A stretch of 55,156 nucleotides of DNA, taken from contig JAFDZF010000006.1 of the NCBI GenBank assembly GCA_018267055.1, positions 1 through 55,156 on the forward strand, written 5' to 3'. The DNA is from Bacteroidota bacterium (GTDB taxonomy: Bacteria; Bacteroidota; Bacteroidia; Flavobacteriales_F; PHOS-HE28). Numbering within the stretch: the stretch's first letter is position 1; the number at the start of each line of letters is the position of its first letter. Below the pieces are notes generated by a model. The model worked only from the letters and a program-made list of their open reading frames with translations, made no database searches and was not told the DNA's origin. Positions 1-55,156 of the stretch are shown here, in pieces. Made by a program: the position numbers and the translations under genes.

Positions 1-52
1 GCAGGGCACCGCCGAACAGCGCGAGCAGGGCCAGGGAGAGCAGCGGACGCAT
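1..52 (-). CDS. start of a secreted protein, cut by the window edge
   Basis: Only the first 17 codons are in the window. They read as the start of a signal peptide (M-R-P-L-L-S-L-A-L-L-A-L-F-G-G-A-L), so the protein is probably exported. The ATG shares its A with the TGA stop of the neighbouring T9SS gene (TGATG), which indicates the same transcript and translational coupling. The function cannot be told from the visible part. Confidence 0.5.
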   Translation of the reverse strand, partial: MRPLLSLALLALFGGAL

Positions 53-1041
53 CAGCGGACGATGGTGATGTAACCCGTGTAGGGATCGGAGCGCCCCTGC
101 ACGTCGTTGAGGTCGATGTACCAGTAGTAGGTGGCCGTGGGCAGGTTCTTGCCGTCGAAGGGCTCCTTGTAGCCCACGCTGTGGTATACGCGCTGGCCCC
201 AGCGGTCGTAGATGCTCACGTCGGCCTGGGCGTAGTCGCGGATGTTCGGGATCTCCCACACGTCGTTGTGGCCGTCGCCATTGGGCGTGATGGTGTTCGG
301 CGGGTCGATGAGCCGCACCACCTCCACGATCACCTGGTCGCTGTAGGTGCAGCCGTTGATGTGCGTGGTCACCGTGTAGGTGGTGGTCTCGTTGGGCTGC
401 GCGATGGGATCGGGGATGGTGTTGCCGCTCAGGCCGCTCGTGGGGCTCCAGGTGTGGTCGGTGCCGCCGGTGGCATGCAGCTGCGTGTTCGCCCCGGCGG
501 GGATCTGCACGTCGTTGCCGGCGCTGAAATCCACGCCCACGATGTCCACGCCCGGGCCGCTCGTGGTCAGCGTGAAGCCGCATTGCGCATTGATGGTGGC
601 GCCGCCGTTCGCCGCACCCGCCACCAGCACCCAATAGACCGTATCAGGCAGCAGGGGCCCGGTGGTGACGGAGAGGTCCGTGGCCCCCTGCACGCAGGTG
701 GAGGCGGCGCTGAACGAGCCGGGCGCGCAGCTGCCGTCGCCGCTGAGCACCACCAGGCTCAGCTCATCGCCCATGCCGGTCAGCGCGGGGCAGTCGATGC
801 CGCTGAGGGCGATGGTGGCCAGGCCGCCCACGCTGTTCGTATGGAAGGTGTACCAGAGCACGTTGCCCGTGCCGGGGCAGAAACCGGGCACGGCGCCCGA
901 GGCACCCGTGTTGTTGCCCGCCATGGGCTGTTGCGCGCACAGGTCGATCGCGTCCGCGCAAGCGTCGTTGGGCGGCTGCGCCGCGCCGCGGGACACGGCA
1001 CCGAACAGCAGGAAAAAGAGGGCGTAACGATGATCACGCAT
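52..1041 (-). CDS. secreted protein with T9SS type B (gliding-motility-associated) C-terminal domain
   Basis: About 329 residues. An N-terminal signal peptide (MRDHRYALFFLLFGAVSRG) is followed by a domain beginning PPNDACADAIDL, common in secreted Bacteroidota proteins, then an Ig/PKD-like segment, and finally a type B sorting domain from about residue 250 (TPNGDGHNDVW, then IYDRWGQRVY). The last domain directs export through the type IX system and surface attachment or release. The ATG at 1041 is preferred; a GTG at 1047 is an in-frame alternative. The gene precedes another secreted-protein gene with a TGATG overlap. The substrate or partner is unknown. Confidence 0.85.
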   Translation of the reverse strand: MRDHRYALFFLLFGAVSRGAAQPPNDACADAIDLCAQQPMAGNNTGASGAVPGFCPGTGNVLWYTFHTNSVGGLATIALSGIDCPALTGMGDELSLVVLSGDGSCAPGSFSAASTCVQGATDLSVTTGPLLPDTVYWVLVAGAANGGATINAQCGFTLTTSGPGVDIVGVDFSAGNDVQIPAGANTQLHATGGTDHTWSPTSGLSGNTIPDPIAQPNETTTYTVTTHINGCTYSDQVIVEVVRLIDPPNTITPNGDGHNDVWEIPNIRDYAQADVSIYDRWGQRVYHSVGYKEPFDGKNLPTATYYWYIDLNDVQGRSDPYTGYITIVR

Positions 1042-1047
1042 GGGCAC

Positions 1048-1201
1048 ACCAACGGCTGCGCCGAAGGTAGACGGGGCCTATACCGTGCTCCCGCGCGCCC
1101 GATCGCAGTTTCACACACGGGACTGTTGGCGGGAACGGCCGCGCCCGACCGCCCGCCGATCGCGGCCCAGCGCGCTTTTCCCGCTTACTTTGACCGCCGC
1201 C
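1048..1201. other. divergent intergenic region
   Basis: A GC-rich spacer between the T9SS protein gene (minus) and the FkbM methyltransferase gene (plus). It should hold both promoters. I recognise only the plus-strand box at 1185-1192. Confidence 0.5.
1185..1192 (+). promoter_or_regulatory. promoter box before the FkbM methyltransferase gene
   Basis: TTACTTTG differs by one base from the Bacteroidota -7 consensus TAnnTTTG. It ends 9 nt before the ATG, implying a very short leader. The same kind of box precedes many genes in this window. Confidence 0.5.
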
Positions 1202-2026
1202 ATGCTCGCCCGCTGCACGCTGTTCGCCAAACGCATCTGGCAAAGCCGCCACCACGGCGACACCCCGCGCGAACGCGCGGCCGTGCGCCGCACGCTGCAC
1301 GCCCTGGACGCCGCCGTGCGGCACGAGAAGCCCGGGCAGGAAGTGACGGTGGACATCCTCGGCCACCCCATGCGCGGGTTCAGCCCGCGCACCCTCGCCT
1401 ACCTCTTCAACGAGGTGTTCCTCACCGATGAGTACCGCTTCCCCTCGGCCGTGCCCGACCCGGTGATCGTGGACTGCGGCGCGAACGTCGGCTTCTCGGT
1501 GCTCTACTTCAAGCGGCTCTTCCCCGCCGCCCGCATCCACGCCTTCGAGGCCAACCCGCATACGTTCCGCCTGCTGCAGCACAACATCCGGGCGAACGGG
1601 CTCAACGACGTGACCGCGGAGGCCGTGGCGCTCTCCGACCAGGAGGGTGAGGTATCCTTCTTCATCGGCGACGACCCCGGCACCCTGCTCGGATCGATGC
1701 GCGCCGACCGTGGCGGCGCGCGGGAAACGCGCGTCCCCGCCGTGCGCCTTTCCGCCACCCTCGCCGCGCTGCCGCGCGTGGACGTGGTGAAGATGGACGT
1801 GGAGGGCGCGGAGCGGTGGATCCTCGACGACCTCGTCCGGTCGGGGATGCTCACGAAGCCCGCGCGCTACCTCATCGAGTACCACCACCAGATCGGCGCC
1901 GACGCCCCGCGCTTCGCGGAATTCCTCGCGCCCTTCGAACACGCGGGATTCCGCTATAGCGTGCGCGCGAACGGCCGCTCACCGGAAGGCTTCCAGGACG
2001 TGCTGCTGCACCTGGTGCGCGGCTGA
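1202..2026 (+). CDS. FkbM family SAM-dependent methyltransferase
   Basis: 274 residues. The SAM-binding motif I is VIVDCGANVGFSV (around residues 88-100), followed by the acidic strand end HAFEANP and, later, the FkbM-typical VDVVKMDVEGAE. Such enzymes O-methylate small molecules, sugars or glycans; the substrate cannot be assigned here. The ATG at 1202 was chosen because it follows a promoter box by 9 nt and begins near where the family starts. The frame stays open upstream to about 1040, but that part lies over the promoter. The gene stands alone: DinB on its right is convergent. Confidence 0.85.
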   Translation: MLARCTLFAKRIWQSRHHGDTPRERAAVRRTLHALDAAVRHEKPGQEVTVDILGHPMRGFSPRTLAYLFNEVFLTDEYRFPSAVPDPVIVDCGANVGFSVLYFKRLFPAARIHAFEANPHTFRLLQHNIRANGLNDVTAEAVALSDQEGEVSFFIGDDPGTLLGSMRADRGGARETRVPAVRLSATLAALPRVDVVKMDVEGAERWILDDLVRSGMLTKPARYLIEYHHQIGADAPRFAEFLAPFEHAGFRYSVRANGRSPEGFQDVLLHLVRG

Positions 2027-2029
2027 CCC

Positions 2030-2554
2030 TCAGCCCCGGCCCTGCCCGAACTTCTCCGCATTGAAGGCCTGCGTCCCGCCGCGCGGGATGGACAGGGAGA
2101 CCCAGGCGTGACCGACCGACGCCCGCGCGAGCAGCACGATCTGGCCGACGTGGTACGCATAGTGCGCCAACTGCCGCAGCAGCGCCTCCTGCACCGTGTG
2201 CGCTTCGCCGCGGATGTGCACGGTGCGCGCCAGGTCGGCATCGCCCAGCCCGTCGATCGCCGCGAAGAAGCAGGCCCATCCGCTCGCCCAGTCCGCGAGC
2301 AGCTCGGCACGGGGCATCGTGTTCTCGGTGAACTCGCCTTCCCGGTCCCGCCAGGGCTTCTCACCGTCGCTGGTGAGGAAGTCGGTGAAGCGCGAGCGCA
2401 TGTTGCCCGCCAGGTGCCGCATCACCACGGCGATGGAGTTGCCGTCCTCGCCGATCACGCGGTGGAGGTCGGCATCGGGCACCTGGGCCACGGCCTTCTC
2501 ACCGAGGACACGGTATTGGTCGAACAGCCGATGCAGGGTGGCGAGGGTCGTCAT
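2030..2554 (-). CDS. DinB-like protein (DUF1572 type)
   Basis: 174 residues, all helical in character, matching the four-helix DinB/YfiT-like fold. Typical elements are the early VMRHLAGNM segment and the later LRQLAHYAYHVGQIVLLAR, whose histidines are positioned like the metal ligands of the family. Bacterial members are thiol-dependent transferases or hydrolases, or of unknown role. The ATG at 2554 lies 20 nt after a good promoter box (TATTTTCG). The longer open frame to 2680 has a non-conserved, low-quality N terminus. Convergent with the methyltransferase gene, 3 bp apart. Confidence 0.75.
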   Translation of the reverse strand: MTTLATLHRLFDQYRVLGEKAVAQVPDADLHRVIGEDGNSIAVVMRHLAGNMRSRFTDFLTSDGEKPWRDREGEFTENTMPRAELLADWASGWACFFAAIDGLGDADLARTVHIRGEAHTVQEALLRQLAHYAYHVGQIVLLARASVGHAWVSLSIPRGGTQAFNAEKFGQGRG

Positions 2555-2573
2555 GGGGGAATGGAAGCGGACC

Positions 2574-2581
2574 CGAAAATA
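2574..2581 (-). promoter_or_regulatory. promoter box before the DinB gene
   Basis: On the minus strand it reads TATTTTCG, a perfect TAnnTTCG box. It ends 20 nt before the chosen start codon, which supports that start over upstream ones. Confidence 0.5.
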
Positions 2582-2691
2582 CCTCCCTCCACAGGACGGC
2601 ACCGGGACGACCCGATGTAAACCTTTCCCGGAAGGATGTAACGCCCGGGCGCACCCGGCTCCGGTGCTTTGCAGCATCATTCCGAACGCAC

Positions 2692-3117
2692 ATGGACACC
2701 TCCATCCCCCTTCCCCTCCTCGGCGTTGAAAGCGCCCACTGCGCCATGCGCGTGGAGCAGGCGCTCCGCACCGTCCCGGCCATCACCGGCATCGACGTAC
2801 GCCGCGCCGACCAGGTCGCCGTGATCACGAGCGCTTCACCCGGCCCCGCCGTGCGCGAAGCAGTGGCTGCGATCCGCCGCGCCGGCTACGACGTGGCCGT
2901 GGAACAGCACCGGTCCGGCACGCAAGGCATCTCCTGCGCCGGATGTGCCGGCAGCGCCACGGCCGCCCTCACCGCGCTGCCCGGCGTGCTCGACGTGGCG
3001 CTGGACGTCGCCGGGGCCACCGCCACCATCACCACGATCAAGGGCGCGCTCAGCACCGACGACCTCGCCCGGGCGTTGAGACCTCTGGGATACGGCCTCC
3101 TGCCGCTGGCCGCCTGA
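2692..3117 (+). CDS. double heavy-metal-associated (HMA) domain protein, putative copper chaperone
   Basis: 141 residues formed by two HMA (ferredoxin-like) domains. The second has the canonical copper site CAGC in GISCAGCAGS (about residue 80). In the first the CxxC is replaced by SAHC (ESAHCAMRVEQAL), keeping one Cys and adding a His. The protein probably hands Cu(I) to the ATPase encoded 12 bp downstream. It has no signal peptide, so it is cytoplasmic. It is the first gene of a four-gene copper operon. Family and copper context are clear; the metal load of domain 1 is inference. Confidence 0.8.
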   Translation: MDTSIPLPLLGVESAHCAMRVEQALRTVPAITGIDVRRADQVAVITSASPGPAVREAVAAIRRAGYDVAVEQHRSGTQGISCAGCAGSATAALTALPGVLDVALDVAGATATITTIKGALSTDDLARALRPLGYGLLPLAA

Positions 3118-3129
3118 ACAGCACCGACC

Positions 3130-5559
3130 ATGGCCGCTGAGAAGAACACCGTCGTCCTGCCCGTGGAGAACATGGACAGCGAGCATTGCGCCCTGATCGT
3201 GGACAAGGCCCTGGCCGGCATCCCCGCCATCGCGGAACACCACGTGGAGCTGAACAACCGCAGCGCGGTGATCGCCACCACGCAGCCGGTGGAAGCCGTC
3301 AAGGAGGCGGTGAAGGCCATCCGCGACCACGGGTACGACGTGCCCACCGCGAAGCGCACCTTCCCGGTGACGGGCATGACCTGCGCCAGCTGCGTGCGCA
3401 GCGTGGAGAGCATGCTGCTGGCCCAGCCGGGCGTGCTCGATGCCGCCGTGAACCTGGCCACGAACACGGTACAGGTGACCTATGTGCCCGGCGTGATCGA
3501 CAACCGCCGCATGCAGGCCGCTGTCCGGAGCATCGGGTACGACCTGATCGTCGGCGAGGAGCGCGACGCGACCGCCGACCTCGAGGAGATGCACCGCGCC
3601 CGCATGGCCTCGCTCCGGCGACGGCTGTGGGCCTCCATCGCGCTGAGCATCCCGCTGGTGGTCATCGGGATGTTCCTCATGGCCGAGCCGTGGGCGAACA
3701 TCGCCATGTGGGCCCTGAGCACGCCGGTGGTGCTCGTGTCCGGCCGCCAGTTCTTCATCAACGCCTGGAAGCAGGCGCGCCACCGCAGCGCCAACATGGA
3801 CACGCTGGTGGCCCTGAGCACGGGCGTGGCCTATGCTTTCAGCGTGTTCAACACGCTGCATCCCTCCTTCTGGACCGCGCGCGGGCTGATGCCCCATGTG
3901 TACTTCGAGGCGGCCGCCGTGGTGATCACCTTCGTGCTGCTCGGCAAGTACCTGGAGGAGCGGGCCAAGGCGGGAACGTCCAGCGCGATCAAGAAACTGA
4001 TGGGGCTCCGCCCCAGCACCGTGCTGCGCGAAGGACCCGACGGCCAGGCGCGCGAGGTGGCCATCGCCGACGTGGACGTGGACGACATCCTGGTGGTGCG
4101 GCCCGGCGAGAGCATCGCGGTGGACGGCGAGGTGATCGGCGGCGAGAGCTACGTGGACGAAAGCATGATCAGCGGTGAGGCGGTGCCCGTGGCCAAGGCG
4201 GCGGGCGCTCCGCTGCTGGCCGGCACCATCAACCAGAAGGGCAGCCTGCGCATGCGCGCCCGGAAGGTGGGTGCCGCCACCCTGCTGGCGCAGATCGTGC
4301 GCACCGTGCAGGAGGCGCAAGGCAGCAAGGCCCCGGTGCAGAAGCTGGTGGACAAGGTGGCCGCCGTGTTCGTGCCCGTCGTCATCGGCATCGCCGTCCT
4401 CAGCGCCATCGCGTGGTGGGTGTTCGGCGGTGAGCATGCCTTCACCCAGGGACTGCTGGCCCTGGTGACCGTGCTGGTGATCGCCTGCCCCTGCGCGCTG
4501 GGCCTGGCCACGCCCACGGCCATCATGGCCGGCATGGGCAAGGGCGCGGAGAACGGCATCCTGATCAAGGACGCGGAGAGCCTCGAGCGTGCGCAGCGCA
4601 TCACCGCCATCGTGCTCGACAAGACCGGCACCATCACCGAAGGCAAGCCCGAGGTGGTGGAAGCGATGGGCCTGGACGACCCCGCGGCCGCCACCGCGCT
4701 GCTGGCGATCGCATCCCGCTCCGAGCATCCTCTGGCCGAAGCCGTGACGCGGTACCTGCATGCCGGCGACGTACACCACCAGGCCGACATGAGCGGTTTC
4801 GAGAGCCTCACCGGCAAGGGCGTGAAGGCCGTCGTGGCCGGCACCCCGTGGCTCATGGGCAGTGCCCGGCTGCTGGAGGAGAGCGGCATCCGCATCGACG
4901 CCGCCTTCCGCGAGCGCGAACGCGGCTGGCAGGCCGCCGCACGCACCGTGGTGTGGCTGGCCGACGGGCAGCGGGTACGGGCCGCCGTGGCCATCGCCGA
5001 CCGCATCAAGCCCGGTGCCGCGGCGGCCATCGCCCGCCTGAAGGGCGCCGGCATCAGCGTGCACATGCAGACCGGCGACTCGCGCCGCACCGCACAGGCC
5101 GTGGCGCAGGAAGTGGGCATCGCCGACGTGCGCAGCGAAGTGCTTCCCCGCGACAAGGCCGCCTTCGTCACCGCGCTCCAGCAGCAGGGCCACGTGGTGG
5201 CCATGGTGGGCGACGGCATCAACGACAGCGAGGCCCTCGCCAAGGCCGACGTGAGCATCGCCATGGGGCACGGCAGCGACATCGCCATGGACGTGGCCCG
5301 CATGACCCTCATCACCTCCGACCTCCATGCCATCCCGCGCGCCATCACCCTGTCGCGGCGCACCGTGTCGCTCATCCGCCAGAACCTCTTCTGGGCCTTC
5401 ATCTATAACGTGCTGGGCATCCCCATCGCCGCGGGCGTACTGTACCCGAGCATCGGCTTCCTCCTGGACCCGATGATCGCCGGCGCGGCCATGGCCTTCA
5501 GCAGCGTCAGCGTGGTCACCAACAGCCTCCGGCTGCGCTGGATGGCCCTCGACCGATAA
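3130..5559 (+). CDS. copA: copper-exporting P1B-type ATPase
   Basis: 809 residues, a usual CopA length. Two N-terminal HMA domains: a degenerate one ([13 protein letters not shown], single Cys20) and a canonical one (GMTCASC, Cys85/Cys88). Then come the transmembrane helices, the actuator motif ISGEAVPV (about 347), the membrane metal site CPC in [12 protein letters not shown] (about 451), the phosphorylation site DKTGT (Asp497) and the hinge [14 protein letters not shown] (about 694). It pumps Cu(I) out of the cytoplasm at the expense of ATP. The gene lies between a copper chaperone gene and periplasmic copper genes. Its stop overlaps the next start (TAATG). Confidence 0.93.
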
Positions 5560-6455
5560 TGCACCGAACACCCTTCCCCATGGACACCAAGGCGATCCTT
5601 CTTTCCCTCCCGCTGCTCGCGTTCCTCCCGAGCTGCAACGCCCAGATCAAGCACGCACGCACCGCCACCGTCCGGATCGACGGCAACTGCGGCATGTGCG
5701 AAGCCACCATCGAAAAGGCGGCCGACGTGAAGGCCGAGGCGCACGCCGATTGGGACAAGGACACCAAGCAGGCCGTGATCGTCCTCGACACCACCCGCAC
5801 GACGCTGGACGCCGTGCTGCGCCGGATCGCGAACGCGGGCTACGACAACGAGCGCTACCTCGCCCCCGACGCGGCCTATGCCGGGCTTCCCGCATGCTGC
5901 CGGTATGAGCGGAGCAGGCGCGCACCGGAGCCGGAAGGAACGCCGGCCGGCCATGATGCGCACGGCCACCGACACACGGCGGGCACGGAGCAGGCCGCGA
6001 ACGCGGCACCCTCCGACCAAAGCCCGCAGCAGGAACTGAACGCGGTGTTCGCGGCCTACTTTTCCATGAAAGATGCCCTGGTGGCCTCCGATGCGGCGCT
6101 CGCCAGGCAGCGCGGCGCGGCCTTCGATGAGGCCGTGCACAGCGTGCCCATGGACAAGCTCGATCCGAAGCTGCACACCCTGTGGATGGACGTGATGCCC
6201 GGCCTGATGGATCCCGCGCACCTGATCTCCGGCACGACCGACCTCAAGAAGCAACGCGATGCCTTCGCGCAGCTCACCACCCCGATGAAGCGGCTGGCCC
6301 AGGGCTTCCCCACAGGCCTGACGATCTATGTGGACCACTGCCCCATGTACAACGGCGGCTCGGATTGGCTGAGCACCGACCAGGCGATCAAGAACCCCTT
6401 CTTCGGCAGCGCCATGCTGGGCTGCGGCAGCGTGTCCGGGACCATCGAACCGTGA
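5559..6455 (+). CDS. HMA plus DUF3347 lipoprotein, periplasmic copper binding
   Basis: About 298 residues. The type II signal sequence ends in LPSC, so the product is probably a periplasmic lipoprotein. An HMA-like domain follows with the site CGMC (GNCGMCEATIEKA), then a His-rich linker (HDAHGHRH), then a DUF3347 domain with the copper-protein-like ending HCPMYNGGSDWL. DUF3347 is also found in CusB-type efflux and copper resistance proteins. The ATG at 5559 overlaps the copA stop; the ATG at 5580 gives a tighter lipoprotein signal and is equally possible. A role as periplasmic copper carrier between CopA and the oxidase is inferred from the order of genes. Confidence 0.8.
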   Translation: MHRTPFPMDTKAILLSLPLLAFLPSCNAQIKHARTATVRIDGNCGMCEATIEKAADVKAEAHADWDKDTKQAVIVLDTTRTTLDAVLRRIANAGYDNERYLAPDAAYAGLPACCRYERSRRAPEPEGTPAGHDAHGHRHTAGTEQAANAAPSDQSPQQELNAVFAAYFSMKDALVASDAALARQRGAAFDEAVHSVPMDKLDPKLHTLWMDVMPGLMDPAHLISGTTDLKKQRDAFAQLTTPMKRLAQGFPTGLTIYVDHCPMYNGGSDWLSTDQAIKNPFFGSAMLGCGSVSGTIEP

Positions 6456-8725
6456 TCGCGGTGAGGGAGCGCAGCACATCCAAGGGCGTACAGCGGACCA
6501 TCACGGCCCTGGCCTTCCTGCTGCTGGCAACGGTGGATACCGACGCACAGTACGGCGACATCTCCACCGGCCAGGCGGGACCGGCCTCACCGGGGGTCAC
6601 CCGCTACGAGCTGTCCATCGCCGATACGGTGGTGGACTACAGCGGGAAGGAGCGCCAGGCGATCGCGGTGAACGGGAGCATCCCCATGCCCACGCTCACG
6701 TTCACCGAAGGCGATACCGCCCTGATCGTGGTGCACAACCGCATGCGGGTGGAGACCTCGCTGCACTGGCACGGCCTCATCCTCCCCAACGAGATGGACG
6801 GCGTGCCCTACCTCACCACGGCCCCTATCCCGCCCGAGGGGACGGTCGCGTACAAGTTCCCGCTGGTGCAGAGCGGCACCTACTGGTACCACTCCCACAC
6901 GCAGCTGCAGGAACAGGTGGGCATGTACGGTGCCCTCATCATCCACAAGCGCGATGAGCCGCCCATGCCTGAGCAGGTGATCATCCTGAGCGACTGGACC
7001 GATGCCGACCCTGCACAGGTGCACCGCCGCCTGCACAATGCCAACGACTGGCCCGCGATCCAGAAGCACCGCGTGCGGCCCGGCAGTGTGCAGAGCTACC
7101 TGGACGCCATCAAGGCCGGCCGGTTCGGCACCAAGGTCACCAACGAGTGGAAGCGCATGCGTGCCATGGACGTCAGCGACGTCTATTACGAACGCTTCCT
7201 CGCCAATGGCCGCCCCGAGGCCGAAGCCCCGGAGCTGGCCGCCGGGCAGCGCGTGCGGCTGCGGGTCATCAATGGCAGCTCGTCCACCTATTTCTGGATC
7301 AGCTATGCCGGCGGGCGGATGGCCGTGGTGGCGAGCGACGGCATGGACGTGGAGCCCGTGGAGGTGGACCGCTTCATCATGGGCGTGGCCGAGACCTACG
7401 ACGTGCTCGTGGACCTGCCCGCGGACAGCACCGCGTACGAGCTGCTGGCCACGTCGGAGGACCGCACCGGATCGGCCTCGCTGTGGCTCGGCAGCGGCGT
7501 GCGCCAGCTCGACGACCCGCTGGGGCCACTGGACTACTTCGCGGGCATGGGCATGATGAACGACATGATGCGCATGGACGGCTCCATGGACGACATGGGC
7601 ATGCGGATGGGCCTGCAGCGGATGGACATGAACGCCGTGATGTACCCCGAGGTCCAGGGCCCGCCGGAGGGCGGACAGGAAGCACAAGCCGGCCACCGAA
7701 CACCCGATGGCCCCCTCACGCTCAACTATGGCATGCTGCGCTCACCCGTGCCCACCACGCTCCCCCCCGGCCCGGTGCGCGAGCTGCGCTTCGAGCTCAC
7801 CGGCAACATGGACCGCTACCTGTGGACCATCGACAACAAGACCGTCTCCGAGGCCGACCGCATCCTGATCAGGAAAGGCGAGAACCTGCGCATCATCCTC
7901 CACAACAACTCGATGATGCGCCACCCGATGCACCTGCACGGCCACTTCTTCCGCGTGCTCAACGGCCAGGGCGACCACGCGCCGCTGAAGAACGTGCTGG
8001 ACATCATGCCGATGGAGACCGACACCATCGAGTTCGCGGCCACCGAATATGGCGACTGGTTCTTCCACTGCCACATCCTCTACCACATGATGAGCGGCAT
8101 GGGACGCGTGTTCAGCTATACGGACAGCCCGCCGAACCCCCAGCTCCCCGATGCGCCGAAGGCCTGGCGCTCCTTCCTGAAGGACGACCGTTACACGCAC
8201 CTCATGTTCCAGAACGACTTCGCCACCAACGGCAACGACGGCGAGGCCATGCTCCAGGGGAAACGATGGAAGTGGCAGGCCGAGTGGCGCCTGGGCTACA
8301 TGGCCCACCACGGGTACGAGATGGAGACCCACCTCGGTCCCTTGCTGGGGCCACGGCAATGGTGGTTCCCCTACATCGGCTTCGACTGGCGCGACCGCAC
8401 GCCCGAAATGGGCGGGATGCCCGAGGACGACCTCTTCGGCCAGGGCAACACCAAGGACCGCCGCGCGGCCCTCTGCCTCGGGATACAGTACACGCTGCCC
8501 ATGCTCTTCGTGCTCGATGCCCGCATCGACTCGGACCAGCGCGTGCGCGCGCAGCTCATGCGCGAGGACATCCCCCTGACCCCCCGCGCGCGCCTCGACC
8601 TCATGGGCAACAGCGACCTGGAATACATGGCCCGCGTGCGCTACATCCTCACGAAGGAACTGGCCCTCACGTCGCATTACGACAGCGACATGGGCTTCGG
8701 CGTAGGCCTCGCGTTCACCTACTGA
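6452..8725 (+). CDS. multicopper oxidase (CopA/CueO type) with C-terminal CopB-like domain
   Basis: About 757 residues. A signal peptide ends near TDAQ. The oxidase has all four copper-ligand blocks: HWHGLILPN (about 105), WYHSHTQLQ (about 148), HPMHLHGHFF (about 492) and HCHILYHMMSGM (about 539, with the T1 copper Met). A Met-rich stretch (MGMMNDMMRMDGSMDDMGMRMG) is typical of Cu(I) oxidases. From about residue 570 the tail resembles an outer-membrane CopB-like beta barrel (alternating strands ending GVGLAFTY). It probably oxidises periplasmic Cu(I). The GTG at 6452 overlaps the previous stop (GTGA); the GTG at 6461 is an alternative. Confidence 0.87.
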   Translation: MIAVRERSTSKGVQRTITALAFLLLATVDTDAQYGDISTGQAGPASPGVTRYELSIADTVVDYSGKERQAIAVNGSIPMPTLTFTEGDTALIVVHNRMRVETSLHWHGLILPNEMDGVPYLTTAPIPPEGTVAYKFPLVQSGTYWYHSHTQLQEQVGMYGALIIHKRDEPPMPEQVIILSDWTDADPAQVHRRLHNANDWPAIQKHRVRPGSVQSYLDAIKAGRFGTKVTNEWKRMRAMDVSDVYYERFLANGRPEAEAPELAAGQRVRLRVINGSSSTYFWISYAGGRMAVVASDGMDVEPVEVDRFIMGVAETYDVLVDLPADSTAYELLATSEDRTGSASLWLGSGVRQLDDPLGPLDYFAGMGMMNDMMRMDGSMDDMGMRMGLQRMDMNAVMYPEVQGPPEGGQEAQAGHRTPDGPLTLNYGMLRSPVPTTLPPGPVRELRFELTGNMDRYLWTIDNKTVSEADRILIRKGENLRIILHNNSMMRHPMHLHGHFFRVLNGQGDHAPLKNVLDIMPMETDTIEFAATEYGDWFFHCHILYHMMSGMGRVFSYTDSPPNPQLPDAPKAWRSFLKDDRYTHLMFQNDFATNGNDGEAMLQGKRWKWQAEWRLGYMAHHGYEMETHLGPLLGPRQWWFPYIGFDWRDRTPEMGGMPEDDLFGQGNTKDRRAALCLGIQYTLPMLFVLDARIDSDQRVRAQLMREDIPLTPRARLDLMGNSDLEYMARVRYILTKELALTSHYDSDMGFGVGLAFTY

Positions 8726-8735
8726 CGCCCCCGGC

Positions 8736-9800
8736 TCAGGCGTGGGCCAGCTTCTCCAGCTTGCGCCGGTCCACGATGCGGATGCCCCGCCCCTGCGTAT
8801 CGATGATGCCGTCCTCCTTCAGCTCGGTGAGGCAGCGGATGAGCGATTCCGTGGCCGTGCCCACGATGCTGGCCAGGTCCTCCCGGCTGATGCGCACGCC
8901 CAGGTCGTCCGCCTCGCCTTCGGCGGCATAGCGCTCATGCACGCGCAGGAGCGACTGGGCCACGCGCTGGCGCACGCTGGCATAGGCGAGCTGCAACAGG
9001 TGCTGTTCCTTGTCCTTCACATCGCGCGCGAGCATCCGGATGAAGCGGATGCTCACATCGCGATCGCGGTAGAGCAGCGCCAGCAGGTCCTCCCGCGGCA
9101 CCAGCGCCACCTCGCATTCCTCCATGGCCTCGGCGGTCTCCATGGCGCGGCCGTTCTCCAGCAGGCCCATGTAGCCCACGAAATCACCCGGACCGTTGAG
9201 GCCGGTGACGAACTCCTTGCCATCGTTGTTGATCTTGTAGGTGCGCACCTTGCCACGGATGATGTACGGCACCTGGCGCAGCTCGTCGCCCTCGTGGAAG
9301 AGCACCTCTTTCACGGCCAGCCGGCGCGTGCGCCGGTCGCGTCCCACGTCCTTCAAGGCCTCCAGGCCGCGTGCCTGGTCCATGAACCGGGTCAATCCGT
9401 CATAGCCGTCGTCGAAGCCCTTGCGGAAAAGCTCGCTGCGCCGCAGGCGGCCTTCGATGGCCTTGAGCAGCTCGCCCTCCTCGAAGGGTTTGGTGAGGTA
9501 GTCGTCGGCGCCCAGCTCCATGCCTTTGCGCACCTCGCCGCGCTCGGCCTTCGCGCTGAGGAAGATGAAAGGCACCTCGGCGGTGGCGGGCGACCGGCCC
9601 AGCAGGTGGAGCACGCCGTAGCCGTCCAGCTCGGGCATCATGATGTCGCACAGCACCAGGTCGGGCACTTCCTTGCGCGCCATTTCCACGCCGCGCCGGC
9701 CGTTCTCGGCCTTGAGCACGCGGTAATCGGCCAGCTCCAGTATCTCGGCCGTATTCTCGCGCATGTCCGCGTCGTCCTCGATGAGCAGGATGGTCTTCAT
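8736..9800 (-). CDS. fused response regulator: receiver domain plus Crp/Fnr DNA-binding module (FixJ-FixK-like)
   Basis: 354 residues. Residues 1-120 are a complete receiver domain: acidic pair Asp9/Asp10, phospho-acceptor Asp52 in LCDIMMP, Ser82, Lys104 in LTKPF. About 155-250 is a cyclic-nucleotide-like beta-barrel, then a dimer helix, then a Crp-type helix-turn-helix (about 305-335) with recognition helix TATESLIRCL, in which Glu318 and Arg322 align with the DNA-reading Glu and Arg of Crp/Fnr proteins. There is no Fnr-type N-terminal Cys cluster, so it is not itself an Fe-S oxygen sensor. Its ATG overlaps the kinase stop (ATGA). It is the likely regulator of the CTGAC-N4-GTCAG sites in this window (inference). 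Confidence 0.9.
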   Translation of the reverse strand: MKTILLIEDDADMRENTAEILELADYRVLKAENGRRGVEMARKEVPDLVLCDIMMPELDGYGVLHLLGRSPATAEVPFIFLSAKAERGEVRKGMELGADDYLTKPFEEGELLKAIEGRLRRSELFRKGFDDGYDGLTRFMDQARGLEALKDVGRDRRTRRLAVKEVLFHEGDELRQVPYIIRGKVRTYKINNDGKEFVTGLNGPGDFVGYMGLLENGRAMETAEAMEECEVALVPREDLLALLYRDRDVSIRFIRMLARDVKDKEQHLLQLAYASVRQRVAQSLLRVHERYAAEGEADDLGVRISREDLASIVGTATESLIRCLTELKEDGIIDTQGRGIRIVDRRKLEKLAHA

Positions 9801-11041
9801 GGATGGAGGTGTTGGGGGAGTTCCACGGTAAAGACGGTATGGCCCGGACGGCTGGTGTAGCTGATGGAGCCGCCCATCAGGTCCAGGTAGCGCTTCACGA
9901 TGTTGAGGCCGAGGCCCGTGCCCTGCACGGTGGTGGCGTTGCCGCCCCGGAAGAACCGCTCGAAGAGGTGCTGCTGGTCCTCCTGCGGGATGCCGATGCC
10001 CTCGTCCTTCACCGTGATGGTGAGGCGCCCATCGGCGATGGCCGTGCGTAGCTCCACGTGCGCGTTCTCGGGGGAGTACTTCACCGCGTTGGTCACCAGG
10101 TTGGTGATGACGTTGCCGAACATCTGGCGGTCCAGCGTGACGGTGCGCGAGGCCCCTTCATGATCGTAGCCGATGGCCTGTCCCGGCTTGGCCAGCGGGC
10201 GCAGCTCCTCGATCAGCTCGATGCACTGGTGCACCACGTCCATCTCCACGGGCGCGCATTCGATGAGGCCCTGGTCGATGCGCTCCAGCGAAAGGAACTC
10301 GTTCAGCATGGCGGTCATCTCGCGCACCTTGTTGCGGATGCGCGTCACATGGCGGCCCACCTTCTCATTGGCCGCGTCGCCGGAGTGCCGCGCGATGAGG
10401 TCCACGCTGCTCATGATGGTGCTGAGCGGCGTGCGGAACTCGTGGCTGGCCATGGAGACGAAGCGGCTCTTCAGCGCGTGCAGTTCCTTCTCCTTCTCCA
10501 GGGCTTCGCGGACGCTCTGCTCGGCCTTGCGCAGCTCGGCGGTGCGCTGCTCCACGCGGTCCTCCAGCTCCTGGTTGGTGCGTTGCAGCTCCTCCTCGGC
10601 CTGGCGCCGGAGGGTGATGTCGGTCACCAGCCCCATCACGTAGCGGTCCTCGTCCACGGTGAAGTGGTTGAGGCTGACCTCCACCGGGAACACGCTGCCA
10701 TCCTTGCGCCGTCCCCAAAGGTCCATGCCGATGCCCATGGAGCGCTGCACCGGGCGGGCGTTGTAGGCCGCGCGATGGCCGGCGTGCCGGGCGCGCACGG
10801 CGTCGGGCAGCAGCACTTCGATGCGCTCGCCCACGAGCTCGTTCTCCCCATGGCCGAACATGGCGTTCAGCCGGGGGTTGTGCATGAGGATGGTCCCCTT
10901 GGTGTCCACCACCACCAGTCCCTCCGCCGCCGTGGAGAAGAGCAGCTCGCAGACCCGGGCGAGGTCCACATTGCCGAACGCGTTCCCAGGTCCTTTGCGC
11001 ATCCCGGAAAGGTAAGCGTACCCGCGCGCTCCAAGGCTCAT
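9797..11041 (-). CDS. PAS domain sensor histidine kinase, FixL-like
   Basis: Up to 414 residues, no transmembrane helix, so cytoplasmic. One PAS domain (about 25-145), a coiled coil (about 145-190), the His phosphorylation box FVSMASHEFRTPLS (His200), and a HATPase domain with NLVTNAVKYS, DEGIGIP and GTGLGLNIVKRY. The PAS segment PDAVRARHAGHRAAY lines up with the FixL haem-ligand helix, but the FixL regulatory Arg position is Met (MGIGMDLWGRRKDG). The ATG at 11041 overlaps the dioxygenase stop by ATGA; an internal ATG at 11002 preceded by TACCTTTC is an alternative. It overlaps the fused regulator gene and presumably phosphorylates that protein. Confidence 0.88.
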   Translation of the reverse strand: MSLGARGYAYLSGMRKGPGNAFGNVDLARVCELLFSTAAEGLVVVDTKGTILMHNPRLNAMFGHGENELVGERIEVLLPDAVRARHAGHRAAYNARPVQRSMGIGMDLWGRRKDGSVFPVEVSLNHFTVDEDRYVMGLVTDITLRRQAEEELQRTNQELEDRVEQRTAELRKAEQSVREALEKEKELHALKSRFVSMASHEFRTPLSTIMSSVDLIARHSGDAANEKVGRHVTRIRNKVREMTAMLNEFLSLERIDQGLIECAPVEMDVVHQCIELIEELRPLAKPGQAIGYDHEGASRTVTLDRQMFGNVITNLVTNAVKYSPENAHVELRTAIADGRLTITVKDEGIGIPQEDQQHLFERFFRGGNATTVQGTGLGLNIVKRYLDLMGGSISYTSRPGHTVFTVELPQHLHP

Positions 11042-11532
11042 GGCCGGTGGGTGCGCCCCGGATGCTCATGGTACACGCGCCACTTGCGGAGCGGCCCCGC
11101 ATGCAGCTCCAGGGTGACCGCCGGACCGGGACCCACATTGACGAAGCGGTGCGCACCGGCCCCTTCGAGCAGGAGATCGCCACCGCCCGGCAGCAGGTAG
11201 GTCTCCTGCACCAGCTGCGGCGCGTGCCCGGGCAGCAGCCGATAGCGCTCCTCCACCACCTCGCCCATCAAGGCACGTATCCAGGTGGAATGGCCGTCGT
11301 GGCCATGGATGCTGGTCTGCTGGCCCGGGCCGTAGCAGACCACCAGCAGCTCGGAACCGGTGCCGCGGTACAGGCAGGTACGCGTATAGTGGCGGGTGTT
11401 CCAGCGGAGGTAAGGGCTCAGGTCGTTCAGGTCCGCGCGGTAGCGCTCCAGGATCCGCGCATGGTCCGTGGCGCCGTCCTTGGAGAGCTCGTCGATGAGC
11501 TCCGCAACGGTATGGATGGCGTCAGGACGCAT
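11038..11532 (-). CDS. cysteine dioxygenase family protein (thiol dioxygenase)
   Basis: 164 residues, cupin fold. The iron-binding triad is visible: His76 and His78 in SIHGHDGHSTW and His128 in GAHRFVN. Family members use Fe(II) and O2 to oxidise a thiol to a sulfinate, classically L-cysteine to cysteine sulfinic acid. The gene opens the operon that continues into the PAS kinase and the REC-Crp regulator (ATGA overlaps at both joints). Its promoter carries one of the CTGAC-N4-GTCAG sites. The substrate is not certain; 3-mercaptopropionate or another thiol is possible. A role tied to oxygen status is suggested by the operon. Confidence 0.8.
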   Translation of the reverse strand: MRPDAIHTVAELIDELSKDGATDHARILERYRADLNDLSPYLRWNTRHYTRTCLYRGTGSELLVVCYGPGQQTSIHGHDGHSTWIRALMGEVVEERYRLLPGHAPQLVQETYLLPGGGDLLLEGAGAHRFVNVGPGPAVTLELHAGPLRKWRVYHEHPGRTHRP

Positions 11533-11556
11533 GGAGCGGGGGCGATGTGCTGGATG

Positions 11557-11564
11557 CGAACCTA
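11557..11564 (-). promoter_or_regulatory. promoter box of the dioxygenase-kinase-regulator operon
   Basis: On the minus strand it reads TAGGTTCG, a perfect TAnnTTCG. Its last G (position 11557) lies 36.5 bp from the centre of the palindrome at 11586-11601 and 25 nt upstream of the start codon. Confidence 0.65.
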
Positions 11565-11585
11565 CCGGTGTGCGCAGGGCCGCGG

Positions 11586-11601
11586 GCTGACGGTCGTCAG
11601 C
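11586..11601. promoter_or_regulatory. palindromic operator GCTGAC-GGTC-GTCAGC
   Basis: Sixteen-bp inverted repeat with arms GCTGAC/GTCAGC around four bases, the architecture of a Crp/Fnr-family site. It overlaps the stop codon of the safE-like gene and lies 54 bp upstream of the dioxygenase start. Its placement implies that the kinase/REC-Crp operon controls itself. It is one of four such sites in the window. Confidence 0.75.
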
Positions 11602-12349
11602 GCAGGGCGTCCCATGTTCCGGAGGCGTCCATGGCGGAAGTGGATGGATGGCAAGGCGTGGCCTGCGCAGGAAAAGCAGGCGTTGTGGGGCTGACGAACG
11701 GGATGCCCAACCCGAGCCCGCGAAGGATGAGGAGCACGGCCATGAACGAGACCATCACCGGCGATGCCCGGCGCAGGAGCGTACGAAAGCGCGGGCCGAG
11801 CAGGTTCCCGCCCAGGCGAACGGCGATGAGGGCGGGCCAGGTGCCCAGGGCGAACAGGGCCATGAAGCCCATGCCCCCCGTCACGCTCCCGGCGGCCGCG
11901 GCGGCGATGAGCGCCATGTACACCAGCCCGCAGGGCAGGAGGCCGTTCAGCGCGCCGGTGAGGAAGAGCGCCTCCGGTGCCGTGCGCCGCAGGTTGCGCG
12001 CAAGGATGCCGCGCGACCGGCCGATGCCGAGGGCGATGCGTCCGGTGGGATCCCACCGGCGGAACACGCGCGGAACGAGCAGCACGGTGAGCAGCAGCAC
12101 GCCCGCGGCCACGGACACGCCCTGCTGCAAGTGGGCGATCCGCAGGCCCCAGCCGAAGGCCCCCACCGCCGCGCCCAGCAGCACGTAGGTCGCCAGCCGG
12201 CCGCCGTTCAGCAATAGCGCCGCGGCCCAGCGTGCGCCGCGGCCGGGACCCGTGCGCGGCACGGCCAGCGCGATGGGGCCGCACATGCCGATGCAATGCG
12301 CGCTGCCCGCGATACCCAGCACGAAGGCGGCCGGCAGGAACGCGTTCAT
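11597..12349 (-). CDS. TauE/SafE-like membrane protein of the cbb3 oxidase assembly cluster
   Basis: 250 residues with about six hydrophobic helices. Two motifs fit the cytochrome-biogenesis-type members of this superfamily (DsbD/CcdA-like relatives): AHCIGMCGPIALA near the N terminus and NGLLPCGLVYMAL in the middle, each with a membrane cysteine. These are usually encoded with ccoGHIS in Bacteroidota and are thought to handle copper for cbb3 oxidase. It is the last gene of the cco operon; its ATG overlaps the fixH stop (ATGA). The last 30 or so residues are hydrophilic and poorly conserved. Confidence 0.85.
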   Translation of the reverse strand: MNAFLPAAFVLGIAGSAHCIGMCGPIALAVPRTGPGRGARWAAALLLNGGRLATYVLLGAAVGAFGWGLRIAHLQQGVSVAAGVLLLTVLLVPRVFRRWDPTGRIALGIGRSRGILARNLRRTAPEALFLTGALNGLLPCGLVYMALIAAAAAGSVTGGMGFMALFALGTWPALIAVRLGGNLLGPRFRTLLRRASPVMVSFMAVLLILRGLGLGIPFVSPTTPAFPAQATPCHPSTSAMDASGTWDALR

Positions 12350-12783
12350 GGCACCACGATCCGGTCCTCCGTGCAATAGGTGACACCCCTCGCGCTCCAG
12401 TCCAGCACCGCGTTGTACCGCCCCGGCAGAAGGCCGATGAACTGGGCCAGGAAGGTCCCGCTGGTGTCGGCACGCACGTCCAGCACCCGATCGGCCGCGG
12501 GATCGTTGGGGCGCACCAAGGTCAGGCGCCCATCGATCGGCGCACCTTTCAGCTCGTCCGGGAACCGCAGGCGGAGCCCGCCGCCCGCGGCATGGATGTC
12601 CACCTCCGCGGAAAGCGCCAGCGCACGGGCGCGCCGTTCGATGTGGTCCTGGTACTTCAGCTCCTGCTCGTAGTACTGTTCGGTCACCAAGGGCTCGGGG
12701 TTGCGCGAGGCCATGATGACGAACCACGTCATGAGCCCTGCGAACGCGATCAAGGTCAGGGCCGTTCCTTTTCCCCAGTTCAT
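12346..12783 (-). CDS. fixH: FixH/CcoH family protein
   Basis: 145 residues. One N-terminal membrane helix (GTALTLIAFAGLMTWFVIMA) is followed by the family signature NPEPLVTEQYYEQELKYQ and a periplasmic beta-rich domain. FixH/CcoH interacts with the cbb3 oxidase and is needed for its stability or assembly in other bacteria. ATGA overlaps join it to ccoG upstream and the safE-like gene downstream, so it is firmly in the operon. Confidence 0.87.
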   Translation of the reverse strand: MNWGKGTALTLIAFAGLMTWFVIMASRNPEPLVTEQYYEQELKYQDHIERRARALALSAEVDIHAAGGGLRLRFPDELKGAPIDGRLTLVRPNDPAADRVLDVRADTSGTFLAQFIGLLPGRYNAVLDWSARGVTYCTEDRIVVP

Positions 12784-14216
12784 GTGCCGGTGTGTTCAAG
12801 CGGTCCGACGAACGAAGTGCTCACCTTCTCCAACAGGCGATCCCCCGCATAGATGCCGATGATGACCTTGGTCTTCATGCCGGGCGGCCGGTCATCACCG
12901 AGGATGATGAAGAGCTCGCCCTGAGCCAGCTCCCCTGCCTTCACTTCCATGGCGCGGCCCACGAGCTGGATCTCACCGTCCACATTGAGCAGCGCCAGCC
13001 GCAGGGTGAGGTCGTGGTCCGTCTTGTTCTTGGTCTTGAGGGTATACAGGTTGCTGATCCGCCCGTCGGGCCGTTCCTGGAAGAGCAGCCCCGGCGTGCG
13101 CAGCACGGTGCTGTCGGTGTCGGTGCGCAGGGCGATGAGGGTGACGAGCACGCCCACGATGAGCACGAGCACCGCGGCATAGGCCTTCATCCGCAGGTCC
13201 ACGCGGAAGGGCTGCTTGTCCGCGATCCCCGCTTCGCTGGCGTAGCGCACCAGGCCCTTCGGCAGACCGACGGACACCATCATGTGGTCGCAAGCGTCGA
13301 TGCAGGCCGTGCAGTTCACGCATTCGAGCTGGGTGCCGTTGCGGATGTCGATGCCCGTGGGGCATACGTGCACGCAGGCCCTGCAATCGATGCAGTCGCC
13401 CTTGCCCACGGCCGCGCGGTCCTCCCCTTTCCGGAAAAGCCCCCGCGGATCGCCGCGCACGTGGTCGTAGGCGATCACCACGCTCTTGCGGTCGAGCAGC
13501 ACGCCTTGCAGGCGCCCATAGGGGCATACCGTGGTGCAGGCCTGCTCGCGGAAGAAGGCGAAGTTGGCATAGAACACGCCGCTGAAGACGCACATGGCGA
13601 TGAGCCCGCCTGTATGCGCCGCCGCCGGTTCGCGGACGATGCGCAGCAGCTCATCGCTGCCGATGAGGTAGGCCAGGAAGGTATTGCCGATGAGGAAGCT
13701 GATGCCGAAGAAGAGCGCGTGCTTCAAGGCCTTGCGGCCCGCCTTGCCCGCCGTCCAGGGCGCCTTGTCCAGCGCCTGCTGCTGCTTCCAGTCGCCCTCG
13801 ATGGCGTATTCGATCCGGCGGAACACCTGCTCCATGAACACCGTCTGGGGACAGGCCCAGCCGCAGAACAGCCGCCCGAAGGCCACGGTGAACAGGGCGA
13901 TGAACACGATGAAGGCGATGAAGCCGAGCACGAAGAGCAGGAAGTCCTGCGGCCAGAAGACCTGGCCGAGGAGGACGAAGCGCCGCTCCAGGATGTCGAT
14001 GAGCAGCACGGGCCGCCCGCCGATGCGGAGGAAGGGCCCGGCGAACAGGAGGGCGAGCAGGGCATAGCCCACCACCCGGCGCCGGCGCGTGAACCGCCCA
14101 TGCCCTTTCTTGGGGTACAGCCATACCCGCCGGCCGCGCTTGTCCACCGTGCTGATGGAGTCGCGGTAGCTCTCATCGCGCTTCGCGTGGGCCGGGGGAA
14201 CGGGGCGGTCGGTCAT
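12780..14216 (-). CDS. ccoG: cbb3 oxidase accessory iron-sulfur protein CcoG/FixG
   Basis: 478 residues. Membrane helices are followed by the membrane motif LFCGWACPQTVFMEQVFRRIEY, then two ferredoxin-type 4Fe-4S motifs: CIDCRACVHVCP and CVNCTACIDACD. A periplasmic Ig-like C-terminal domain (FixG_C) ends the protein. CcoG is known to reduce copper during cbb3 oxidase maturation. The ATG at 14216 overlaps the ccoP stop by ATGA; the open frame continues upstream inside ccoP but without family similarity. Confidence 0.93.
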   Translation of the reverse strand: MTDRPVPPAHAKRDESYRDSISTVDKRGRRVWLYPKKGHGRFTRRRRVVGYALLALLFAGPFLRIGGRPVLLIDILERRFVLLGQVFWPQDFLLFVLGFIAFIVFIALFTVAFGRLFCGWACPQTVFMEQVFRRIEYAIEGDWKQQQALDKAPWTAGKAGRKALKHALFFGISFLIGNTFLAYLIGSDELLRIVREPAAAHTGGLIAMCVFSGVFYANFAFFREQACTTVCPYGRLQGVLLDRKSVVIAYDHVRGDPRGLFRKGEDRAAVGKGDCIDCRACVHVCPTGIDIRNGTQLECVNCTACIDACDHMMVSVGLPKGLVRYASEAGIADKQPFRVDLRMKAYAAVLVLIVGVLVTLIALRTDTDSTVLRTPGLLFQERPDGRISNLYTLKTKNKTDHDLTLRLALLNVDGEIQLVGRAMEVKAGELAQGELFIILGDDRPPGMKTKVIIGIYAGDRLLEKVSTSFVGPLEHTGT

Positions 14217-15391
14217 CGCGTGGCGACCGCCGTGGCGGCGGCCAGGCTGTCGGAAGCGGTGCCCGTGCTGTCGGACGCTGCGGGCTTCCACAGGTCGCCC
14301 TGCGGCGGCTTCTGCGTGGCCGGCCCCGTGCCCTGGAGGCTCAGGATGTAGTTGGCCAGCGCGGCGATCTCGGGCGGCTTCAACTGGGCCTTCCAGCTCA
14401 TCATGCCTTTCTCCGGCACGCCGTACTTGATGGTGCGGAAGATGTTGTTCACCCCGCCGCCATGCAGCCAGTAGGCATCGGTCAGGTTGGGCCCCACGGA
14501 GTTCTCGGACCCCGCGGCGTCGGCCCCGTGGCACGGCGTGCAGTTCTGCGCGAAGAGGGAGCGGCCACTTGCGAGCACGCCCGGGTCGGTGGTGGCGGTC
14601 ACCGTGTTCTCGTCCACCGTGTTGCGCAGCGTGGCCATGTAGGAAGCGATGTCGGTACCGGCCTGTGCCATCTCGTTCTTGTACTCGGTGCCCTGGTCGG
14701 GCCAAGCGTCGATCACGTGGGCACCCACGAGGTACACCACGCTCCAGCCGATGGTGCCGTAGAAGAGCCATACCCACCAAGGTGGCAGCACGTTGTCCAG
14801 CTCCTGGATGCCGTCGTAGGCGTGATGCAGCAGGATGTCCTGCTCCTTCGCCATGGGCACCTGCCGGGTGAGGCGGCGCCACACCCGCTCATGCCAGGCG
14901 GGGCCTGCCACCGCCGGCGCGGCCTCCTTCGGCTCCGCCTCCCCGATGACCGCCCGCATGAGCCCGCGCGTCAGGCCCAGCTGCACCAGGAGGATGATGA
15001 AGAGGAGCACGTTGATGATCACCAGCCACCAGAACGACTGGTACAGCGTGGGGCCTTGCCGATCCCCCAGGTAGGCCTGTGCCTCCGCGGGATCCGCGGC
15101 GAAGAGCAGCAGCGGCACCAGCACGAGGCCACGCATGCCGCCCCGGGTGAAGCGCTTCACCCAGCCGCCGGAACCCGCCAGCGTGCGCATGATGCCCGCG
15201 AGCGAGACGATGAGGATGCCCTGGACCACCGCCATCACGGTCAACGCGTGGACCATGGTCATGTCCACCTGCACCAGCGGCGTGTCCGCGGCCGGGGGTG
15301 CGGCGGCTTCCTGGGCCAGCAGCGGCCAGCAGGTGGACGCGGCGAGCAGCAGTGCCGCTGCGCGGGAAAGGACGTGGCGATCAATGATCAT
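14213..15391 (-). CDS. ccoP: cbb3 oxidase subunit CcoP, one-haem form
   Basis: 392 residues. The N-terminal signal or first helix is followed by further hydrophobic helices, then the FixP_N-like segment LDNVLPPWWVWLFYGTIGW and a single cytochrome c domain with CTPCH (about residue 280) and the distal Met region GMMSWK. Proteobacterial CcoP carries two CXXCH motifs; only one is present here. It passes electrons to CcoO/CcoN. The tail after LSLQG is low complexity. It overlaps ccoQ by 11 bp and ccoG by 4 bp. Confidence 0.9.
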   Translation of the reverse strand: MIIDRHVLSRAAALLLAASTCWPLLAQEAAAPPAADTPLVQVDMTMVHALTVMAVVQGILIVSLAGIMRTLAGSGGWVKRFTRGGMRGLVLVPLLLFAADPAEAQAYLGDRQGPTLYQSFWWLVIINVLLFIILLVQLGLTRGLMRAVIGEAEPKEAAPAVAGPAWHERVWRRLTRQVPMAKEQDILLHHAYDGIQELDNVLPPWWVWLFYGTIGWSVVYLVGAHVIDAWPDQGTEYKNEMAQAGTDIASYMATLRNTVDENTVTATTDPGVLASGRSLFAQNCTPCHGADAAGSENSVGPNLTDAYWLHGGGVNNIFRTIKYGVPEKGMMSWKAQLKPPEIAALANYILSLQGTGPATQKPPQGDLWKPAASDSTGTASDSLAAATAVATR

Positions 15392-15584
15392 GCGCGCTGT
15401 CGGTGTTCGGGCGGCCGTCCCGCGCGAGCGGCAGGGCCGACATGTGGTCGATGTGTCCGCGGTCGGCCTTCCAGAGCCGGATGAGCACCACGAGGAAGAA
15501 GCCGAAGAAGAGCACGAAGGAGATCGCCGGGTAGATGCCGATGCCCGTGATCGTGTCGAGGTGGTGCTTGATGAACTTCAGCAT
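15381..15584 (-). CDS. ccoQ: small cbb3 oxidase subunit CcoQ
   Basis: 67 residues with one membrane helix (GIYPAISFVLFFGFFLVVLIRLW) and a short hydrophilic tail. The size, helix and position between ccoNO and ccoP identify it as CcoQ, which stabilises the oxidase complex. Sequence conservation in this family is low, so the call rests largely on context. Confidence 0.83.
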   Translation of the reverse strand: MLKFIKHHLDTITGIGIYPAISFVLFFGFFLVVLIRLWKADRGHIDHMSALPLARDGRPNTDSAHDH

Positions 15585-15587
15585 GGC

Positions 15588-17711
15588 TCAGTGCGCGGGA
15601 TCGGCGGCCGGGCGCGCCTTGATGTCGGTGCCCAGGCGTTGCAGGTAGGCGATCACCGCGATGATCTCGCGGTCGCTGGGCACGTCGATACCGGCCTTCT
15701 TCAGCCCCGCCCGGATGCTGTCGCCCTGCGCCAGGAGGTCGGCATTGGCCTTCGCCGGGAAGTCCGCCGCATAGGGCACGCCCATGGTGCGCATGGCCTC
15801 GATCTTCACCCGGGTGGTGCTCGTGTCCAGCACGTCGGTGAACAGGTGCGGGTAGGCCGGCATCAGCGAGCCGGGGCTCATGCTCGTGGGATCGAGCATG
15901 TGGTAGTAATGCCAGCTGTGCGGGTATTTGCCGCCCACGCGCAGCAGGTCGGGACCGGTGCGCTTGCTGCCCCATTGGAAGGGATGGTCATAGACGAACT
16001 CGCCCGCCTTGGCGTATTCCCCGTAGCGCTCGGTCTCGCTGCGGAAGGGGCGCACCATCTGGCTGTGGCAGGTGTAGCAGCCCTCGCGCACGTAGATGTC
16101 GCGCCCTTGCAGCTCCAGCGGTGTGTAGGGATGCACGCTCGCGATGGTGGGCACGTTGGTCTTCACCAGGAACGTGGGCACGATCTCCAGCACGCCGCCG
16201 ATGCCCACCACCACCAGGCTGAGGACCAGCATCTGCACGGGCCGGCGCTCGATCCACCGGTGCCAATGCCCGCCTTCGCCCACCGCGATCCGCTCCAGCG
16301 CGGGCGCTTCGGCGTCCTCGTTCGCCACCAGGCGGCCGGCGCGCACCGTGCGCCACACGTTGTACACCATGATGAACGCGCCGATGAGGTAGAGGCCGCC
16401 GCCCACGGCGCGCAGCCAGTAGGCGTACTTGATCTCCAGCAGCGTGTCCAGGAAGTTCTTGTAGACCAGGTAGCCGTCGGGCGTGAACTGCTTCCACATC
16501 AGGCTCTGGAAGAAGCCCGCGAAATAGAGCGGCACCGCATAGAAGAGGATACCCAGCGTGCCCAGCCAGAAATGCGCGTTGGCGAGCTTGCGCGAATAGA
16601 GCTGCGTGCCGAAGAGGCGCGGCACCAGCCAGTAGACCATGCCGAAGGTCATGAAGCCGTTCCACCCGATGCCGCCGATGTGCACGTGCGCGATGATCCA
16701 ATCGGTGAAATGCGCGATGGCGTTGATGGATTTCAGGCTCAGCAGGGGCCCCTCCAGCGTGGCCATGCCGTAGCACGTCACCGCCACCACGAAGAACTTG
16801 AGCACGGGATCCTCCCGCACGCGGTCCCACGCGCCGCGCAGGGTGAGCAACCCGTTGAGCATGCCGCCCCAGCTGGGCGCGATGAGCATGATGCTGAACA
16901 CCGTGCCCAGCGATTGCGCCCACTCGGGCAGCGCGCTGTAGAGCAGGTGGTGCGGGCCCGCCCAGATGTAGAGGAAGATGAGCGCCCAGAAGTGGATGAT
17001 GGAGAGCTTGTAGCTGTACACCGGGCGGTTGGCGGCCTTGGGCAGGAAGTAGTACATGAGGCCCAGGTAGGGCGTGGTGAGGAAGAAGGCCACGGCGTTG
17101 TGCCCGTACCACCACTGCACCAGCGCGTCCTGCACGCCCGCGTACCAGCTGTAGCTCTTGGTGAGCGAGATGGGCAGCTCGATGCTGTTCACGATGTGCA
17201 GCATGGCCACGGTGGCCCACGTGGCGATGTAGAACCAGATGGCCACGTAGAGGTGCCGCTCGCGCCGCTTCAGGATGGTGCCGAACATGTTGATGCCGAA
17301 CACCACCCACACCAGCGTGATGGCGATGTCGATGGGCCATTCCAGCTCGGCGTACTCCTTGCCCGTGGTCATGCCCAGCGGCAGGGTGATGGCCGCGGCG
17401 ACGATGATGAGCTGCCAGCCCCAGAAGTGAATCCGCCCCAGCACATCGCTGAACATGCGGGCCTTCAGCAGGCGCTGCAGGCTGTAATAGGCGCCGGCGA
17501 AGATGCCATTGCCCACGAAGGCGAAGATGACCGCGTTGGTGTGCAGGGGACGCAGCCGGCCGAAGGCGAACCAGGAGGCCAGGTTGAGCTCCGGCATCAC
17601 CAGCTGCAAGGCCACGAGCAGCCCCACGAGCATGCCCACCACGCCCCAGAGGATGGTGACGAACAGGAAGTCGCGGACGATGCGGTTGTCGTACTGGAAA
17701 CGTTCGGTCAT
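15588..17711 (-). CDS. ccoNO: fused cbb3 oxidase catalytic subunit CcoN-CcoO
   Basis: 707 residues. The first about 470 are CcoN: many membrane helices with haem/CuB ligand segments such as LHTNAVIF, YGHNAVAFFLTTPYLGLMYY and IAHVHIGGIGWNGFM. The rest is CcoO, a membrane-anchored cytochrome c with CYTCHSQMVRPF and the downstream Met region SLMPAYPHL. Proteobacteria have these as two genes; fusion is common in Bacteroidota. This is the O2-reducing, proton-pumping core of the high-affinity terminal oxidase. Gaps of 3 bp separate it from ccoS and ccoQ. Confidence 0.95.
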   Translation of the reverse strand: MTERFQYDNRIVRDFLFVTILWGVVGMLVGLLVALQLVMPELNLASWFAFGRLRPLHTNAVIFAFVGNGIFAGAYYSLQRLLKARMFSDVLGRIHFWGWQLIIVAAAITLPLGMTTGKEYAELEWPIDIAITLVWVVFGINMFGTILKRRERHLYVAIWFYIATWATVAMLHIVNSIELPISLTKSYSWYAGVQDALVQWWYGHNAVAFFLTTPYLGLMYYFLPKAANRPVYSYKLSIIHFWALIFLYIWAGPHHLLYSALPEWAQSLGTVFSIMLIAPSWGGMLNGLLTLRGAWDRVREDPVLKFFVVAVTCYGMATLEGPLLSLKSINAIAHFTDWIIAHVHIGGIGWNGFMTFGMVYWLVPRLFGTQLYSRKLANAHFWLGTLGILFYAVPLYFAGFFQSLMWKQFTPDGYLVYKNFLDTLLEIKYAYWLRAVGGGLYLIGAFIMVYNVWRTVRAGRLVANEDAEAPALERIAVGEGGHWHRWIERRPVQMLVLSLVVVGIGGVLEIVPTFLVKTNVPTIASVHPYTPLELQGRDIYVREGCYTCHSQMVRPFRSETERYGEYAKAGEFVYDHPFQWGSKRTGPDLLRVGGKYPHSWHYYHMLDPTSMSPGSLMPAYPHLFTDVLDTSTTRVKIEAMRTMGVPYAADFPAKANADLLAQGDSIRAGLKKAGIDVPSDREIIAVIAYLQRLGTDIKARPAADPAH

Positions 17712-17714
17712 CGC

Positions 17715-17876
17715 TTACTTGGTTTCGTGCGGGGCATCGGGCGGGCCGTCCAGGATGCGGACGGCCGGTGAGCGGTCATCGTCGTACTGCCCCCGCCACA
17801 CCGCCCACACGAACGCCACCAGGAACACGCCCGCTACGAGCGTGCTGGCGGAAAGGAGAATGAAGGTCGCGCTCAC
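17715..17876 (-). CDS. ccoS: cbb3 oxidase assembly protein CcoS
   Basis: 53 residues starting at GTG (17876). One membrane helix (FILLSASTLVAGVFLVAFVWAV) is followed by the CcoS-type motif WRGQYDDDRSPAVRIL. CcoS is needed for cofactor insertion into cbb3 oxidase in other bacteria. It is the first gene of the cco operon. The start lies 22 nt after a promoter box (GACTTTCG) that has an operator 58.5 bp further upstream. Confidence 0.88.
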   Translation of the reverse strand: MSATFILLSASTLVAGVFLVAFVWAVWRGQYDDDRSPAVRILDGPPDAPHETK

Positions 17877-17897
17877 GTTATCCTGCCTTTGGTGCGG

Positions 17898-17905
17898 CGA
17901 AAGTC
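17898..17905 (-). promoter_or_regulatory. promoter box of the cco operon
   Basis: On the minus strand it reads GACTTTCG (one mismatch to TAnnTTCG). Its last G, at 17898, is exactly 58.5 bp from the centre of the palindrome at 17949-17964, a class-I-like Crp/Fnr spacing. Confidence 0.6.
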
Positions 17906-17948
17906 CCCCGGCCCTCCGGCCTGCAGGATGAGGCCGGTCACCGGCCGG

Positions 17949-17964
17949 ACTGACTTTCGTCAGT
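17949..17964. promoter_or_regulatory. palindromic operator ACTGAC-TTTC-GTCAGT between the cco operon and SDR gene
   Basis: Perfect 16-bp inverted repeat with four central bases, in the divergent spacer between ccoS and the SDR gene. Its centre (17956.5) is 58.5 bp from the ccoS box and 36.5 bp from the SDR box, so one site could activate both directions. Confidence 0.8.
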
Positions 17965-17985
17965 GCGCCTGTCGCCGCGACCCGG

Positions 17986-17993
17986 TTGTTTCG
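17986..17993 (+). promoter_or_regulatory. promoter box of the SDR gene
   Basis: TTGTTTCG (one mismatch to TAnnTTCG). The last G is 36.5 bp from the centre of the operator at 17949-17964, and the ATG follows 20 nt later. Confidence 0.55.
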
Positions 17994-18013
17994 TGCACTG
18001 AACACCTTGGAAC

Positions 18014-18757
18014 ATGCTGAAGGACAAGACCGCCATCATCACGGGAGCAGGATCGGGGATCGGCGAGGCCATCGCCCTGCTCTTCGCACGCAACGGCGCA
18101 CGCGTCGTCCTCGCCGACCTGCATGAGCGGGACGCCGAACGGGTGGCCGCACGGATCATCACCGAAGGCGGCCATGCCCTTCCCCTGGGCGTGGACGTGT
18201 CCCGCCCCGATGACTGCGAAGGCCTCGTGCGCCGGACCCTCCGCGACTTCGGCCGGCTGGACGTGGCCGTGAACAATGCGGGCATCGGCGGCGCGGCCGC
18301 ACCGGTGGGCGAGTATCCCGTGGAGGAATGGGACAAGGTGATGGGCGTGAACCTGCGCGGCGTCTTCCTCTGCATGCGGCACCAGCTTCCCGCGATGCAC
18401 GCCCATGGCGGTTCCATCATCAACATGGCCTCCATCCTGGGCAAGGTGGGCTTCCCCCTGTCGGCCGCCTACGTGGCGGCCAAGCACGGCGTGGTGGGCC
18501 TCACCGAGAACGCCGCGCTGGAATACGCCACCTCCGGCATCCGGGTGAACGCGGTGGGGCCCGGCTTCATCCGCACGCCCCTGCTCGACAAGAACCTGAG
18601 CCCCGCGCAGCTGGAAGGCATCGCCGCGATGCACCCCATGAAGCGGCTCGGTACCGCCGAAGAAGTGGCCGAGCTCGTGCTGTGGCTCGCTTCGGACAAG
18701 GCCTCCTTCGTCACGGGCGCCTACTTCCCTGTGGACGGCGGGTACCTGGCGCAGTGA
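18014..18757 (+). CDS. short-chain dehydrogenase/reductase (SDR)
   Basis: 247 residues, a classical SDR. The nucleotide-binding glycine motif is TGAGSGIG, Asp is at the end of beta2 (VVLADLHE, favouring NAD), NNAG is present, and the catalytic Ser/Tyr-Lys appear in NMASILGK and SAAYVAAKHG. The C-terminal GPGFIRTPLL and FPVDGGYLAQ resemble glucose/3-oxoacyl dehydrogenase-like members. The substrate is unknown. It is transcribed away from the cco operon from a shared operator, which suggests use under low oxygen, perhaps in redox balancing (inference). Confidence 0.87.
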   Translation: MLKDKTAIITGAGSGIGEAIALLFARNGARVVLADLHERDAERVAARIITEGGHALPLGVDVSRPDDCEGLVRRTLRDFGRLDVAVNNAGIGGAAAPVGEYPVEEWDKVMGVNLRGVFLCMRHQLPAMHAHGGSIINMASILGKVGFPLSAAYVAAKHGVVGLTENAALEYATSGIRVNAVGPGFIRTPLLDKNLSPAQLEGIAAMHPMKRLGTAEEVAELVLWLASDKASFVTGAYFPVDGGYLAQ

Positions 18758-18763
18758 TCCGCC

Positions 18764-18779
18764 GCTGACGATCGTCAGC
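18764..18779. promoter_or_regulatory. palindromic operator GCTGAC-GATC-GTCAGC before the universal stress protein gene
   Basis: A fully palindromic 16 bp including the centre. It lies just after the SDR stop and 71 bp before the universal stress protein ATG. Its centre (18771.5) is 58.5 bp from the promoter box ending at 18830. Confidence 0.78.
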
Positions 18780-18799
18780 CCTTCGCCTGCACCTGCTCA

Positions 18800-18821
18800 G
18801 GCCCGCCCGGCCGCCCGGGCC
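18800..18821 (+). terminator. possible terminator hairpin after the SDR gene
   Basis: GGCCCG and CGGGCC arms, 6 bp, with a 10-nt GC-rich loop that can pair further. It sits between the operator and promoter box of the next gene. There is no T-run, so the function is uncertain. Confidence 0.3.
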
Positions 18822-18822
18822 G

Positions 18823-18830
18823 CATTTTCG
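18823..18830 (+). promoter_or_regulatory. promoter box of the universal stress protein gene
   Basis: CATTTTCG (one mismatch to TAnnTTCG), ending 19 nt before the ATG and 58.5 bp from the operator centre. Confidence 0.55.
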
Positions 18831-18849
18831 TGCACGGATCCTTCCCCAC

Positions 18850-19650
18850 ATGGCGCACCTGCTCATCCCCACCGACCTCAGCGACCTGTCCTTGAAAGCG
18901 GCCCTCTTCGCCGTGGACCTCTTCGGCGCCGAGGGCAACACCTTCACGCTCCTGCATACGCGGTCCAGCTATGGGCTGTCGTCCTCGCTCGTGCCCGGGG
19001 CGATCGACCTCCAGCGCGTGGAGCACGAGGGGCTCGCAGAGCTTGAGCAGCGGCTGCGGGCCATGCGCGACATGACCGGTGCCCAGGTGCGCCGCATGCG
19101 GGCGCTGGGCCCGCTGAAGGACGTGGTGCGGGAAGCGGCCACCCTCCATGACATCGACCTGGTGGTGATGGGCACCGAGGGCCGCAGCCCCGTCTCGTAC
19201 ACCGGCACCCGCACCACCGACGTCATGCTCGGCGCCCGCGTGCCGGTGCTGGAGATCCCGGTGGAACTGGAACGCCTTTCCGTCCGCCGCATCCTCTTCG
19301 GCGACGATGGCCGGGCCATCGGCCCGCACCTGCTGGATCCCCTGGCCACCCTGGCACGGTTCACCGGTGCCCGGATCACCGTCCTGCACATCGCCACGGC
19401 GCGTTCCCGTTCCCGGGCGGACAATACGGCGGCCTTCGCGCGTGCCTTCACCGGCATCGAGCATGCGTCGATCACCCTGGACAGCAATGATGTGGAACAA
19501 GCCTTGCTCGGCCTGGCCGTGCGCGAAGGCGTGGACCTCATCGCCGTGCTGCACCGGAACAGGCCCCTGCTGGAACGCCTCTTCAGGCCCAGCACCAGCA
19601 AGGCCGTGGCCCTGCACAGCCGGCTTCCCGTGCTCGTCCTGCCCTCCTGA
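18850..19650 (+). CDS. tandem universal stress protein (UspA family)
   Basis: 266 residues, two Usp domains. The first starts HLLIPTDLSDLSLKAALFAVDLF and ends with VVMGTEGRSP; the second begins about residue 138 (RRILFGDD) and ends LHSRLPVLVLPS. The ATP-binding GxxG pattern is not clear in either half. Universal stress proteins often rise under low oxygen or growth arrest. The gene has its own site of the local operator family, linking it to the oxidase block. Convergent with fixI, 11 bp apart. Confidence 0.87.
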   Translation: MAHLLIPTDLSDLSLKAALFAVDLFGAEGNTFTLLHTRSSYGLSSSLVPGAIDLQRVEHEGLAELEQRLRAMRDMTGAQVRRMRALGPLKDVVREAATLHDIDLVVMGTEGRSPVSYTGTRTTDVMLGARVPVLEIPVELERLSVRRILFGDDGRAIGPHLLDPLATLARFTGARITVLHIATARSRSRADNTAAFARAFTGIEHASITLDSNDVEQALLGLAVREGVDLIAVLHRNRPLLERLFRPSTSKAVALHSRLPVLVLPS

Positions 19651-19661
19651 TCGGGAGCGCC

Positions 19662-22058
19662 TCAGGCCGGCGCGTGGCCGGACGGCTCGCGATCGGCCAG
19701 CAGCGTGGCCACCGTGACGAAGCCCACCACCGTGACCGAGCTCAGGGGCATCAGGATGGCCGCGATGAGCGGGGTGAGGTGACCGCTCACCGCGAACGAT
19801 ACGCCGGTGATGTTGTAGCACAAGGAGATGCCCAGGCTGGCGAGGACGATGCGCCGGGCACGCCGGGCCATGCGGAGGAAATGCGGCAGCGCCACGATGG
19901 CGCCTGCATCCATGATCGCATCGCTCGCCGGCGTGAGCGCGGCGCTCGTTTCCGTCACGGTGATGCCCACGTCGCTCTGCATCAGCGCGCCCGCGTCGTT
20001 CAGGCCATCGCCCACCATGACCACCCGGTGGCCTTGCGCCTGTTCCTGCTGGATGAGGCGCGCCTTGTCCAGGGGAGAGCACCCGGTGCGCACCAGCGCG
20101 CCCTGGAACGGCCCGGCCAGGTCGCGGTCCACCTGGGCGTCGCCGGTGAGCAGCGCCACGCGCATGTGCCGCCGCAAGCGGTTCACCGCCTCCACGATCC
20201 CGGTGCGCGCGCGCTTCGTGACGACGAAATGCCCCACATGCGCCCCATTGATGCCGATGTGCACGTGGGCCTCCCCGTTCGTGCGCGGCCGTTCGCTCCC
20301 GGCGCAGAACGCGGCGGACCCGATGCGCACGGGGAAGCCGTCGACCAGGCCCAGGATGCCCGCGCCGGGATGCTCCCGGGCCTCGTCCACTTCCGTCAAC
20401 GGCTCCTTCAGCTCCCGGTGGAGAACGGCGCTCAGCGGGTGCGTGCTGCTGTGCGCGAGCGACCGCACCAGGGACCGGTCGCGCGCGGAAAGGCGGGGAC
20501 CCTCCCAACGCACGTCGTACGCCTCCCGTGCCGTGAGCGTGCCCGTCTTGTCGAAGACCACCATGTCCGTGCGGGCCAGGTGCTCCACCACTTCGGCATC
20601 GCGCAGGAAAAGGCCGCGCCGCCCCATCAGGCGCATGGCATGCCCATAGGCGAACGGCATGCTCAACGCCAGCGCGCAGGGGCAGGCCACGATGAGCACC
20701 GCCGTCACCACGGGCCATACCTGCGACGTGTCCTTGCCCCACCAATAGAGGCCGGCGCCGGCGGCGATCAGCAGCACGACGATGGTGAAGCGCCGGGCCA
20801 CCTGGTCCATCAGGCGCGGCATGGCCGGCCGTACACGCGCACCGCCGTGCTCCGCCCACAGCTGTTTCAAGCGGCTCTCCGAGAAGGTGCGCAGCACCTC
20901 CAGCTCGATGAGCGGACCGCGCTGGCGACCGCCCGCCCGGATGGTATCGCCCACCGAACGGCGCACCGTGAGCGGCTCGCCCGTGATGAAGCTGTTGTCG
21001 ATGTGCGCCGTGCCCGCGCGCAGCACAGCGTCCACGGGCACCAGCTCCTGGTCGCGCACCACGATGCGGTCGCCCGGGAGCAGGTCCGCCACCTGTGCCG
21101 GTTCCTCCCCGTTCGCGGTCTTGCGGAGCACCACGAGGGGCAGGAAATCCTCCAGCGCCCGGTCGAACCGCAATGCGCGGTAGGTCCGCGCCTGGTACCA
21201 GCGGCCGATGAGGAGGAAGAACAGGAGGCCGGCCAGCGAATCGAAATAGCCCGGCCCGCTCCCGGCGATCACGTCCCAGAGGCTGCGCGTCCATAGAGCC
21301 ACGATTCCCAGGGCGATGGGCTGGTCGATGTTCACCTGCCGCGCGCGCAGACCCGCCCAGGCGCTCCGGAAGAAATCGGCGCTCAGGAAGAAGACCACCG
21401 GCAGGGAGAACAGCACCGCCATCCATTGCAGCCCGGCCTTGATGCCCGCCTCGGTATCGGCCCCCAGGTATTCCGGGAAGCTGAACATCATGGTGTTGCC
21501 GAAGATGAAGCCGGCCACGCCCAGCCGCACGTACAGCAGGCGGGGCACCCGCGCTTCACCGCCCTGCCGGCGCATGCCGCCGGTGAGCTGGGGACCATAG
21601 CCGATCCGCCGCAGCAGCGCCACCAGCTCCGTCAGGCCCATGCGGTCCTCGTGGAAGGTGACCGTGACCTCCTTGTCCGTGAACGAGACGCGCGAGCGGA
21701 TCACCGCCGGGGCGATACGGTGCAGGTTCTCCAGCAGCCAGATGCACGAGCTGCAATGCATCTGCGGGATGTGGAGGCGGACGCGCATGATGCCATCCTC
21801 CGCGAACTCCACGATGCGCTCCCGCACCGTCGCGGAAGCGAACAGTTCCACGCGCGGCTCGTCCACCCCGGCGCCCTGCTTCAGGCCAGGCCGCTCACCC
21901 AGTTCGTAATAGGTGCACGAGCCGCTCTCCTGGAGCAGGTCGTACACGGCCTCGCAGCCCGCGCAGCAGAAGTCCTTGCCGTCGTATGAGCGATGCTCCT
22001 CCGCGCACGGATCCCCGCAGTGGTAGCAGGCCACGTCCACCTGACCGGTCCTTCCCAT
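19662..22058 (-). CDS. fixI: copper-transporting P-type ATPase for cbb3 oxidase (FixI/CcoI)
   Basis: 798 residues. It has the N-terminal extension typical of FixI/CcoI with CYHCGDPC and FCCAGC (residues 11-34), an HMA-like domain with MHCSSC (about 100), the membrane CPC in IVACPCALALS, the phosphorylation site VFDKTGTLT and GDGLNDAGALMQSD. CcoI supplies copper to CcoN rather than giving resistance, matching the cco genes nearby. It is usually beside ccoS; here the SDR and stress genes lie between. The ATG at 22058 lies 4 nt after a promoter box and 35 bp from an operator; upstream in-frame starts would cover those sites. Confidence 0.92.
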   Translation of the reverse strand: MGRTGQVDVACYHCGDPCAEEHRSYDGKDFCCAGCEAVYDLLQESGSCTYYELGERPGLKQGAGVDEPRVELFASATVRERIVEFAEDGIMRVRLHIPQMHCSSCIWLLENLHRIAPAVIRSRVSFTDKEVTVTFHEDRMGLTELVALLRRIGYGPQLTGGMRRQGGEARVPRLLYVRLGVAGFIFGNTMMFSFPEYLGADTEAGIKAGLQWMAVLFSLPVVFFLSADFFRSAWAGLRARQVNIDQPIALGIVALWTRSLWDVIAGSGPGYFDSLAGLLFFLLIGRWYQARTYRALRFDRALEDFLPLVVLRKTANGEEPAQVADLLPGDRIVVRDQELVPVDAVLRAGTAHIDNSFITGEPLTVRRSVGDTIRAGGRQRGPLIELEVLRTFSESRLKQLWAEHGGARVRPAMPRLMDQVARRFTIVVLLIAAGAGLYWWGKDTSQVWPVVTAVLIVACPCALALSMPFAYGHAMRLMGRRGLFLRDAEVVEHLARTDMVVFDKTGTLTAREAYDVRWEGPRLSARDRSLVRSLAHSSTHPLSAVLHRELKEPLTEVDEAREHPGAGILGLVDGFPVRIGSAAFCAGSERPRTNGEAHVHIGINGAHVGHFVVTKRARTGIVEAVNRLRRHMRVALLTGDAQVDRDLAGPFQGALVRTGCSPLDKARLIQQEQAQGHRVVMVGDGLNDAGALMQSDVGITVTETSAALTPASDAIMDAGAIVALPHFLRMARRARRIVLASLGISLCYNITGVSFAVSGHLTPLIAAILMPLSSVTVVGFVTVATLLADREPSGHAPA

Positions 22059-22062
22059 GGAC

Positions 22063-22070
22063 CGAAAGTG
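22063..22070 (-). promoter_or_regulatory. promoter box of fixI
   Basis: On the minus strand it reads CACTTTCG (one mismatch to TAnnTTCG). The last G (22063) is 36.5 bp from the operator centre at 22099.5. The ATG follows after 4 nt, so the mRNA may be nearly leaderless. Confidence 0.55.
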
Positions 22071-22091
22071 GACCACCCGGTCGGGGCGGGG

Positions 22092-22107
22092 ACTGACATC
22101 CGTCAGA
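22092..22107. promoter_or_regulatory. palindromic operator CTGAC-ATCC-GTCAG before fixI
   Basis: Ten conserved bases in two 5-bp arms around ATCC, 35 bp upstream of the fixI start. The outermost pair of the 16-bp form is mismatched (A/A). Spacing to the promoter box is identical to that of the dioxygenase operon and the SDR gene. Confidence 0.75.
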
Positions 22108-22350
22108 TCGGAGCAGCATTGGATGCCCGGCCCGCTGGATGGCTTACCTTGGCCGCCGCAACACCACCGTTGAATCTCGTGCTGATGTGCGATCCGGTGT
22201 GAGCAAGGGTACCGAGCGGGCCTCGCCCGGCCGATGGCCTCCCGGTCACAGGGTATCCCAACATCCCTCCATTCGTCGAGCGGCGCTTGCGCGTTCGACC
22301 ATACCCGCATCCGATGCGTACGATGCACTTGAACATACCCGGACCCACGC

Positions 22351-24603
22351 ATGATGGACACTGAAGGACGCCTGATCATCGTCTCCAACCGGCTGCCGTT
22401 CCGGTCGGAGGAGCGCGGGGGCGGTCCCCTGCTCGTCAAAAGTTCCGGAGGACTGGTCAGCAGCATCGGCTCCTTCCTGCACCGCCGGCTCGGCGAAGGT
22501 GCCGGGACGGCGACCGGCAGGCGGCCGATCTGGGTGGGCGCCACCGATATGCGGGCCAGGCGGGCCGGCAAGCCCGGGGAGGGCGCCGCCGCCGCAGGCC
22601 TGTTCGAGGTGAGCCCCGTGATCCTGCCGGATGCCACGAAGGACCGGCATTACAATGGTTTCTCGAACGATACGCTGTGGCCCTTGTTCCATTATTTCCC
22701 TTCCCTGGCCCGGTATGAGGAAGAGTGGTTCACGCATTACCGCACGGCGAACCGGCTGTTCTTCGATGCCCTTGCGAAAGTGATCGGGCCGGGTGACCGC
22801 GTATGGGTGCACGACTATCACCTCATGCTGTTGCCATCGCTGCTGCGCGGAGCGTTCCCCGACCTGCCGATCGCGTTCTTCCTGCACATCCCCTTCCCTT
22901 CCTACGAAGTCTTCCGCCTGCTGCCGGCGCTCTGGCGCAGGGAGCTGCTGGAAGGCATGCTCGGGGCCGACCTGGTCGGCATGCAGACGCATGATCACGT
23001 GCAGTACTTCCTCAAATCCGTCCAGCAACTGCTGGGGCTGGAACTGGACCTCCGCACCGTGATGGGGCGTTCCCGATCGACGGTGGTGGACGCCTTTCCG
23101 GTCAGCATCGACCCGGAGCGGTTCCGCCGGGCCTTCGATGACCATGCCGTGGTGGCCGAGAAGAACCAGTTGCGGAAGAACATGGCCGGCCGCCGGCTGG
23201 TGCTTTCCGTGGACCGGCTGGACTACACGAAAGGGATCCTCCAACGCCTGCAGGGCTATGAGCACCTGCTCGACACGCGCCCCGATCTCGCGGGCAAGGT
23301 GTCCTACCTCCTCCAGATCGTCCCCTCGCGCGATGCCATCACGAAATACAAGGAGCTCAAGGAGCGCATCGAAGCCACCGTGGGCCGCATCAACGGCCGG
23401 TTCGGGTCGGTGGACTGGCAGCCCGTGATCCACCAGTACCGCTCGGTGGACCATCGGCGGCTGTGCGCCCTTTACCAGGCCGCCGACGTCGCGTTGATCG
23501 CCCCGCTGCGCGACGGCATGAACCTCGTGGCGAAGGAATACGTGGCCGCACGCAAGGACAAGCGCGGGGTGCTCATCCTGAGCGAGACCGCAGGGGCCGC
23601 CAATGAACTGGGCGGGGCCCTGATCATCAACCCCACCGATCGTGCCGCCGTGGCGGATGCCTTATCGCAAGCGCTCGCCATGCCCGCGGAAGAGCAATCG
23701 GCACGCATGGCCGAGATGCAGGAACGCCTTGCCCGGTACGACGTGGTGCGATGGGCCGAGGACCAGTTCCACCAGCTGGACGGGGCCGTCGCGCTGCGGC
23801 GCCGGTTGCAGGTGAAGGAGATCACCACCGACGCACGGAAGACCCTGCTCGCCTCCTACAGGACCGCAACGCGCCGCTGGCTCTTCCTCGACCATGACGG
23901 GACATTGGTGCCCTTCACCAAGCTTCCGGCGGACGCCCTGCCCGGCGACAAGCTCCGCTCGCTCCTGGAACGCCTGCTCAGCGACCCGTGCAATTCGATC
24001 GCGGTGGTCAGCGGACGCGACCGCGGAACGCTCGGCGCCTGGTACGAGCGGCTCCCCATCCACCTGGTGGCCGAGCATGGTGCCTACCTTCGCTCGCCTG
24101 AGGGGCAATGGACATGGACCTCCGTACGCACGGATTGGATGGGCCCGGTGAACGCACTTTTCCAGCAGTTCCAGGACCGCTGCCCGGGATCGCTCGTGGA
24201 GCAGAAGACCACGGCCATCGCGTGGCATTATCGGGGTGCGGCCCCCGACCTCGGCTTCATGCGCTCGCGTGAGCTGATGAACGTGCTGAACGACATGGCG
24301 CGCTCGTTCGACTTCCAGATCATCGAAGGCAACAAGGTGATCGAGGTGCGCCCGATGGGCATCGACAAGGGGTCGGCCGTGAGGCAGCTGCTGGCCTCCC
24401 GCCCCGCCGGGTTCGTGCTTGCGATCGGGGACGACCGCACCGATGAGGACCTTTTCAAGGCCCTCCCACCCGGTGCGTTCAGCATCAAGGTGGGCATCCC
24501 GCCGAGCCACGCCCGGTACTGCATACGCGGGCCGGAAGACGTATCGGCGCTCCTGGCGGCGCTTGTCGATCGGCCGGTGAACACATCCCTGAAGAGCCCC
24601 TGA
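22351..24603 (+). CDS. bifunctional trehalose-6-phosphate synthase / trehalose-phosphatase
   Basis: 750 residues. The N-terminal about 480 form an OtsA-type GT20 glucosyltransferase (LIIVSNRLPFR, then VWVHDYHLMLLP and the nucleotide-sugar region RDGMNLVAKEYVA). The C-terminal part is an OtsB-type HAD phosphatase with DHDGT (Asp514, Asp516) and GDDRTDEDLF. Together they make trehalose from UDP- or other NDP-glucose and glucose-6-phosphate via trehalose-6-phosphate. Fused forms are common in Bacteroidota. The product is an osmoprotectant. The chloride channel gene follows 15 bp later, which fits joint use in osmotic stress. Confidence 0.93.
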   Translation: MMDTEGRLIIVSNRLPFRSEERGGGPLLVKSSGGLVSSIGSFLHRRLGEGAGTATGRRPIWVGATDMRARRAGKPGEGAAAAGLFEVSPVILPDATKDRHYNGFSNDTLWPLFHYFPSLARYEEEWFTHYRTANRLFFDALAKVIGPGDRVWVHDYHLMLLPSLLRGAFPDLPIAFFLHIPFPSYEVFRLLPALWRRELLEGMLGADLVGMQTHDHVQYFLKSVQQLLGLELDLRTVMGRSRSTVVDAFPVSIDPERFRRAFDDHAVVAEKNQLRKNMAGRRLVLSVDRLDYTKGILQRLQGYEHLLDTRPDLAGKVSYLLQIVPSRDAITKYKELKERIEATVGRINGRFGSVDWQPVIHQYRSVDHRRLCALYQAADVALIAPLRDGMNLVAKEYVAARKDKRGVLILSETAGAANELGGALIINPTDRAAVADALSQALAMPAEEQSARMAEMQERLARYDVVRWAEDQFHQLDGAVALRRRLQVKEITTDARKTLLASYRTATRRWLFLDHDGTLVPFTKLPADALPGDKLRSLLERLLSDPCNSIAVVSGRDRGTLGAWYERLPIHLVAEHGAYLRSPEGQWTWTSVRTDWMGPVNALFQQFQDRCPGSLVEQKTTAIAWHYRGAAPDLGFMRSRELMNVLNDMARSFDFQIIEGNKVIEVRPMGIDKGSAVRQLLASRPAGFVLAIGDDRTDEDLFKALPPGAFSIKVGIPPSHARYCIRGPEDVSALLAALVDRPVNTSLKSP

Positions 24604-24618
24604 CGCCGTCCACCGCCC

Positions 24619-25926
24619 ATGAGGATCCGCTATTGGCGCCGCCATTATTTCGGTGAGGACACCTCGCTGATCATCGCGGGCGTGATCATCGGCGTGTTCG
24701 GCGCCTTGGGGGCGGTGGCCCTGAAGGCCGGTGTCAGCCAGGTGACGCGGTCGCTGCACGGCTGGCTCTTCGGCAGCGACCGGGCCTTCCTTGTCCTCGT
24801 CATCCCGCTCGCGGGGATCCTGCTTTCCGTGCTGTTCACCAAGCTCTGGCTGAACGGCGATCTGGGGAGGGGCATCCCGCCCGTGCTGAAGGCGGTGCGC
24901 GAAAAGCACGGCTTCGTCGAGTTCCACAAGCTCTACTCACAGGTGGTCACCAGCATCCTCACCATGGGGACCGGCGGATCGGCGGGGCTGGAGGCTCCCA
25001 TCGCCGTCACGGGTGCGGCCTGGGGGAGCAACATCGCCCGGTGGCTCAAGTTCGACCAGGGCGCCCGGATACTTCTGCTCTCCTGCGGTGCCGCCGCCGG
25101 GATCTCGGCCATCTTCAACGCCCCGATCGCCGGGGCCATCTTCGCGCTGGAGGCCATCCTGATCAACATCGCCATCCCCATGGTGGTGCCGGTGCTCATC
25201 GCCTCCGCGTCCGCGGCCTTCGTCTCCTCCCTGATCTACAAAGGGCAGCCGTTCGTCCTTATCACCGACTCCTGGAATGCGGCCGCACTGCCGTACTACT
25301 TCGGGCTGGCCCTGTTCGCCGCCCTGGTCTCGGTCCACACCATCCGCCTCTACCATGGCCTGGGGGCCCGGTTCTCCCGCATCAAGGACCCCTGGGTGAA
25401 GGCGGTCACGGGCGGGCTCCTGCTGGGGGTGCTCATCCTGTTCTTCCCGCCGCTGCTGGGGGAAGGGTACGACAGCGTGGAGAAGCTGTTGCATGGCCAG
25501 GCATCCCGCCTTGCGGAGCATGCTCCGCTGATGCTGGAGCTGGGTCCGTGGAACCTCGTCGCGCTCGTTCTCGGCCTCATGCTGTTGAAGGTCGTCGCCA
25601 CGTCGCTCACATTGGGCGGCGGAGGCAACGGCGGCATGTTCGGCCCTGCGCTCTTCATCGGCGCCATGTGCGGCTTCGCCTTTGCGCGCACCATGCACCT
25701 GCTCGGCCTGGCGGACCTGAACGAGGTCAACTTCACCGTGGTCGGCATGGCCGCCATCCTCAGCGGCAGCATCCACGTCCCGCTGACCGCCATCTTCCTC
25801 ATCGCCGAGATCACGGGGGGCTATGCCCTGTTCGTCCCGCTCATGCTCGTCTCCGCCATCAGCTACCTGGTCTCCCGCTCGATCCAGCCGTACTCCATCT
25901 ATGGCCAGCCCAGGACGGGCGCATGA
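24619..25926 (+). CDS. ClC-type chloride channel or antiporter, without CBS domains
   Basis: 435 residues with about ten to twelve hydrophobic segments. Selectivity-filter regions of the ClC family are recognisable though divergent: GRGIPPV, GTGGSAGLEAPIA and GNGGMFGPALFIGA. Many Bacteroidota ClC proteins carry C-terminal CBS domains; this one ends right after the last helices. It moves chloride (possibly exchanged for protons). It lies 15 bp after the trehalose gene, probably in the same transcript. Beyond its stop begins the accessory region. Confidence 0.88.
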   Translation: MRIRYWRRHYFGEDTSLIIAGVIIGVFGALGAVALKAGVSQVTRSLHGWLFGSDRAFLVLVIPLAGILLSVLFTKLWLNGDLGRGIPPVLKAVREKHGFVEFHKLYSQVVTSILTMGTGGSAGLEAPIAVTGAAWGSNIARWLKFDQGARILLLSCGAAAGISAIFNAPIAGAIFALEAILINIAIPMVVPVLIASASAAFVSSLIYKGQPFVLITDSWNAAALPYYFGLALFAALVSVHTIRLYHGLGARFSRIKDPWVKAVTGGLLLGVLILFFPPLLGEGYDSVEKLLHGQASRLAEHAPLMLELGPWNLVALVLGLMLLKVVATSLTLGGGGNGGMFGPALFIGAMCGFAFARTMHLLGLADLNEVNFTVVGMAAILSGSIHVPLTAIFLIAEITGGYALFVPLMLVSAISYLVSRSIQPYSIYGQPRTGA

Positions 25927-25952
25927 TCCCCGCACGGGGGGCCGGGAACGAC

Positions 25953-26022
25953 GAACGCGCGCTACCTCCCATCGATGGTGGAGATGCGCGCGTCGCTGAG
26001 TGGCCCCACCAGGACACGAACC
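25953..26022 (-). repeat. degenerate copy of the tRNA-Arg 3' end plus downstream hairpin (candidate att site)
   Basis: Aligned without gaps to 35161-35230 it matches at 50 of 70 positions, and at 44 of 49 positions outside the 21-nt hairpin loop. It covers the T arm and acceptor 3' strand of a tRNA (minus strand CCTGGTGGGGCC) and the GCGCGC hairpin behind it. No matching 5' half of a tRNA follows, so it is a fragment. It has the orientation expected for a displaced 3' end after integration into tRNA-Arg. Confidence 0.7.
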
Positions 26023-26133
26023 CTGTTACCTATGACTTGTTCGTTCCTTCCTCAAGTTCACGCCAGGGCCGCATACGGTCAGTTCATCGGCGGTAAGAAG
26101 GGATAACCTTCGTATGGGTATGGGCAATGAAAA

Positions 26134-26304
26134 GTGACAACCAAGACCTTCGCCTTGGTCGTGGCCCTTGCGATCGCGGCTTCGCTGGACGCCCTCGACC
26201 CGCATCGCGACAGGAATGGCGGAATGTTCAACCCCTGGACGGCAGGGGTGGTCTGATTCATCGTTTTCCTCCATGCCATCTTCCTGTTCAACCTGCACCA
26301 GTGA
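26134..26304 (+). pseudogene. remnant of a small two-helix membrane protein, interrupted by TGA
   Basis: A GTG start gives a signal-like helix (KTFALVVALAIAAS), then DPHRDRNGGMFNPWTAGVV, then TGA (26254-26256), and in the same frame FIVFLHAIFLFNLHQ followed by a second TGA. The two halves read as one 56-codon protein with two membrane helices if the first TGA was once TGG. An extra A after an ATG at 26127 may also have shifted the original start. It has no recognised family. The frame could also be chance. Confidence 0.35.
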
Positions 26305-26356
26305 TCGCGTGCCGCCGCATCGCACGTGGACCTTAGTGCGGGCCATGGCAAGCACG

Positions 26357-26374
26357 ATACCGGTTTACCGGTAT
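26357..26374. promoter_or_regulatory. 18-bp palindrome in the leader of the giant T9SS gene
   Basis: ATACCGGT-TT-ACCGGTAT is a perfect inverted repeat with a 2-nt centre, too tight for a hairpin loop and so more like a protein-binding site. It lies about 180 bp upstream of the beta-helix protein gene. The binding protein is unknown. Confidence 0.35.
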
Positions 26375-26555
26375 TGTTAATCTCACAAGGAGCGGCCTGC
26401 TTTACATTGCTTTTCCTTCCCATCGTTGCGTGCTTCGGAAGACCTCTATGGGAATCTGAAGTAGGCTCCGCGGTCCGCACCGATCCTTCTTTCTTGCCCC
26501 ATCTTCAACATCGATAAGTGCTCCGTTCCAATGTGTCCCCTAATCCCCACTACAC

Positions 26556-29500
26556 ATGCGAAAAGGAGTTCCAATGAAGGCTGCTCTCATCGCAGCCATG
26601 GTGTGTCCTGCGTGGTTGCCTTTTAGTAATGCGGGAAAGGCCCTGGCCCAGACCACCTATTACGTCAATGAAGCGTTCGGCAATGATGTCACGGGCACCG
26701 GCGCGATAGGGGCCCCCTTCCAGACCATCGGCCGATTGATGACCGCAGTGAGCGGCAGTGTGCCCAGCAATACCACGGTGCGGCTCGCCAAGAACGGCAC
26801 GTATCCGGGTACCATCACGGTGGCCGGCGGGGCGACGAACGTGACGATCGGACCCTACAATTCGGGTACGTCCCCCATCATCACCGGAAGCGACCCAGTG
26901 ACGCTTGGGTCGCCAACGGGGAACATCTATCAGGCCAGCATACCCAATGGCGTCATCGTGGGCCATATATACAAGAACGGTATCCTGCAAACGCTGGCCC
27001 GGTACCCGAACGTGGACGACCCGGACAATGGATGGCTGCGCAACCAGCAGTTCACGCAGAACGTGACCGTGGGAGGGAATACCTACGACCAGTTGGAAGG
27101 TACCGTCGCGGTACCGGTGACGCCGGATCCCATCGGAGCCACCATCGTGGTGCGTGCCACCAACTGGAGCTATGAGCGCAGCGAGGTGCTGGACGTTCTC
27201 CCCAGCCCTTCGGCCTTGCTGCTCCCTGACAACTCACCGCTGGATCTGCAAGGCTATCACTGGGGCTATTTCCTGGAGAACAAATACGATTTCCTGGACC
27301 AGAACGGCGAGTGGTACTTCGACCCGGGCACGGGCTCGGGCGGCACGCTCTATTTCTACTGGGACGGTGGCAGCGCGCCCACGGGCGTGCGCATGGCCGT
27401 GCGCGATGCCGGCATCGCCATGGGCTCGCCCAGCACGAAACAGACCATCTTCATCGGTGACATCGTCTTCGAGCATCAGACCGGAGCAGCCATCACCACG
27501 AACTACTGCAATGGGTTGACAGTGGTCGGTTGCACGTTCAGGGACCTCTACCAGGGGATCAACAACGATGCAGCGGGCACCAACACCAACAACACCTTCA
27601 CCGGCAACACGTTCACGGACATCTATGATCGAGCCATCCGGACCTCGGCTGCCAACGCGACCATATCGAGCAGTACGTTCGAGAACATTGGCATCATCCC
27701 CGGCCTGGGGGAGGACAATTGGGGCTACCAGGGCGTGAACTCCAGTGGTACGAATTGCACCATCCAATACAACCGGTTCATCAACATCGGCTACACGGCC
27801 ATCGGGTTGGCGGGCAGTGGCTTGGTGCGGAACAACTACATCCGGAACGGCCTCGCCATCCTGAACGATGGGGGCGGCATCGCCCTGGACATGAGCGACG
27901 GCCTTACCATTGAGAACAACGTCATTGCCGGCCTGGGCGACCCGGACGTGAACCTCATCAGCTCAGCGGACAATTACAGTGCTTATCACCCCATCTCCTA
28001 TGGCATCTACTTCGGCGACCGCTCCATCAAGCACACCACGGTGCGTGGCAATACCGTGACCGGCTGTGCCGCGGGCATCCATGTGGACCATTCCCTGGAG
28101 AGCGAGGACGCCTTGGTGGAGGACAACATCCTCTTCGGCAACGACATCCAGCTGAGCATGACGGACTATTCCAATTACAAGCAGTGGACCGTTGGAATGA
28201 CGACCTATGGGGGCGACAACGACCCCATTTCGGACCAGGGGGCCGGCAACGGGAACACACCGAACTACAAGGCCTCCTATGACGACACCTACGACAACAA
28301 CATCCTGTACTGCTTGCGCGAGGACCAGGTGTGCATGCGTCAAGGCCACATCTGGCCTGGTGACAACACCGAACTGGTGGACTTCGGCGACTTCACCAGC
28401 AACCACTACTTCAACCCCTTCAGCGACGTGCCTATCCTGCAAGAGGTGAAGTATGCCGTGTCCGGTGTTACCAACGAACTGGGACCGCGTGCCATCCCGT
28501 GGAGCCTGGAGGGCTGGCAGGCCATGAGCAGCCAGGACGCCACGGCGAACGAAAGCCCGTTCCACTTGCGTGACTATTCCGTGGTGACCACGGGCAGCCT
28601 GGAAAGCGCCTTGTCCGACGACTTCAACGGTGGGGTCACCGGTTGGACACCGAGCGTATCCTGCCCGCCCAGTGGCCTCTCCCTGGGCGGTGGCGACAAC
28701 GCTTTGCGCAGTACGGACTGCGCCTGGATCGAAAAGGGATGTTGCTACCAGTACATCGGTGCGGGTGGCACTCCTTCCTTGGCGGCCGGCCTCTACAAGT
28801 TCAACTTCAAGGCGCGATCGGCCGATACCGACGCCCTACGGCTCGATCCGGTCTACGATGCAGGCACCAAGTTCCGTGGCCCCAAGTACCTCGCCTTGGG
28901 CAGTGGTTGGCGCGACTATGAGTTCGTCATCGAAGCCACCGACGAGGGCGCGAACGACTTTCTCTTCACCGCATTCCAGAACGTGCAGTTCAGCCTGGGG
29001 GCGCTGTCGACGTCCACCGTGGACTTAAACGACGTAGAGGTGCGGCCCTGCACCATCGACCCCGACCACGGGGACGTCATCGCCGCGGAACATATCCTCC
29101 GCTACAACCTCACAGGTGCCGGGGTCACCGGAGATCCGAACAGTGTGGCGAGCTTCGAGTTGGAAGGGTGCTGGAGCGACGTGTTCGGCACCATCCACAC
29201 CGGCACGGTGACCCTGGACCCGTGGGAAAGCATTGTGCTCTATCGCCTGGACACGCACTATGACATGGACGGCAACTTCAACATCACCGGTACGGAGACC
29301 TGGAACTCCGATCGCTCGGTGCGGGGTGCGGTGGTGGTGAAGAGCGGCGGATACCTGACCGTGGACGGGGCCACCATCGGCTTCGCGGACAGCCGGCAAT
29401 GCGGCGTGCCCACATACCTGAAGGTGGAGAAGGGAGGACGGCTGGACATCGTGAACGGCGGAACGCTCACGAGCGTGCCCATCTGCGGGAACAAGAGCAT

Positions 29501-31943
29501 GTGGGACGGCGTACGGGTGGAAGGGGTTCCGATCACCTCCAGTTCGTCCGGCCTGGTGTACATGCGCTCAGGCGGTACCATCAGCAATGCCCTCACGGGC
29601 CTGCTGGCGGGAACGGCCGATCCGATGGCCCCGGGATACACCAACACCACGGCGGGCATCCGCAACGGCCTCATCGACGCCAAAGGCGCGTTCTTCACCA
29701 ACAACCTGCACGACGTGGTCATCCTCGGCCTGCCAGCCACGTCGTTCGGAGCGCACTACTTCGACATCCCCTTCTTCCAGGAAGTGGAGTTCAAGACGAC
29801 GGCGCATTTGAATTATGCCGACCTGGACCCGGTCGTGCATGTGCGTGTGAGCGAACATGGGCAGACCAAGTTCTACGGCTGCACTTTCGCCAATGACATC
29901 GGCGAGCATGAAGAGAGCCTGCGTATGGGGCAGGGCCTGGAGCTCTTCAACTCCAATGCCTCCGTGTGGCCCACGCACACCGCCAACACCGGCATCTTCC
30001 GCAACCTCGACCACGGTATCCATGCCGTGAACCCCGGGGGCAGCCCCTACACCAACGTGGTGGAGCACACCTTCACCGACAACATCTGCGGGGCCTACTT
30101 GGCCGATGTGGTCAGCTTCGGGCTGCTGGACAATACCTTCGAGATAGGACGGTGGTTGGACGTGCTCTTCACCAACCCGGACGAAACATTCTGGGATGGA
30201 TTCCACCGTGGCATCTTCACTACCGGTGGATACGGGTTCGATATCCGGGATAATGACCTCATGGCCACACCAAGCCTGCAGGAATGGGCCCCTCGGGAGG
30301 GCATCGTGGTCGGCTATACCCGCGACCACAACGACATCGTGGAGAAGAACGCGGCCAATGACCTCGACCGTGCCTTTGGAGGTGAGGGCGTTTGCGTGGA
30401 CGTCACCGATCCCGACATCGTGGGCCTGCAGTTCCACTGCAACACCAACCTGAACAACATCACCGACCTGTTCTCGCGTACCGTTGCTGCTGATGTCAAC
30501 GGTACGGACGACCACACCATCCGGGGCCACCAGGCCGCGGCCAGTTTCATGGCGGGCAACACCTTCGACAACGCGTCGGGGAACCTCGATTTCGAGATCG
30601 AGCCCGGTGCCACGCCCTTGCTGTCCACCATCAGCTACTACCACCATCCGGTGGCTGCGAACGAGACCCCGGTGTACTACACCAATGCCGGCGCCACCGT
30701 GCTGGTGCCCGTGGCCAATGCACCGGAAGTGCCTTCGGCCTGCGATCCCTTCTTCGAGGGAGGCGAGGAAGGGTTCCGGTCCGGGGAGGGGGGCGACGAA
30801 CGGGCCGCATTGCGAGCGGCCCTGGTGGAACAGCGCGCGGCCTATGATGCGGCGCGGGCGCACTATGCCGCCCTGATCGACGATGGCGACACCGAGGCCA
30901 TGATACAGGCGATCAGCACGGCCGGCCCGGCGGATATGGCAGCCCTGCGGACCACCTTGTTGGCGCAAAGTCCCTATTTGAGCACGGAGGCCCTGAAGGC
31001 CGTGGTGGAGCAGCCGTGGATGGCCGACCTTGCGAAGGCCGAGGTGCTGGTGGCGGATCCCGAGGCCACGTCCAGGAAGGGCTTCCTGGCCTGGTCCACC
31101 GGGGAAGCGGCCTTGCCGATCACGGACTCCACCGAGGCCGCGGTGCTGGCCAGCTGGGCATCGCCCACGGAGCGTGCCACGCTGGAGGACGAGCTGGGCA
31201 CCCTGCACACCCGGCTCACCCGTTCGGTGGGCCGCCTGGTCCGGCTGTACCGGATGGACACCGTGCCCGTTCCGGCGGATACGGTGATCGCCGCCTGGCG
31301 CTACCTGCCCACCAAGGGGGCACGCTACGCGGAAGCCGCCCTGCTCATGGGCGAAGGGCGCTATGCGGAGGCGCGGGACGTGGTGGACGACATGGATGCC
31401 GAACTGGCGATGGCCGCCACCGACCTGGCCGAACAGGCCCGCATGCTGGCCTACCTGGATGTGCTGGCCACCGCGCAGGCGGAGGAGCGCGACAGCCACC
31501 ACCTGGACAGCACGGAGGTGCAGGCCCTGCTGGACATGGTGGGCGAGCATTACGACCGCCCGGCCAACTGGGCCAGCAACCTGCTCTGCGCCGTGTACCA
31601 CCATTGCCGTCCCCCCTACACCGGTGGCGGTGGCCGAGCGGAGCAACGCAGCATGCCTGCGGTGCCGCCGCGCGCGGCGGCGGTGGCCGATCGCTTCAGC
31701 GCCGTGCCCAATCCCGCGCAGCACCAGGTCACCTTCACCTATGCCCTCTCCGGAACACCCAATGCCTCCGGGACCATCCGCATCCGCGACGGCCTGGGCC
31801 GCCTGCTGGCCATGCTGCCGATGACCGGTCAGCAAGGGCAAAGCAGTTACACGGTGGACGGCCTGCCCGCTGGCGTGTATCTTGTGGAATATGCCCCGGC
31901 GAGCGGAGCAGGCTACACCGAGAAACTGATGGTACGACCGTGA
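26556..31943 (+). CDS. giant secreted beta-helix protein with T9SS type A sorting domain
   Basis: 1795 residues. A signal peptide ends at ALAQ (about residue 32). A right-handed parallel beta-helix region follows (YYVNEAFGNDVTGTGAIGAPF, then many N/T/G-rich coils such as NNTFTGNTFTDIY), to about 680. A jelly-roll-like segment (about 690-830) and a second beta-helix-like region (about 930-1390) come next, then an Ala-rich helical domain (about 1410-1680), a Gly linker and a type A sorting domain (VPNPAQHQVTF to EKLMVRP). Probably a surface adhesin or polysaccharide-active protein. The ATG at 26574 has AAAGGAG 5 nt upstream and is an alternative start. The stop overlaps the next start (GTGA). 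Confidence 0.85.
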   Translation: MRKGVPMKAALIAAMVCPAWLPFSNAGKALAQTTYYVNEAFGNDVTGTGAIGAPFQTIGRLMTAVSGSVPSNTTVRLAKNGTYPGTITVAGGATNVTIGPYNSGTSPIITGSDPVTLGSPTGNIYQASIPNGVIVGHIYKNGILQTLARYPNVDDPDNGWLRNQQFTQNVTVGGNTYDQLEGTVAVPVTPDPIGATIVVRATNWSYERSEVLDVLPSPSALLLPDNSPLDLQGYHWGYFLENKYDFLDQNGEWYFDPGTGSGGTLYFYWDGGSAPTGVRMAVRDAGIAMGSPSTKQTIFIGDIVFEHQTGAAITTNYCNGLTVVGCTFRDLYQGINNDAAGTNTNNTFTGNTFTDIYDRAIRTSAANATISSSTFENIGIIPGLGEDNWGYQGVNSSGTNCTIQYNRFINIGYTAIGLAGSGLVRNNYIRNGLAILNDGGGIALDMSDGLTIENNVIAGLGDPDVNLISSADNYSAYHPISYGIYFGDRSIKHTTVRGNTVTGCAAGIHVDHSLESEDALVEDNILFGNDIQLSMTDYSNYKQWTVGMTTYGGDNDPISDQGAGNGNTPNYKASYDDTYDNNILYCLREDQVCMRQGHIWPGDNTELVDFGDFTSNHYFNPFSDVPILQEVKYAVSGVTNELGPRAIPWSLEGWQAMSSQDATANESPFHLRDYSVVTTGSLESALSDDFNGGVTGWTPSVSCPPSGLSLGGGDNALRSTDCAWIEKGCCYQYIGAGGTPSLAAGLYKFNFKARSADTDALRLDPVYDAGTKFRGPKYLALGSGWRDYEFVIEATDEGANDFLFTAFQNVQFSLGALSTSTVDLNDVEVRPCTIDPDHGDVIAAEHILRYNLTGAGVTGDPNSVASFELEGCWSDVFGTIHTGTVTLDPWESIVLYRLDTHYDMDGNFNITGTETWNSDRSVRGAVVVKSGGYLTVDGATIGFADSRQCGVPTYLKVEKGGRLDIVNGGTLTSVPICGNKSMWDGVRVEGVPITSSSSGLVYMRSGGTISNALTGLLAGTADPMAPGYTNTTAGIRNGLIDAKGAFFTNNLHDVVILGLPATSFGAHYFDIPFFQEVEFKTTAHLNYADLDPVVHVRVSEHGQTKFYGCTFANDIGEHEESLRMGQGLELFNSNASVWPTHTANTGIFRNLDHGIHAVNPGGSPYTNVVEHTFTDNICGAYLADVVSFGLLDNTFEIGRWLDVLFTNPDETFWDGFHRGIFTTGGYGFDIRDNDLMATPSLQEWAPREGIVVGYTRDHNDIVEKNAANDLDRAFGGEGVCVDVTDPDIVGLQFHCNTNLNNITDLFSRTVAADVNGTDDHTIRGHQAAASFMAGNTFDNASGNLDFEIEPGATPLLSTISYYHHPVAANETPVYYTNAGATVLVPVANAPEVPSACDPFFEGGEEGFRSGEGGDERAALRAALVEQRAAYDAARAHYAALIDDGDTEAMIQAISTAGPADMAALRTTLLAQSPYLSTEALKAVVEQPWMADLAKAEVLVADPEATSRKGFLAWSTGEAALPITDSTEAAVLASWASPTERATLEDELGTLHTRLTRSVGRLVRLYRMDTVPVPADTVIAAWRYLPTKGARYAEAALLMGEGRYAEARDVVDDMDAELAMAATDLAEQARMLAYLDVLATAQAEERDSHHLDSTEVQALLDMVGEHYDRPANWASNLLCAVYHHCRPPYTGGGGRAEQRSMPAVPPRAAAVADRFSAVPNPAQHQVTFTYALSGTPNASGTIRIRDGLGRLLAMLPMTGQQGQSSYTVDGLPAGVYLVEYAPASGAGYTEKLMVRP

Positions 31944-32008
31944 AGTTCCCTGATCGACATACGCTGTTGACCACGATGGCCGCCTGTTGGGCGGCCATCG
32001 TGGCTTCC
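31878..32008 (+). repeat. duplication junction, copy 1
   Basis: The end of the beta-helix gene (sorting-domain tail) and the start of the next gene are almost identical to 33362-33493, offset by 1484 bp. This marks the edge of a tandem duplication that joined a sorting-domain end to a new signal peptide. Confidence 0.75.
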
Positions 32009-33427
32009 GGTCAGGCTCCCTTTGCCTTGGACGAGACTTTCCATACGGAGATCCAGGATCGTTATGTCAATTCGATCGCCGTTTTGATGGATGGTAAGAT
32101 CCTGGCCTCTGGTGAGATGAGAATGCCGGGCGATATGAGTGTCAGAGGCAGTATGCGGCTATTACTGGACGGCTCACACGATGAAGGATTCCCTCCATTT
32201 CCACAGAGCATCGGACAGGGAAAATTGACTTTTTGGGACGGCGGATATTACGTAGCCGTTGGCCAGACCGTGAGGAGATTGACCGGTGAAGGTTTGGTCG
32301 ACCCTGGGTTCATTCAGATGAACTCTGGTCCTTATTTTTTGTCCTTCCAAGGCGGCGACTACCATGTCTTCCCGGATGGGCGGCTGCTGATCGCCGGCAA
32401 GCACGACTTGGACGATCCCGTCCGTGGCTTCGTGGGCCAGTACAACTTGATCTGGTTCAGCAACGAAGGTTACCTGGACACCACGCGGGAGCATCGCCAG
32501 GGTAACGGCACGGTGTACTTCCTGAACGAACTGCCCGATGGGCGGTTCCTGTGCAGCGGCACGTGCACGGTCTTCGATGGTCAGCCGGTGGACCGCTTCT
32601 TCCGCACGTTCTCCGATGGGGCGGTGGATACCGGCTTCCACAGCGGCGTATACCTGGGCAATGTGCGGAAGGTATTACCCTTGGACGATGGCCGCTTCTA
32701 TGCGGGCGGCAACTACTGGACCTCCCAGGTGGAGAACGACACGGTACGCCTGGCGCGCTTTCTCCCGGACGGGGCACTGGACCCGACGTTCGCGATCCCG
32801 CATTTCGCCAACGAAGGCGATGTGGCAACTTCACATCCAACGGGTCCCTTTGTGCACTTCCTGCGGCCCTGGACGGGCGGCCAAATAATGGCATGTGGGA
32901 TGTTCTCATTGGTGAACGGAGAGGAGCGGCCGGGCATCTGCATATTGGACAGCACAGGGACGCTCACGCCTGCTTTCAGTGGCTGTAGGTTGGAGCCTTT
33001 CACCTATCAAGGCTCGACCTCAGCGATCATTAGCGATCTCAAAGTGGATGCCGACAGCACCCACTACTACATCTGCGGCATTTTCGCCGGCTACACCGAG
33101 GGCGAGGTGGAGCATCCCGAACAGCGGTTCATCGCGCGGCTGCACGTGGGCGATATCAGCACGAGCGTACCGGCGCCACCACCGGATGCACCGCTGCTCC
33201 ACATCCATCCCAATCCGGCCACGGACCGGGTCACCCTCACGTGCACGGGAGCTTACCCGCAAGGCATCGTGCGTGTATGCGATGCCACTGGCCGCGTGGT
33301 GGACACCTTGCCGCCACGGGCGCAGCAGGTGTATGATACCAGCACGCTGCCCGCGGGGCTGTATCTGGTGGAATATGCCCCGGCGAGCGGGGCAGGCCAC
33401 ACCGAGAAACTGATGGTACGACCGTGA
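31940..33427 (+). CDS. secreted delta-60-repeat-like protein with T9SS type A domain, paralogue 1
   Basis: 495 residues from a GTG that overlaps the previous stop. Signal peptide (TTMAACWAAIVASGQA), then repeats of the delta-60/beta-propeller kind (FPDGRLLIAGKHDLDD, LPDGRFLCSGT, LDDGRFYAGGNYW, RFLPDGALDPTF), then a type A sorting domain (LHIHPNPATDRVTLTC to EKLMVRP). The last 20 or so residues are nearly those of the upstream beta-helix protein. The central 300 residues are very similar to the next gene, while residues 25-130 differ more. A 14-bp perfect inverted repeat lies at codons 11-22. Ligand or activity is unknown. Confidence 0.85.
   Translation: MKFPDRHTLLTTMAACWAAIVASGQAPFALDETFHTEIQDRYVNSIAVLMDGKILASGEMRMPGDMSVRGSMRLLLDGSHDEGFPPFPQSIGQGKLTFWDGGYYVAVGQTVRRLTGEGLVDPGFIQMNSGPYFLSFQGGDYHVFPDGRLLIAGKHDLDDPVRGFVGQYNLIWFSNEGYLDTTREHRQGNGTVYFLNELPDGRFLCSGTCTVFDGQPVDRFFRTFSDGAVDTGFHSGVYLGNVRKVLPLDDGRFYAGGNYWTSQVENDTVRLARFLPDGALDPTFAIPHFANEGDVATSHPTGPFVHFLRPWTGGQIMACGMFSLVNGEERPGICILDSTGTLTPAFSGCRLEPFTYQGSTSAIISDLKVDADSTHYYICGIFAGYTEGEVEHPEQRFIARLHVGDISTSVPAPPPDAPLLHIHPNPATDRVTLTCTGAYPQGIVRVCDATGRVVDTLPPRAQQVYDTSTLPAGLYLVEYAPASGAGHTEKLMVRP
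31971..32003 (+). repeat. 14-bp inverted repeat in the signal-peptide codons, copy 1
   Basis: Arms CCACGATGGCCGCC and GGCGGCCATCGTGG with loop TGTTG. It can form a very stable hairpin beginning 31 nt after the GTG start. It is identical in the tandem paralogue. Confidence 0.8.
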
Positions 33428-33493
33428 GGTTCCCTGAGCGACATACGCTGTTGACCACGATGGCCGCCTGTTGGGCGGCCATCGTGGCTTCGG
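33362..33493 (+). repeat. duplication junction, copy 2
   Basis: Near-identical to 31878-32008, covering the last codons of paralogue 1 and the first codons of paralogue 2, including the hairpin. Only scattered substitutions separate the two copies. Confidence 0.75.
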
Positions 33494-34917
33494 CACAGGA
33501 GCCCTTCGCGTTGGACCCGACCTTCCAGACCGAGATACAGCGACAGTATGTCAATTCCATGATGGTCACGGATGACGGATTGATCGCGTCCGGTGTGATG
33601 CTCTTTCCCAGCGAGATCAATCCCAAAGCACTGGTGCGATTACTGCCAGATGGTCAACGTGATCCGGATTTCAATAACGGTGGTCTGGGAGGAGGAAAGA
33701 TCACACCTTGGGAAGGCCGATTTTACGTGGCCGTCGGCGACTTGGTGCGAAGAGTGCAGGCCGATGGATCAGCCGATCCCGATTTCATTTCCATGAACAC
33801 TGGTCCGTACTTCCTATCTCTACAGGGCGGCGACTATCACATCTTTCCGGATGGGCGGCTGCTGATTGCCGGCAAGCACGACCTGGACGACTCCACTCGT
33901 GGATTCGTGGGCCAGTACAACCTGATCTGGTTCAGCAACGAGGGCTATCTGGACACCACGCGCGTGCATCGCCAGGGTAACGGCACGAATTACTTCGTGA
34001 ACGCGCTGCCCGATGGGCGGTTCCTATGCAGCGGCACGGGCACCATCTTCGACGGCCAGCCGGTGGACCGTTTCTTCCGCACGTTCGCTGATGGGGCGGT
34101 GGACACCAGTTTCCACAGCGGCGTATACCTGGGGAACGTGAGAAGGGTGCTGCCTATGGACGACGGTCGCTTCTATGCCGGGGGCAACTACTGGACCACC
34201 CAGGTGGAGAACGACACGGTGCGGCTCGCTCGCTTCCTGCCCAATGGAGAATTGGATCCTACGTTCACCATCCCGCACTTCGCTACCGAAGGAGATGTCT
34301 CCGCCTCGCATCCGGCCGGTCCGTTCGTGCATTTCCTGCGTCCCTGGACCGATGGCCAGCTACTGGCGTGCGGCATGTTCTCCCAGGTGAACGGAGAGGA
34401 GCGGCCAGGTATCTGTATCCTGGATAGTACAGGCACGCTCACCCCGGCCTTCAGCGGTTGCCGTCTGGGGCCGTTCACGTATCAGGGTTCCACCACGGCC
34501 CTGCTCACGGACTTCAAGGTGGACGCCGACAGCACGCACTACTACATCTGCGGGATCTTCGCCGGGTATACGGAAGGGGAGGTGGAACACCCCGAGCAGC
34601 GGTTCATTTCCCGGCTGCACGTGGGCGACATCAGCACAGGCATATCGACACCGCGATCGGTCGAACCACAGTTCCATATCTATCCCAATCCGGCCAGCGA
34701 GCAGATCACCTTCAATTATGATCTGACCACCGCGCCGAAGAATGCGGCACTGTTGATCCGCGACATCACCGGCCGCGAGGTCGCACGCCTCGCATTGGTG
34801 CAGGGCCAAGACCGAACCCTCTTTGATACCCGCACCCTCGCAATAGGGACCTACACCGTAGGCTTGACGAACAACGGGCAGCATCTACGATCGGAGCGCC
34901 TTGTGATCCAGCGCTGA
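33424..34917 (+). CDS. secreted delta-60-repeat-like protein with T9SS type A domain, paralogue 2
   Basis: 497 residues, GTG start overlapping the previous stop (GTGA). The same signal peptide and repeat region as paralogue 1 (FPDGRLLIAGKHDLDD, LPDGRFLCSGTGTIFDGQP, MDDGRFYAGGNYW). The C-terminal sorting domain is different: FHIYPNPASEQITFNYDLT to SERLVIQR, the commoner Flavobacteriia type. So the two paralogues share the body but not the tail, indicating recombination at the sorting-domain border. It is the last gene of the three-gene T9SS cargo operon; a hairpin follows at 34932-34950. Confidence 0.85.
   Translation: MRFPERHTLLTTMAACWAAIVASAQEPFALDPTFQTEIQRQYVNSMMVTDDGLIASGVMLFPSEINPKALVRLLPDGQRDPDFNNGGLGGGKITPWEGRFYVAVGDLVRRVQADGSADPDFISMNTGPYFLSLQGGDYHIFPDGRLLIAGKHDLDDSTRGFVGQYNLIWFSNEGYLDTTRVHRQGNGTNYFVNALPDGRFLCSGTGTIFDGQPVDRFFRTFADGAVDTSFHSGVYLGNVRRVLPMDDGRFYAGGNYWTTQVENDTVRLARFLPNGELDPTFTIPHFATEGDVSASHPAGPFVHFLRPWTDGQLLACGMFSQVNGEERPGICILDSTGTLTPAFSGCRLGPFTYQGSTTALLTDFKVDADSTHYYICGIFAGYTEGEVEHPEQRFISRLHVGDISTGISTPRSVEPQFHIYPNPASEQITFNYDLTTAPKNAALLIRDITGREVARLALVQGQDRTLFDTRTLAIGTYTVGLTNNGQHLRSERLVIQR
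33455..33487 (+). repeat. 14-bp inverted repeat in the signal-peptide codons, copy 2
   Basis: The same arms and TGTTG loop as 31971-32003, at the same distance from the GTG start. Both arms are preserved without change. Confidence 0.8.
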
Positions 34918-34931
34918 CCCCCAAGGCGGAA

Positions 34932-34950
34932 ATTGCGGGAAATCCGCAAT
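34932..34950 (+). terminator. terminator-like hairpin after the T9SS cargo operon
   Basis: ATTGCGG-GAAAT-CCGCAAT, a 7-bp stem 15 nt after the last stop codon. No T-run follows, as with other hairpins in this genome. Confidence 0.45.
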
Positions 34951-35160
34951 CTCACTTCAGCGCGTCAGCCGCGACCTCAACGATCCAAAGTCCAATTGCT
35001 GATCCCCATCCCGAGAAGTGGGTATTCCAGCTGCCGGTAGATCATCGAACACGTGACGTCCACAGTTGTGTGGTCCCTAAGCTTGGCTGTTCCGAACCTC
35101 GACCCGTCGCTTCGGCACCGTAACCCATAAAACCGAAGAAACCGACAACCTGGCAGGAAC

Positions 35161-35230
35161 GAACGCGCGCATTCCCTTGTTTTCATTGGGAATGCGCGCC
35201 TCGCTGTGTGACCCCACCAGGAGTCGAACC
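35161..35230 (-). repeat. tRNA-Arg 3' end plus downstream hairpin, right-hand copy of the 70-bp repeat
   Basis: This is the intact copy of the repeat at 25953-26022. It contains 22 nt of the tRNA 3' end and the GCGCGC hairpin behind it. Together the two copies bracket the accessory segment of about 9.2 kb. Confidence 0.7.
35165..35199 (-). terminator. terminator hairpin of tRNA-Arg
   Basis: Perfect 12-bp stem GCGCGCATTCCC/GGGAATGCGCGC with an 11-nt loop, starting 9 nt beyond the tRNA 3' end on the minus strand. There is no clear T-run on either side. Confidence 0.6.
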
Positions 35231-35280
35231 TGGATCAAGAGTTTAGGAAACTCCTATTCTATCCATTGAACTATGGGGTC
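35209..35280 (-). tRNA. tRNA-Arg, anticodon CCT
   Basis: 72 nt on the minus strand, full cloverleaf: acceptor GACCCCA/TGGGGTC, D arm GTTC-AATGGATA-GAAT, anticodon arm GGAGT-TTCCTAA-ACTCT with CCT at positions 34-36, T arm CCAGG-TTCGACT-CCTGG, discriminator A. It reads AGG codons. CCA is not encoded (ACA follows the acceptor strand). A promoter box TACTTTCG lies 24 bp upstream and a strong hairpin downstream. The 3' end is duplicated 9.2 kb to the left. Confidence 0.95.
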
Positions 35281-35303
35281 CGGATAGCGGCCGAAGGCCG
35301 GCG

Positions 35304-35311
35304 CGAAAGTA
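35304..35311 (-). promoter_or_regulatory. promoter box of tRNA-Arg
   Basis: On the minus strand it reads TACTTTCG, a perfect TAnnTTCG, ending 24 bp before the mature tRNA 5' end. Confidence 0.5.
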
Positions 35312-35372
35312 GGCGCCACGGCCTTCGCGGCCCGCGAACCTCCCCTACCTTGTCCGGGCCATCCCCCGACCC

Positions 35373-36032
35373 ATGACCTCCTACGAGCAGATCTTCGAGA
35401 ACAACCGCCGCTGGCTTGCCGAGAAGACCGCGAACAACGCGGATTTCTTCGCCAAGCTGGCCCAGGACCAGAACCCGGAGTACCTCTACATCGGCTGCAG
35501 CGACAGCCGCGTGACCGCCGAGGAGCTCATGGGCGCCCGGCCCGGCGAGGTGTTCATCCACCGCAACGTGGCCAACCTGGTGAACAGCACCGACCTCAAC
35601 GTGATCTCGGTGATCGACTACGCCGTGCGCCACCTGAAGGTGAAGCGCATCGTGATCTGCGGGCACTACAACTGCGGCGGCGTGAAGGCGGCCATGACCC
35701 CCAAGGACCTGGGCGTGCTCAACCCCTGGCTGCGCAGCATCCGCGACGTGTACCGCATGTACAAGGACGAGCTGAACGCCATCGCCGATGAGGGCCGCCG
35801 CTATGACCGCCTGGTGGAGCTGAACGTGCAGGAGCAGTGCGTGAACGTGATCAAGTACGCCGTGGTGCAGCAGCGGTACGTGAAGGAGGGCTTCCCCGTG
35901 GTGCACGGCTGGGTGTTCGACGTGCGCACCGGCCTGCTGAAGGACCTGGGCATCGACTTCCCGAAGATCCTCAAGGGCATCCAGGAGATCTACGACCTCA
36001 CCGGCCAGGACTGGTTCGCTCCCTCCGTGTAA
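35373..36032 (+). CDS. beta-class carbonic anhydrase
   Basis: 219 residues. Zinc and catalytic residues are visible: Cys42, Asp44 and Arg46 in IGCSDSR, then His98 and Cys101 in ICGHYNCGG. It interconverts CO2 and bicarbonate in the cytoplasm. The ATG at 35373 follows a TACCTTG-type box at 35346-35352. The gene stands alone beside tRNA-Arg, just outside the accessory segment. Confidence 0.93.
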   Translation: MTSYEQIFENNRRWLAEKTANNADFFAKLAQDQNPEYLYIGCSDSRVTAEELMGARPGEVFIHRNVANLVNSTDLNVISVIDYAVRHLKVKRIVICGHYNCGGVKAAMTPKDLGVLNPWLRSIRDVYRMYKDELNAIADEGRRYDRLVELNVQEQCVNVIKYAVVQQRYVKEGFPVVHGWVFDVRTGLLKDLGIDFPKILKGIQEIYDLTGQDWFAPSV

Positions 36033-36092
36033 AGAACGGGGACGGGATGCGGGCGGGCGGCCCTAATTTTCGTCCTCAACGGTGAACGCTCC

Positions 36093-36317
36093 ATGACCGT
36101 GGACAAGACCAGGGGGACGGATGCGGGCGCGAAAGCGCTCCTAGGAACCCTGCCCATTGCCACCGGCGGGCCGGCGCGCAGGCGGGACGGGAGCCGGATG
36201 GGCTTCGGCCGCTCCCAATACCGGCATACCGGCGGCCATGCGGGCGACCTCGATCCCGCCGCGTTGAAGGAAATGGTCACTTGGTCCGTCAACGACCTGC
36301 GCGACCGCTATCCCTGA
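36093..36317 (+). CDS. small hypothetical protein
   Basis: 74 residues, basic, with no membrane helix or signal peptide. The end PAALKEMVTWSVNDLRDRYP looks like an ordered helix and the start is Gly/Ala/Arg-rich. A promoter-like TAATTTTCG lies 20 nt before the ATG, and the next gene begins 6 bp after the stop, so it may be real. I recognise no family. Confidence 0.5.
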   Translation: MTVDKTRGTDAGAKALLGTLPIATGGPARRRDGSRMGFGRSQYRHTGGHAGDLDPAALKEMVTWSVNDLRDRYP

Positions 36318-36322
36318 TCCCC

Positions 36323-36676
36323 GTGAACGCCCCGTCCGCCCACGAAGCCCTGCTGCGCAAAAGCTATGCGGCCTTCAACGTCCGGGACGTGGACACGGTG
36401 CTGCAGGCCCTGGCCCCGGACGTGGAATGGCCCGACCAGCTCGACGGTGGCGTGGTGCTGGGCCGCGAAGCCGTGGGCGCCTACTGGCGCAGGCAGTGGC
36501 AGGTGTTCGACCCGTACGTGGAGCCCGTGCGCTTCACCGACAGCCCTGAGGGCCTGGTGGTGAACGTGCACCAGGTGCTCAAGGGCCTCGATGGGGCCAT
36601 CATCTCCGACGGCGTGGTGCGCCACATCTACACCTTCCGCGACGGGCTGGTCACGCGCATGGTCATCCGGTTCTGA
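36323..36676 (+). CDS. nuclear transport factor 2 (SnoaL-like) family protein
   Basis: 117 residues from a GTG at 36323. Features of the NTF2-like cone fold: helix ALLRKSYAAFNVRDVDTVLQAL, the strand-entry DVEWPDQLDGG, REAVGAYWRRQW, and the final HIYTFRDGLVTRMVIRF. Members are small-molecule-binding proteins or isomerases; no activity can be assigned. It is probably co-transcribed with the small gene before it. Confidence 0.78.
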   Translation: MNAPSAHEALLRKSYAAFNVRDVDTVLQALAPDVEWPDQLDGGVVLGREAVGAYWRRQWQVFDPYVEPVRFTDSPEGLVVNVHQVLKGLDGAIISDGVVRHIYTFRDGLVTRMVIRF

Positions 36677-36687
36677 GCGCGCAGGGA

Positions 36688-38781
36688 TCAGCGCACCCCG
36701 CTGCCGGGAGGCAGCGGCCCCGGAGGTCGCACGAAGTGCAGCCGGCCCTCGGCATCCTCGGCCATCAGCACCATGCCCTGGCTTTCGATGCCCTTGAGCT
36801 TGCGCGGCTCCAGGTTGGCCAGCAGCAGCACCTGCTGGCCCGGCAGCGCAGCGGGATCGAAGTGCTGCGCGATGCCGCTCACCACGGTGCGCGGTGCGGC
36901 CTCGCCGATGTCGATGGTGAGCTTCAGCAGCTTGTCGGCCTTGGCCACCTTCTCCGCAGCGGTGATGGTACCGATGCGCAGGTCGAGCTTGCTGAAGTCG
37001 TCGAAGGTGATGTTCGCCTTCGCTTCCACCGCGGCCGCGGGCGCTTTCTGCTCCTTCTTCTCTTCCGTAGGTTGTGGTTGCATGGCGTGCAGGCGGTCCA
37101 CTTCGGCTTTGATCTCCTCGTCGACGATCGGCTTGAAGAGGTGCTCCGGCTTGCCCAACGGCATGTCCGGCCTGATGAGGTCGGCGCGCAGGGCCTCGTC
37201 CCATCTCAGCTCACCGAGGCCCAGCATGCCGCGCAGCTTCTTCGCCGTGAACGGCAGGAAGGGCTCCAGCCATACGCTCAGCGCCGCGGTGATGCGGAGG
37301 CTGTTGAAGAGGACGGTGCGCGTGCGCTCGGGATCGCTCTTCTGCAGCTTCCAGGGCTCGGTGTCGGTGAGGTACTTGTTGCCCAGGCGCGCCGCGTTCA
37401 TGGCACCGGCCAGCGCGTCGCGGAAACGGAAGCGATCGATGTCGGCCGATACCCGGTCGGGGATCGCGTTCAGCTCGGCCCAGAGCATCGTGTCCTGGTC
37501 CGTGCCGCCGGCCGGCTCCGGCGCTTGGCCGCCGTAGAACTTCTCGCAGAGCACCAGCACCCGCTGCACGAAGTTGCCCAGGATGGCCACCAGCTCGTTG
37601 TTGTTCTTGTCCTGGAAGTCCTTCCAGGTGAACTCAGCGTCCTTGAACTCCGGCAGGATGGAGGCGAGCGCATAGCGCAGTTCGTCCTGCCTGTCGGGCC
37701 AGCGCTCGATGTACTCGTGCAGCCACACCGCCCAGTTGCGGCTGGTGCTGATCTTCTGCCCCTCCAGGTTCAGGAACTCGTTCGCCGGCACGTTCTGCGG
37801 CAGGATGAACCCGCCGTGCTGCTTCAGCAGGATGGGGAAGATGATGCAGTGGAAGACGATGTTGTCCTTGCCGATGAAGTGCAGCAGGCGCGTGTCGTCG
37901 GCCTTCCACCATTTCTCCCAGTCCTGGCCATGGTCCAGCGCCCACTGCTTGGTGGCGCTGATGTAGCCGATGGGCGCATCGAGCCAGACGTAGAGCACCT
38001 TGCCCTCCGCTCCGGGCAGCGGCACGGGCACGCCCCAGTCGAGGTCGCGCGTCATGGCGCGGGGACGCAGGCCGTCCTTCAGCCAGCTGTTGCACTGGCC
38101 CAGCACCTGCGGCTTCCATTCGCCCGCGTCGTGCTGGAGCTCGCCGTCGAGCACGCCCGTGTTGATCCATTCCTCCACCCATTGCTGGCTGCGCTCCATG
38201 GGGAGGTACCAGTGCTTCGTGGGCTTCAGCACCGGGGTGCTCCCGCTCAAGGTGCTCCGCGGGTCGATGAGGTCCTTCGGGCTCAGCGCGCTGCCGCATT
38301 TCTCGCATTGGTCGCCGTAGGCGTTGGTGTTGCCGCAGTTCGGGCAGGTGCCCGTGATGTAGCGGTCGGCGAGGAACTGCTTCGCCTCCTCGTCGTAGTA
38401 CTGCTGCTCCTCCTGCTCGGTGAAGGCGCCGTTGCGGTGCAGCTGCAGGAAGAAATCCTGCGAGGTCCGCGTGTGCAGCTCGGAGCTGGTGCGGTGATAG
38501 ATGTCGAAGGCGATGCCGAGGTCGCGGAACGCATCGCGCATCAGCACGTGGTACTTGTCCACGATGGCGCGCGGGGTGCTGCCCTCCTTCATCGCGCGGA
38601 TGGTGATGGCCGCGCCGTGCTCGTCGCTGCCGCACACGAACAGCACCTCCTTGCCCCGCGCCCGCAGGCTGCGCACATAGATGTCGGCGGGCAGGTAGGC
38701 CCCGGCGATGTGGCCGATGTGCAGGGGGCCGTTGGCGTAAGGCAGGGCGGCGGTAACGGTATGGCGTACGGTCTCCTTCAC
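36688..38781 (-). CDS. metG: methionine--tRNA ligase
   Basis: 697 residues from a GTG. The class I signature HIGH is at residues 21-24 (PYANGPLHIGH), the zinc knuckle reads CPNCGNTNAYGDQCEKCG, and the KMSKS loop appears as KISTS. The C-terminal EMAP-type tRNA-binding domain starts about ITFDDFSKLDLRIGTI and favours dimerisation. The GTG at 38781 is chosen because a TACTTTCG box lies 18 bp upstream and upstream residues are not conserved. Convergent with the NTF2-like gene, 11 bp apart. Confidence 0.95.
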   Translation of the reverse strand: MKETVRHTVTAALPYANGPLHIGHIAGAYLPADIYVRSLRARGKEVLFVCGSDEHGAAITIRAMKEGSTPRAIVDKYHVLMRDAFRDLGIAFDIYHRTSSELHTRTSQDFFLQLHRNGAFTEQEEQQYYDEEAKQFLADRYITGTCPNCGNTNAYGDQCEKCGSALSPKDLIDPRSTLSGSTPVLKPTKHWYLPMERSQQWVEEWINTGVLDGELQHDAGEWKPQVLGQCNSWLKDGLRPRAMTRDLDWGVPVPLPGAEGKVLYVWLDAPIGYISATKQWALDHGQDWEKWWKADDTRLLHFIGKDNIVFHCIIFPILLKQHGGFILPQNVPANEFLNLEGQKISTSRNWAVWLHEYIERWPDRQDELRYALASILPEFKDAEFTWKDFQDKNNNELVAILGNFVQRVLVLCEKFYGGQAPEPAGGTDQDTMLWAELNAIPDRVSADIDRFRFRDALAGAMNAARLGNKYLTDTEPWKLQKSDPERTRTVLFNSLRITAALSVWLEPFLPFTAKKLRGMLGLGELRWDEALRADLIRPDMPLGKPEHLFKPIVDEEIKAEVDRLHAMQPQPTEEKKEQKAPAAAVEAKANITFDDFSKLDLRIGTITAAEKVAKADKLLKLTIDIGEAAPRTVVSGIAQHFDPAALPGQQVLLLANLEPRKLKGIESQGMVLMAEDAEGRLHFVRPPGPLPPGSGVR

Positions 38782-38799
38782 GGTCCGGGGCTTGGGCTG

Positions 38800-38807
38800 C
38801 GAAAGTA
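38800..38807 (-). promoter_or_regulatory. promoter box of metG
   Basis: On the minus strand it reads TACTTTCG, a perfect TAnnTTCG box, 18 bp before the GTG start. Confidence 0.55.
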
Positions 38808-38888
38808 CCGAAGCGGGACCGCCGAGCGAGGCCGCCCGCACCGGACCGACCGGAACGGCCGACCTTTACGGGACCTTCTCCGCACGCC

Positions 38889-39704
38889 ATGCGACCGCCC
38901 CCTTCGCCCACCACGCCCAGGCCGACCCGCCCCCAGCGATCGGAACGGGCGGCCCGCGTCACCACGCTCCTGGCACTGGTGTTCTTCGCATTGCACACCG
39001 CCTGCATCGCTCAACGCGGGGATGCGTCCAGCCTCGGGGAGGTGTACCGCTCCCCCGACCTTGTCATCACCCGCATCGCGAAGGATGCGTTCATCCACAC
39101 CTCGTTCAAGCGGACCGAGGACTTCGGGAACGTGCCGTGCAACGGCCTGATCGTGCGGGACGGCAATGAGGTCATCGTGTTCGACACCCCGACCACGGAC
39201 CGAACGGCGGAAGAGCTGATCGGCTGGCTGGACAGCACGCTCCATTGCCGGATCGACGCGGTCATCCCGACGCATTTCCACGACGATTGCCTGGGCGGGC
39301 TACAGGCGTTCCATGACCGGGGCGTTCCTTCCTACGCGCATTCCAGGACGATCGAGCTCGCGAAAGCACAAGGCCTTGCCGTGCCGGAGAACGGCTTCAA
39401 GGATCCGCTCGTGCTCCGGGTCGGGGCGGACAGCATCCGCGCGACGTTCTTCGGCGAGGGCCATACCCGGGACAACATCGTAGTGTACTTCCCGGAGGAT
39501 AGCGTGCTGTTCGGGGGCTGCCTGGTAAAGGAAATGGGCGCCGGCAAAGGCTACCTGGGCGATGCGAACGTGGCCGCCTGGTCCGCCACCGTCGAGCGGG
39601 TCAAGGCCGAATACCCGGACGCGGTGATCGTCGTCCCTGGTCATGGGGCGCCCGGGACCCGGGAATTGTTGGACTACACGATCAAGTTGTTCAAGACCGA
39701 CTGA
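38889..39704 (+). CDS. subclass B1 metallo-beta-lactamase
   Basis: 271 residues with an N-terminal export signal (TTLLALVFFALHTACIAQ) behind an unusually long Pro/Arg-rich start. All B1 zinc ligands are present in order: His129, His131 and Asp133 (HFHDD), His192 (GEGHTRDN), Cys211 (GGCLVK) and His252 (PGHG). The substrate-binding Lys of CLVK and the Asn of GDAN are also kept. B1 enzymes hydrolyse penicillins, cephalosporins and carbapenems in the periplasm. There are no mobile-element signs around it and base use matches its neighbours, so it looks resident. The substrate range is unknown. Confidence 0.88.
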   Translation: MRPPPSPTTPRPTRPQRSERAARVTTLLALVFFALHTACIAQRGDASSLGEVYRSPDLVITRIAKDAFIHTSFKRTEDFGNVPCNGLIVRDGNEVIVFDTPTTDRTAEELIGWLDSTLHCRIDAVIPTHFHDDCLGGLQAFHDRGVPSYAHSRTIELAKAQGLAVPENGFKDPLVLRVGADSIRATFFGEGHTRDNIVVYFPEDSVLFGGCLVKEMGAGKGYLGDANVAAWSATVERVKAEYPDAVIVVPGHGAPGTRELLDYTIKLFKTD

Positions 39705-39746
39705 GCATGCCGGCATTCATTCGGACCGGCCCCTGATCTTCGGCCC

Positions 39747-40667
39747 ATGTCCCCGCTGCTTCCCCCCGCCCTCCGCCCCGGCAACACCATCGCCATCATC
39801 CCCACCGCCCGCGCCATCGTCGTGGACGAACTGCGGGACGGCATCACGCTGGCGGAGAGCTGGGGCCTCCGGGTGAGGCTCGGCGCCGGCATCGGCCGCA
39901 AGGATTTCCAGCAGGCGGGCACCGATGCCGAGCGCGCCGCCGACCTGCAGGCCGCCATCGACGACCCCGCCGTGAAGGCCATCTGGTGCGCGCGCGGCGG
40001 CTACGGCACCGTGCGGATCATGGACCGCATCGACCTGCGGCCGCTGCTCCGGCATCCGAAGTGGGTCGTCGGCTTCAGCGACATCACCGTGCTGCATAAC
40101 GCCCTGCACCACCTGGGCCTGGCCTCGCTGCATGCGCAGATGCCGCACAACCTGGGCGCCAAGACCGCGGCCACCGGCGAGACCCTGCGCGCGGCGCTGT
40201 TCGGGGAGCCGTATGCCATCGGGACCGCGGGCCACGAGCCACGCCCGGGCCGGTGCGAAGGCCCATTGATCGGCGGCAACCTCAGCATGCTCTATGCCCT
40301 GCGCGGCACGCCATACGACATCGACCCGCGGGGCAGTATCCTGTTCCTGGAGGACCTGGACGAATACCTCTACCATGTGGACCGCATGGTGCAGAACCTC
40401 CGCCTCGGCGGCTGGTTCGGGGCCCTGGGCGGCCTGGTGGTGGGCGGCATGAGCGACATGCACGACCGCAACCCGGCCGATCCCTTCGGGCGGACGGCCG
40501 AGGCCATCATCGCCGAGGTGGTCGCCCCCTTTGGCTACCCGGTGTGCTACGGCTTTCCCGCGGGGCACATCGCCGACAACCGCGCGCTGGTGCTGGGGAT
40601 GAACGCGAAGCTCAGCGTCACGCCCGACGGCGCCACGCTGAGCTTCGGGGAAGGCCGTACGGCCTAG
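39747..40667 (+). CDS. LD-carboxypeptidase (peptidase family S66)
   Basis: 306 residues. The nucleophile is Ser111 in VVGFSDITVLHNAL; the supporting Glu and His appear in LFLEDLDEYLYHVDRM and PAGHIADNRAL. The N-terminal half has the S66 signature IWCARGGYGTVRIMD. The enzyme trims the terminal D-alanine of murein tetrapeptides during peptidoglycan recycling. There is no signal peptide, so it is cytoplasmic, as for LdcA. Its last 4 bp overlap the convergent DUF4412 gene. Confidence 0.92.
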   Translation: MSPLLPPALRPGNTIAIIPTARAIVVDELRDGITLAESWGLRVRLGAGIGRKDFQQAGTDAERAADLQAAIDDPAVKAIWCARGGYGTVRIMDRIDLRPLLRHPKWVVGFSDITVLHNALHHLGLASLHAQMPHNLGAKTAATGETLRAALFGEPYAIGTAGHEPRPGRCEGPLIGGNLSMLYALRGTPYDIDPRGSILFLEDLDEYLYHVDRMVQNLRLGGWFGALGGLVVGGMSDMHDRNPADPFGRTAEAIIAEVVAPFGYPVCYGFPAGHIADNRALVLGMNAKLSVTPDGATLSFGEGRTA

Positions 40668-41305
40668 TTGCGCTCGAACTTGTTGTAGCCGGCGGGGATC
40701 TCGAACAGCACGGGCTTCTGGGCGACCTTGGTCACCTTGGTCACCTCCAGGCGGCTCACCTCGCTGCCGTCCATCTTCTGCTCCACGCCGAGCATGGGGA
40801 ACACGCCTTTGGCCCCGTCGATCTTCAGGAAGAAGACCGCCTGCTCGTCCTTGCGGTTCAGCGTCTCCAGCAGGGGCACGAAGAAATCGAAGGCGTCCTG
40901 CGCCACCCAGTAGCTGAGCTGGCGGTCCTCCGTAGCGCTCTTCACCGTCCACTTCTCGCATTTGTAGCCGGCCATGTCCTTCATCTCGCCGGTCTTCTTC
41001 ACGTCGGCCTTCACGTCCTTCGGCAGGCGCATGTTGGGCACGTCCATGTACAGCTTGCGGTCGGGGCTGAGCGCCGTCACCGTCTTGTCCCGCGTGTCCA
41101 CCAGCATGATGCCCTGCACCTCGCCGCGTGCGCTGATCTCCTCGATGCGGATGTGCTCGCCCTTGACGAAATACTTGTAGTTGGTGACCACCGGCCCCGT
41201 GGTCTTCGTGAACTCGATGACGCCCTCGAAACTTTGGGCGCGCAGGCCGGGGCCGGCCAACAGCATGGTGCCGATGGTGGAGAGGGTAGTGATGGTCGTA
41301 CGCAT
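40664..41305 (-). CDS. DUF4412 domain secreted protein
   Basis: 213 residues. The signal peptide ends LAGPGLRAQ. The body starts SFEGVIEFTKTT and contains the DUF4412 pattern of a beta-sheet domain (YFVKGEHIRIEE, LVDTRDKTVTALSPDRKLYMDV, GYKCEKWTV). Such Bacteroidota proteins resemble LolA/LolB-like folds in shape, but the role is unknown. Probably periplasmic. Convergent with the LD-carboxypeptidase gene, overlapping by 4 bp. Confidence 0.85.
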   Translation of the reverse strand: MRTTITTLSTIGTMLLAGPGLRAQSFEGVIEFTKTTGPVVTNYKYFVKGEHIRIEEISARGEVQGIMLVDTRDKTVTALSPDRKLYMDVPNMRLPKDVKADVKKTGEMKDMAGYKCEKWTVKSATEDRQLSYWVAQDAFDFFVPLLETLNRKDEQAVFFLKIDGAKGVFPMLGVEQKMDGSEVSRLEVTKVTKVAQKPVLFEIPAGYNKFERN

Positions 41306-41415
41306 GGAGGCTATGGTTTCCGCTGAGGTGCTGTCTCGTACCGGCGGATGCCCGCCGAAAGTTGCTCAACTTTGACCCTTTCTAACGCGCTTGGCCCGCC
41401 GGGGTTACGCACACC

Positions 41416-41805
41416 ATGCCGTTGACCAGGACCGAACACCTCCGGACAGGCGCCACAGGCGAGGAACTGGCCTGCGGCTGGCTGACCGCCAACGGCTTCA
41501 CCCTGCTGCACCGGAACTGGCGCCATGGCCGCCACGAGATCGACATCGTGGCCCGCGACGGCCGTTTCCTGGTGGTGGTGGAGGTGAAGACCCGCAGCAG
41601 CGACCGCTGGGGGCACCCCGAGGCCGCCGTGGACCGCGCCAAGCAGCGCAAGCTGATGGCCGCCGCCGAAGCCCTCGTCCACAGCATCCCCGAGGACCTC
41701 GAGCTCCGCTTCGACGTGCTCGGCATCACCCTCACCGCCGGCGGCCCGGCCTTCTTCCACATCCCGAACGCCTTCTATCCCACTCTGCATGAGCAAGCGC
41801 ACTGA
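41416..41805 (+). CDS. YraN family (UPF0102) nuclease-like protein
   Basis: 129 residues. Typical opening GATGEELACGWLTANGFTLLHRNWR followed by the restriction-endonuclease-like core EIDIVARDGRFLVVVEVKTRS. The Asp and Glu-x-Lys are the candidate metal-binding catalytic residues. The biological role of YraN proteins is not settled. Its end overlaps the pseudouridine synthase gene by 17 bp. Confidence 0.9.
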   Translation: MPLTRTEHLRTGATGEELACGWLTANGFTLLHRNWRHGRHEIDIVARDGRFLVVVEVKTRSSDRWGHPEAAVDRAKQRKLMAAAEALVHSIPEDLELRFDVLGITLTAGGPAFFHIPNAFYPTLHEQAH

Positions 41806-43042
41806 CCGTTCCCCGAGAGGCGAACGCCCCGCCCGCGGCCCCCAACGCGGCCCGAAAAGATCCTCCAGCGACCGACCGGCCCGCCGGCGCGACGACGGCC
41901 CCGACGAGGGACCCCGGAACGAGCGCGGACCCGCCCGTCCTTCGCGGTCCCCGGGCCGCAGCGGCCCCGCCCGCTCACGGCCCAACGACCGCTACGCCGA
42001 CCGCGACGAGCGCCGGTCCGCACCCGCGGGCGGCCGCCCCAAGCGCACTTCCGGCGACCGGGAGGAACGACCCCAACGCCCGGCAGGCCGCGGCGAAGGC
42101 CCCCGGCGTCCCTTCGGCCGCCCCTCCGCCAGCCCCCGCCCCGAGAAGCCCTGGAAACGCCAAAGCAAGGACGAGCGCACCTTCCAGGAGGGCGACCCGC
42201 TGGCCCGCCGCCCGTTCAAGAAGGGCGAGCGCAGCAACCGCTTCAGCCTGCGCAACCCGGCCAACGACGGGCTCATCCGCCTGAACCGCTACCTGGCCAA
42301 TGCCGGGGTGGGCAGCCGGCGCGAGGCCGATGAGCTGATCACCTCCGGCGCCGTCACGGTGAACGGGAAGGTGGTCACCGAGCTGGGCACCAAGGTGAAG
42401 CCCGACGACATCGTCCACTTCGGCGGCCAGAAGCTCAGCATCGAGCAGAAACGCTACGTGCTGCTCAACAAGCCCAAGGACACCATCACCACCACCGACG
42501 ACCCCCACGAGCGCCATACGGTGATGGACCTCATCGCCAAGGCCTGCCCCGAGCGGCTCTACCCGGTGGGCCGCCTGGACCGCAACACCACTGGCGTGCT
42601 CCTGCTGACCAACGACGGCGACCTGGCCAAGAAGCTCACCCACCCCAGCCACGGTGCGGAGAAGATCTACCACGTGACCCTGCACAAGAGCGTGGCCCCG
42701 GAGGACATCCGGCGCCTGGCCGAGGGCATCCACCTGGACGATGGGCCCGCCCAGGCCGACGAGGTGAACTACGCCGGCGAATCGCGGCGCGAGGTGGGCA
42801 TCAAGCTGCACATGGGCCGCAACCGCATCGTGCGCCGCATGTTCGAGTCCCTCGGCTACGAGGTGGTCAAGCTCGACCGCGTGCTCTTCGCCGGCCTCAC
42901 CAAGAAGGACCTGCAGCGCGGCCATTGGCGCCACCTGACCGAGAAGGAGATCGCCTGGCTGAAGCAGCTCAAGAGCGCCCCCAAAGACACCAAGGCCGCG
43001 CGGGGCGGACGCCGCACCCGGCTCTCGTACGGCAACGAATAG
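41789..43042 (+). CDS. 23S rRNA pseudouridine synthase, RluB/RsuA type, with long basic N-terminal extension
   Basis: 417 residues. The first about 165 are an Arg/Pro/Gly/Ser-rich disordered segment. Then come an S4 RNA-binding domain (IRLNRYLANAGVGSRREADELI) and the RsuA-family catalytic domain with GRLDRNTTGVLLLTNDG (the Asp is the catalytic residue) and GRNRIVRRMFESLGYEV. It isomerises a specific uridine of large-subunit rRNA. Such basic extensions are common in Bacteroidota and may aid RNA binding. The ATG at 41789 overlaps the end of yraN. Confidence 0.9.
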   Translation: MSKRTDRSPRGERPARGPQRGPKRSSSDRPARRRDDGPDEGPRNERGPARPSRSPGRSGPARSRPNDRYADRDERRSAPAGGRPKRTSGDREERPQRPAGRGEGPRRPFGRPSASPRPEKPWKRQSKDERTFQEGDPLARRPFKKGERSNRFSLRNPANDGLIRLNRYLANAGVGSRREADELITSGAVTVNGKVVTELGTKVKPDDIVHFGGQKLSIEQKRYVLLNKPKDTITTTDDPHERHTVMDLIAKACPERLYPVGRLDRNTTGVLLLTNDGDLAKKLTHPSHGAEKIYHVTLHKSVAPEDIRRLAEGIHLDDGPAQADEVNYAGESRREVGIKLHMGRNRIVRRMFESLGYEVVKLDRVLFAGLTKKDLQRGHWRHLTEKEIAWLKQLKSAPKDTKAARGGRRTRLSYGNE

Positions 43043-43060
43043 GCGCCGACAGCCTCAGCT

Positions 43061-43101
43061 TCCAGCCCCAAGCGGCATCTATGCCCAAGCTTGGGGCTGG
43101 A
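43061..43101 (+). terminator. strong hairpin after the pseudouridine synthase gene
   Basis: 13-bp perfect inverted repeat TCCAGCCCCAAGC/GCTTGGGGCTGGA with a 15-nt loop, starting 18 nt after the stop codon. No T-run follows. It probably ends or stabilises the transcript. Confidence 0.55.
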
Positions 43102-43212
43102 GCCTGTGGGCAGGCCGCACACTTCCGCCCCCTCCGGCACGTTGTTGGGTGAGTAACACGCCCCTGTGGACGATCCCCGCCGGAACGCCGCGCAGGCCTT
43201 GCCCACGCCCGG

Positions 43213-43221
43213 TACTTTTCG
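43213..43221 (+). promoter_or_regulatory. promoter box of the AsmA-like gene
   Basis: TACTTTTCG, a TA-n3-TTCG variant of the box, ends 10 nt before the ATG at 43232 and supports this start over the upstream in-frame ATG at 43166. Confidence 0.45.
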
Positions 43222-43231
43222 TCCCTTGCCC

Positions 43232-45886
43232 ATGGTCCGCCTGGCCCGCCGCATCGCCCTCTTCGCCCTGGCCGCGTTCGCCTTGGTGTTCGGCGTGCTG
43301 GTCACCACCGCCTACGTGTACGAGGACGAGGTGAAGGCCCACCTGGTGGACGCGCTCAACGCCCACCTGAAGACCCCGCTGTACCAGGGCGGCATCGAGC
43401 TCACCCTGATCAAGCGCTTCCCCCAGGCCTCGCTGCGCCTCCACGACGTGCTGGTGCGCGAGGTGCGCACCGACAGCACCGCCGCCGACACCCTGTTCGC
43501 CGCGCAGGACCTCTACCTCGAGTTCAGCCTGTTCGCCCTGCTGAGCGGCAACTACACCGTGAGCGAGCTGCACGGCCAAGCGGTGAAGCTGCAGCCCGGG
43601 CTCGACGCGAACGGCGCGGAGAACTGGCTGATCTGGCGCACCGACAGCACGTCCGGGAGCGGCACCGACTTCGCCCTGAAGAAGGTCTCCTTCGACGGGC
43701 TGGACCTGCGCTACCGCGACGACCGCTCCCACCTCGAGATCGCAGGGGCGAGCCGCCGGATGGCCGTGCGCGGCCGCTTCCGCCCGGAGGGCTCCACGCT
43801 GGAGACCACGGGCGACCTGCTCCTGCGCCATTGGCGCGACGCGAACGGCGTGCAGCTCAGCGACCGCAAGGGCGACGTGAAGCTCACCATGGCCTTCGGC
43901 GGGGCTGACGGGGCCTTCCGGATCACCAAGGGCGAGGTGCTCTTCGGCAAGACCCCGCTGAACGTGACCCTGGCCGTGGAACGAGCCGGGCAGGGTGGCC
44001 GCACCATGGACCTGCGCGCCAACGGCTTCGGGCTGGACCTGGCCTCCGTGGTGGCCCTGCTGCCCGAGGCGCTGAACCGGCCGCTCCGCAGCTACGGCCT
44101 GGACGGCGAGGCCGATGTGGCCGTGCATTACGGGGGGCTGCTGGACGGGCCGGGACCCGTGCTGTCGGCCGGGATGAAGCTGCGCGAAGGGCGGTTCCGG
44201 GAGCAAAGCAGCGGCACGGTGTTCAAGGACGTGCGGGGTGAGCTGGCCGTGGAGCTGACGCCGGAAGGCACCCCGCGCAAGCTGGTGGTGAAGGGCTTCT
44301 CCGCCCGGAGCGCCAGCGGGTCCCTCGGCGGGAACGTGGAGCTGAACGGCCTGAAGCAGGCGAAGCTCACCGCCGACCTGCACGGCGACCTGGCCCTGGC
44401 CGACCTGCTGCGCTTCGCCCGCGTGGACACGCTGGAGCAGGTGGACGGCCGCCTGAAGGCCGAGGCACGCGTGACCGGCAAGCTCCGCGACGTGGGCCGG
44501 ATCACCCCCGCCGACCTGCGCGCCCTCACCATCAGCGGCACCGCCCAGCTGAAGGACGCCTCGCTGAAGATGAAGGGCGTGCGCCACCGCATCACCGCCC
44601 TCAACGCCGAGCTGGCCCTGCGCGGCAATGACGCGCTGGTGAACGGCCTGCGCTGCGACGTGCAGGGCAACGCCATCGAGCTGAGCGGCACCCTGCGCAA
44701 CCTGATGCCCTACCTGCTCTTCCCCGACCAGCACCTGACCATCGATGCCCGTGGCCGCTCGCCGCGCGTCGACCTGGCCTCACTGCTCACGGAAAGCACC
44801 GGCAGCGCCGGAGGGGGCGCCTACGCCTTCACCCTGCCCGCCCTGGTGGACCTGGACCTGAAGGCCGACGTGGGCGAGCTGGTGATGGAGGCCTTCTCCG
44901 CCCAGGCGATCAGCGGTAACCTGCGCCTGCAGGACCGGGTGCTCTCCATCGACCCGCTGTCCTTCCGCACCGCGGGGGGCAGCGTACGTGGCGATATCCG
45001 GCTCGACGGCCGGCCCGCGGGCGCCTATCCCCTGTCCATCGCGGGTGACGTCAAGGGGATCGACGTCACCGCCCTCTTCGCCGAGTTCCAGGACTTCGGC
45101 CAGTCCTTCATCACCCAGCGCCACCTGAAGGGCCGCGGCGACGCGCGCTTCACCTTCACCGCCCCGCTCACGCCCGCCTTCCGCCTCGACGAGGAGCGGC
45201 TCCACTGCGTGGCCGACGTGGTGGTGGAGAACGGCGAGCTGAACGGCCATGCCTCGCTGCTGGAAGTGGCCGCCTACCTGGAGAAGAACAAGCTGGTGTC
45301 GCCGTTCGTGGACACCGACGCGCTGCGCGAGCGGCTGCAGCACGTCACCTTCGCCCGCCTGGAGAACCGCATCGAGATCAAGGACCGCAGCGTGTACCTG
45401 CCGCAGATGCTGGTGCAGAGCAGCGTGATGGACATCGAGGTGAGCGGTGCGCACGGCTTCGACGGCGCGGTGGACGACCACCTGAACTTCCGCCTGGGCG
45501 ACCTCTTCCGCACCGCGGACAGCGGGCACGACGAGTTCGGCCCCATCATCGATGACGGCACGGGCCTGCGCATCTTCCTGCACATGTACGGCACCACGAG
45601 CGCGCTGCAGTTCGGCAACGACGGCGCCATGGCCGCAGCCAAGCGCAAGGAGAAGATGAAGCAGGAGACCGCCGAGCTGAAGGGCATCCTCAAGGGCATC
45701 TGGACCGGGACGAAGCCCGCCGCGGCGCCTCCCGCACCCCCGCAGGGCCGCATCACCATCGAGCCCGAGGGCGGCACGGACGCACCGGCCGAGACCCGCA
45801 CCGCCACCCGCCCGAAGAAGGGCGGCCTGGGCCGCTTGCTCGAGAAGGGCAAGGACGAGGAGCAGGAGACCATCATCCTCGAATAG
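43232..45886 (+). CDS. AsmA-like C-terminal domain protein (inner-membrane anchored)
   Basis: 884 residues. One N-terminal membrane helix (IALFALAAFALVFGVLVTTAYVY) anchors a long, beta-strand-rich periplasmic body. The N-terminal part (IKRFPQASLRLHDVLV) and the C-terminal AsmA_2-like region (LHCVADVVVENGELNGHASLLEVAAYLEKNKLVSP) fit the family. AsmA relatives form bridge-like grooves implicated in phospholipid transport to the outer membrane. The last 60 residues are a charged, Ala/Pro-rich tail. The histidine kinase gene follows 59 bp later. Confidence 0.85.
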   Translation: MVRLARRIALFALAAFALVFGVLVTTAYVYEDEVKAHLVDALNAHLKTPLYQGGIELTLIKRFPQASLRLHDVLVREVRTDSTAADTLFAAQDLYLEFSLFALLSGNYTVSELHGQAVKLQPGLDANGAENWLIWRTDSTSGSGTDFALKKVSFDGLDLRYRDDRSHLEIAGASRRMAVRGRFRPEGSTLETTGDLLLRHWRDANGVQLSDRKGDVKLTMAFGGADGAFRITKGEVLFGKTPLNVTLAVERAGQGGRTMDLRANGFGLDLASVVALLPEALNRPLRSYGLDGEADVAVHYGGLLDGPGPVLSAGMKLREGRFREQSSGTVFKDVRGELAVELTPEGTPRKLVVKGFSARSASGSLGGNVELNGLKQAKLTADLHGDLALADLLRFARVDTLEQVDGRLKAEARVTGKLRDVGRITPADLRALTISGTAQLKDASLKMKGVRHRITALNAELALRGNDALVNGLRCDVQGNAIELSGTLRNLMPYLLFPDQHLTIDARGRSPRVDLASLLTESTGSAGGGAYAFTLPALVDLDLKADVGELVMEAFSAQAISGNLRLQDRVLSIDPLSFRTAGGSVRGDIRLDGRPAGAYPLSIAGDVKGIDVTALFAEFQDFGQSFITQRHLKGRGDARFTFTAPLTPAFRLDEERLHCVADVVVENGELNGHASLLEVAAYLEKNKLVSPFVDTDALRERLQHVTFARLENRIEIKDRSVYLPQMLVQSSVMDIEVSGAHGFDGAVDDHLNFRLGDLFRTADSGHDEFGPIIDDGTGLRIFLHMYGTTSALQFGNDGAMAAAKRKEKMKQETAELKGILKGIWTGTKPAAAPPAPPQGRITIEPEGGTDAPAETRTATRPKKGGLGRLLEKGKDEEQETIILE

Positions 45887-45945
45887 CTCGGTCCCGTTCC
45901 CGAACTTCACGCCGGTCCGATCGCCCATCGGGCCACCCCGCACCC

Positions 45946-47451
45946 GTGGACCTCTATTCCCGCAAGCAGCGCTGGAAGCTTGTGCTCGCGCTGGCCGCCA
46001 TGGCCATCGTGGGCGCCTCGCTCTGGTACAGCGACCGCATCGTGAAGCGGGTGCGCGAGGAGGAGCGCAAGAAGGTGGCGCTGTGGGCCGCGGCCGTGCG
46101 CAACCGCGCACAGCTGGTGAACTACACCGACTCGCTCTTCCACCGCCTGCGCGAGGAGGAACGCAAGAAGGTGGAGCTCTGGGCCGATGCCCAGGTGCAC
46201 CTGGCCAGCGACGATGTGAACGACCTGAGCTTCTACCTCAAGGTGGTGAGCACCAACACCACCATCCCCGTGGTGATCACCGACGCCGCCGGGCACGTGA
46301 AGGCCACCCGCAACCTGGACGAGGGCCTGGTGCGGGACAGCTCCGCGCTCGCCGCCGAGGTGAAGGCGATGGGCGCGCTGCACCCGCGGATCCCCATCAC
46401 GCTCTACGGGAACGAGAAGCAGTACCTCTACTACAAGGACTCGCGCGTGGTGACGGAGCTGGAGCAGGTGATGGACAACATCATCAAGAGCTTCATCAGC
46501 GAAACGGTGATGAGCAGCGCCGCCCTGCCGGTGATCTTCACCGACAGCACCGGCCGGCAGGTGATCGAGCTGAGCAACATCGACACGGCGGTGGCCGGCG
46601 ACCGCGCGAAGCTGGAGGCCCGCATCGCCGAGATGGCCCAGGCGAACCCGCCCCTGGAGATCGCCCTGGCCGGCCGCGGACGCAACTACATCTTCTACGA
46701 CGAGAGCGCCACCGTGAAGCAGCTGCGCTACTACCCCGTGGTGATGTTCGGCATCATCGGCCTGTTCCTGCTGGTGAGCTACGCGCTCTTCAGCCTCTTC
46801 CGCAACGCGGAGCAGAACCAGGTGTGGGTGGGCATGGCCAAGGAGACCGCGCACCAGCTGGGCACCCCGCTCAGCTCGCTGATGGCCTGGATGGAGCTGC
46901 TGAAGAGCAACGGCACCGACCCCTCCTCGGTGGCCGAGATGCGCAAGGACGTGGACCGGCTGGAGGTGATCACCGAGCGCTTCAGCAAGATCGGCTCCGC
47001 CCCCGAGCTGGTGCCCGAGCCGCTTTACGCCACCCTGCGCGCCACCGTGCTCTACCTGCGGCCCCGCCTGCCTTCCCGCGTGCAGATCGACGTGACGCCC
47101 CCGGCGGACCCCGGCCTGGAAGTGCCGCTGAACCGCGCCCTCTTCAGCTGGGTGATCGAGAACCTGATCCGCAACGCGGTGGACGCCATGGAGGGCCACG
47201 GTACCATCACGCTGGAGATCGTGCCCGAGGCGGAACGCGTGCACGTGGACGTGACGGACACCGGCAAGGGCATCCCCGCCGCGCAGTTCCGCACCGTGTT
47301 CGAGCCCGGTTTCACCACCAAGAAACGCGGCTGGGGCCTGGGCCTTTCGCTCACCAAGCGCATCGTGGAGAACTACCACGACGGCCGCATCTTCGTGAAG
47401 CGCTCCACCCTCGGCAAGGGCACCACCTTCCGCATCACGCTGAACGCCTGA
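45946..47451 (+). CDS. membrane sensor histidine kinase
   Basis: 501 residues from a GTG. Two membrane helices (about 11-28 and 265-285) flank a periplasmic sensing domain. The phospho-acceptor box is AKETAHQLGTPLSSL (His near 302). The ATPase part has NLIRNAVDAME, DTGKGIP, a short F box (VFEPGFTTKKRG) and WGLGLSLTKRIV. Two similar segments REEERKKVALWA and REEERKKVELWA suggest an internal duplication next to helix 1. No response regulator gene is adjacent, so the partner is unknown. Confidence 0.9.
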   Translation: MDLYSRKQRWKLVLALAAMAIVGASLWYSDRIVKRVREEERKKVALWAAAVRNRAQLVNYTDSLFHRLREEERKKVELWADAQVHLASDDVNDLSFYLKVVSTNTTIPVVITDAAGHVKATRNLDEGLVRDSSALAAEVKAMGALHPRIPITLYGNEKQYLYYKDSRVVTELEQVMDNIIKSFISETVMSSAALPVIFTDSTGRQVIELSNIDTAVAGDRAKLEARIAEMAQANPPLEIALAGRGRNYIFYDESATVKQLRYYPVVMFGIIGLFLLVSYALFSLFRNAEQNQVWVGMAKETAHQLGTPLSSLMAWMELLKSNGTDPSSVAEMRKDVDRLEVITERFSKIGSAPELVPEPLYATLRATVLYLRPRLPSRVQIDVTPPADPGLEVPLNRALFSWVIENLIRNAVDAMEGHGTITLEIVPEAERVHVDVTDTGKGIPAAQFRTVFEPGFTTKKRGWGLGLSLTKRIVENYHDGRIFVKRSTLGKGTTFRITLNA

Positions 47452-47532
47452 TCCGTGGGCCCGCGCCTTTGGGGCCACGTGCACGATGGCCACCTGGCGC
47501 GAAAGCCATGGGCGAGGTGAGATCTTTGCACC

Positions 47533-48657
47533 GTGAGCGGCATCTACGTCCACGTCCCTTTCTGCCGGAAGGCCTGCACCTATTGCGACTTCCACTTCAG
47601 CACCTCGCTGGGCACCCGTGAGCGCGTGCTGGCGGGCATGCAGCGGGAGCTGGACCTCCGCATCGCGGAGCTGGACGGCGCTCCGGTGGGCACCCTCTAC
47701 TTCGGGGGCGGCACGCCCAGCCTGCTGCCCGCCCCGGCGATCGCCGCGCTGATCGGGCAGGTCCGCCGGCTGGCCCCGCTGGCGGCCGACGCCGAGATCA
47801 CCCTGGAGGCCAACCCGGACGACATCACCCCGCAAACGCTGGAAGCCTGGACCGCGGCGGGGATCACCCGGGTGAGCCTGGGCATCCAGAGCTTCCGCGA
47901 CGAGCGGCTCCGCTGGATGGGCCGCGCGCACGACGCCGGGCAGGCCCTGCGCAGCATCGGCCTGGTCGCCCGCGCCGGGCTGGCCTCCTGGACGATCGAC
48001 CTGATCTACGGCCTGCCGGGGATGACCCTGGCGGAATGGGACGAGCAGCTGTCCACCGCCCTGGACCATGGGATGCCGCACCTCTCGGCCTACTGCCTCA
48101 CGGTGGAGGAGCGTACCGCCCTGCACCGGCAGGTGGCCAAGGGCCTCGTCCACCCCGCGAACGACGCGGAACAGGCCGACCAGTTCGAGCACCTGACCGC
48201 CCGCATGGAGGCCGCCGGCCTGGTGCCCTACGAGATCAGCAACTTCGGCCGTGAAGACCACTTCAGCCGGCACAACACCGCCTACTGGCAGGGCGTGCCC
48301 TACCTCGGCATCGGCCCCGCCGCCCATTCGTTCAACGGGGCGAAGCGCCGCTGGAACGTGGCGAACAACATCCGCTATGCCGAAGGGCTGGAGCGGGGAT
48401 CGACCTACTGGGAAGAGGAGCAGCTGACCCCCGTGCAACGGGTGAACGAGCGGCTGCTGACCGGCCTGCGCACCATGTGGGGCGTGGACCTCCGGACCCT
48501 GGGCACCGACCTGCTGGAACAAAGTGCCGACCTCATCCGTATCTCCGTGGAGCGGGGCGACCTGCTGGTGCGCGACGATCGTTTGGTCCTGACCCGCCAA
48601 GGCCGGAACTTCGCTGACCGCATCGCCTCGGACCTCTTCCTCACCGATGATCGCTGA
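47533..48657 (+). CDS. hemW: radical SAM haem chaperone HemW
   Basis: 374 residues from a GTG 14 nt after a GATCTTTG box. The radical SAM cluster is Cys11, Cys15 and Cys18 in VPFCRKACTYCDF; the HemW-typical GGGTPS and the NAYW-like segment HNTAYWQGVPYLGIGPAAHS are present. HemW binds haem and delivers it to respiratory enzymes; older annotation as coproporphyrinogen dehydrogenase is usually wrong for this group. It overlaps the cyclase gene by 11 bp. Confidence 0.92.
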   Translation: MSGIYVHVPFCRKACTYCDFHFSTSLGTRERVLAGMQRELDLRIAELDGAPVGTLYFGGGTPSLLPAPAIAALIGQVRRLAPLAADAEITLEANPDDITPQTLEAWTAAGITRVSLGIQSFRDERLRWMGRAHDAGQALRSIGLVARAGLASWTIDLIYGLPGMTLAEWDEQLSTALDHGMPHLSAYCLTVEERTALHRQVAKGLVHPANDAEQADQFEHLTARMEAAGLVPYEISNFGREDHFSRHNTAYWQGVPYLGIGPAAHSFNGAKRRWNVANNIRYAEGLERGSTYWEEEQLTPVQRVNERLLTGLRTMWGVDLRTLGTDLLEQSADLIRISVERGDLLVRDDRLVLTRQGRNFADRIASDLFLTDDR

Positions 48658-49408
48658 GATCACCCACCACGGCCGCTGCTTCCGCGTGGCCCTCACCGAT
48701 CCGATCGATCTCTCGCTGCCCCTCGTCGCGGGCGCCGACGGCCCGCGGGCCTGGTACGTGGACCCCGTCCGCATGGAGCCGGTGCGCTACGGCGATACCG
48801 TGTACGCCGTGGACCAGGGGGCCTCGGTGAACTTCCGCGACGTGCGCTTCAACCCGCACGGGCACGGCACCCACACCGAGGGCGTGGGGCACATCGCCCC
48901 CGAGGTCCTGCCCGTGGGCGGCACCCTGCAGCGCTACTTCTTCATGGCCCAGCTGGTGACGGTGCTCCCCGAGGAACGCCGCCTGGCCGATGGCACCACC
49001 GACCGCGTGATCACCCTGGGCCACATGCGCGGGGCCATCGGCGACCACCCCCCGGAAGCCTTGGTGCTGCGCACCCTGCCCAATGACGAGGGCAAGCGCA
49101 CCCGGCTCTGGAGCGGCACCAATCCCGCCTACATCGAAGCCGCCGCCTGCGCCTGGCTCCGCAGCATCGGCATCCGCCACCTGCTGATCGACACGCCCAG
49201 CGTGGACCGCGAAAAGGACGAGGGCAAACTGGCCGCGCACCACGCCTTCTGGGACTTCCCCAACACGGTGGACCAGCGCCGCACCATCACCGAGATGATC
49301 CACGTGCCGGAGGAGGTGCGCGACGGGGAATACCTGCTGGAGCTGCAAGTGGCGAACTTCGTGAACGACGCCGCACCCAGCCGCCCCGTGCTCTACGCCT
49401 TCCTGTGA
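48647..49408 (+). CDS. cyclase family protein (kynurenine formamidase-like fold)
   Basis: 253 residues. The metal-binding signature is NPHGHGTHTEGVGHI, matching the HxGTHxD-type motif of the cyclase/formamidase superfamily, with a later His-bearing segment KLAAHHAFWD. Members hydrolyse formamides or act on polyketides; the substrate is unknown. It begins inside the last codons of hemW, and its stop overlaps the next start (TGATG), giving a hemW-cyclase-MmcQ operon. Confidence 0.85.
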   Translation: MIAEITHHGRCFRVALTDPIDLSLPLVAGADGPRAWYVDPVRMEPVRYGDTVYAVDQGASVNFRDVRFNPHGHGTHTEGVGHIAPEVLPVGGTLQRYFFMAQLVTVLPEERRLADGTTDRVITLGHMRGAIGDHPPEALVLRTLPNDEGKRTRLWSGTNPAYIEAAACAWLRSIGIRHLLIDTPSVDREKDEGKLAAHHAFWDFPNTVDQRRTITEMIHVPEEVRDGEYLLELQVANFVNDAAPSRPVLYAFL

Positions 49409-49755
49409 TGGACATCGAGACCTTCCGCCGCTACTGCCTGGCCAAGCCGGGCGTCACGGAGGAGATGCCCTTCGGGCCGGGGACCCTGGTCTTCAAGGTG
49501 CTGGGCAAGATGTTCGCCCTGTGCGGCCTCGACGCGTTCGACGGGGTGAACCTGAAATGCGACCCCGAGCGCGCCATCGAGCTGCGGGAGCGCTACGAAG
49601 GCATCACCCCGGGCTACCACATGAACAAGCAGCATTGGAACACCGTGGCCACGGATGGCCGCGTGGGCGACGCCCTGCTGCGGGAGCTGACCGACCACAG
49701 CTATGCCCTGGTGAGCGCCTCGCTGCCCCGGAAGCTGCGGGACCAGCTGGTGTAG
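49408..49755 (+). CDS. MmcQ/YjbR family protein
   Basis: 115 residues. The family pattern is MDIETFRRYCLAKPGVTEEMPFGPGTLVFKVLGKMFAL at the start, CDPERAIELRERYEGITPGYHMNKQHWNTV in the middle and a final helix. The fold resembles double-wing DNA-binding domains, but the function is unproven. The ATG at 49408 shares its A with the cyclase stop; a GTG one codon upstream is possible. Confidence 0.88.
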   Translation: MDIETFRRYCLAKPGVTEEMPFGPGTLVFKVLGKMFALCGLDAFDGVNLKCDPERAIELRERYEGITPGYHMNKQHWNTVATDGRVGDALLRELTDHSYALVSASLPRKLRDQLV

Positions 49756-49764
49756 GCGCCCGGA

Positions 49765-49772
49765 TACCTTTG
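49765..49772 (+). promoter_or_regulatory. promoter box of the DUF502 gene
   Basis: TACCTTTG, a perfect TAnnTTTG, lies 37 nt before the ATG at 49810. Confidence 0.55.
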
Positions 49773-49809
49773 CGGAACGCCTCCGCCGAACGCGTCCGGG
49801 CGTCCTCCC

Positions 49810-50382
49810 ATGAACGAACGCCGCCTTAGCCGCATCCTGCTGGGTTACTTCTTCCGGGGCCTGCTGCTCACCGTGCCCATCGCGGTGATGGCGGTGGTGG
49901 CCTACAAGGCGCTGGCCTGGCTGGACCAGATCATCAAGGTGGACATCCCCGGCCTCGGCCTCGCCATCCTGCTCGCGAGCATCACCCTCATCGGCTGGAT
50001 GGGCTCCACCTTCCTCTACCAGCGCCTGGCCGAGCTGGGCGATGACCTGCTGCGCCGCATCCCTTTCCTCAAGACGGTGTACGACACCCTCAAGGACCTG
50101 ATGGAGGGCCTGGTGGGCAGCAAGAAGAAGTTCGACCGGCCGGTGCTGGTGCGTCCCCTGGACGGCTCCGGCCTGGAGCAGCTGGGCTTCATCACGCAGA
50201 CCGACCTCTCGCACCTGGGCCTGCCCAGCGACCGCGTGGCGGTGTACATCCCCCACAGCTTCGCCTGGAGCGGCCGCCTCTTCGTGGTGCCGGCCTCGGC
50301 CATCACCCTCATCGATGCCAAGGCGGCGGAGGTGATGAAGTTCATCCTCAGCGGCGGCGTGGCCCAGGTGGAAGAGGAGTGA
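49810..50382 (+). CDS. DUF502 membrane protein
   Basis: 190 residues. Two N-terminal membrane helices (GLLLTVPIAVMAVVAYKAL and GLAILLASITLIGWMG) are followed by the conserved IPFLKTVYDTLKDLMEGLVGSKKKFDRPVLV and a soluble beta-rich part with VAVYIPHSFAWSGRLFVVPASAITLID. DUF502 proteins are widespread inner-membrane proteins of unknown role. It has its own perfect promoter box. Confidence 0.9.
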   Translation: MNERRLSRILLGYFFRGLLLTVPIAVMAVVAYKALAWLDQIIKVDIPGLGLAILLASITLIGWMGSTFLYQRLAELGDDLLRRIPFLKTVYDTLKDLMEGLVGSKKKFDRPVLVRPLDGSGLEQLGFITQTDLSHLGLPSDRVAVYIPHSFAWSGRLFVVPASAITLIDAKAAEVMKFILSGGVAQVEEE

Positions 50383-50431
50383 CAAGACCGCGTCCGGCAC
50401 GTCCATTGTCCACAGGACATCCCCACCCGCC

Positions 50432-51298
50432 ATGCGCCCGTTCCACCTCCTGCTCCCCTTCCTGATCGCCGCCCCGGCAGTGGCGCAGCCCGTCACCGTG
50501 GACATGGGCAGCTGCCAGTTCAGCAACGGCGTGCACCCCACGTTCGATGTGCGGTTCGAGGGCACGGACGCCCGCACCGTGGAAGCCTTCTGGAAGACCG
50601 AGCTCAAGGCCATCAGCACCGCCGTGACGAACAAGAAGGAGCTGATCGGCGTGGCGGCGCGCATCCCGGCCGTATCACCGGACACCCTGCGCCTGCTGGT
50701 GAAGGCCGAGCAGCCCAAGGGCACCACCACGGTGACCGCCCACGTGGCCATCCTCACCACCAACGGCTTCGTCGGCCCCGACGCGCCGGAACGCGAGCTA
50801 ACCGCCTCCCAGGCCTACGTGCAGCAGCGCTCGGTCGCCCTCCAGCGGCAGCTGGCACAGGCCGCCCTGGAGAAGGGCGAGCGCGACCTGGGCCGCTTGA
50901 AGGGCGAGCTGGACATGCTCGTGCGCGAGAAGGCCCGCGCCGAGAACACCATCGCGAAAACGAAGGAGAAGGACGAGCAGGCCGCCAAGGACAAGGAGGT
51001 CACCGACCAGGAGCTCGCGAAGCTGGGGCCCGAGCTGGAGGCGATGCAGCAGGAACAGGCCGCCACGCCCACCGAGGAAGGCGCGAAGGAGCTCAAGGGC
51101 CGGCAGAAGGACCAGGTGAAGCTGCAGGACCGGAGCCGCCGCCTGGCCGAGTCCTCGGTGAGCGCGAAGAAGAAGGTGACCGACCTGGAGTGGCGGATCA
51201 AGAAGAACCTGGAGGACCAGGCCCTGAAGCAGCAGGCCGTGGAGAAGCAGCAAGGCGTGGTGGAGGAGTTGCGCAACAAGCTCGCGAGCATCCGCTGA
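50432..51298 (+). CDS. secreted coiled-coil protein of unknown function
   Basis: 288 residues. Signal peptide HLLLPFLIAAPAVAQ, then a globular domain of about 120 residues (VDMGSCQFSNGVHPTFDV, WKTELKAISTAV), then a long Lys/Glu/Gln-rich coiled coil from about 130 to the end. Probably periplasmic and oligomeric. A domain of this kind with one Cys appears in other Bacteroidota proteins of unknown role; I assign no function. A GC-rich hairpin follows. Confidence 0.75.
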   Translation: MRPFHLLLPFLIAAPAVAQPVTVDMGSCQFSNGVHPTFDVRFEGTDARTVEAFWKTELKAISTAVTNKKELIGVAARIPAVSPDTLRLLVKAEQPKGTTTVTAHVAILTTNGFVGPDAPERELTASQAYVQQRSVALQRQLAQAALEKGERDLGRLKGELDMLVREKARAENTIAKTKEKDEQAAKDKEVTDQELAKLGPELEAMQQEQAATPTEEGAKELKGRQKDQVKLQDRSRRLAESSVSAKKKVTDLEWRIKKNLEDQALKQQAVEKQQGVVEELRNKLASIR

Positions 51299-51319
51299 GC
51301 CCTCCGGGTACCGCGATCG

Positions 51320-51345
51320 GCGGCCGGCCACCGACCGCCGGCCGC
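51320..51345 (+). terminator. terminator hairpin after the coiled-coil protein gene
   Basis: 9-bp perfect arms GCGGCCGGC/GCCGGCCGC with an 8-nt loop, 22 nt after the stop codon. There is no T-run. Confidence 0.5.
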
Positions 51346-51371
51346 TCCCAAGTCCGCACGATCTTCGTCCC

Positions 51372-52286
51372 ATGTCCGACCCGCGGCGCAATGCCTTGGT
51401 CCTGCTGCACGTCACGGTGTTCGTCTGGGGCTGGACCGGCATCCTGGGCAAGCTGATCGAGCAGCCCACGCTGCACCTGGTGTTCACCCGCACGGTGATC
51501 GGCCTGCTGGGCCTGGTGGCCGTGGCGCTGTGGACGCGCCGCACGCTCTCGCCCCGCACGCCGGACCTGAAGCACTACCTGCTCACCGGCCTGATCATCC
51601 TCGCGCACTGGATCACCTTCTACGGTGCGATCAAGATCAGCACGGCCTCCATCGCCGCGGCCTGCCTGAGCACCAGCACGGTGTTCACCGCCCTGCTGGA
51701 GCCGCTCTGGTTCAAGCGCCGGGTGCGCACCTACGAAGTGGTGCTGGGCATCGTGGTGGTCGCCGCGCTGCTGCTGATGTTCGGCCTGGAGGTGCAGTAC
51801 CGCCATGGCATCGCCGTGGCCACGCTCAGCGCGCTGCTCAGCGCGTGGTTCAACGTGGTGAACGGGCGCCTGGTGAAGCGCGGCGACGCGCTGCGCATCG
51901 GCTTCTACGAGATGCTGAGCGTGGTGGCGGTGATGGGCGCCTGACTGCTCGTCACGGGCGACCTGCCCGCCCCCTTCTTCTCGCTGCCCGGGCGCGACAT
52001 CGTCGGTTACCTCGCGCTGGGCCTCGTGTGCACCACCTTCGCCTTCGTCGCCGGCATCGCCGTGATGAAGCAGCTCTCCCCTTTCACCGTCATCCTCACG
52101 GTGAACCTCGAGCCGGTGTACACCATCCTCATCGCGCTTCTGCTGTGGCCCGCGTCGGAGCGGATGCATCCGGGCTCCTACGCCGGCATCGCGCTCATCC
52201 TCGCCTGCCTCTTCCTCAATGGCTGGTGGCAGCGGCGCCTGGACGCACGGAAGGTGACGGAGCCGGATCCGCTGGCGCAAGGCTGA
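51372..52286 (+). pseudogene. EamA/DMT family transporter interrupted by one in-frame TGA
   Basis: The frame encodes 190 residues with about six membrane helices (HVTVFVWGWTGILGKLIEQPT and onward), meets TGA at 51942-51944, then continues in the same frame with the remaining helices (LLVTGDLPAPFF to FLNGWWQRRL) up to TGA at 52284-52286. Together they form one EamA protein of about 304 codons with no frameshift. A TGG to TGA change fits, since a Trp is plausible after MGA. Cause: true nonsense mutation, assembly error, or readthrough. Its last 71 bp overlap the convergent gene. Confidence 0.85.
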
Positions 52287-53646
52287 TCGCCTCGTCGCCC
52301 GGACGGTGGTCGACGTAGTTCACGAAGAACTGGAACATCTCGTCGGTGGTGCGCATGTGGCCGTTCAGCGGCGCGCGCACCTCGCGCGGCGGGTCGAAGG
52401 GATTGCTCTTGTTGGCCCGCGTATTGTCGAAGGTGCCGTACACGTGGATGACGGCACCCTTCGGCAGGTGCAGCATGTGCCGGAAGGTGTAGGCGTACTG
52501 CCAGCGGAAATCCCAATCGTTGATGCGGATCAGCGGCACGGTGTCCCGCGCCGGCGTCACGGCATAGGCGAGGAAGGTCTTGCCGAGCAGGTGCATGTGC
52601 GGGTTGATCGTGAGCACGCTGATGTCCTTCGGCAGCGTGTAGCTGCTGTGGAAGGTCCGCACCTCGTTCGCGGGGATCACCAGCGGCGGCTCCACGGGCG
52701 TGATGCCGAGCGTGCCGATCTGCACCTCCTGCAACGGCCGCTCGGGGGCCTTCGGCATGAACCACAGGTTGAACCGGGAGCGGTCCACGGTGTCGCGCGC
52801 GCTCGGCCCGTAGTGCAGCGTGTTCATGAGAAAGGCGCCTTCGCGCTTCATCGCATAGCCGCCGATGCCGTCCGGATAGCGCACCGGGGCCAGGCCCGGC
52901 AGGTAGTTCACCATGTTCGGCGTGAGCTCGGGGTAGGTGCCGTCGTCGTTGGCCAGCAGCAGCTGCTCGAAGGCGTCGCGGCTGGCGGTGCGGTCGGCGT
53001 CCACGTAGGCGGAACCGGCCCTGACATCGCGCTTCGCGCCGGGCGCATAGTTGAGCATGGCCCCGTTCATGTGGTGCACCAGGCGCCGGTCGCCGGGCAC
53101 GAACTCGATGGCCCGCAGGAAGGTGTCGCCGGGCAGCACGTACGGGGCCTTCGCGATCATGAAGCGGTCGCGGCCGTCCCCTGGGATGTGGAAGGTATCG
53201 GGCAGCCACACCACCATGTCCGGCTCGCCCAGCAGCGACCCTTCGGGATAATGCGGAGGCGGCGGAAGCGCGGCGGTGTCCCCCGGCAAGGCGCCCTGCT
53301 CCACCCATTTCGCGATCAGGGCGATGGCCCGCGCGCCGAGCACGCGTTCCCCCAGGAAGCGGCTGTAGCCCGTATCGGCCGGCCAGGGCGGCATGTAGCG
53401 ATGGCCCGTCATGAAGGCCACCATCTTCGCCTTCTTCCGCACGTCGTCGTAATCGATCAGCGGGAAGGGCCCGGCCTGCCCCGGCCGGTGGCAGGGCATG
53501 CAGTTCGCCCGCACGATGGGCGCGATGTGCGCCGCGAACGTGACCGTGTCGGGCAGGACGATCGCTTCGGCCCGCGGGCCAGGGCCGCCGGCGCAGGACG
53601 CGAGCAGCACGCAGGCCGCCAGGAACGGAAGGAGGCTCCGGCTCAT
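52216..53646 (-). CDS. lipoprotein with cytochrome c motif and copper monooxygenase-like (PHM type) domain
   Basis: 476 residues. The lipoprotein signal ends VLLASC. The cytochrome c-like N-terminal part has NCMPCHRPGQAGPF (CXXCH) and the nearby YMPPWPAD. The rest resembles copper type II ascorbate-dependent monooxygenases: LVHHMNGAML, NPHMHLLGKTF (His-x-His) and a late MFQFFVNY with a candidate Met ligand. It could couple electron transfer to oxidation of an unknown substrate. The ATG at 53646 overlaps the redoxin stop by ATGA; 53652 and 53664 are in-frame alternatives. Convergent with the broken EamA gene. Confidence 0.78.
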   Translation of the reverse strand: MSRSLLPFLAACVLLASCAGGPGPRAEAIVLPDTVTFAAHIAPIVRANCMPCHRPGQAGPFPLIDYDDVRKKAKMVAFMTGHRYMPPWPADTGYSRFLGERVLGARAIALIAKWVEQGALPGDTAALPPPPHYPEGSLLGEPDMVVWLPDTFHIPGDGRDRFMIAKAPYVLPGDTFLRAIEFVPGDRRLVHHMNGAMLNYAPGAKRDVRAGSAYVDADRTASRDAFEQLLLANDDGTYPELTPNMVNYLPGLAPVRYPDGIGGYAMKREGAFLMNTLHYGPSARDTVDRSRFNLWFMPKAPERPLQEVQIGTLGITPVEPPLVIPANEVRTFHSSYTLPKDISVLTINPHMHLLGKTFLAYAVTPARDTVPLIRINDWDFRWQYAYTFRHMLHLPKGAVIHVYGTFDNTRANKSNPFDPPREVRAPLNGHMRTTDEMFQFFVNYVDHRPGDEAISLAPADPAPSPSVRPGAAATSH

Positions 53647-54227
53647 CGGCATTCCACGATGCATCCCACGGCCGTCACCTCCGGCACTTCGCCGTCATCG
53701 CCCGCTGCCACGCGCTGCAGCACGTCGCGCAGGTAGTGCCTCGCCGCCCCGGGCTTCTTGCGTCCGGCCCGCACGGCGCTGTCGTCGATGGCGCCGCGGT
53801 AGATCAGCGCACCTCCGGGACCGATGACGAAGGCCTCCGGCGTCACGCGCGCCTGCAAGGCGTTCGCCAGGGCGCAGTCGCGGTCCATCACCTGGGGGAA
53901 CGCCAGGCCGCTGTGCGCCGCGAACACCCGCACGTCCGGGGCCTGGAAGAACGCGCCCGGGTACGACCCGACGAAGGCGATGCCCTGCGGCGCGAAACGC
54001 CGGTGCAGGCTGTCGAGCACCGGGGTGTAGGCCTGGCTGAACGGGCATTCGGGGTCGAGCGTGACGAACACCGTGGCACGCTGCCCGCGCAGCGCATCGA
54101 ACGCCACCGTATCGCCGGAGGCCAGTTCCCAGCGCAGGCGCCCCAGGTCGTCCACCGCCACACGATCGTGCGCGCAGGCGGTGCCGAGCAGCACGGCCAG
54201 CAGGCCCGGGATCCACATGCGCCCCAT
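53643..54227 (-). CDS. redoxin-like thioredoxin-fold lipoprotein
   Basis: About 194 residues. The signal GLLAVLLGTAC is lipoprotein-like. The thioredoxin fold is seen in FVTLDPECPFSQAYTPVLDSL and RVTPEAFVIGPGGALIYRGAIDD; the active site has a single Cys (ECPFS) in place of CxxC, as in peroxiredoxin-like redoxins. A second Cys pair lies near the end (VGCIVEC). It is coupled by ATGA to the cytochrome/monooxygenase-like gene, and in other bacteria the two kinds of domain are found fused. Start 54227 or 54218; a TACTTTCG box sits just upstream. Confidence 0.8.
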   Translation of the reverse strand: MGRMWIPGLLAVLLGTACAHDRVAVDDLGRLRWELASGDTVAFDALRGQRATVFVTLDPECPFSQAYTPVLDSLHRRFAPQGIAFVGSYPGAFFQAPDVRVFAAHSGLAFPQVMDRDCALANALQARVTPEAFVIGPGGALIYRGAIDDSAVRAGRKKPGAARHYLRDVLQRVAAGDDGEVPEVTAVGCIVECR

Positions 54228-54232
54228 CGTCG

Positions 54233-54240
54233 CGAAAGTA
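54233..54240 (-). promoter_or_regulatory. promoter box of the redoxin operon
   Basis: On the minus strand it reads TACTTTCG, a perfect TAnnTTCG. It ends 5 nt before the ATG at 54227 and 14 nt before the ATG at 54218, so the latter may be the true start. Confidence 0.5.
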
Positions 54241-54280
54241 CGTGCCGCGAAAGCCGCAGCTTTGTGCATCCATCGCCCCC

Positions 54281-54901
54281 ATGCAGCGCCTCGTCCGCCT
54301 CCTCGTCCTCCTGGCCATCTGCCTGCTGGTGTTCTTCATCACGCGGGAGATCTACCGCCCGGCACCCTCCTCCGAGCAGGTGAGCAGCACCGTGCTGCTG
54401 GAGCGCGTCCGGCCGGTGCTGAAGCTGGTGACGGTGGAAGGCGACTTCAGCGAGCTCTACGACCATACCGACACCTGGACCTACAACCAGCTGCTCGCGG
54501 GCATCCCCTCCTTCCGCAAGCGCGCCATCGTGCGCGTGAAGGCCCGCGTGAGCGTGGGGTACGACCTGGAGGGCATGCAGGTGACGGCCGACGAGGCCTC
54601 GCACACCCTCACCCTGGAAGCCGCGCCGCAGCCCCAGGTGCTGAGCGTGGAGCACGACGTGGACTACTACGACCTGGACGAAGGGCTCTTCAACCACTTC
54701 TCGCCGCAGGAGCTCACCGCCATCAGCGCGAAGGCCAAGCAGCGCGTGCTGGACCAGGTGCCGCAAAGCGGCCTGTACGCCGAAGCGGAGAAGCAGCGCG
54801 ATGCCATCGTGCAGGTGGTGCGCGCGCTGGCCGAGAGCGCGGGCTGGACGCTGAAGCTGGGCTGGGAGCCGCAGGATGGCCGGAGCCGGCTGAAGGGGTG
54901 A
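54281..54901 (+). CDS. DUF4230 domain membrane-anchored protein
   Basis: 206 residues. One N-terminal membrane helix (LVRLLVLLAICLLVFFI) and a periplasmic DUF4230 domain with LKLVTVEGDFSELYDHTDTW, KRAIVRVKARVSVGYDLEGM and the late acidic VEHDVDYYDLDEGLFNHFS. The function of DUF4230 is unknown. Divergent from the redoxin operon. The ATG at 54281 follows a CTTTG-type box; the open frame to 54242 is not conserved. Confidence 0.87.
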   Translation: MQRLVRLLVLLAICLLVFFITREIYRPAPSSEQVSSTVLLERVRPVLKLVTVEGDFSELYDHTDTWTYNQLLAGIPSFRKRAIVRVKARVSVGYDLEGMQVTADEASHTLTLEAAPQPQVLSVEHDVDYYDLDEGLFNHFSPQELTAISAKAKQRVLDQVPQSGLYAEAEKQRDAIVQVVRALAESAGWTLKLGWEPQDGRSRLKG

Positions 54902-54905
54902 TCCC

Positions 54906-54959
54906 GGAGCGGCCGGCGGCAGCTGCCGCAAGGTGCCACCTGCTCCTGCCGGCTGCTCC
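54906..54959 (+). terminator. terminator-like hairpin after the DUF4230 gene
   Basis: Two 18-nt arms (54906-54923 and 54942-54959) pair at 15 of 18 positions around an 18-nt loop, starting 5 nt after the stop codon. There is no T-run. Confidence 0.5.
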
Positions 54960-54977
54960 TTCCCCTGGCAGCCCCCC

Positions 54978-54985
54978 TAACTTCG
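54978..54985 (+). promoter_or_regulatory. promoter box of ispG
   Basis: TAACTTCG, a perfect TAnnTTCG, ends 7 nt before the ATG at 54993. Confidence 0.5.
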
Positions 54986-54992
54986 CGGGCGC

Positions 54993-55156
54993 ATGGCCAT
55001 CCTCACCGGCATCCCCGACAAGCAATACTGCCCTTCGCTCACGCGCTATGAGCGCTGGCGCACCCGCGAGGTGAAGGTGGGCGGCCTCGGCATCGGCGGC
55101 GACAACCCGATCCGCGTGCAGAGCATGACCACCACGGACACGCTGGACACGGCGGC
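54993..55156 (+). CDS. ispG: start of 4-hydroxy-3-methylbut-2-enyl-diphosphate synthase, cut by the window edge
   Basis: The first 54 codons are present. [19 protein letters not shown] and [16 protein letters not shown] are the characteristic N terminus of IspG (GcpE), the iron-sulfur enzyme that makes HMBPP in the non-mevalonate isoprenoid pathway. The TIM-barrel remainder and cluster cysteines lie outside the window. Confidence 0.93.

Follow-up and report, generated by a model that had tools for sequence, protein, structure and literature searches.

A FixL-like PAS kinase and a receiver-Crp fusion protein as a probable O2-limitation switch of the cbb3 oxidase regulon in Bacteroidota

We analysed a 55,156-nt stretch of DNA from a Bacteroidota genome (the window) in which the gene of a soluble FixL-like PAS kinase directly precedes that of a protein joining a receiver to a Crp/Fnr module (REC-Crp). 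The two proteins probably constitute a two-component switch that activates the cbb3 oxidase regulon under O2 limitation, and they would represent an exchange of sensor on a conserved regulon. Evidence for this was observed in the gene order, the domains, the family-wide conservation, the operator and promoter geometry and the co-inheritance of kinase and regulator.

In the mechanism that we infer, the PAS kinase would bind heme and O2, would autophosphorylate in the absence of this ligand, most likely O2, and would pass the phosphate to Asp52 of REC-Crp. Phosphorylation, and not a nucleotide or an Fe-S cluster, would shift the Crp/Fnr dimer to the DNA-binding form; the dimer would then bind MTGAY-N4-RTCAK (here CTGAC-N4-GTCAG), centred near -41.5 or -63, and activate its own operon together with the cbb3 oxidase operon, fixI and universal stress genes. 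Across the class, these operators would be served either by the kinase/REC-Crp pair or by an Fnr-like regulator of a single domain, in most cases one with conserved cysteines; as both would act at the same sites, the pair would amount to a change of sensor while the regulon was conserved.

If so, this is a likely means by which O2 controls high-affinity respiration in a large group of bacteria that has been little studied, and a natural case of a Crp-fold activator apparently gated by phosphorylation. It would also illustrate cleanly how a regulon can change its sensor and retain its DNA sites, and the exchange is directly testable because there are families, and one genus, in which both versions occur.

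Results

Organization of the operon and its candidate targets

The genes and sites of the window are given in the table. The kinase and REC-Crp genes overlap by ATGA at 9797-9800 on the minus strand, as the earlier note had described, and the cysteine-dioxygenase-like (CDO) gene overlaps the kinase gene in the same way. Of the fetched relatives, only the closest (L018-L021, L024) have the CDO-like gene. The fusion of ccoN and ccoO is shared with most ccoO matches of the phylum sample (frames of at least 700 aa). The start of the ccoS ORF is listed too far upstream, because this ORF spans the operator. On the plus strand, a copper-handling group at 2692-8725, comprising an HMA protein, a CopA-type ATPase, a DUF3347 protein and a multicopper-oxidase-like ORF, converges on the REC-Crp gene.

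Table. Genes, predicted operators and -7-like elements of the window
Feature	Position	Strand	Remarks
REC-Crp regulator	8736..9800	-	Receiver (D52, K104), degenerate cNMP-binding fold, Crp/Fnr HTH with E318 and R322
Soluble sensor histidine kinase	9797..11041	-	FixL-type PAS, HisKA, HATPase_c; 414 aa
Cysteine-dioxygenase-like (CDO) gene	11038..11532	-	CDO_I, E 1e-11; first gene of the operon
-7-like element TAGGTTCG	11557..11564	-	22 nt downstream of the 11587 operator
Operator CTGAC-N4-GTCAG of the CDO-kinase-REC-Crp operon	11587..11600		Predicted autoregulation
fixH-like gene (target operon)	12346..12783	-	ORF, position, similarity to FixH of relatives
ccoG/fixG (target operon)	12780..14216	-	Fer4_18 and FixG_C; start set by eye inside ORF 12780-14882
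ccoP (target operon)	14213..15391	-	FixP_N and cytochrome c domains
ccoN-ccoO, fused oxidase subunits (target)	15588..17711	-	COX1 and FixO in a single ORF
ccoS	17715..18005	-	TIGR00847 above cut-off
-7-like element GACTTTCG	17898..17905	-	44 nt downstream of the cco operator
Predicted operator of the cco operon	17950..17963		
Predicted operator upstream of the USP gene	18765..18778		
-7-like element CATTTTCG	18823..18830	+	44 nt downstream of the USP operator
Universal stress protein (USP, target)	18850..19650	+	Weak similarity to the UspG model, under cut-off
fixI/ccoI, copper P-type ATPase (target)	19662..22058	-	Start set by eye inside ORF 19662-22637
-7-like element CACTTTCG	22063..22070	-	22 nt downstream of the fixI operator
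Predicted operator of fixI	22093..22106		

The PAS kinase

When the PAS domain of the kinase was compared with all PDB sequences, the top seven matches were FixL proteins (best E 1.6e-17), with DosP lower down. H86 of the kinase aligns with the proximal heme ligand of FixL (His200 of BjFixL); this His was kept in 65 of the 68 kinase relatives and was invariant in a separate alignment of 26 sequences. To this extent the kinase deserves the name FixL-like that the earlier note gave it. The name goes too far for the distal Arg, since the position of FixL Arg220 is held by Met, and for the FixL equivalog model of NCBIfam (NF041777), on which the kinase reached 100.8 bits against a cut-off of 850. 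Arg220 couples O2 to the FixL kinase, and its replacement by Met was counted against the proposed switch. Among the His-bearing relatives, this position holds R in 30, L in 13 and M in 12. Because it varies within the family, the assignment of O2 rests on context and not on residues alone; as far as can be judged in this way, O2 appears the likeliest signal of the window kinase.

A kinase with the same wiring that reads another heme ligand or a redox state (NO, CO, Fe(II)/Fe(III)) in place of O2 is unlikely, though it deserves some weight: the proximal His is kept, while Leu, Met or another residue stands at the Arg220 position in about half of the relatives, as Met does in the window. Against it stand the nature of the targets, a high-affinity oxidase and its copper ATPase, and the relatives that retain Arg.

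Of 13 PAS matches in the window genome, only the window kinase and a protein at C73:6539-8143 matched the FixL profile over its length. The latter, another FixL-like PAS kinase (L131), may feed the same regulator as the window kinase; its neighbourhood includes an Hsp20-like gene, genes of universal stress proteins and more operator sites. A structural comparison of the model of the window kinase gave matches mainly over the kinase core.

The REC-Crp regulator

The 354-aa REC-Crp protein contains Response_reg (E 6e-28), cNMP_binding (4e-19) and HTH_Crp_2 (1e-17) domains of Pfam, so that a complete receiver and a Crp/Fnr module are indeed carried by a single protein, as the earlier note had proposed. 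The cNMP-binding fold and the HTH_Crp domain, both above the Pfam cut-offs, place it in the Crp/Fnr superfamily. In an alignment of 81 sequences of the family, the active site of the receiver was found intact, with E8, D9 and D52 in 80/80 and K104 in 81/81; the acidic pair, the phospho-acceptor Asp and the Lys of a response regulator are thus all present. Glu318 and Arg322 of the recognition helix were invariant in the same 81 sequences.

The descent that the labels FixJ and FixK would imply was not borne out. The best NCBIfam scores of the receiver were those of PhoB/CseB/MtrA-type models, i.e., of the PhoB/OmpR type, and no FixJ model occurred among the 25 best for REC-Crp, whose output is cNMP_binding plus HTH_Crp_2 where a FixJ protein joins its receiver to a LuxR/NarL-type HTH; "FixJ receiver", as used in the earlier note, can therefore only name a role. 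The FixK model of NCBIfam (NF050806, Caulobacter type) gave REC-Crp 80.9 bits against a cut-off of 300 and was outscored by the CRP model, and the recognition helix is that of the single-domain Fnr-like regulators of the class (see below).

The effector side of the Crp module was found to be altered. The cAMP contacts of E. coli CRP, E72/R82/S83, correspond to Y210/M220/E221 in the window protein (aligned by eye); it lacks the residues of a cAMP receptor, and these positions vary across the family. The four-cysteine Fe-S set of Fnr was sought in the family alignment and was absent, in agreement with the earlier note; the sole conserved Cys is C51, adjoining the phospho-acceptor. The loss of the cAMP contacts together with the lack of a cysteine cluster fits gating of REC-Crp by phosphorylation. 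The cNMP-binding fold itself is intact, so its pocket could still bind a small molecule, with phosphorylation only tuning the response; we regard this as improbable, because other residues, which differ among family members, stand where CRP contacts cAMP.

A structure model of REC-Crp (mean pLDDT 78) was reasonable for the receiver and for the Crp part, with Crp and Fnr proteins as its Foldseek matches. The mutual arrangement of the two parts was poorly predicted (pTM 0.39), which was also counted against the switch.

Among the proteins of the window genome, only REC-Crp gave a full match to a Crp-type HTH. The second HTH_Crp_2 match, at C74, proved to be a MarR-like protein. At C100, a further protein with a cNMP domain gave no HTH_Crp_2 match, and its HTH is divergent ("TPEFLSTLRRR").

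Operators and promoter geometry

The palindrome CTGACNNNNGTCAG (CTGAC-N4-GTCAG) occurs in 7 copies in the genome (3.86 Mb, 203 contigs), while the reversed control occurs in none. Four of the 7 copies fall in the window, which makes up 1.4% of the genome (binomial p 1.4e-6); the claim that the regulator operon, the cco operon and fixI carry a common operator was thus upheld. In the 80 fetched REC-Crp loci (1.34 Mb), the more general form MTGAY-N4-RTCAK was found 197 times at spacer 4 as compared with 22-29 times at spacers 2, 3 and 5-8, and the wholly non-coding occurrences numbered 133 of the 197 as compared with 1-5. About half of the 197 operators precede ccoN, kinase, fixI, USP, CDO or REC-Crp genes. 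The TTGAY half-site was only mildly enriched. Ser321 was considered as a switch of specificity towards the TTGAT half-site; no such switch was found, and the Ser group favours ATGAY, weakly.

The -7 element of Bacteroidota, TAnnTTTG, was found downstream of the operators at distances of 22 nt (11 times), 44 nt (14 times) and 45 nt (8 times), against a mean of 0.38 per offset. In the window genome, we found the looser NAnnTTYG 22 or 44 nt downstream of each of the four window sites and of 10 of the 13 sites inspected; its background is 0.0009 per position, and the geometry was absent from the 15 other MTGAY loci that were fetched. With the usual placing of the -7 element, the spacings of 22 and 44 nt put the operators near -41.5 or -63. 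These are the positions from which Crp/Fnr proteins activate, and the 22 and 44/45 nt spacings would accordingly be read as FNR-type activator geometry. The exactness of these spacings, which Fnr-like systems share, argues against REC-Crp being a repressor of cco that is relieved by phosphorylation; the sign of control is not readable from sequence alone, and we nevertheless hold such repression to be very improbable.

Other sites with this geometry precede a universal stress gene, a pair of PPOX-family and acetyl-CoA hydrolase genes, an MBL-rhodanese gene, a small gene group that includes one for a thioredoxin-like protein, the gene of a baeRF-like protein, and genes of a small secreted protein and a quinone oxidoreductase (names by eye). 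This set of candidate targets outside the window would resemble hypoxia regulons elsewhere.

Distribution and pairing of kinase and regulator

The earlier note had proposed a survey of REC-cNMP-HTH fusions and their neighbours across Bacteroidota, and this was carried out on a phylum sample of 296 genomes, 73 of them from the class of the window. REC-Crp was found in 43 of the 296, every one in that class (43/73). A kinase lies directly upstream of REC-Crp in 70 of the 80 fetched loci, some of the others being cut by contig ends. A FixL-like PAS (E 1e-12 or better) was present in 40 of the 42 REC-Crp genomes other than that of the window and in none of the 30 class genomes without REC-Crp (Fisher p 3e-18, an overstated value as the genomes are not independent); in 37 of the 42 the PAS gene is on the same strand as REC-Crp and no more than 4 kb upstream of it. 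Both states, presence and absence of REC-Crp, are represented in one genus of the sample (g6). If kinase and REC-Crp work as a pair, they are expected to be gained or lost together repeatedly, and their co-inheritance supports the predicted phosphotransfer from one to the other.

Within the class, no association was obtained between REC-Crp and ccoO, which was present in 38/43 genomes with and 25/30 without REC-Crp (p 0.73). This was counted against the switch, and it implies that the REC-Crp regulon would be wider than cco.

Public annotation gives the members of the family no names beyond "response regulator" and "PAS kinase". We found the REC-Crp family described nowhere in the searchable literature, which mostly leaves out subscription papers, so that an earlier mention is possible.

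Two loci with additional features were noted. On plasmid pHsw1 of Hymenobacter swuensis (L164, 7059-9345), two genes of group III truncated hemoglobins stand beside the REC-Crp gene, and these genes adjoin fixI, cco and a universal stress gene. In a Bacteriovoracaceae single-cell genome (L031), kinase, REC-Crp, cco and fixI-like genes occur on a single contig, which suggests transfer outside Bacteroidota or contamination.

Single-domain Fnr-like regulators at the same operators

Where class genomes have ccoO and lack REC-Crp, their closest Crp/Fnr protein usually consists of a single domain (about 225-245 aa), and its gene stands at a distance of a few kb from ccoO. GTATES-x-IR is the predominant form of the recognition helix in these proteins and resembles that of REC-Crp. 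Of 17 such proteins, 14 have CxxC and additional cysteines around positions 53-59 and 106-113; these cysteines would hold an Fe-S cluster. The cco promoters of these genomes carry the same operator, often with a -7 element at 22 nt. The operator is therefore not specific to REC-Crp, which was counted against the switch. Whole-genome counts of MTGAY-N4-RTCAK likewise do not separate genomes with REC-Crp from those without, because the cco loci of the latter use the operator too.

That another Crp/Fnr protein serves the operators while REC-Crp acts elsewhere is the reading to which we give the least credence: the C100 protein exists and genomes lacking REC-Crp use the same operators, but that protein has the divergent HTH described above, the operon of REC-Crp itself bears the operator here and in many relatives, and the recognition helix of REC-Crp equals that of the Fnr-like proteins beside the same operators.

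In a tree of the Crp modules, REC-Crp (42 rows) and the single-domain proteins (17 rows) were split by a 100/100 branch, the tree being unrooted. REC-Crp thus appears as one clade and as one old fusion common in the class. The simplest reading would be a single fusion followed by later exchange between two sensor types on a stable regulon. We somewhat favour the view that the cbb3/hypoxia regulon of the class kept its operator and promoter geometry and exchanged its O2 sensor, a cysteine-cluster Fnr-like protein in some genomes and the FixL-like kinase with REC-Crp in others, phosphorylation replacing the ligand gate.

Comparison with known systems

The FixL-FixJ-FixK cascade is known from rhizobia and Caulobacter (PMC4999443). 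The present system resembles it in having a FixL-type PAS kinase, a phospho-receiver, a Crp/Fnr module without an Fe-S cluster, and cco and fixI as candidate targets. It differs in that receiver and Crp module form one protein, in the PhoB/OmpR-like and not FixJ-like receiver, in the operator (MTGAY-N4-RTCAK, with TTGAY just mildly enriched) and in the low FixL score (101 vs 850). The earlier note had spoken of a condensed Fix circuit; this holds for function, a FixL-like kinase with a receiver-Crp fusion apparently serving cco and fixI, and fails for ancestry, since one old fusion common in the class would not be a local condensation of the rhizobial cascade. In the hFixL-FxkR-FixKf cascade of Rhizobiaceae, a heme-kinase pathway also ends in a FixK-type regulator, but the phosphorylated FxkR and the Crp-type FixKf are separate proteins in series (PMC4999443), whereas the corresponding regulators are fused here.

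Replacement of an Fnr-like regulator at the same operators appears to be the better comparison. The single-domain Fnr-like systems (L144, L146, L147, L150-L163) share with REC-Crp the GTATES-x-IR helix, the operator, the -7 spacing and the cco/fixI neighbours; unlike it, they have no receiver, mostly bear cysteines, and occur in genomes with no FixL-like PAS kinase. With E. coli CRP, REC-Crp shares the fold of its C-terminal two thirds, and it differs from CRP by the added receiver, the lost effector contacts and a Thr at the position of Arg180.
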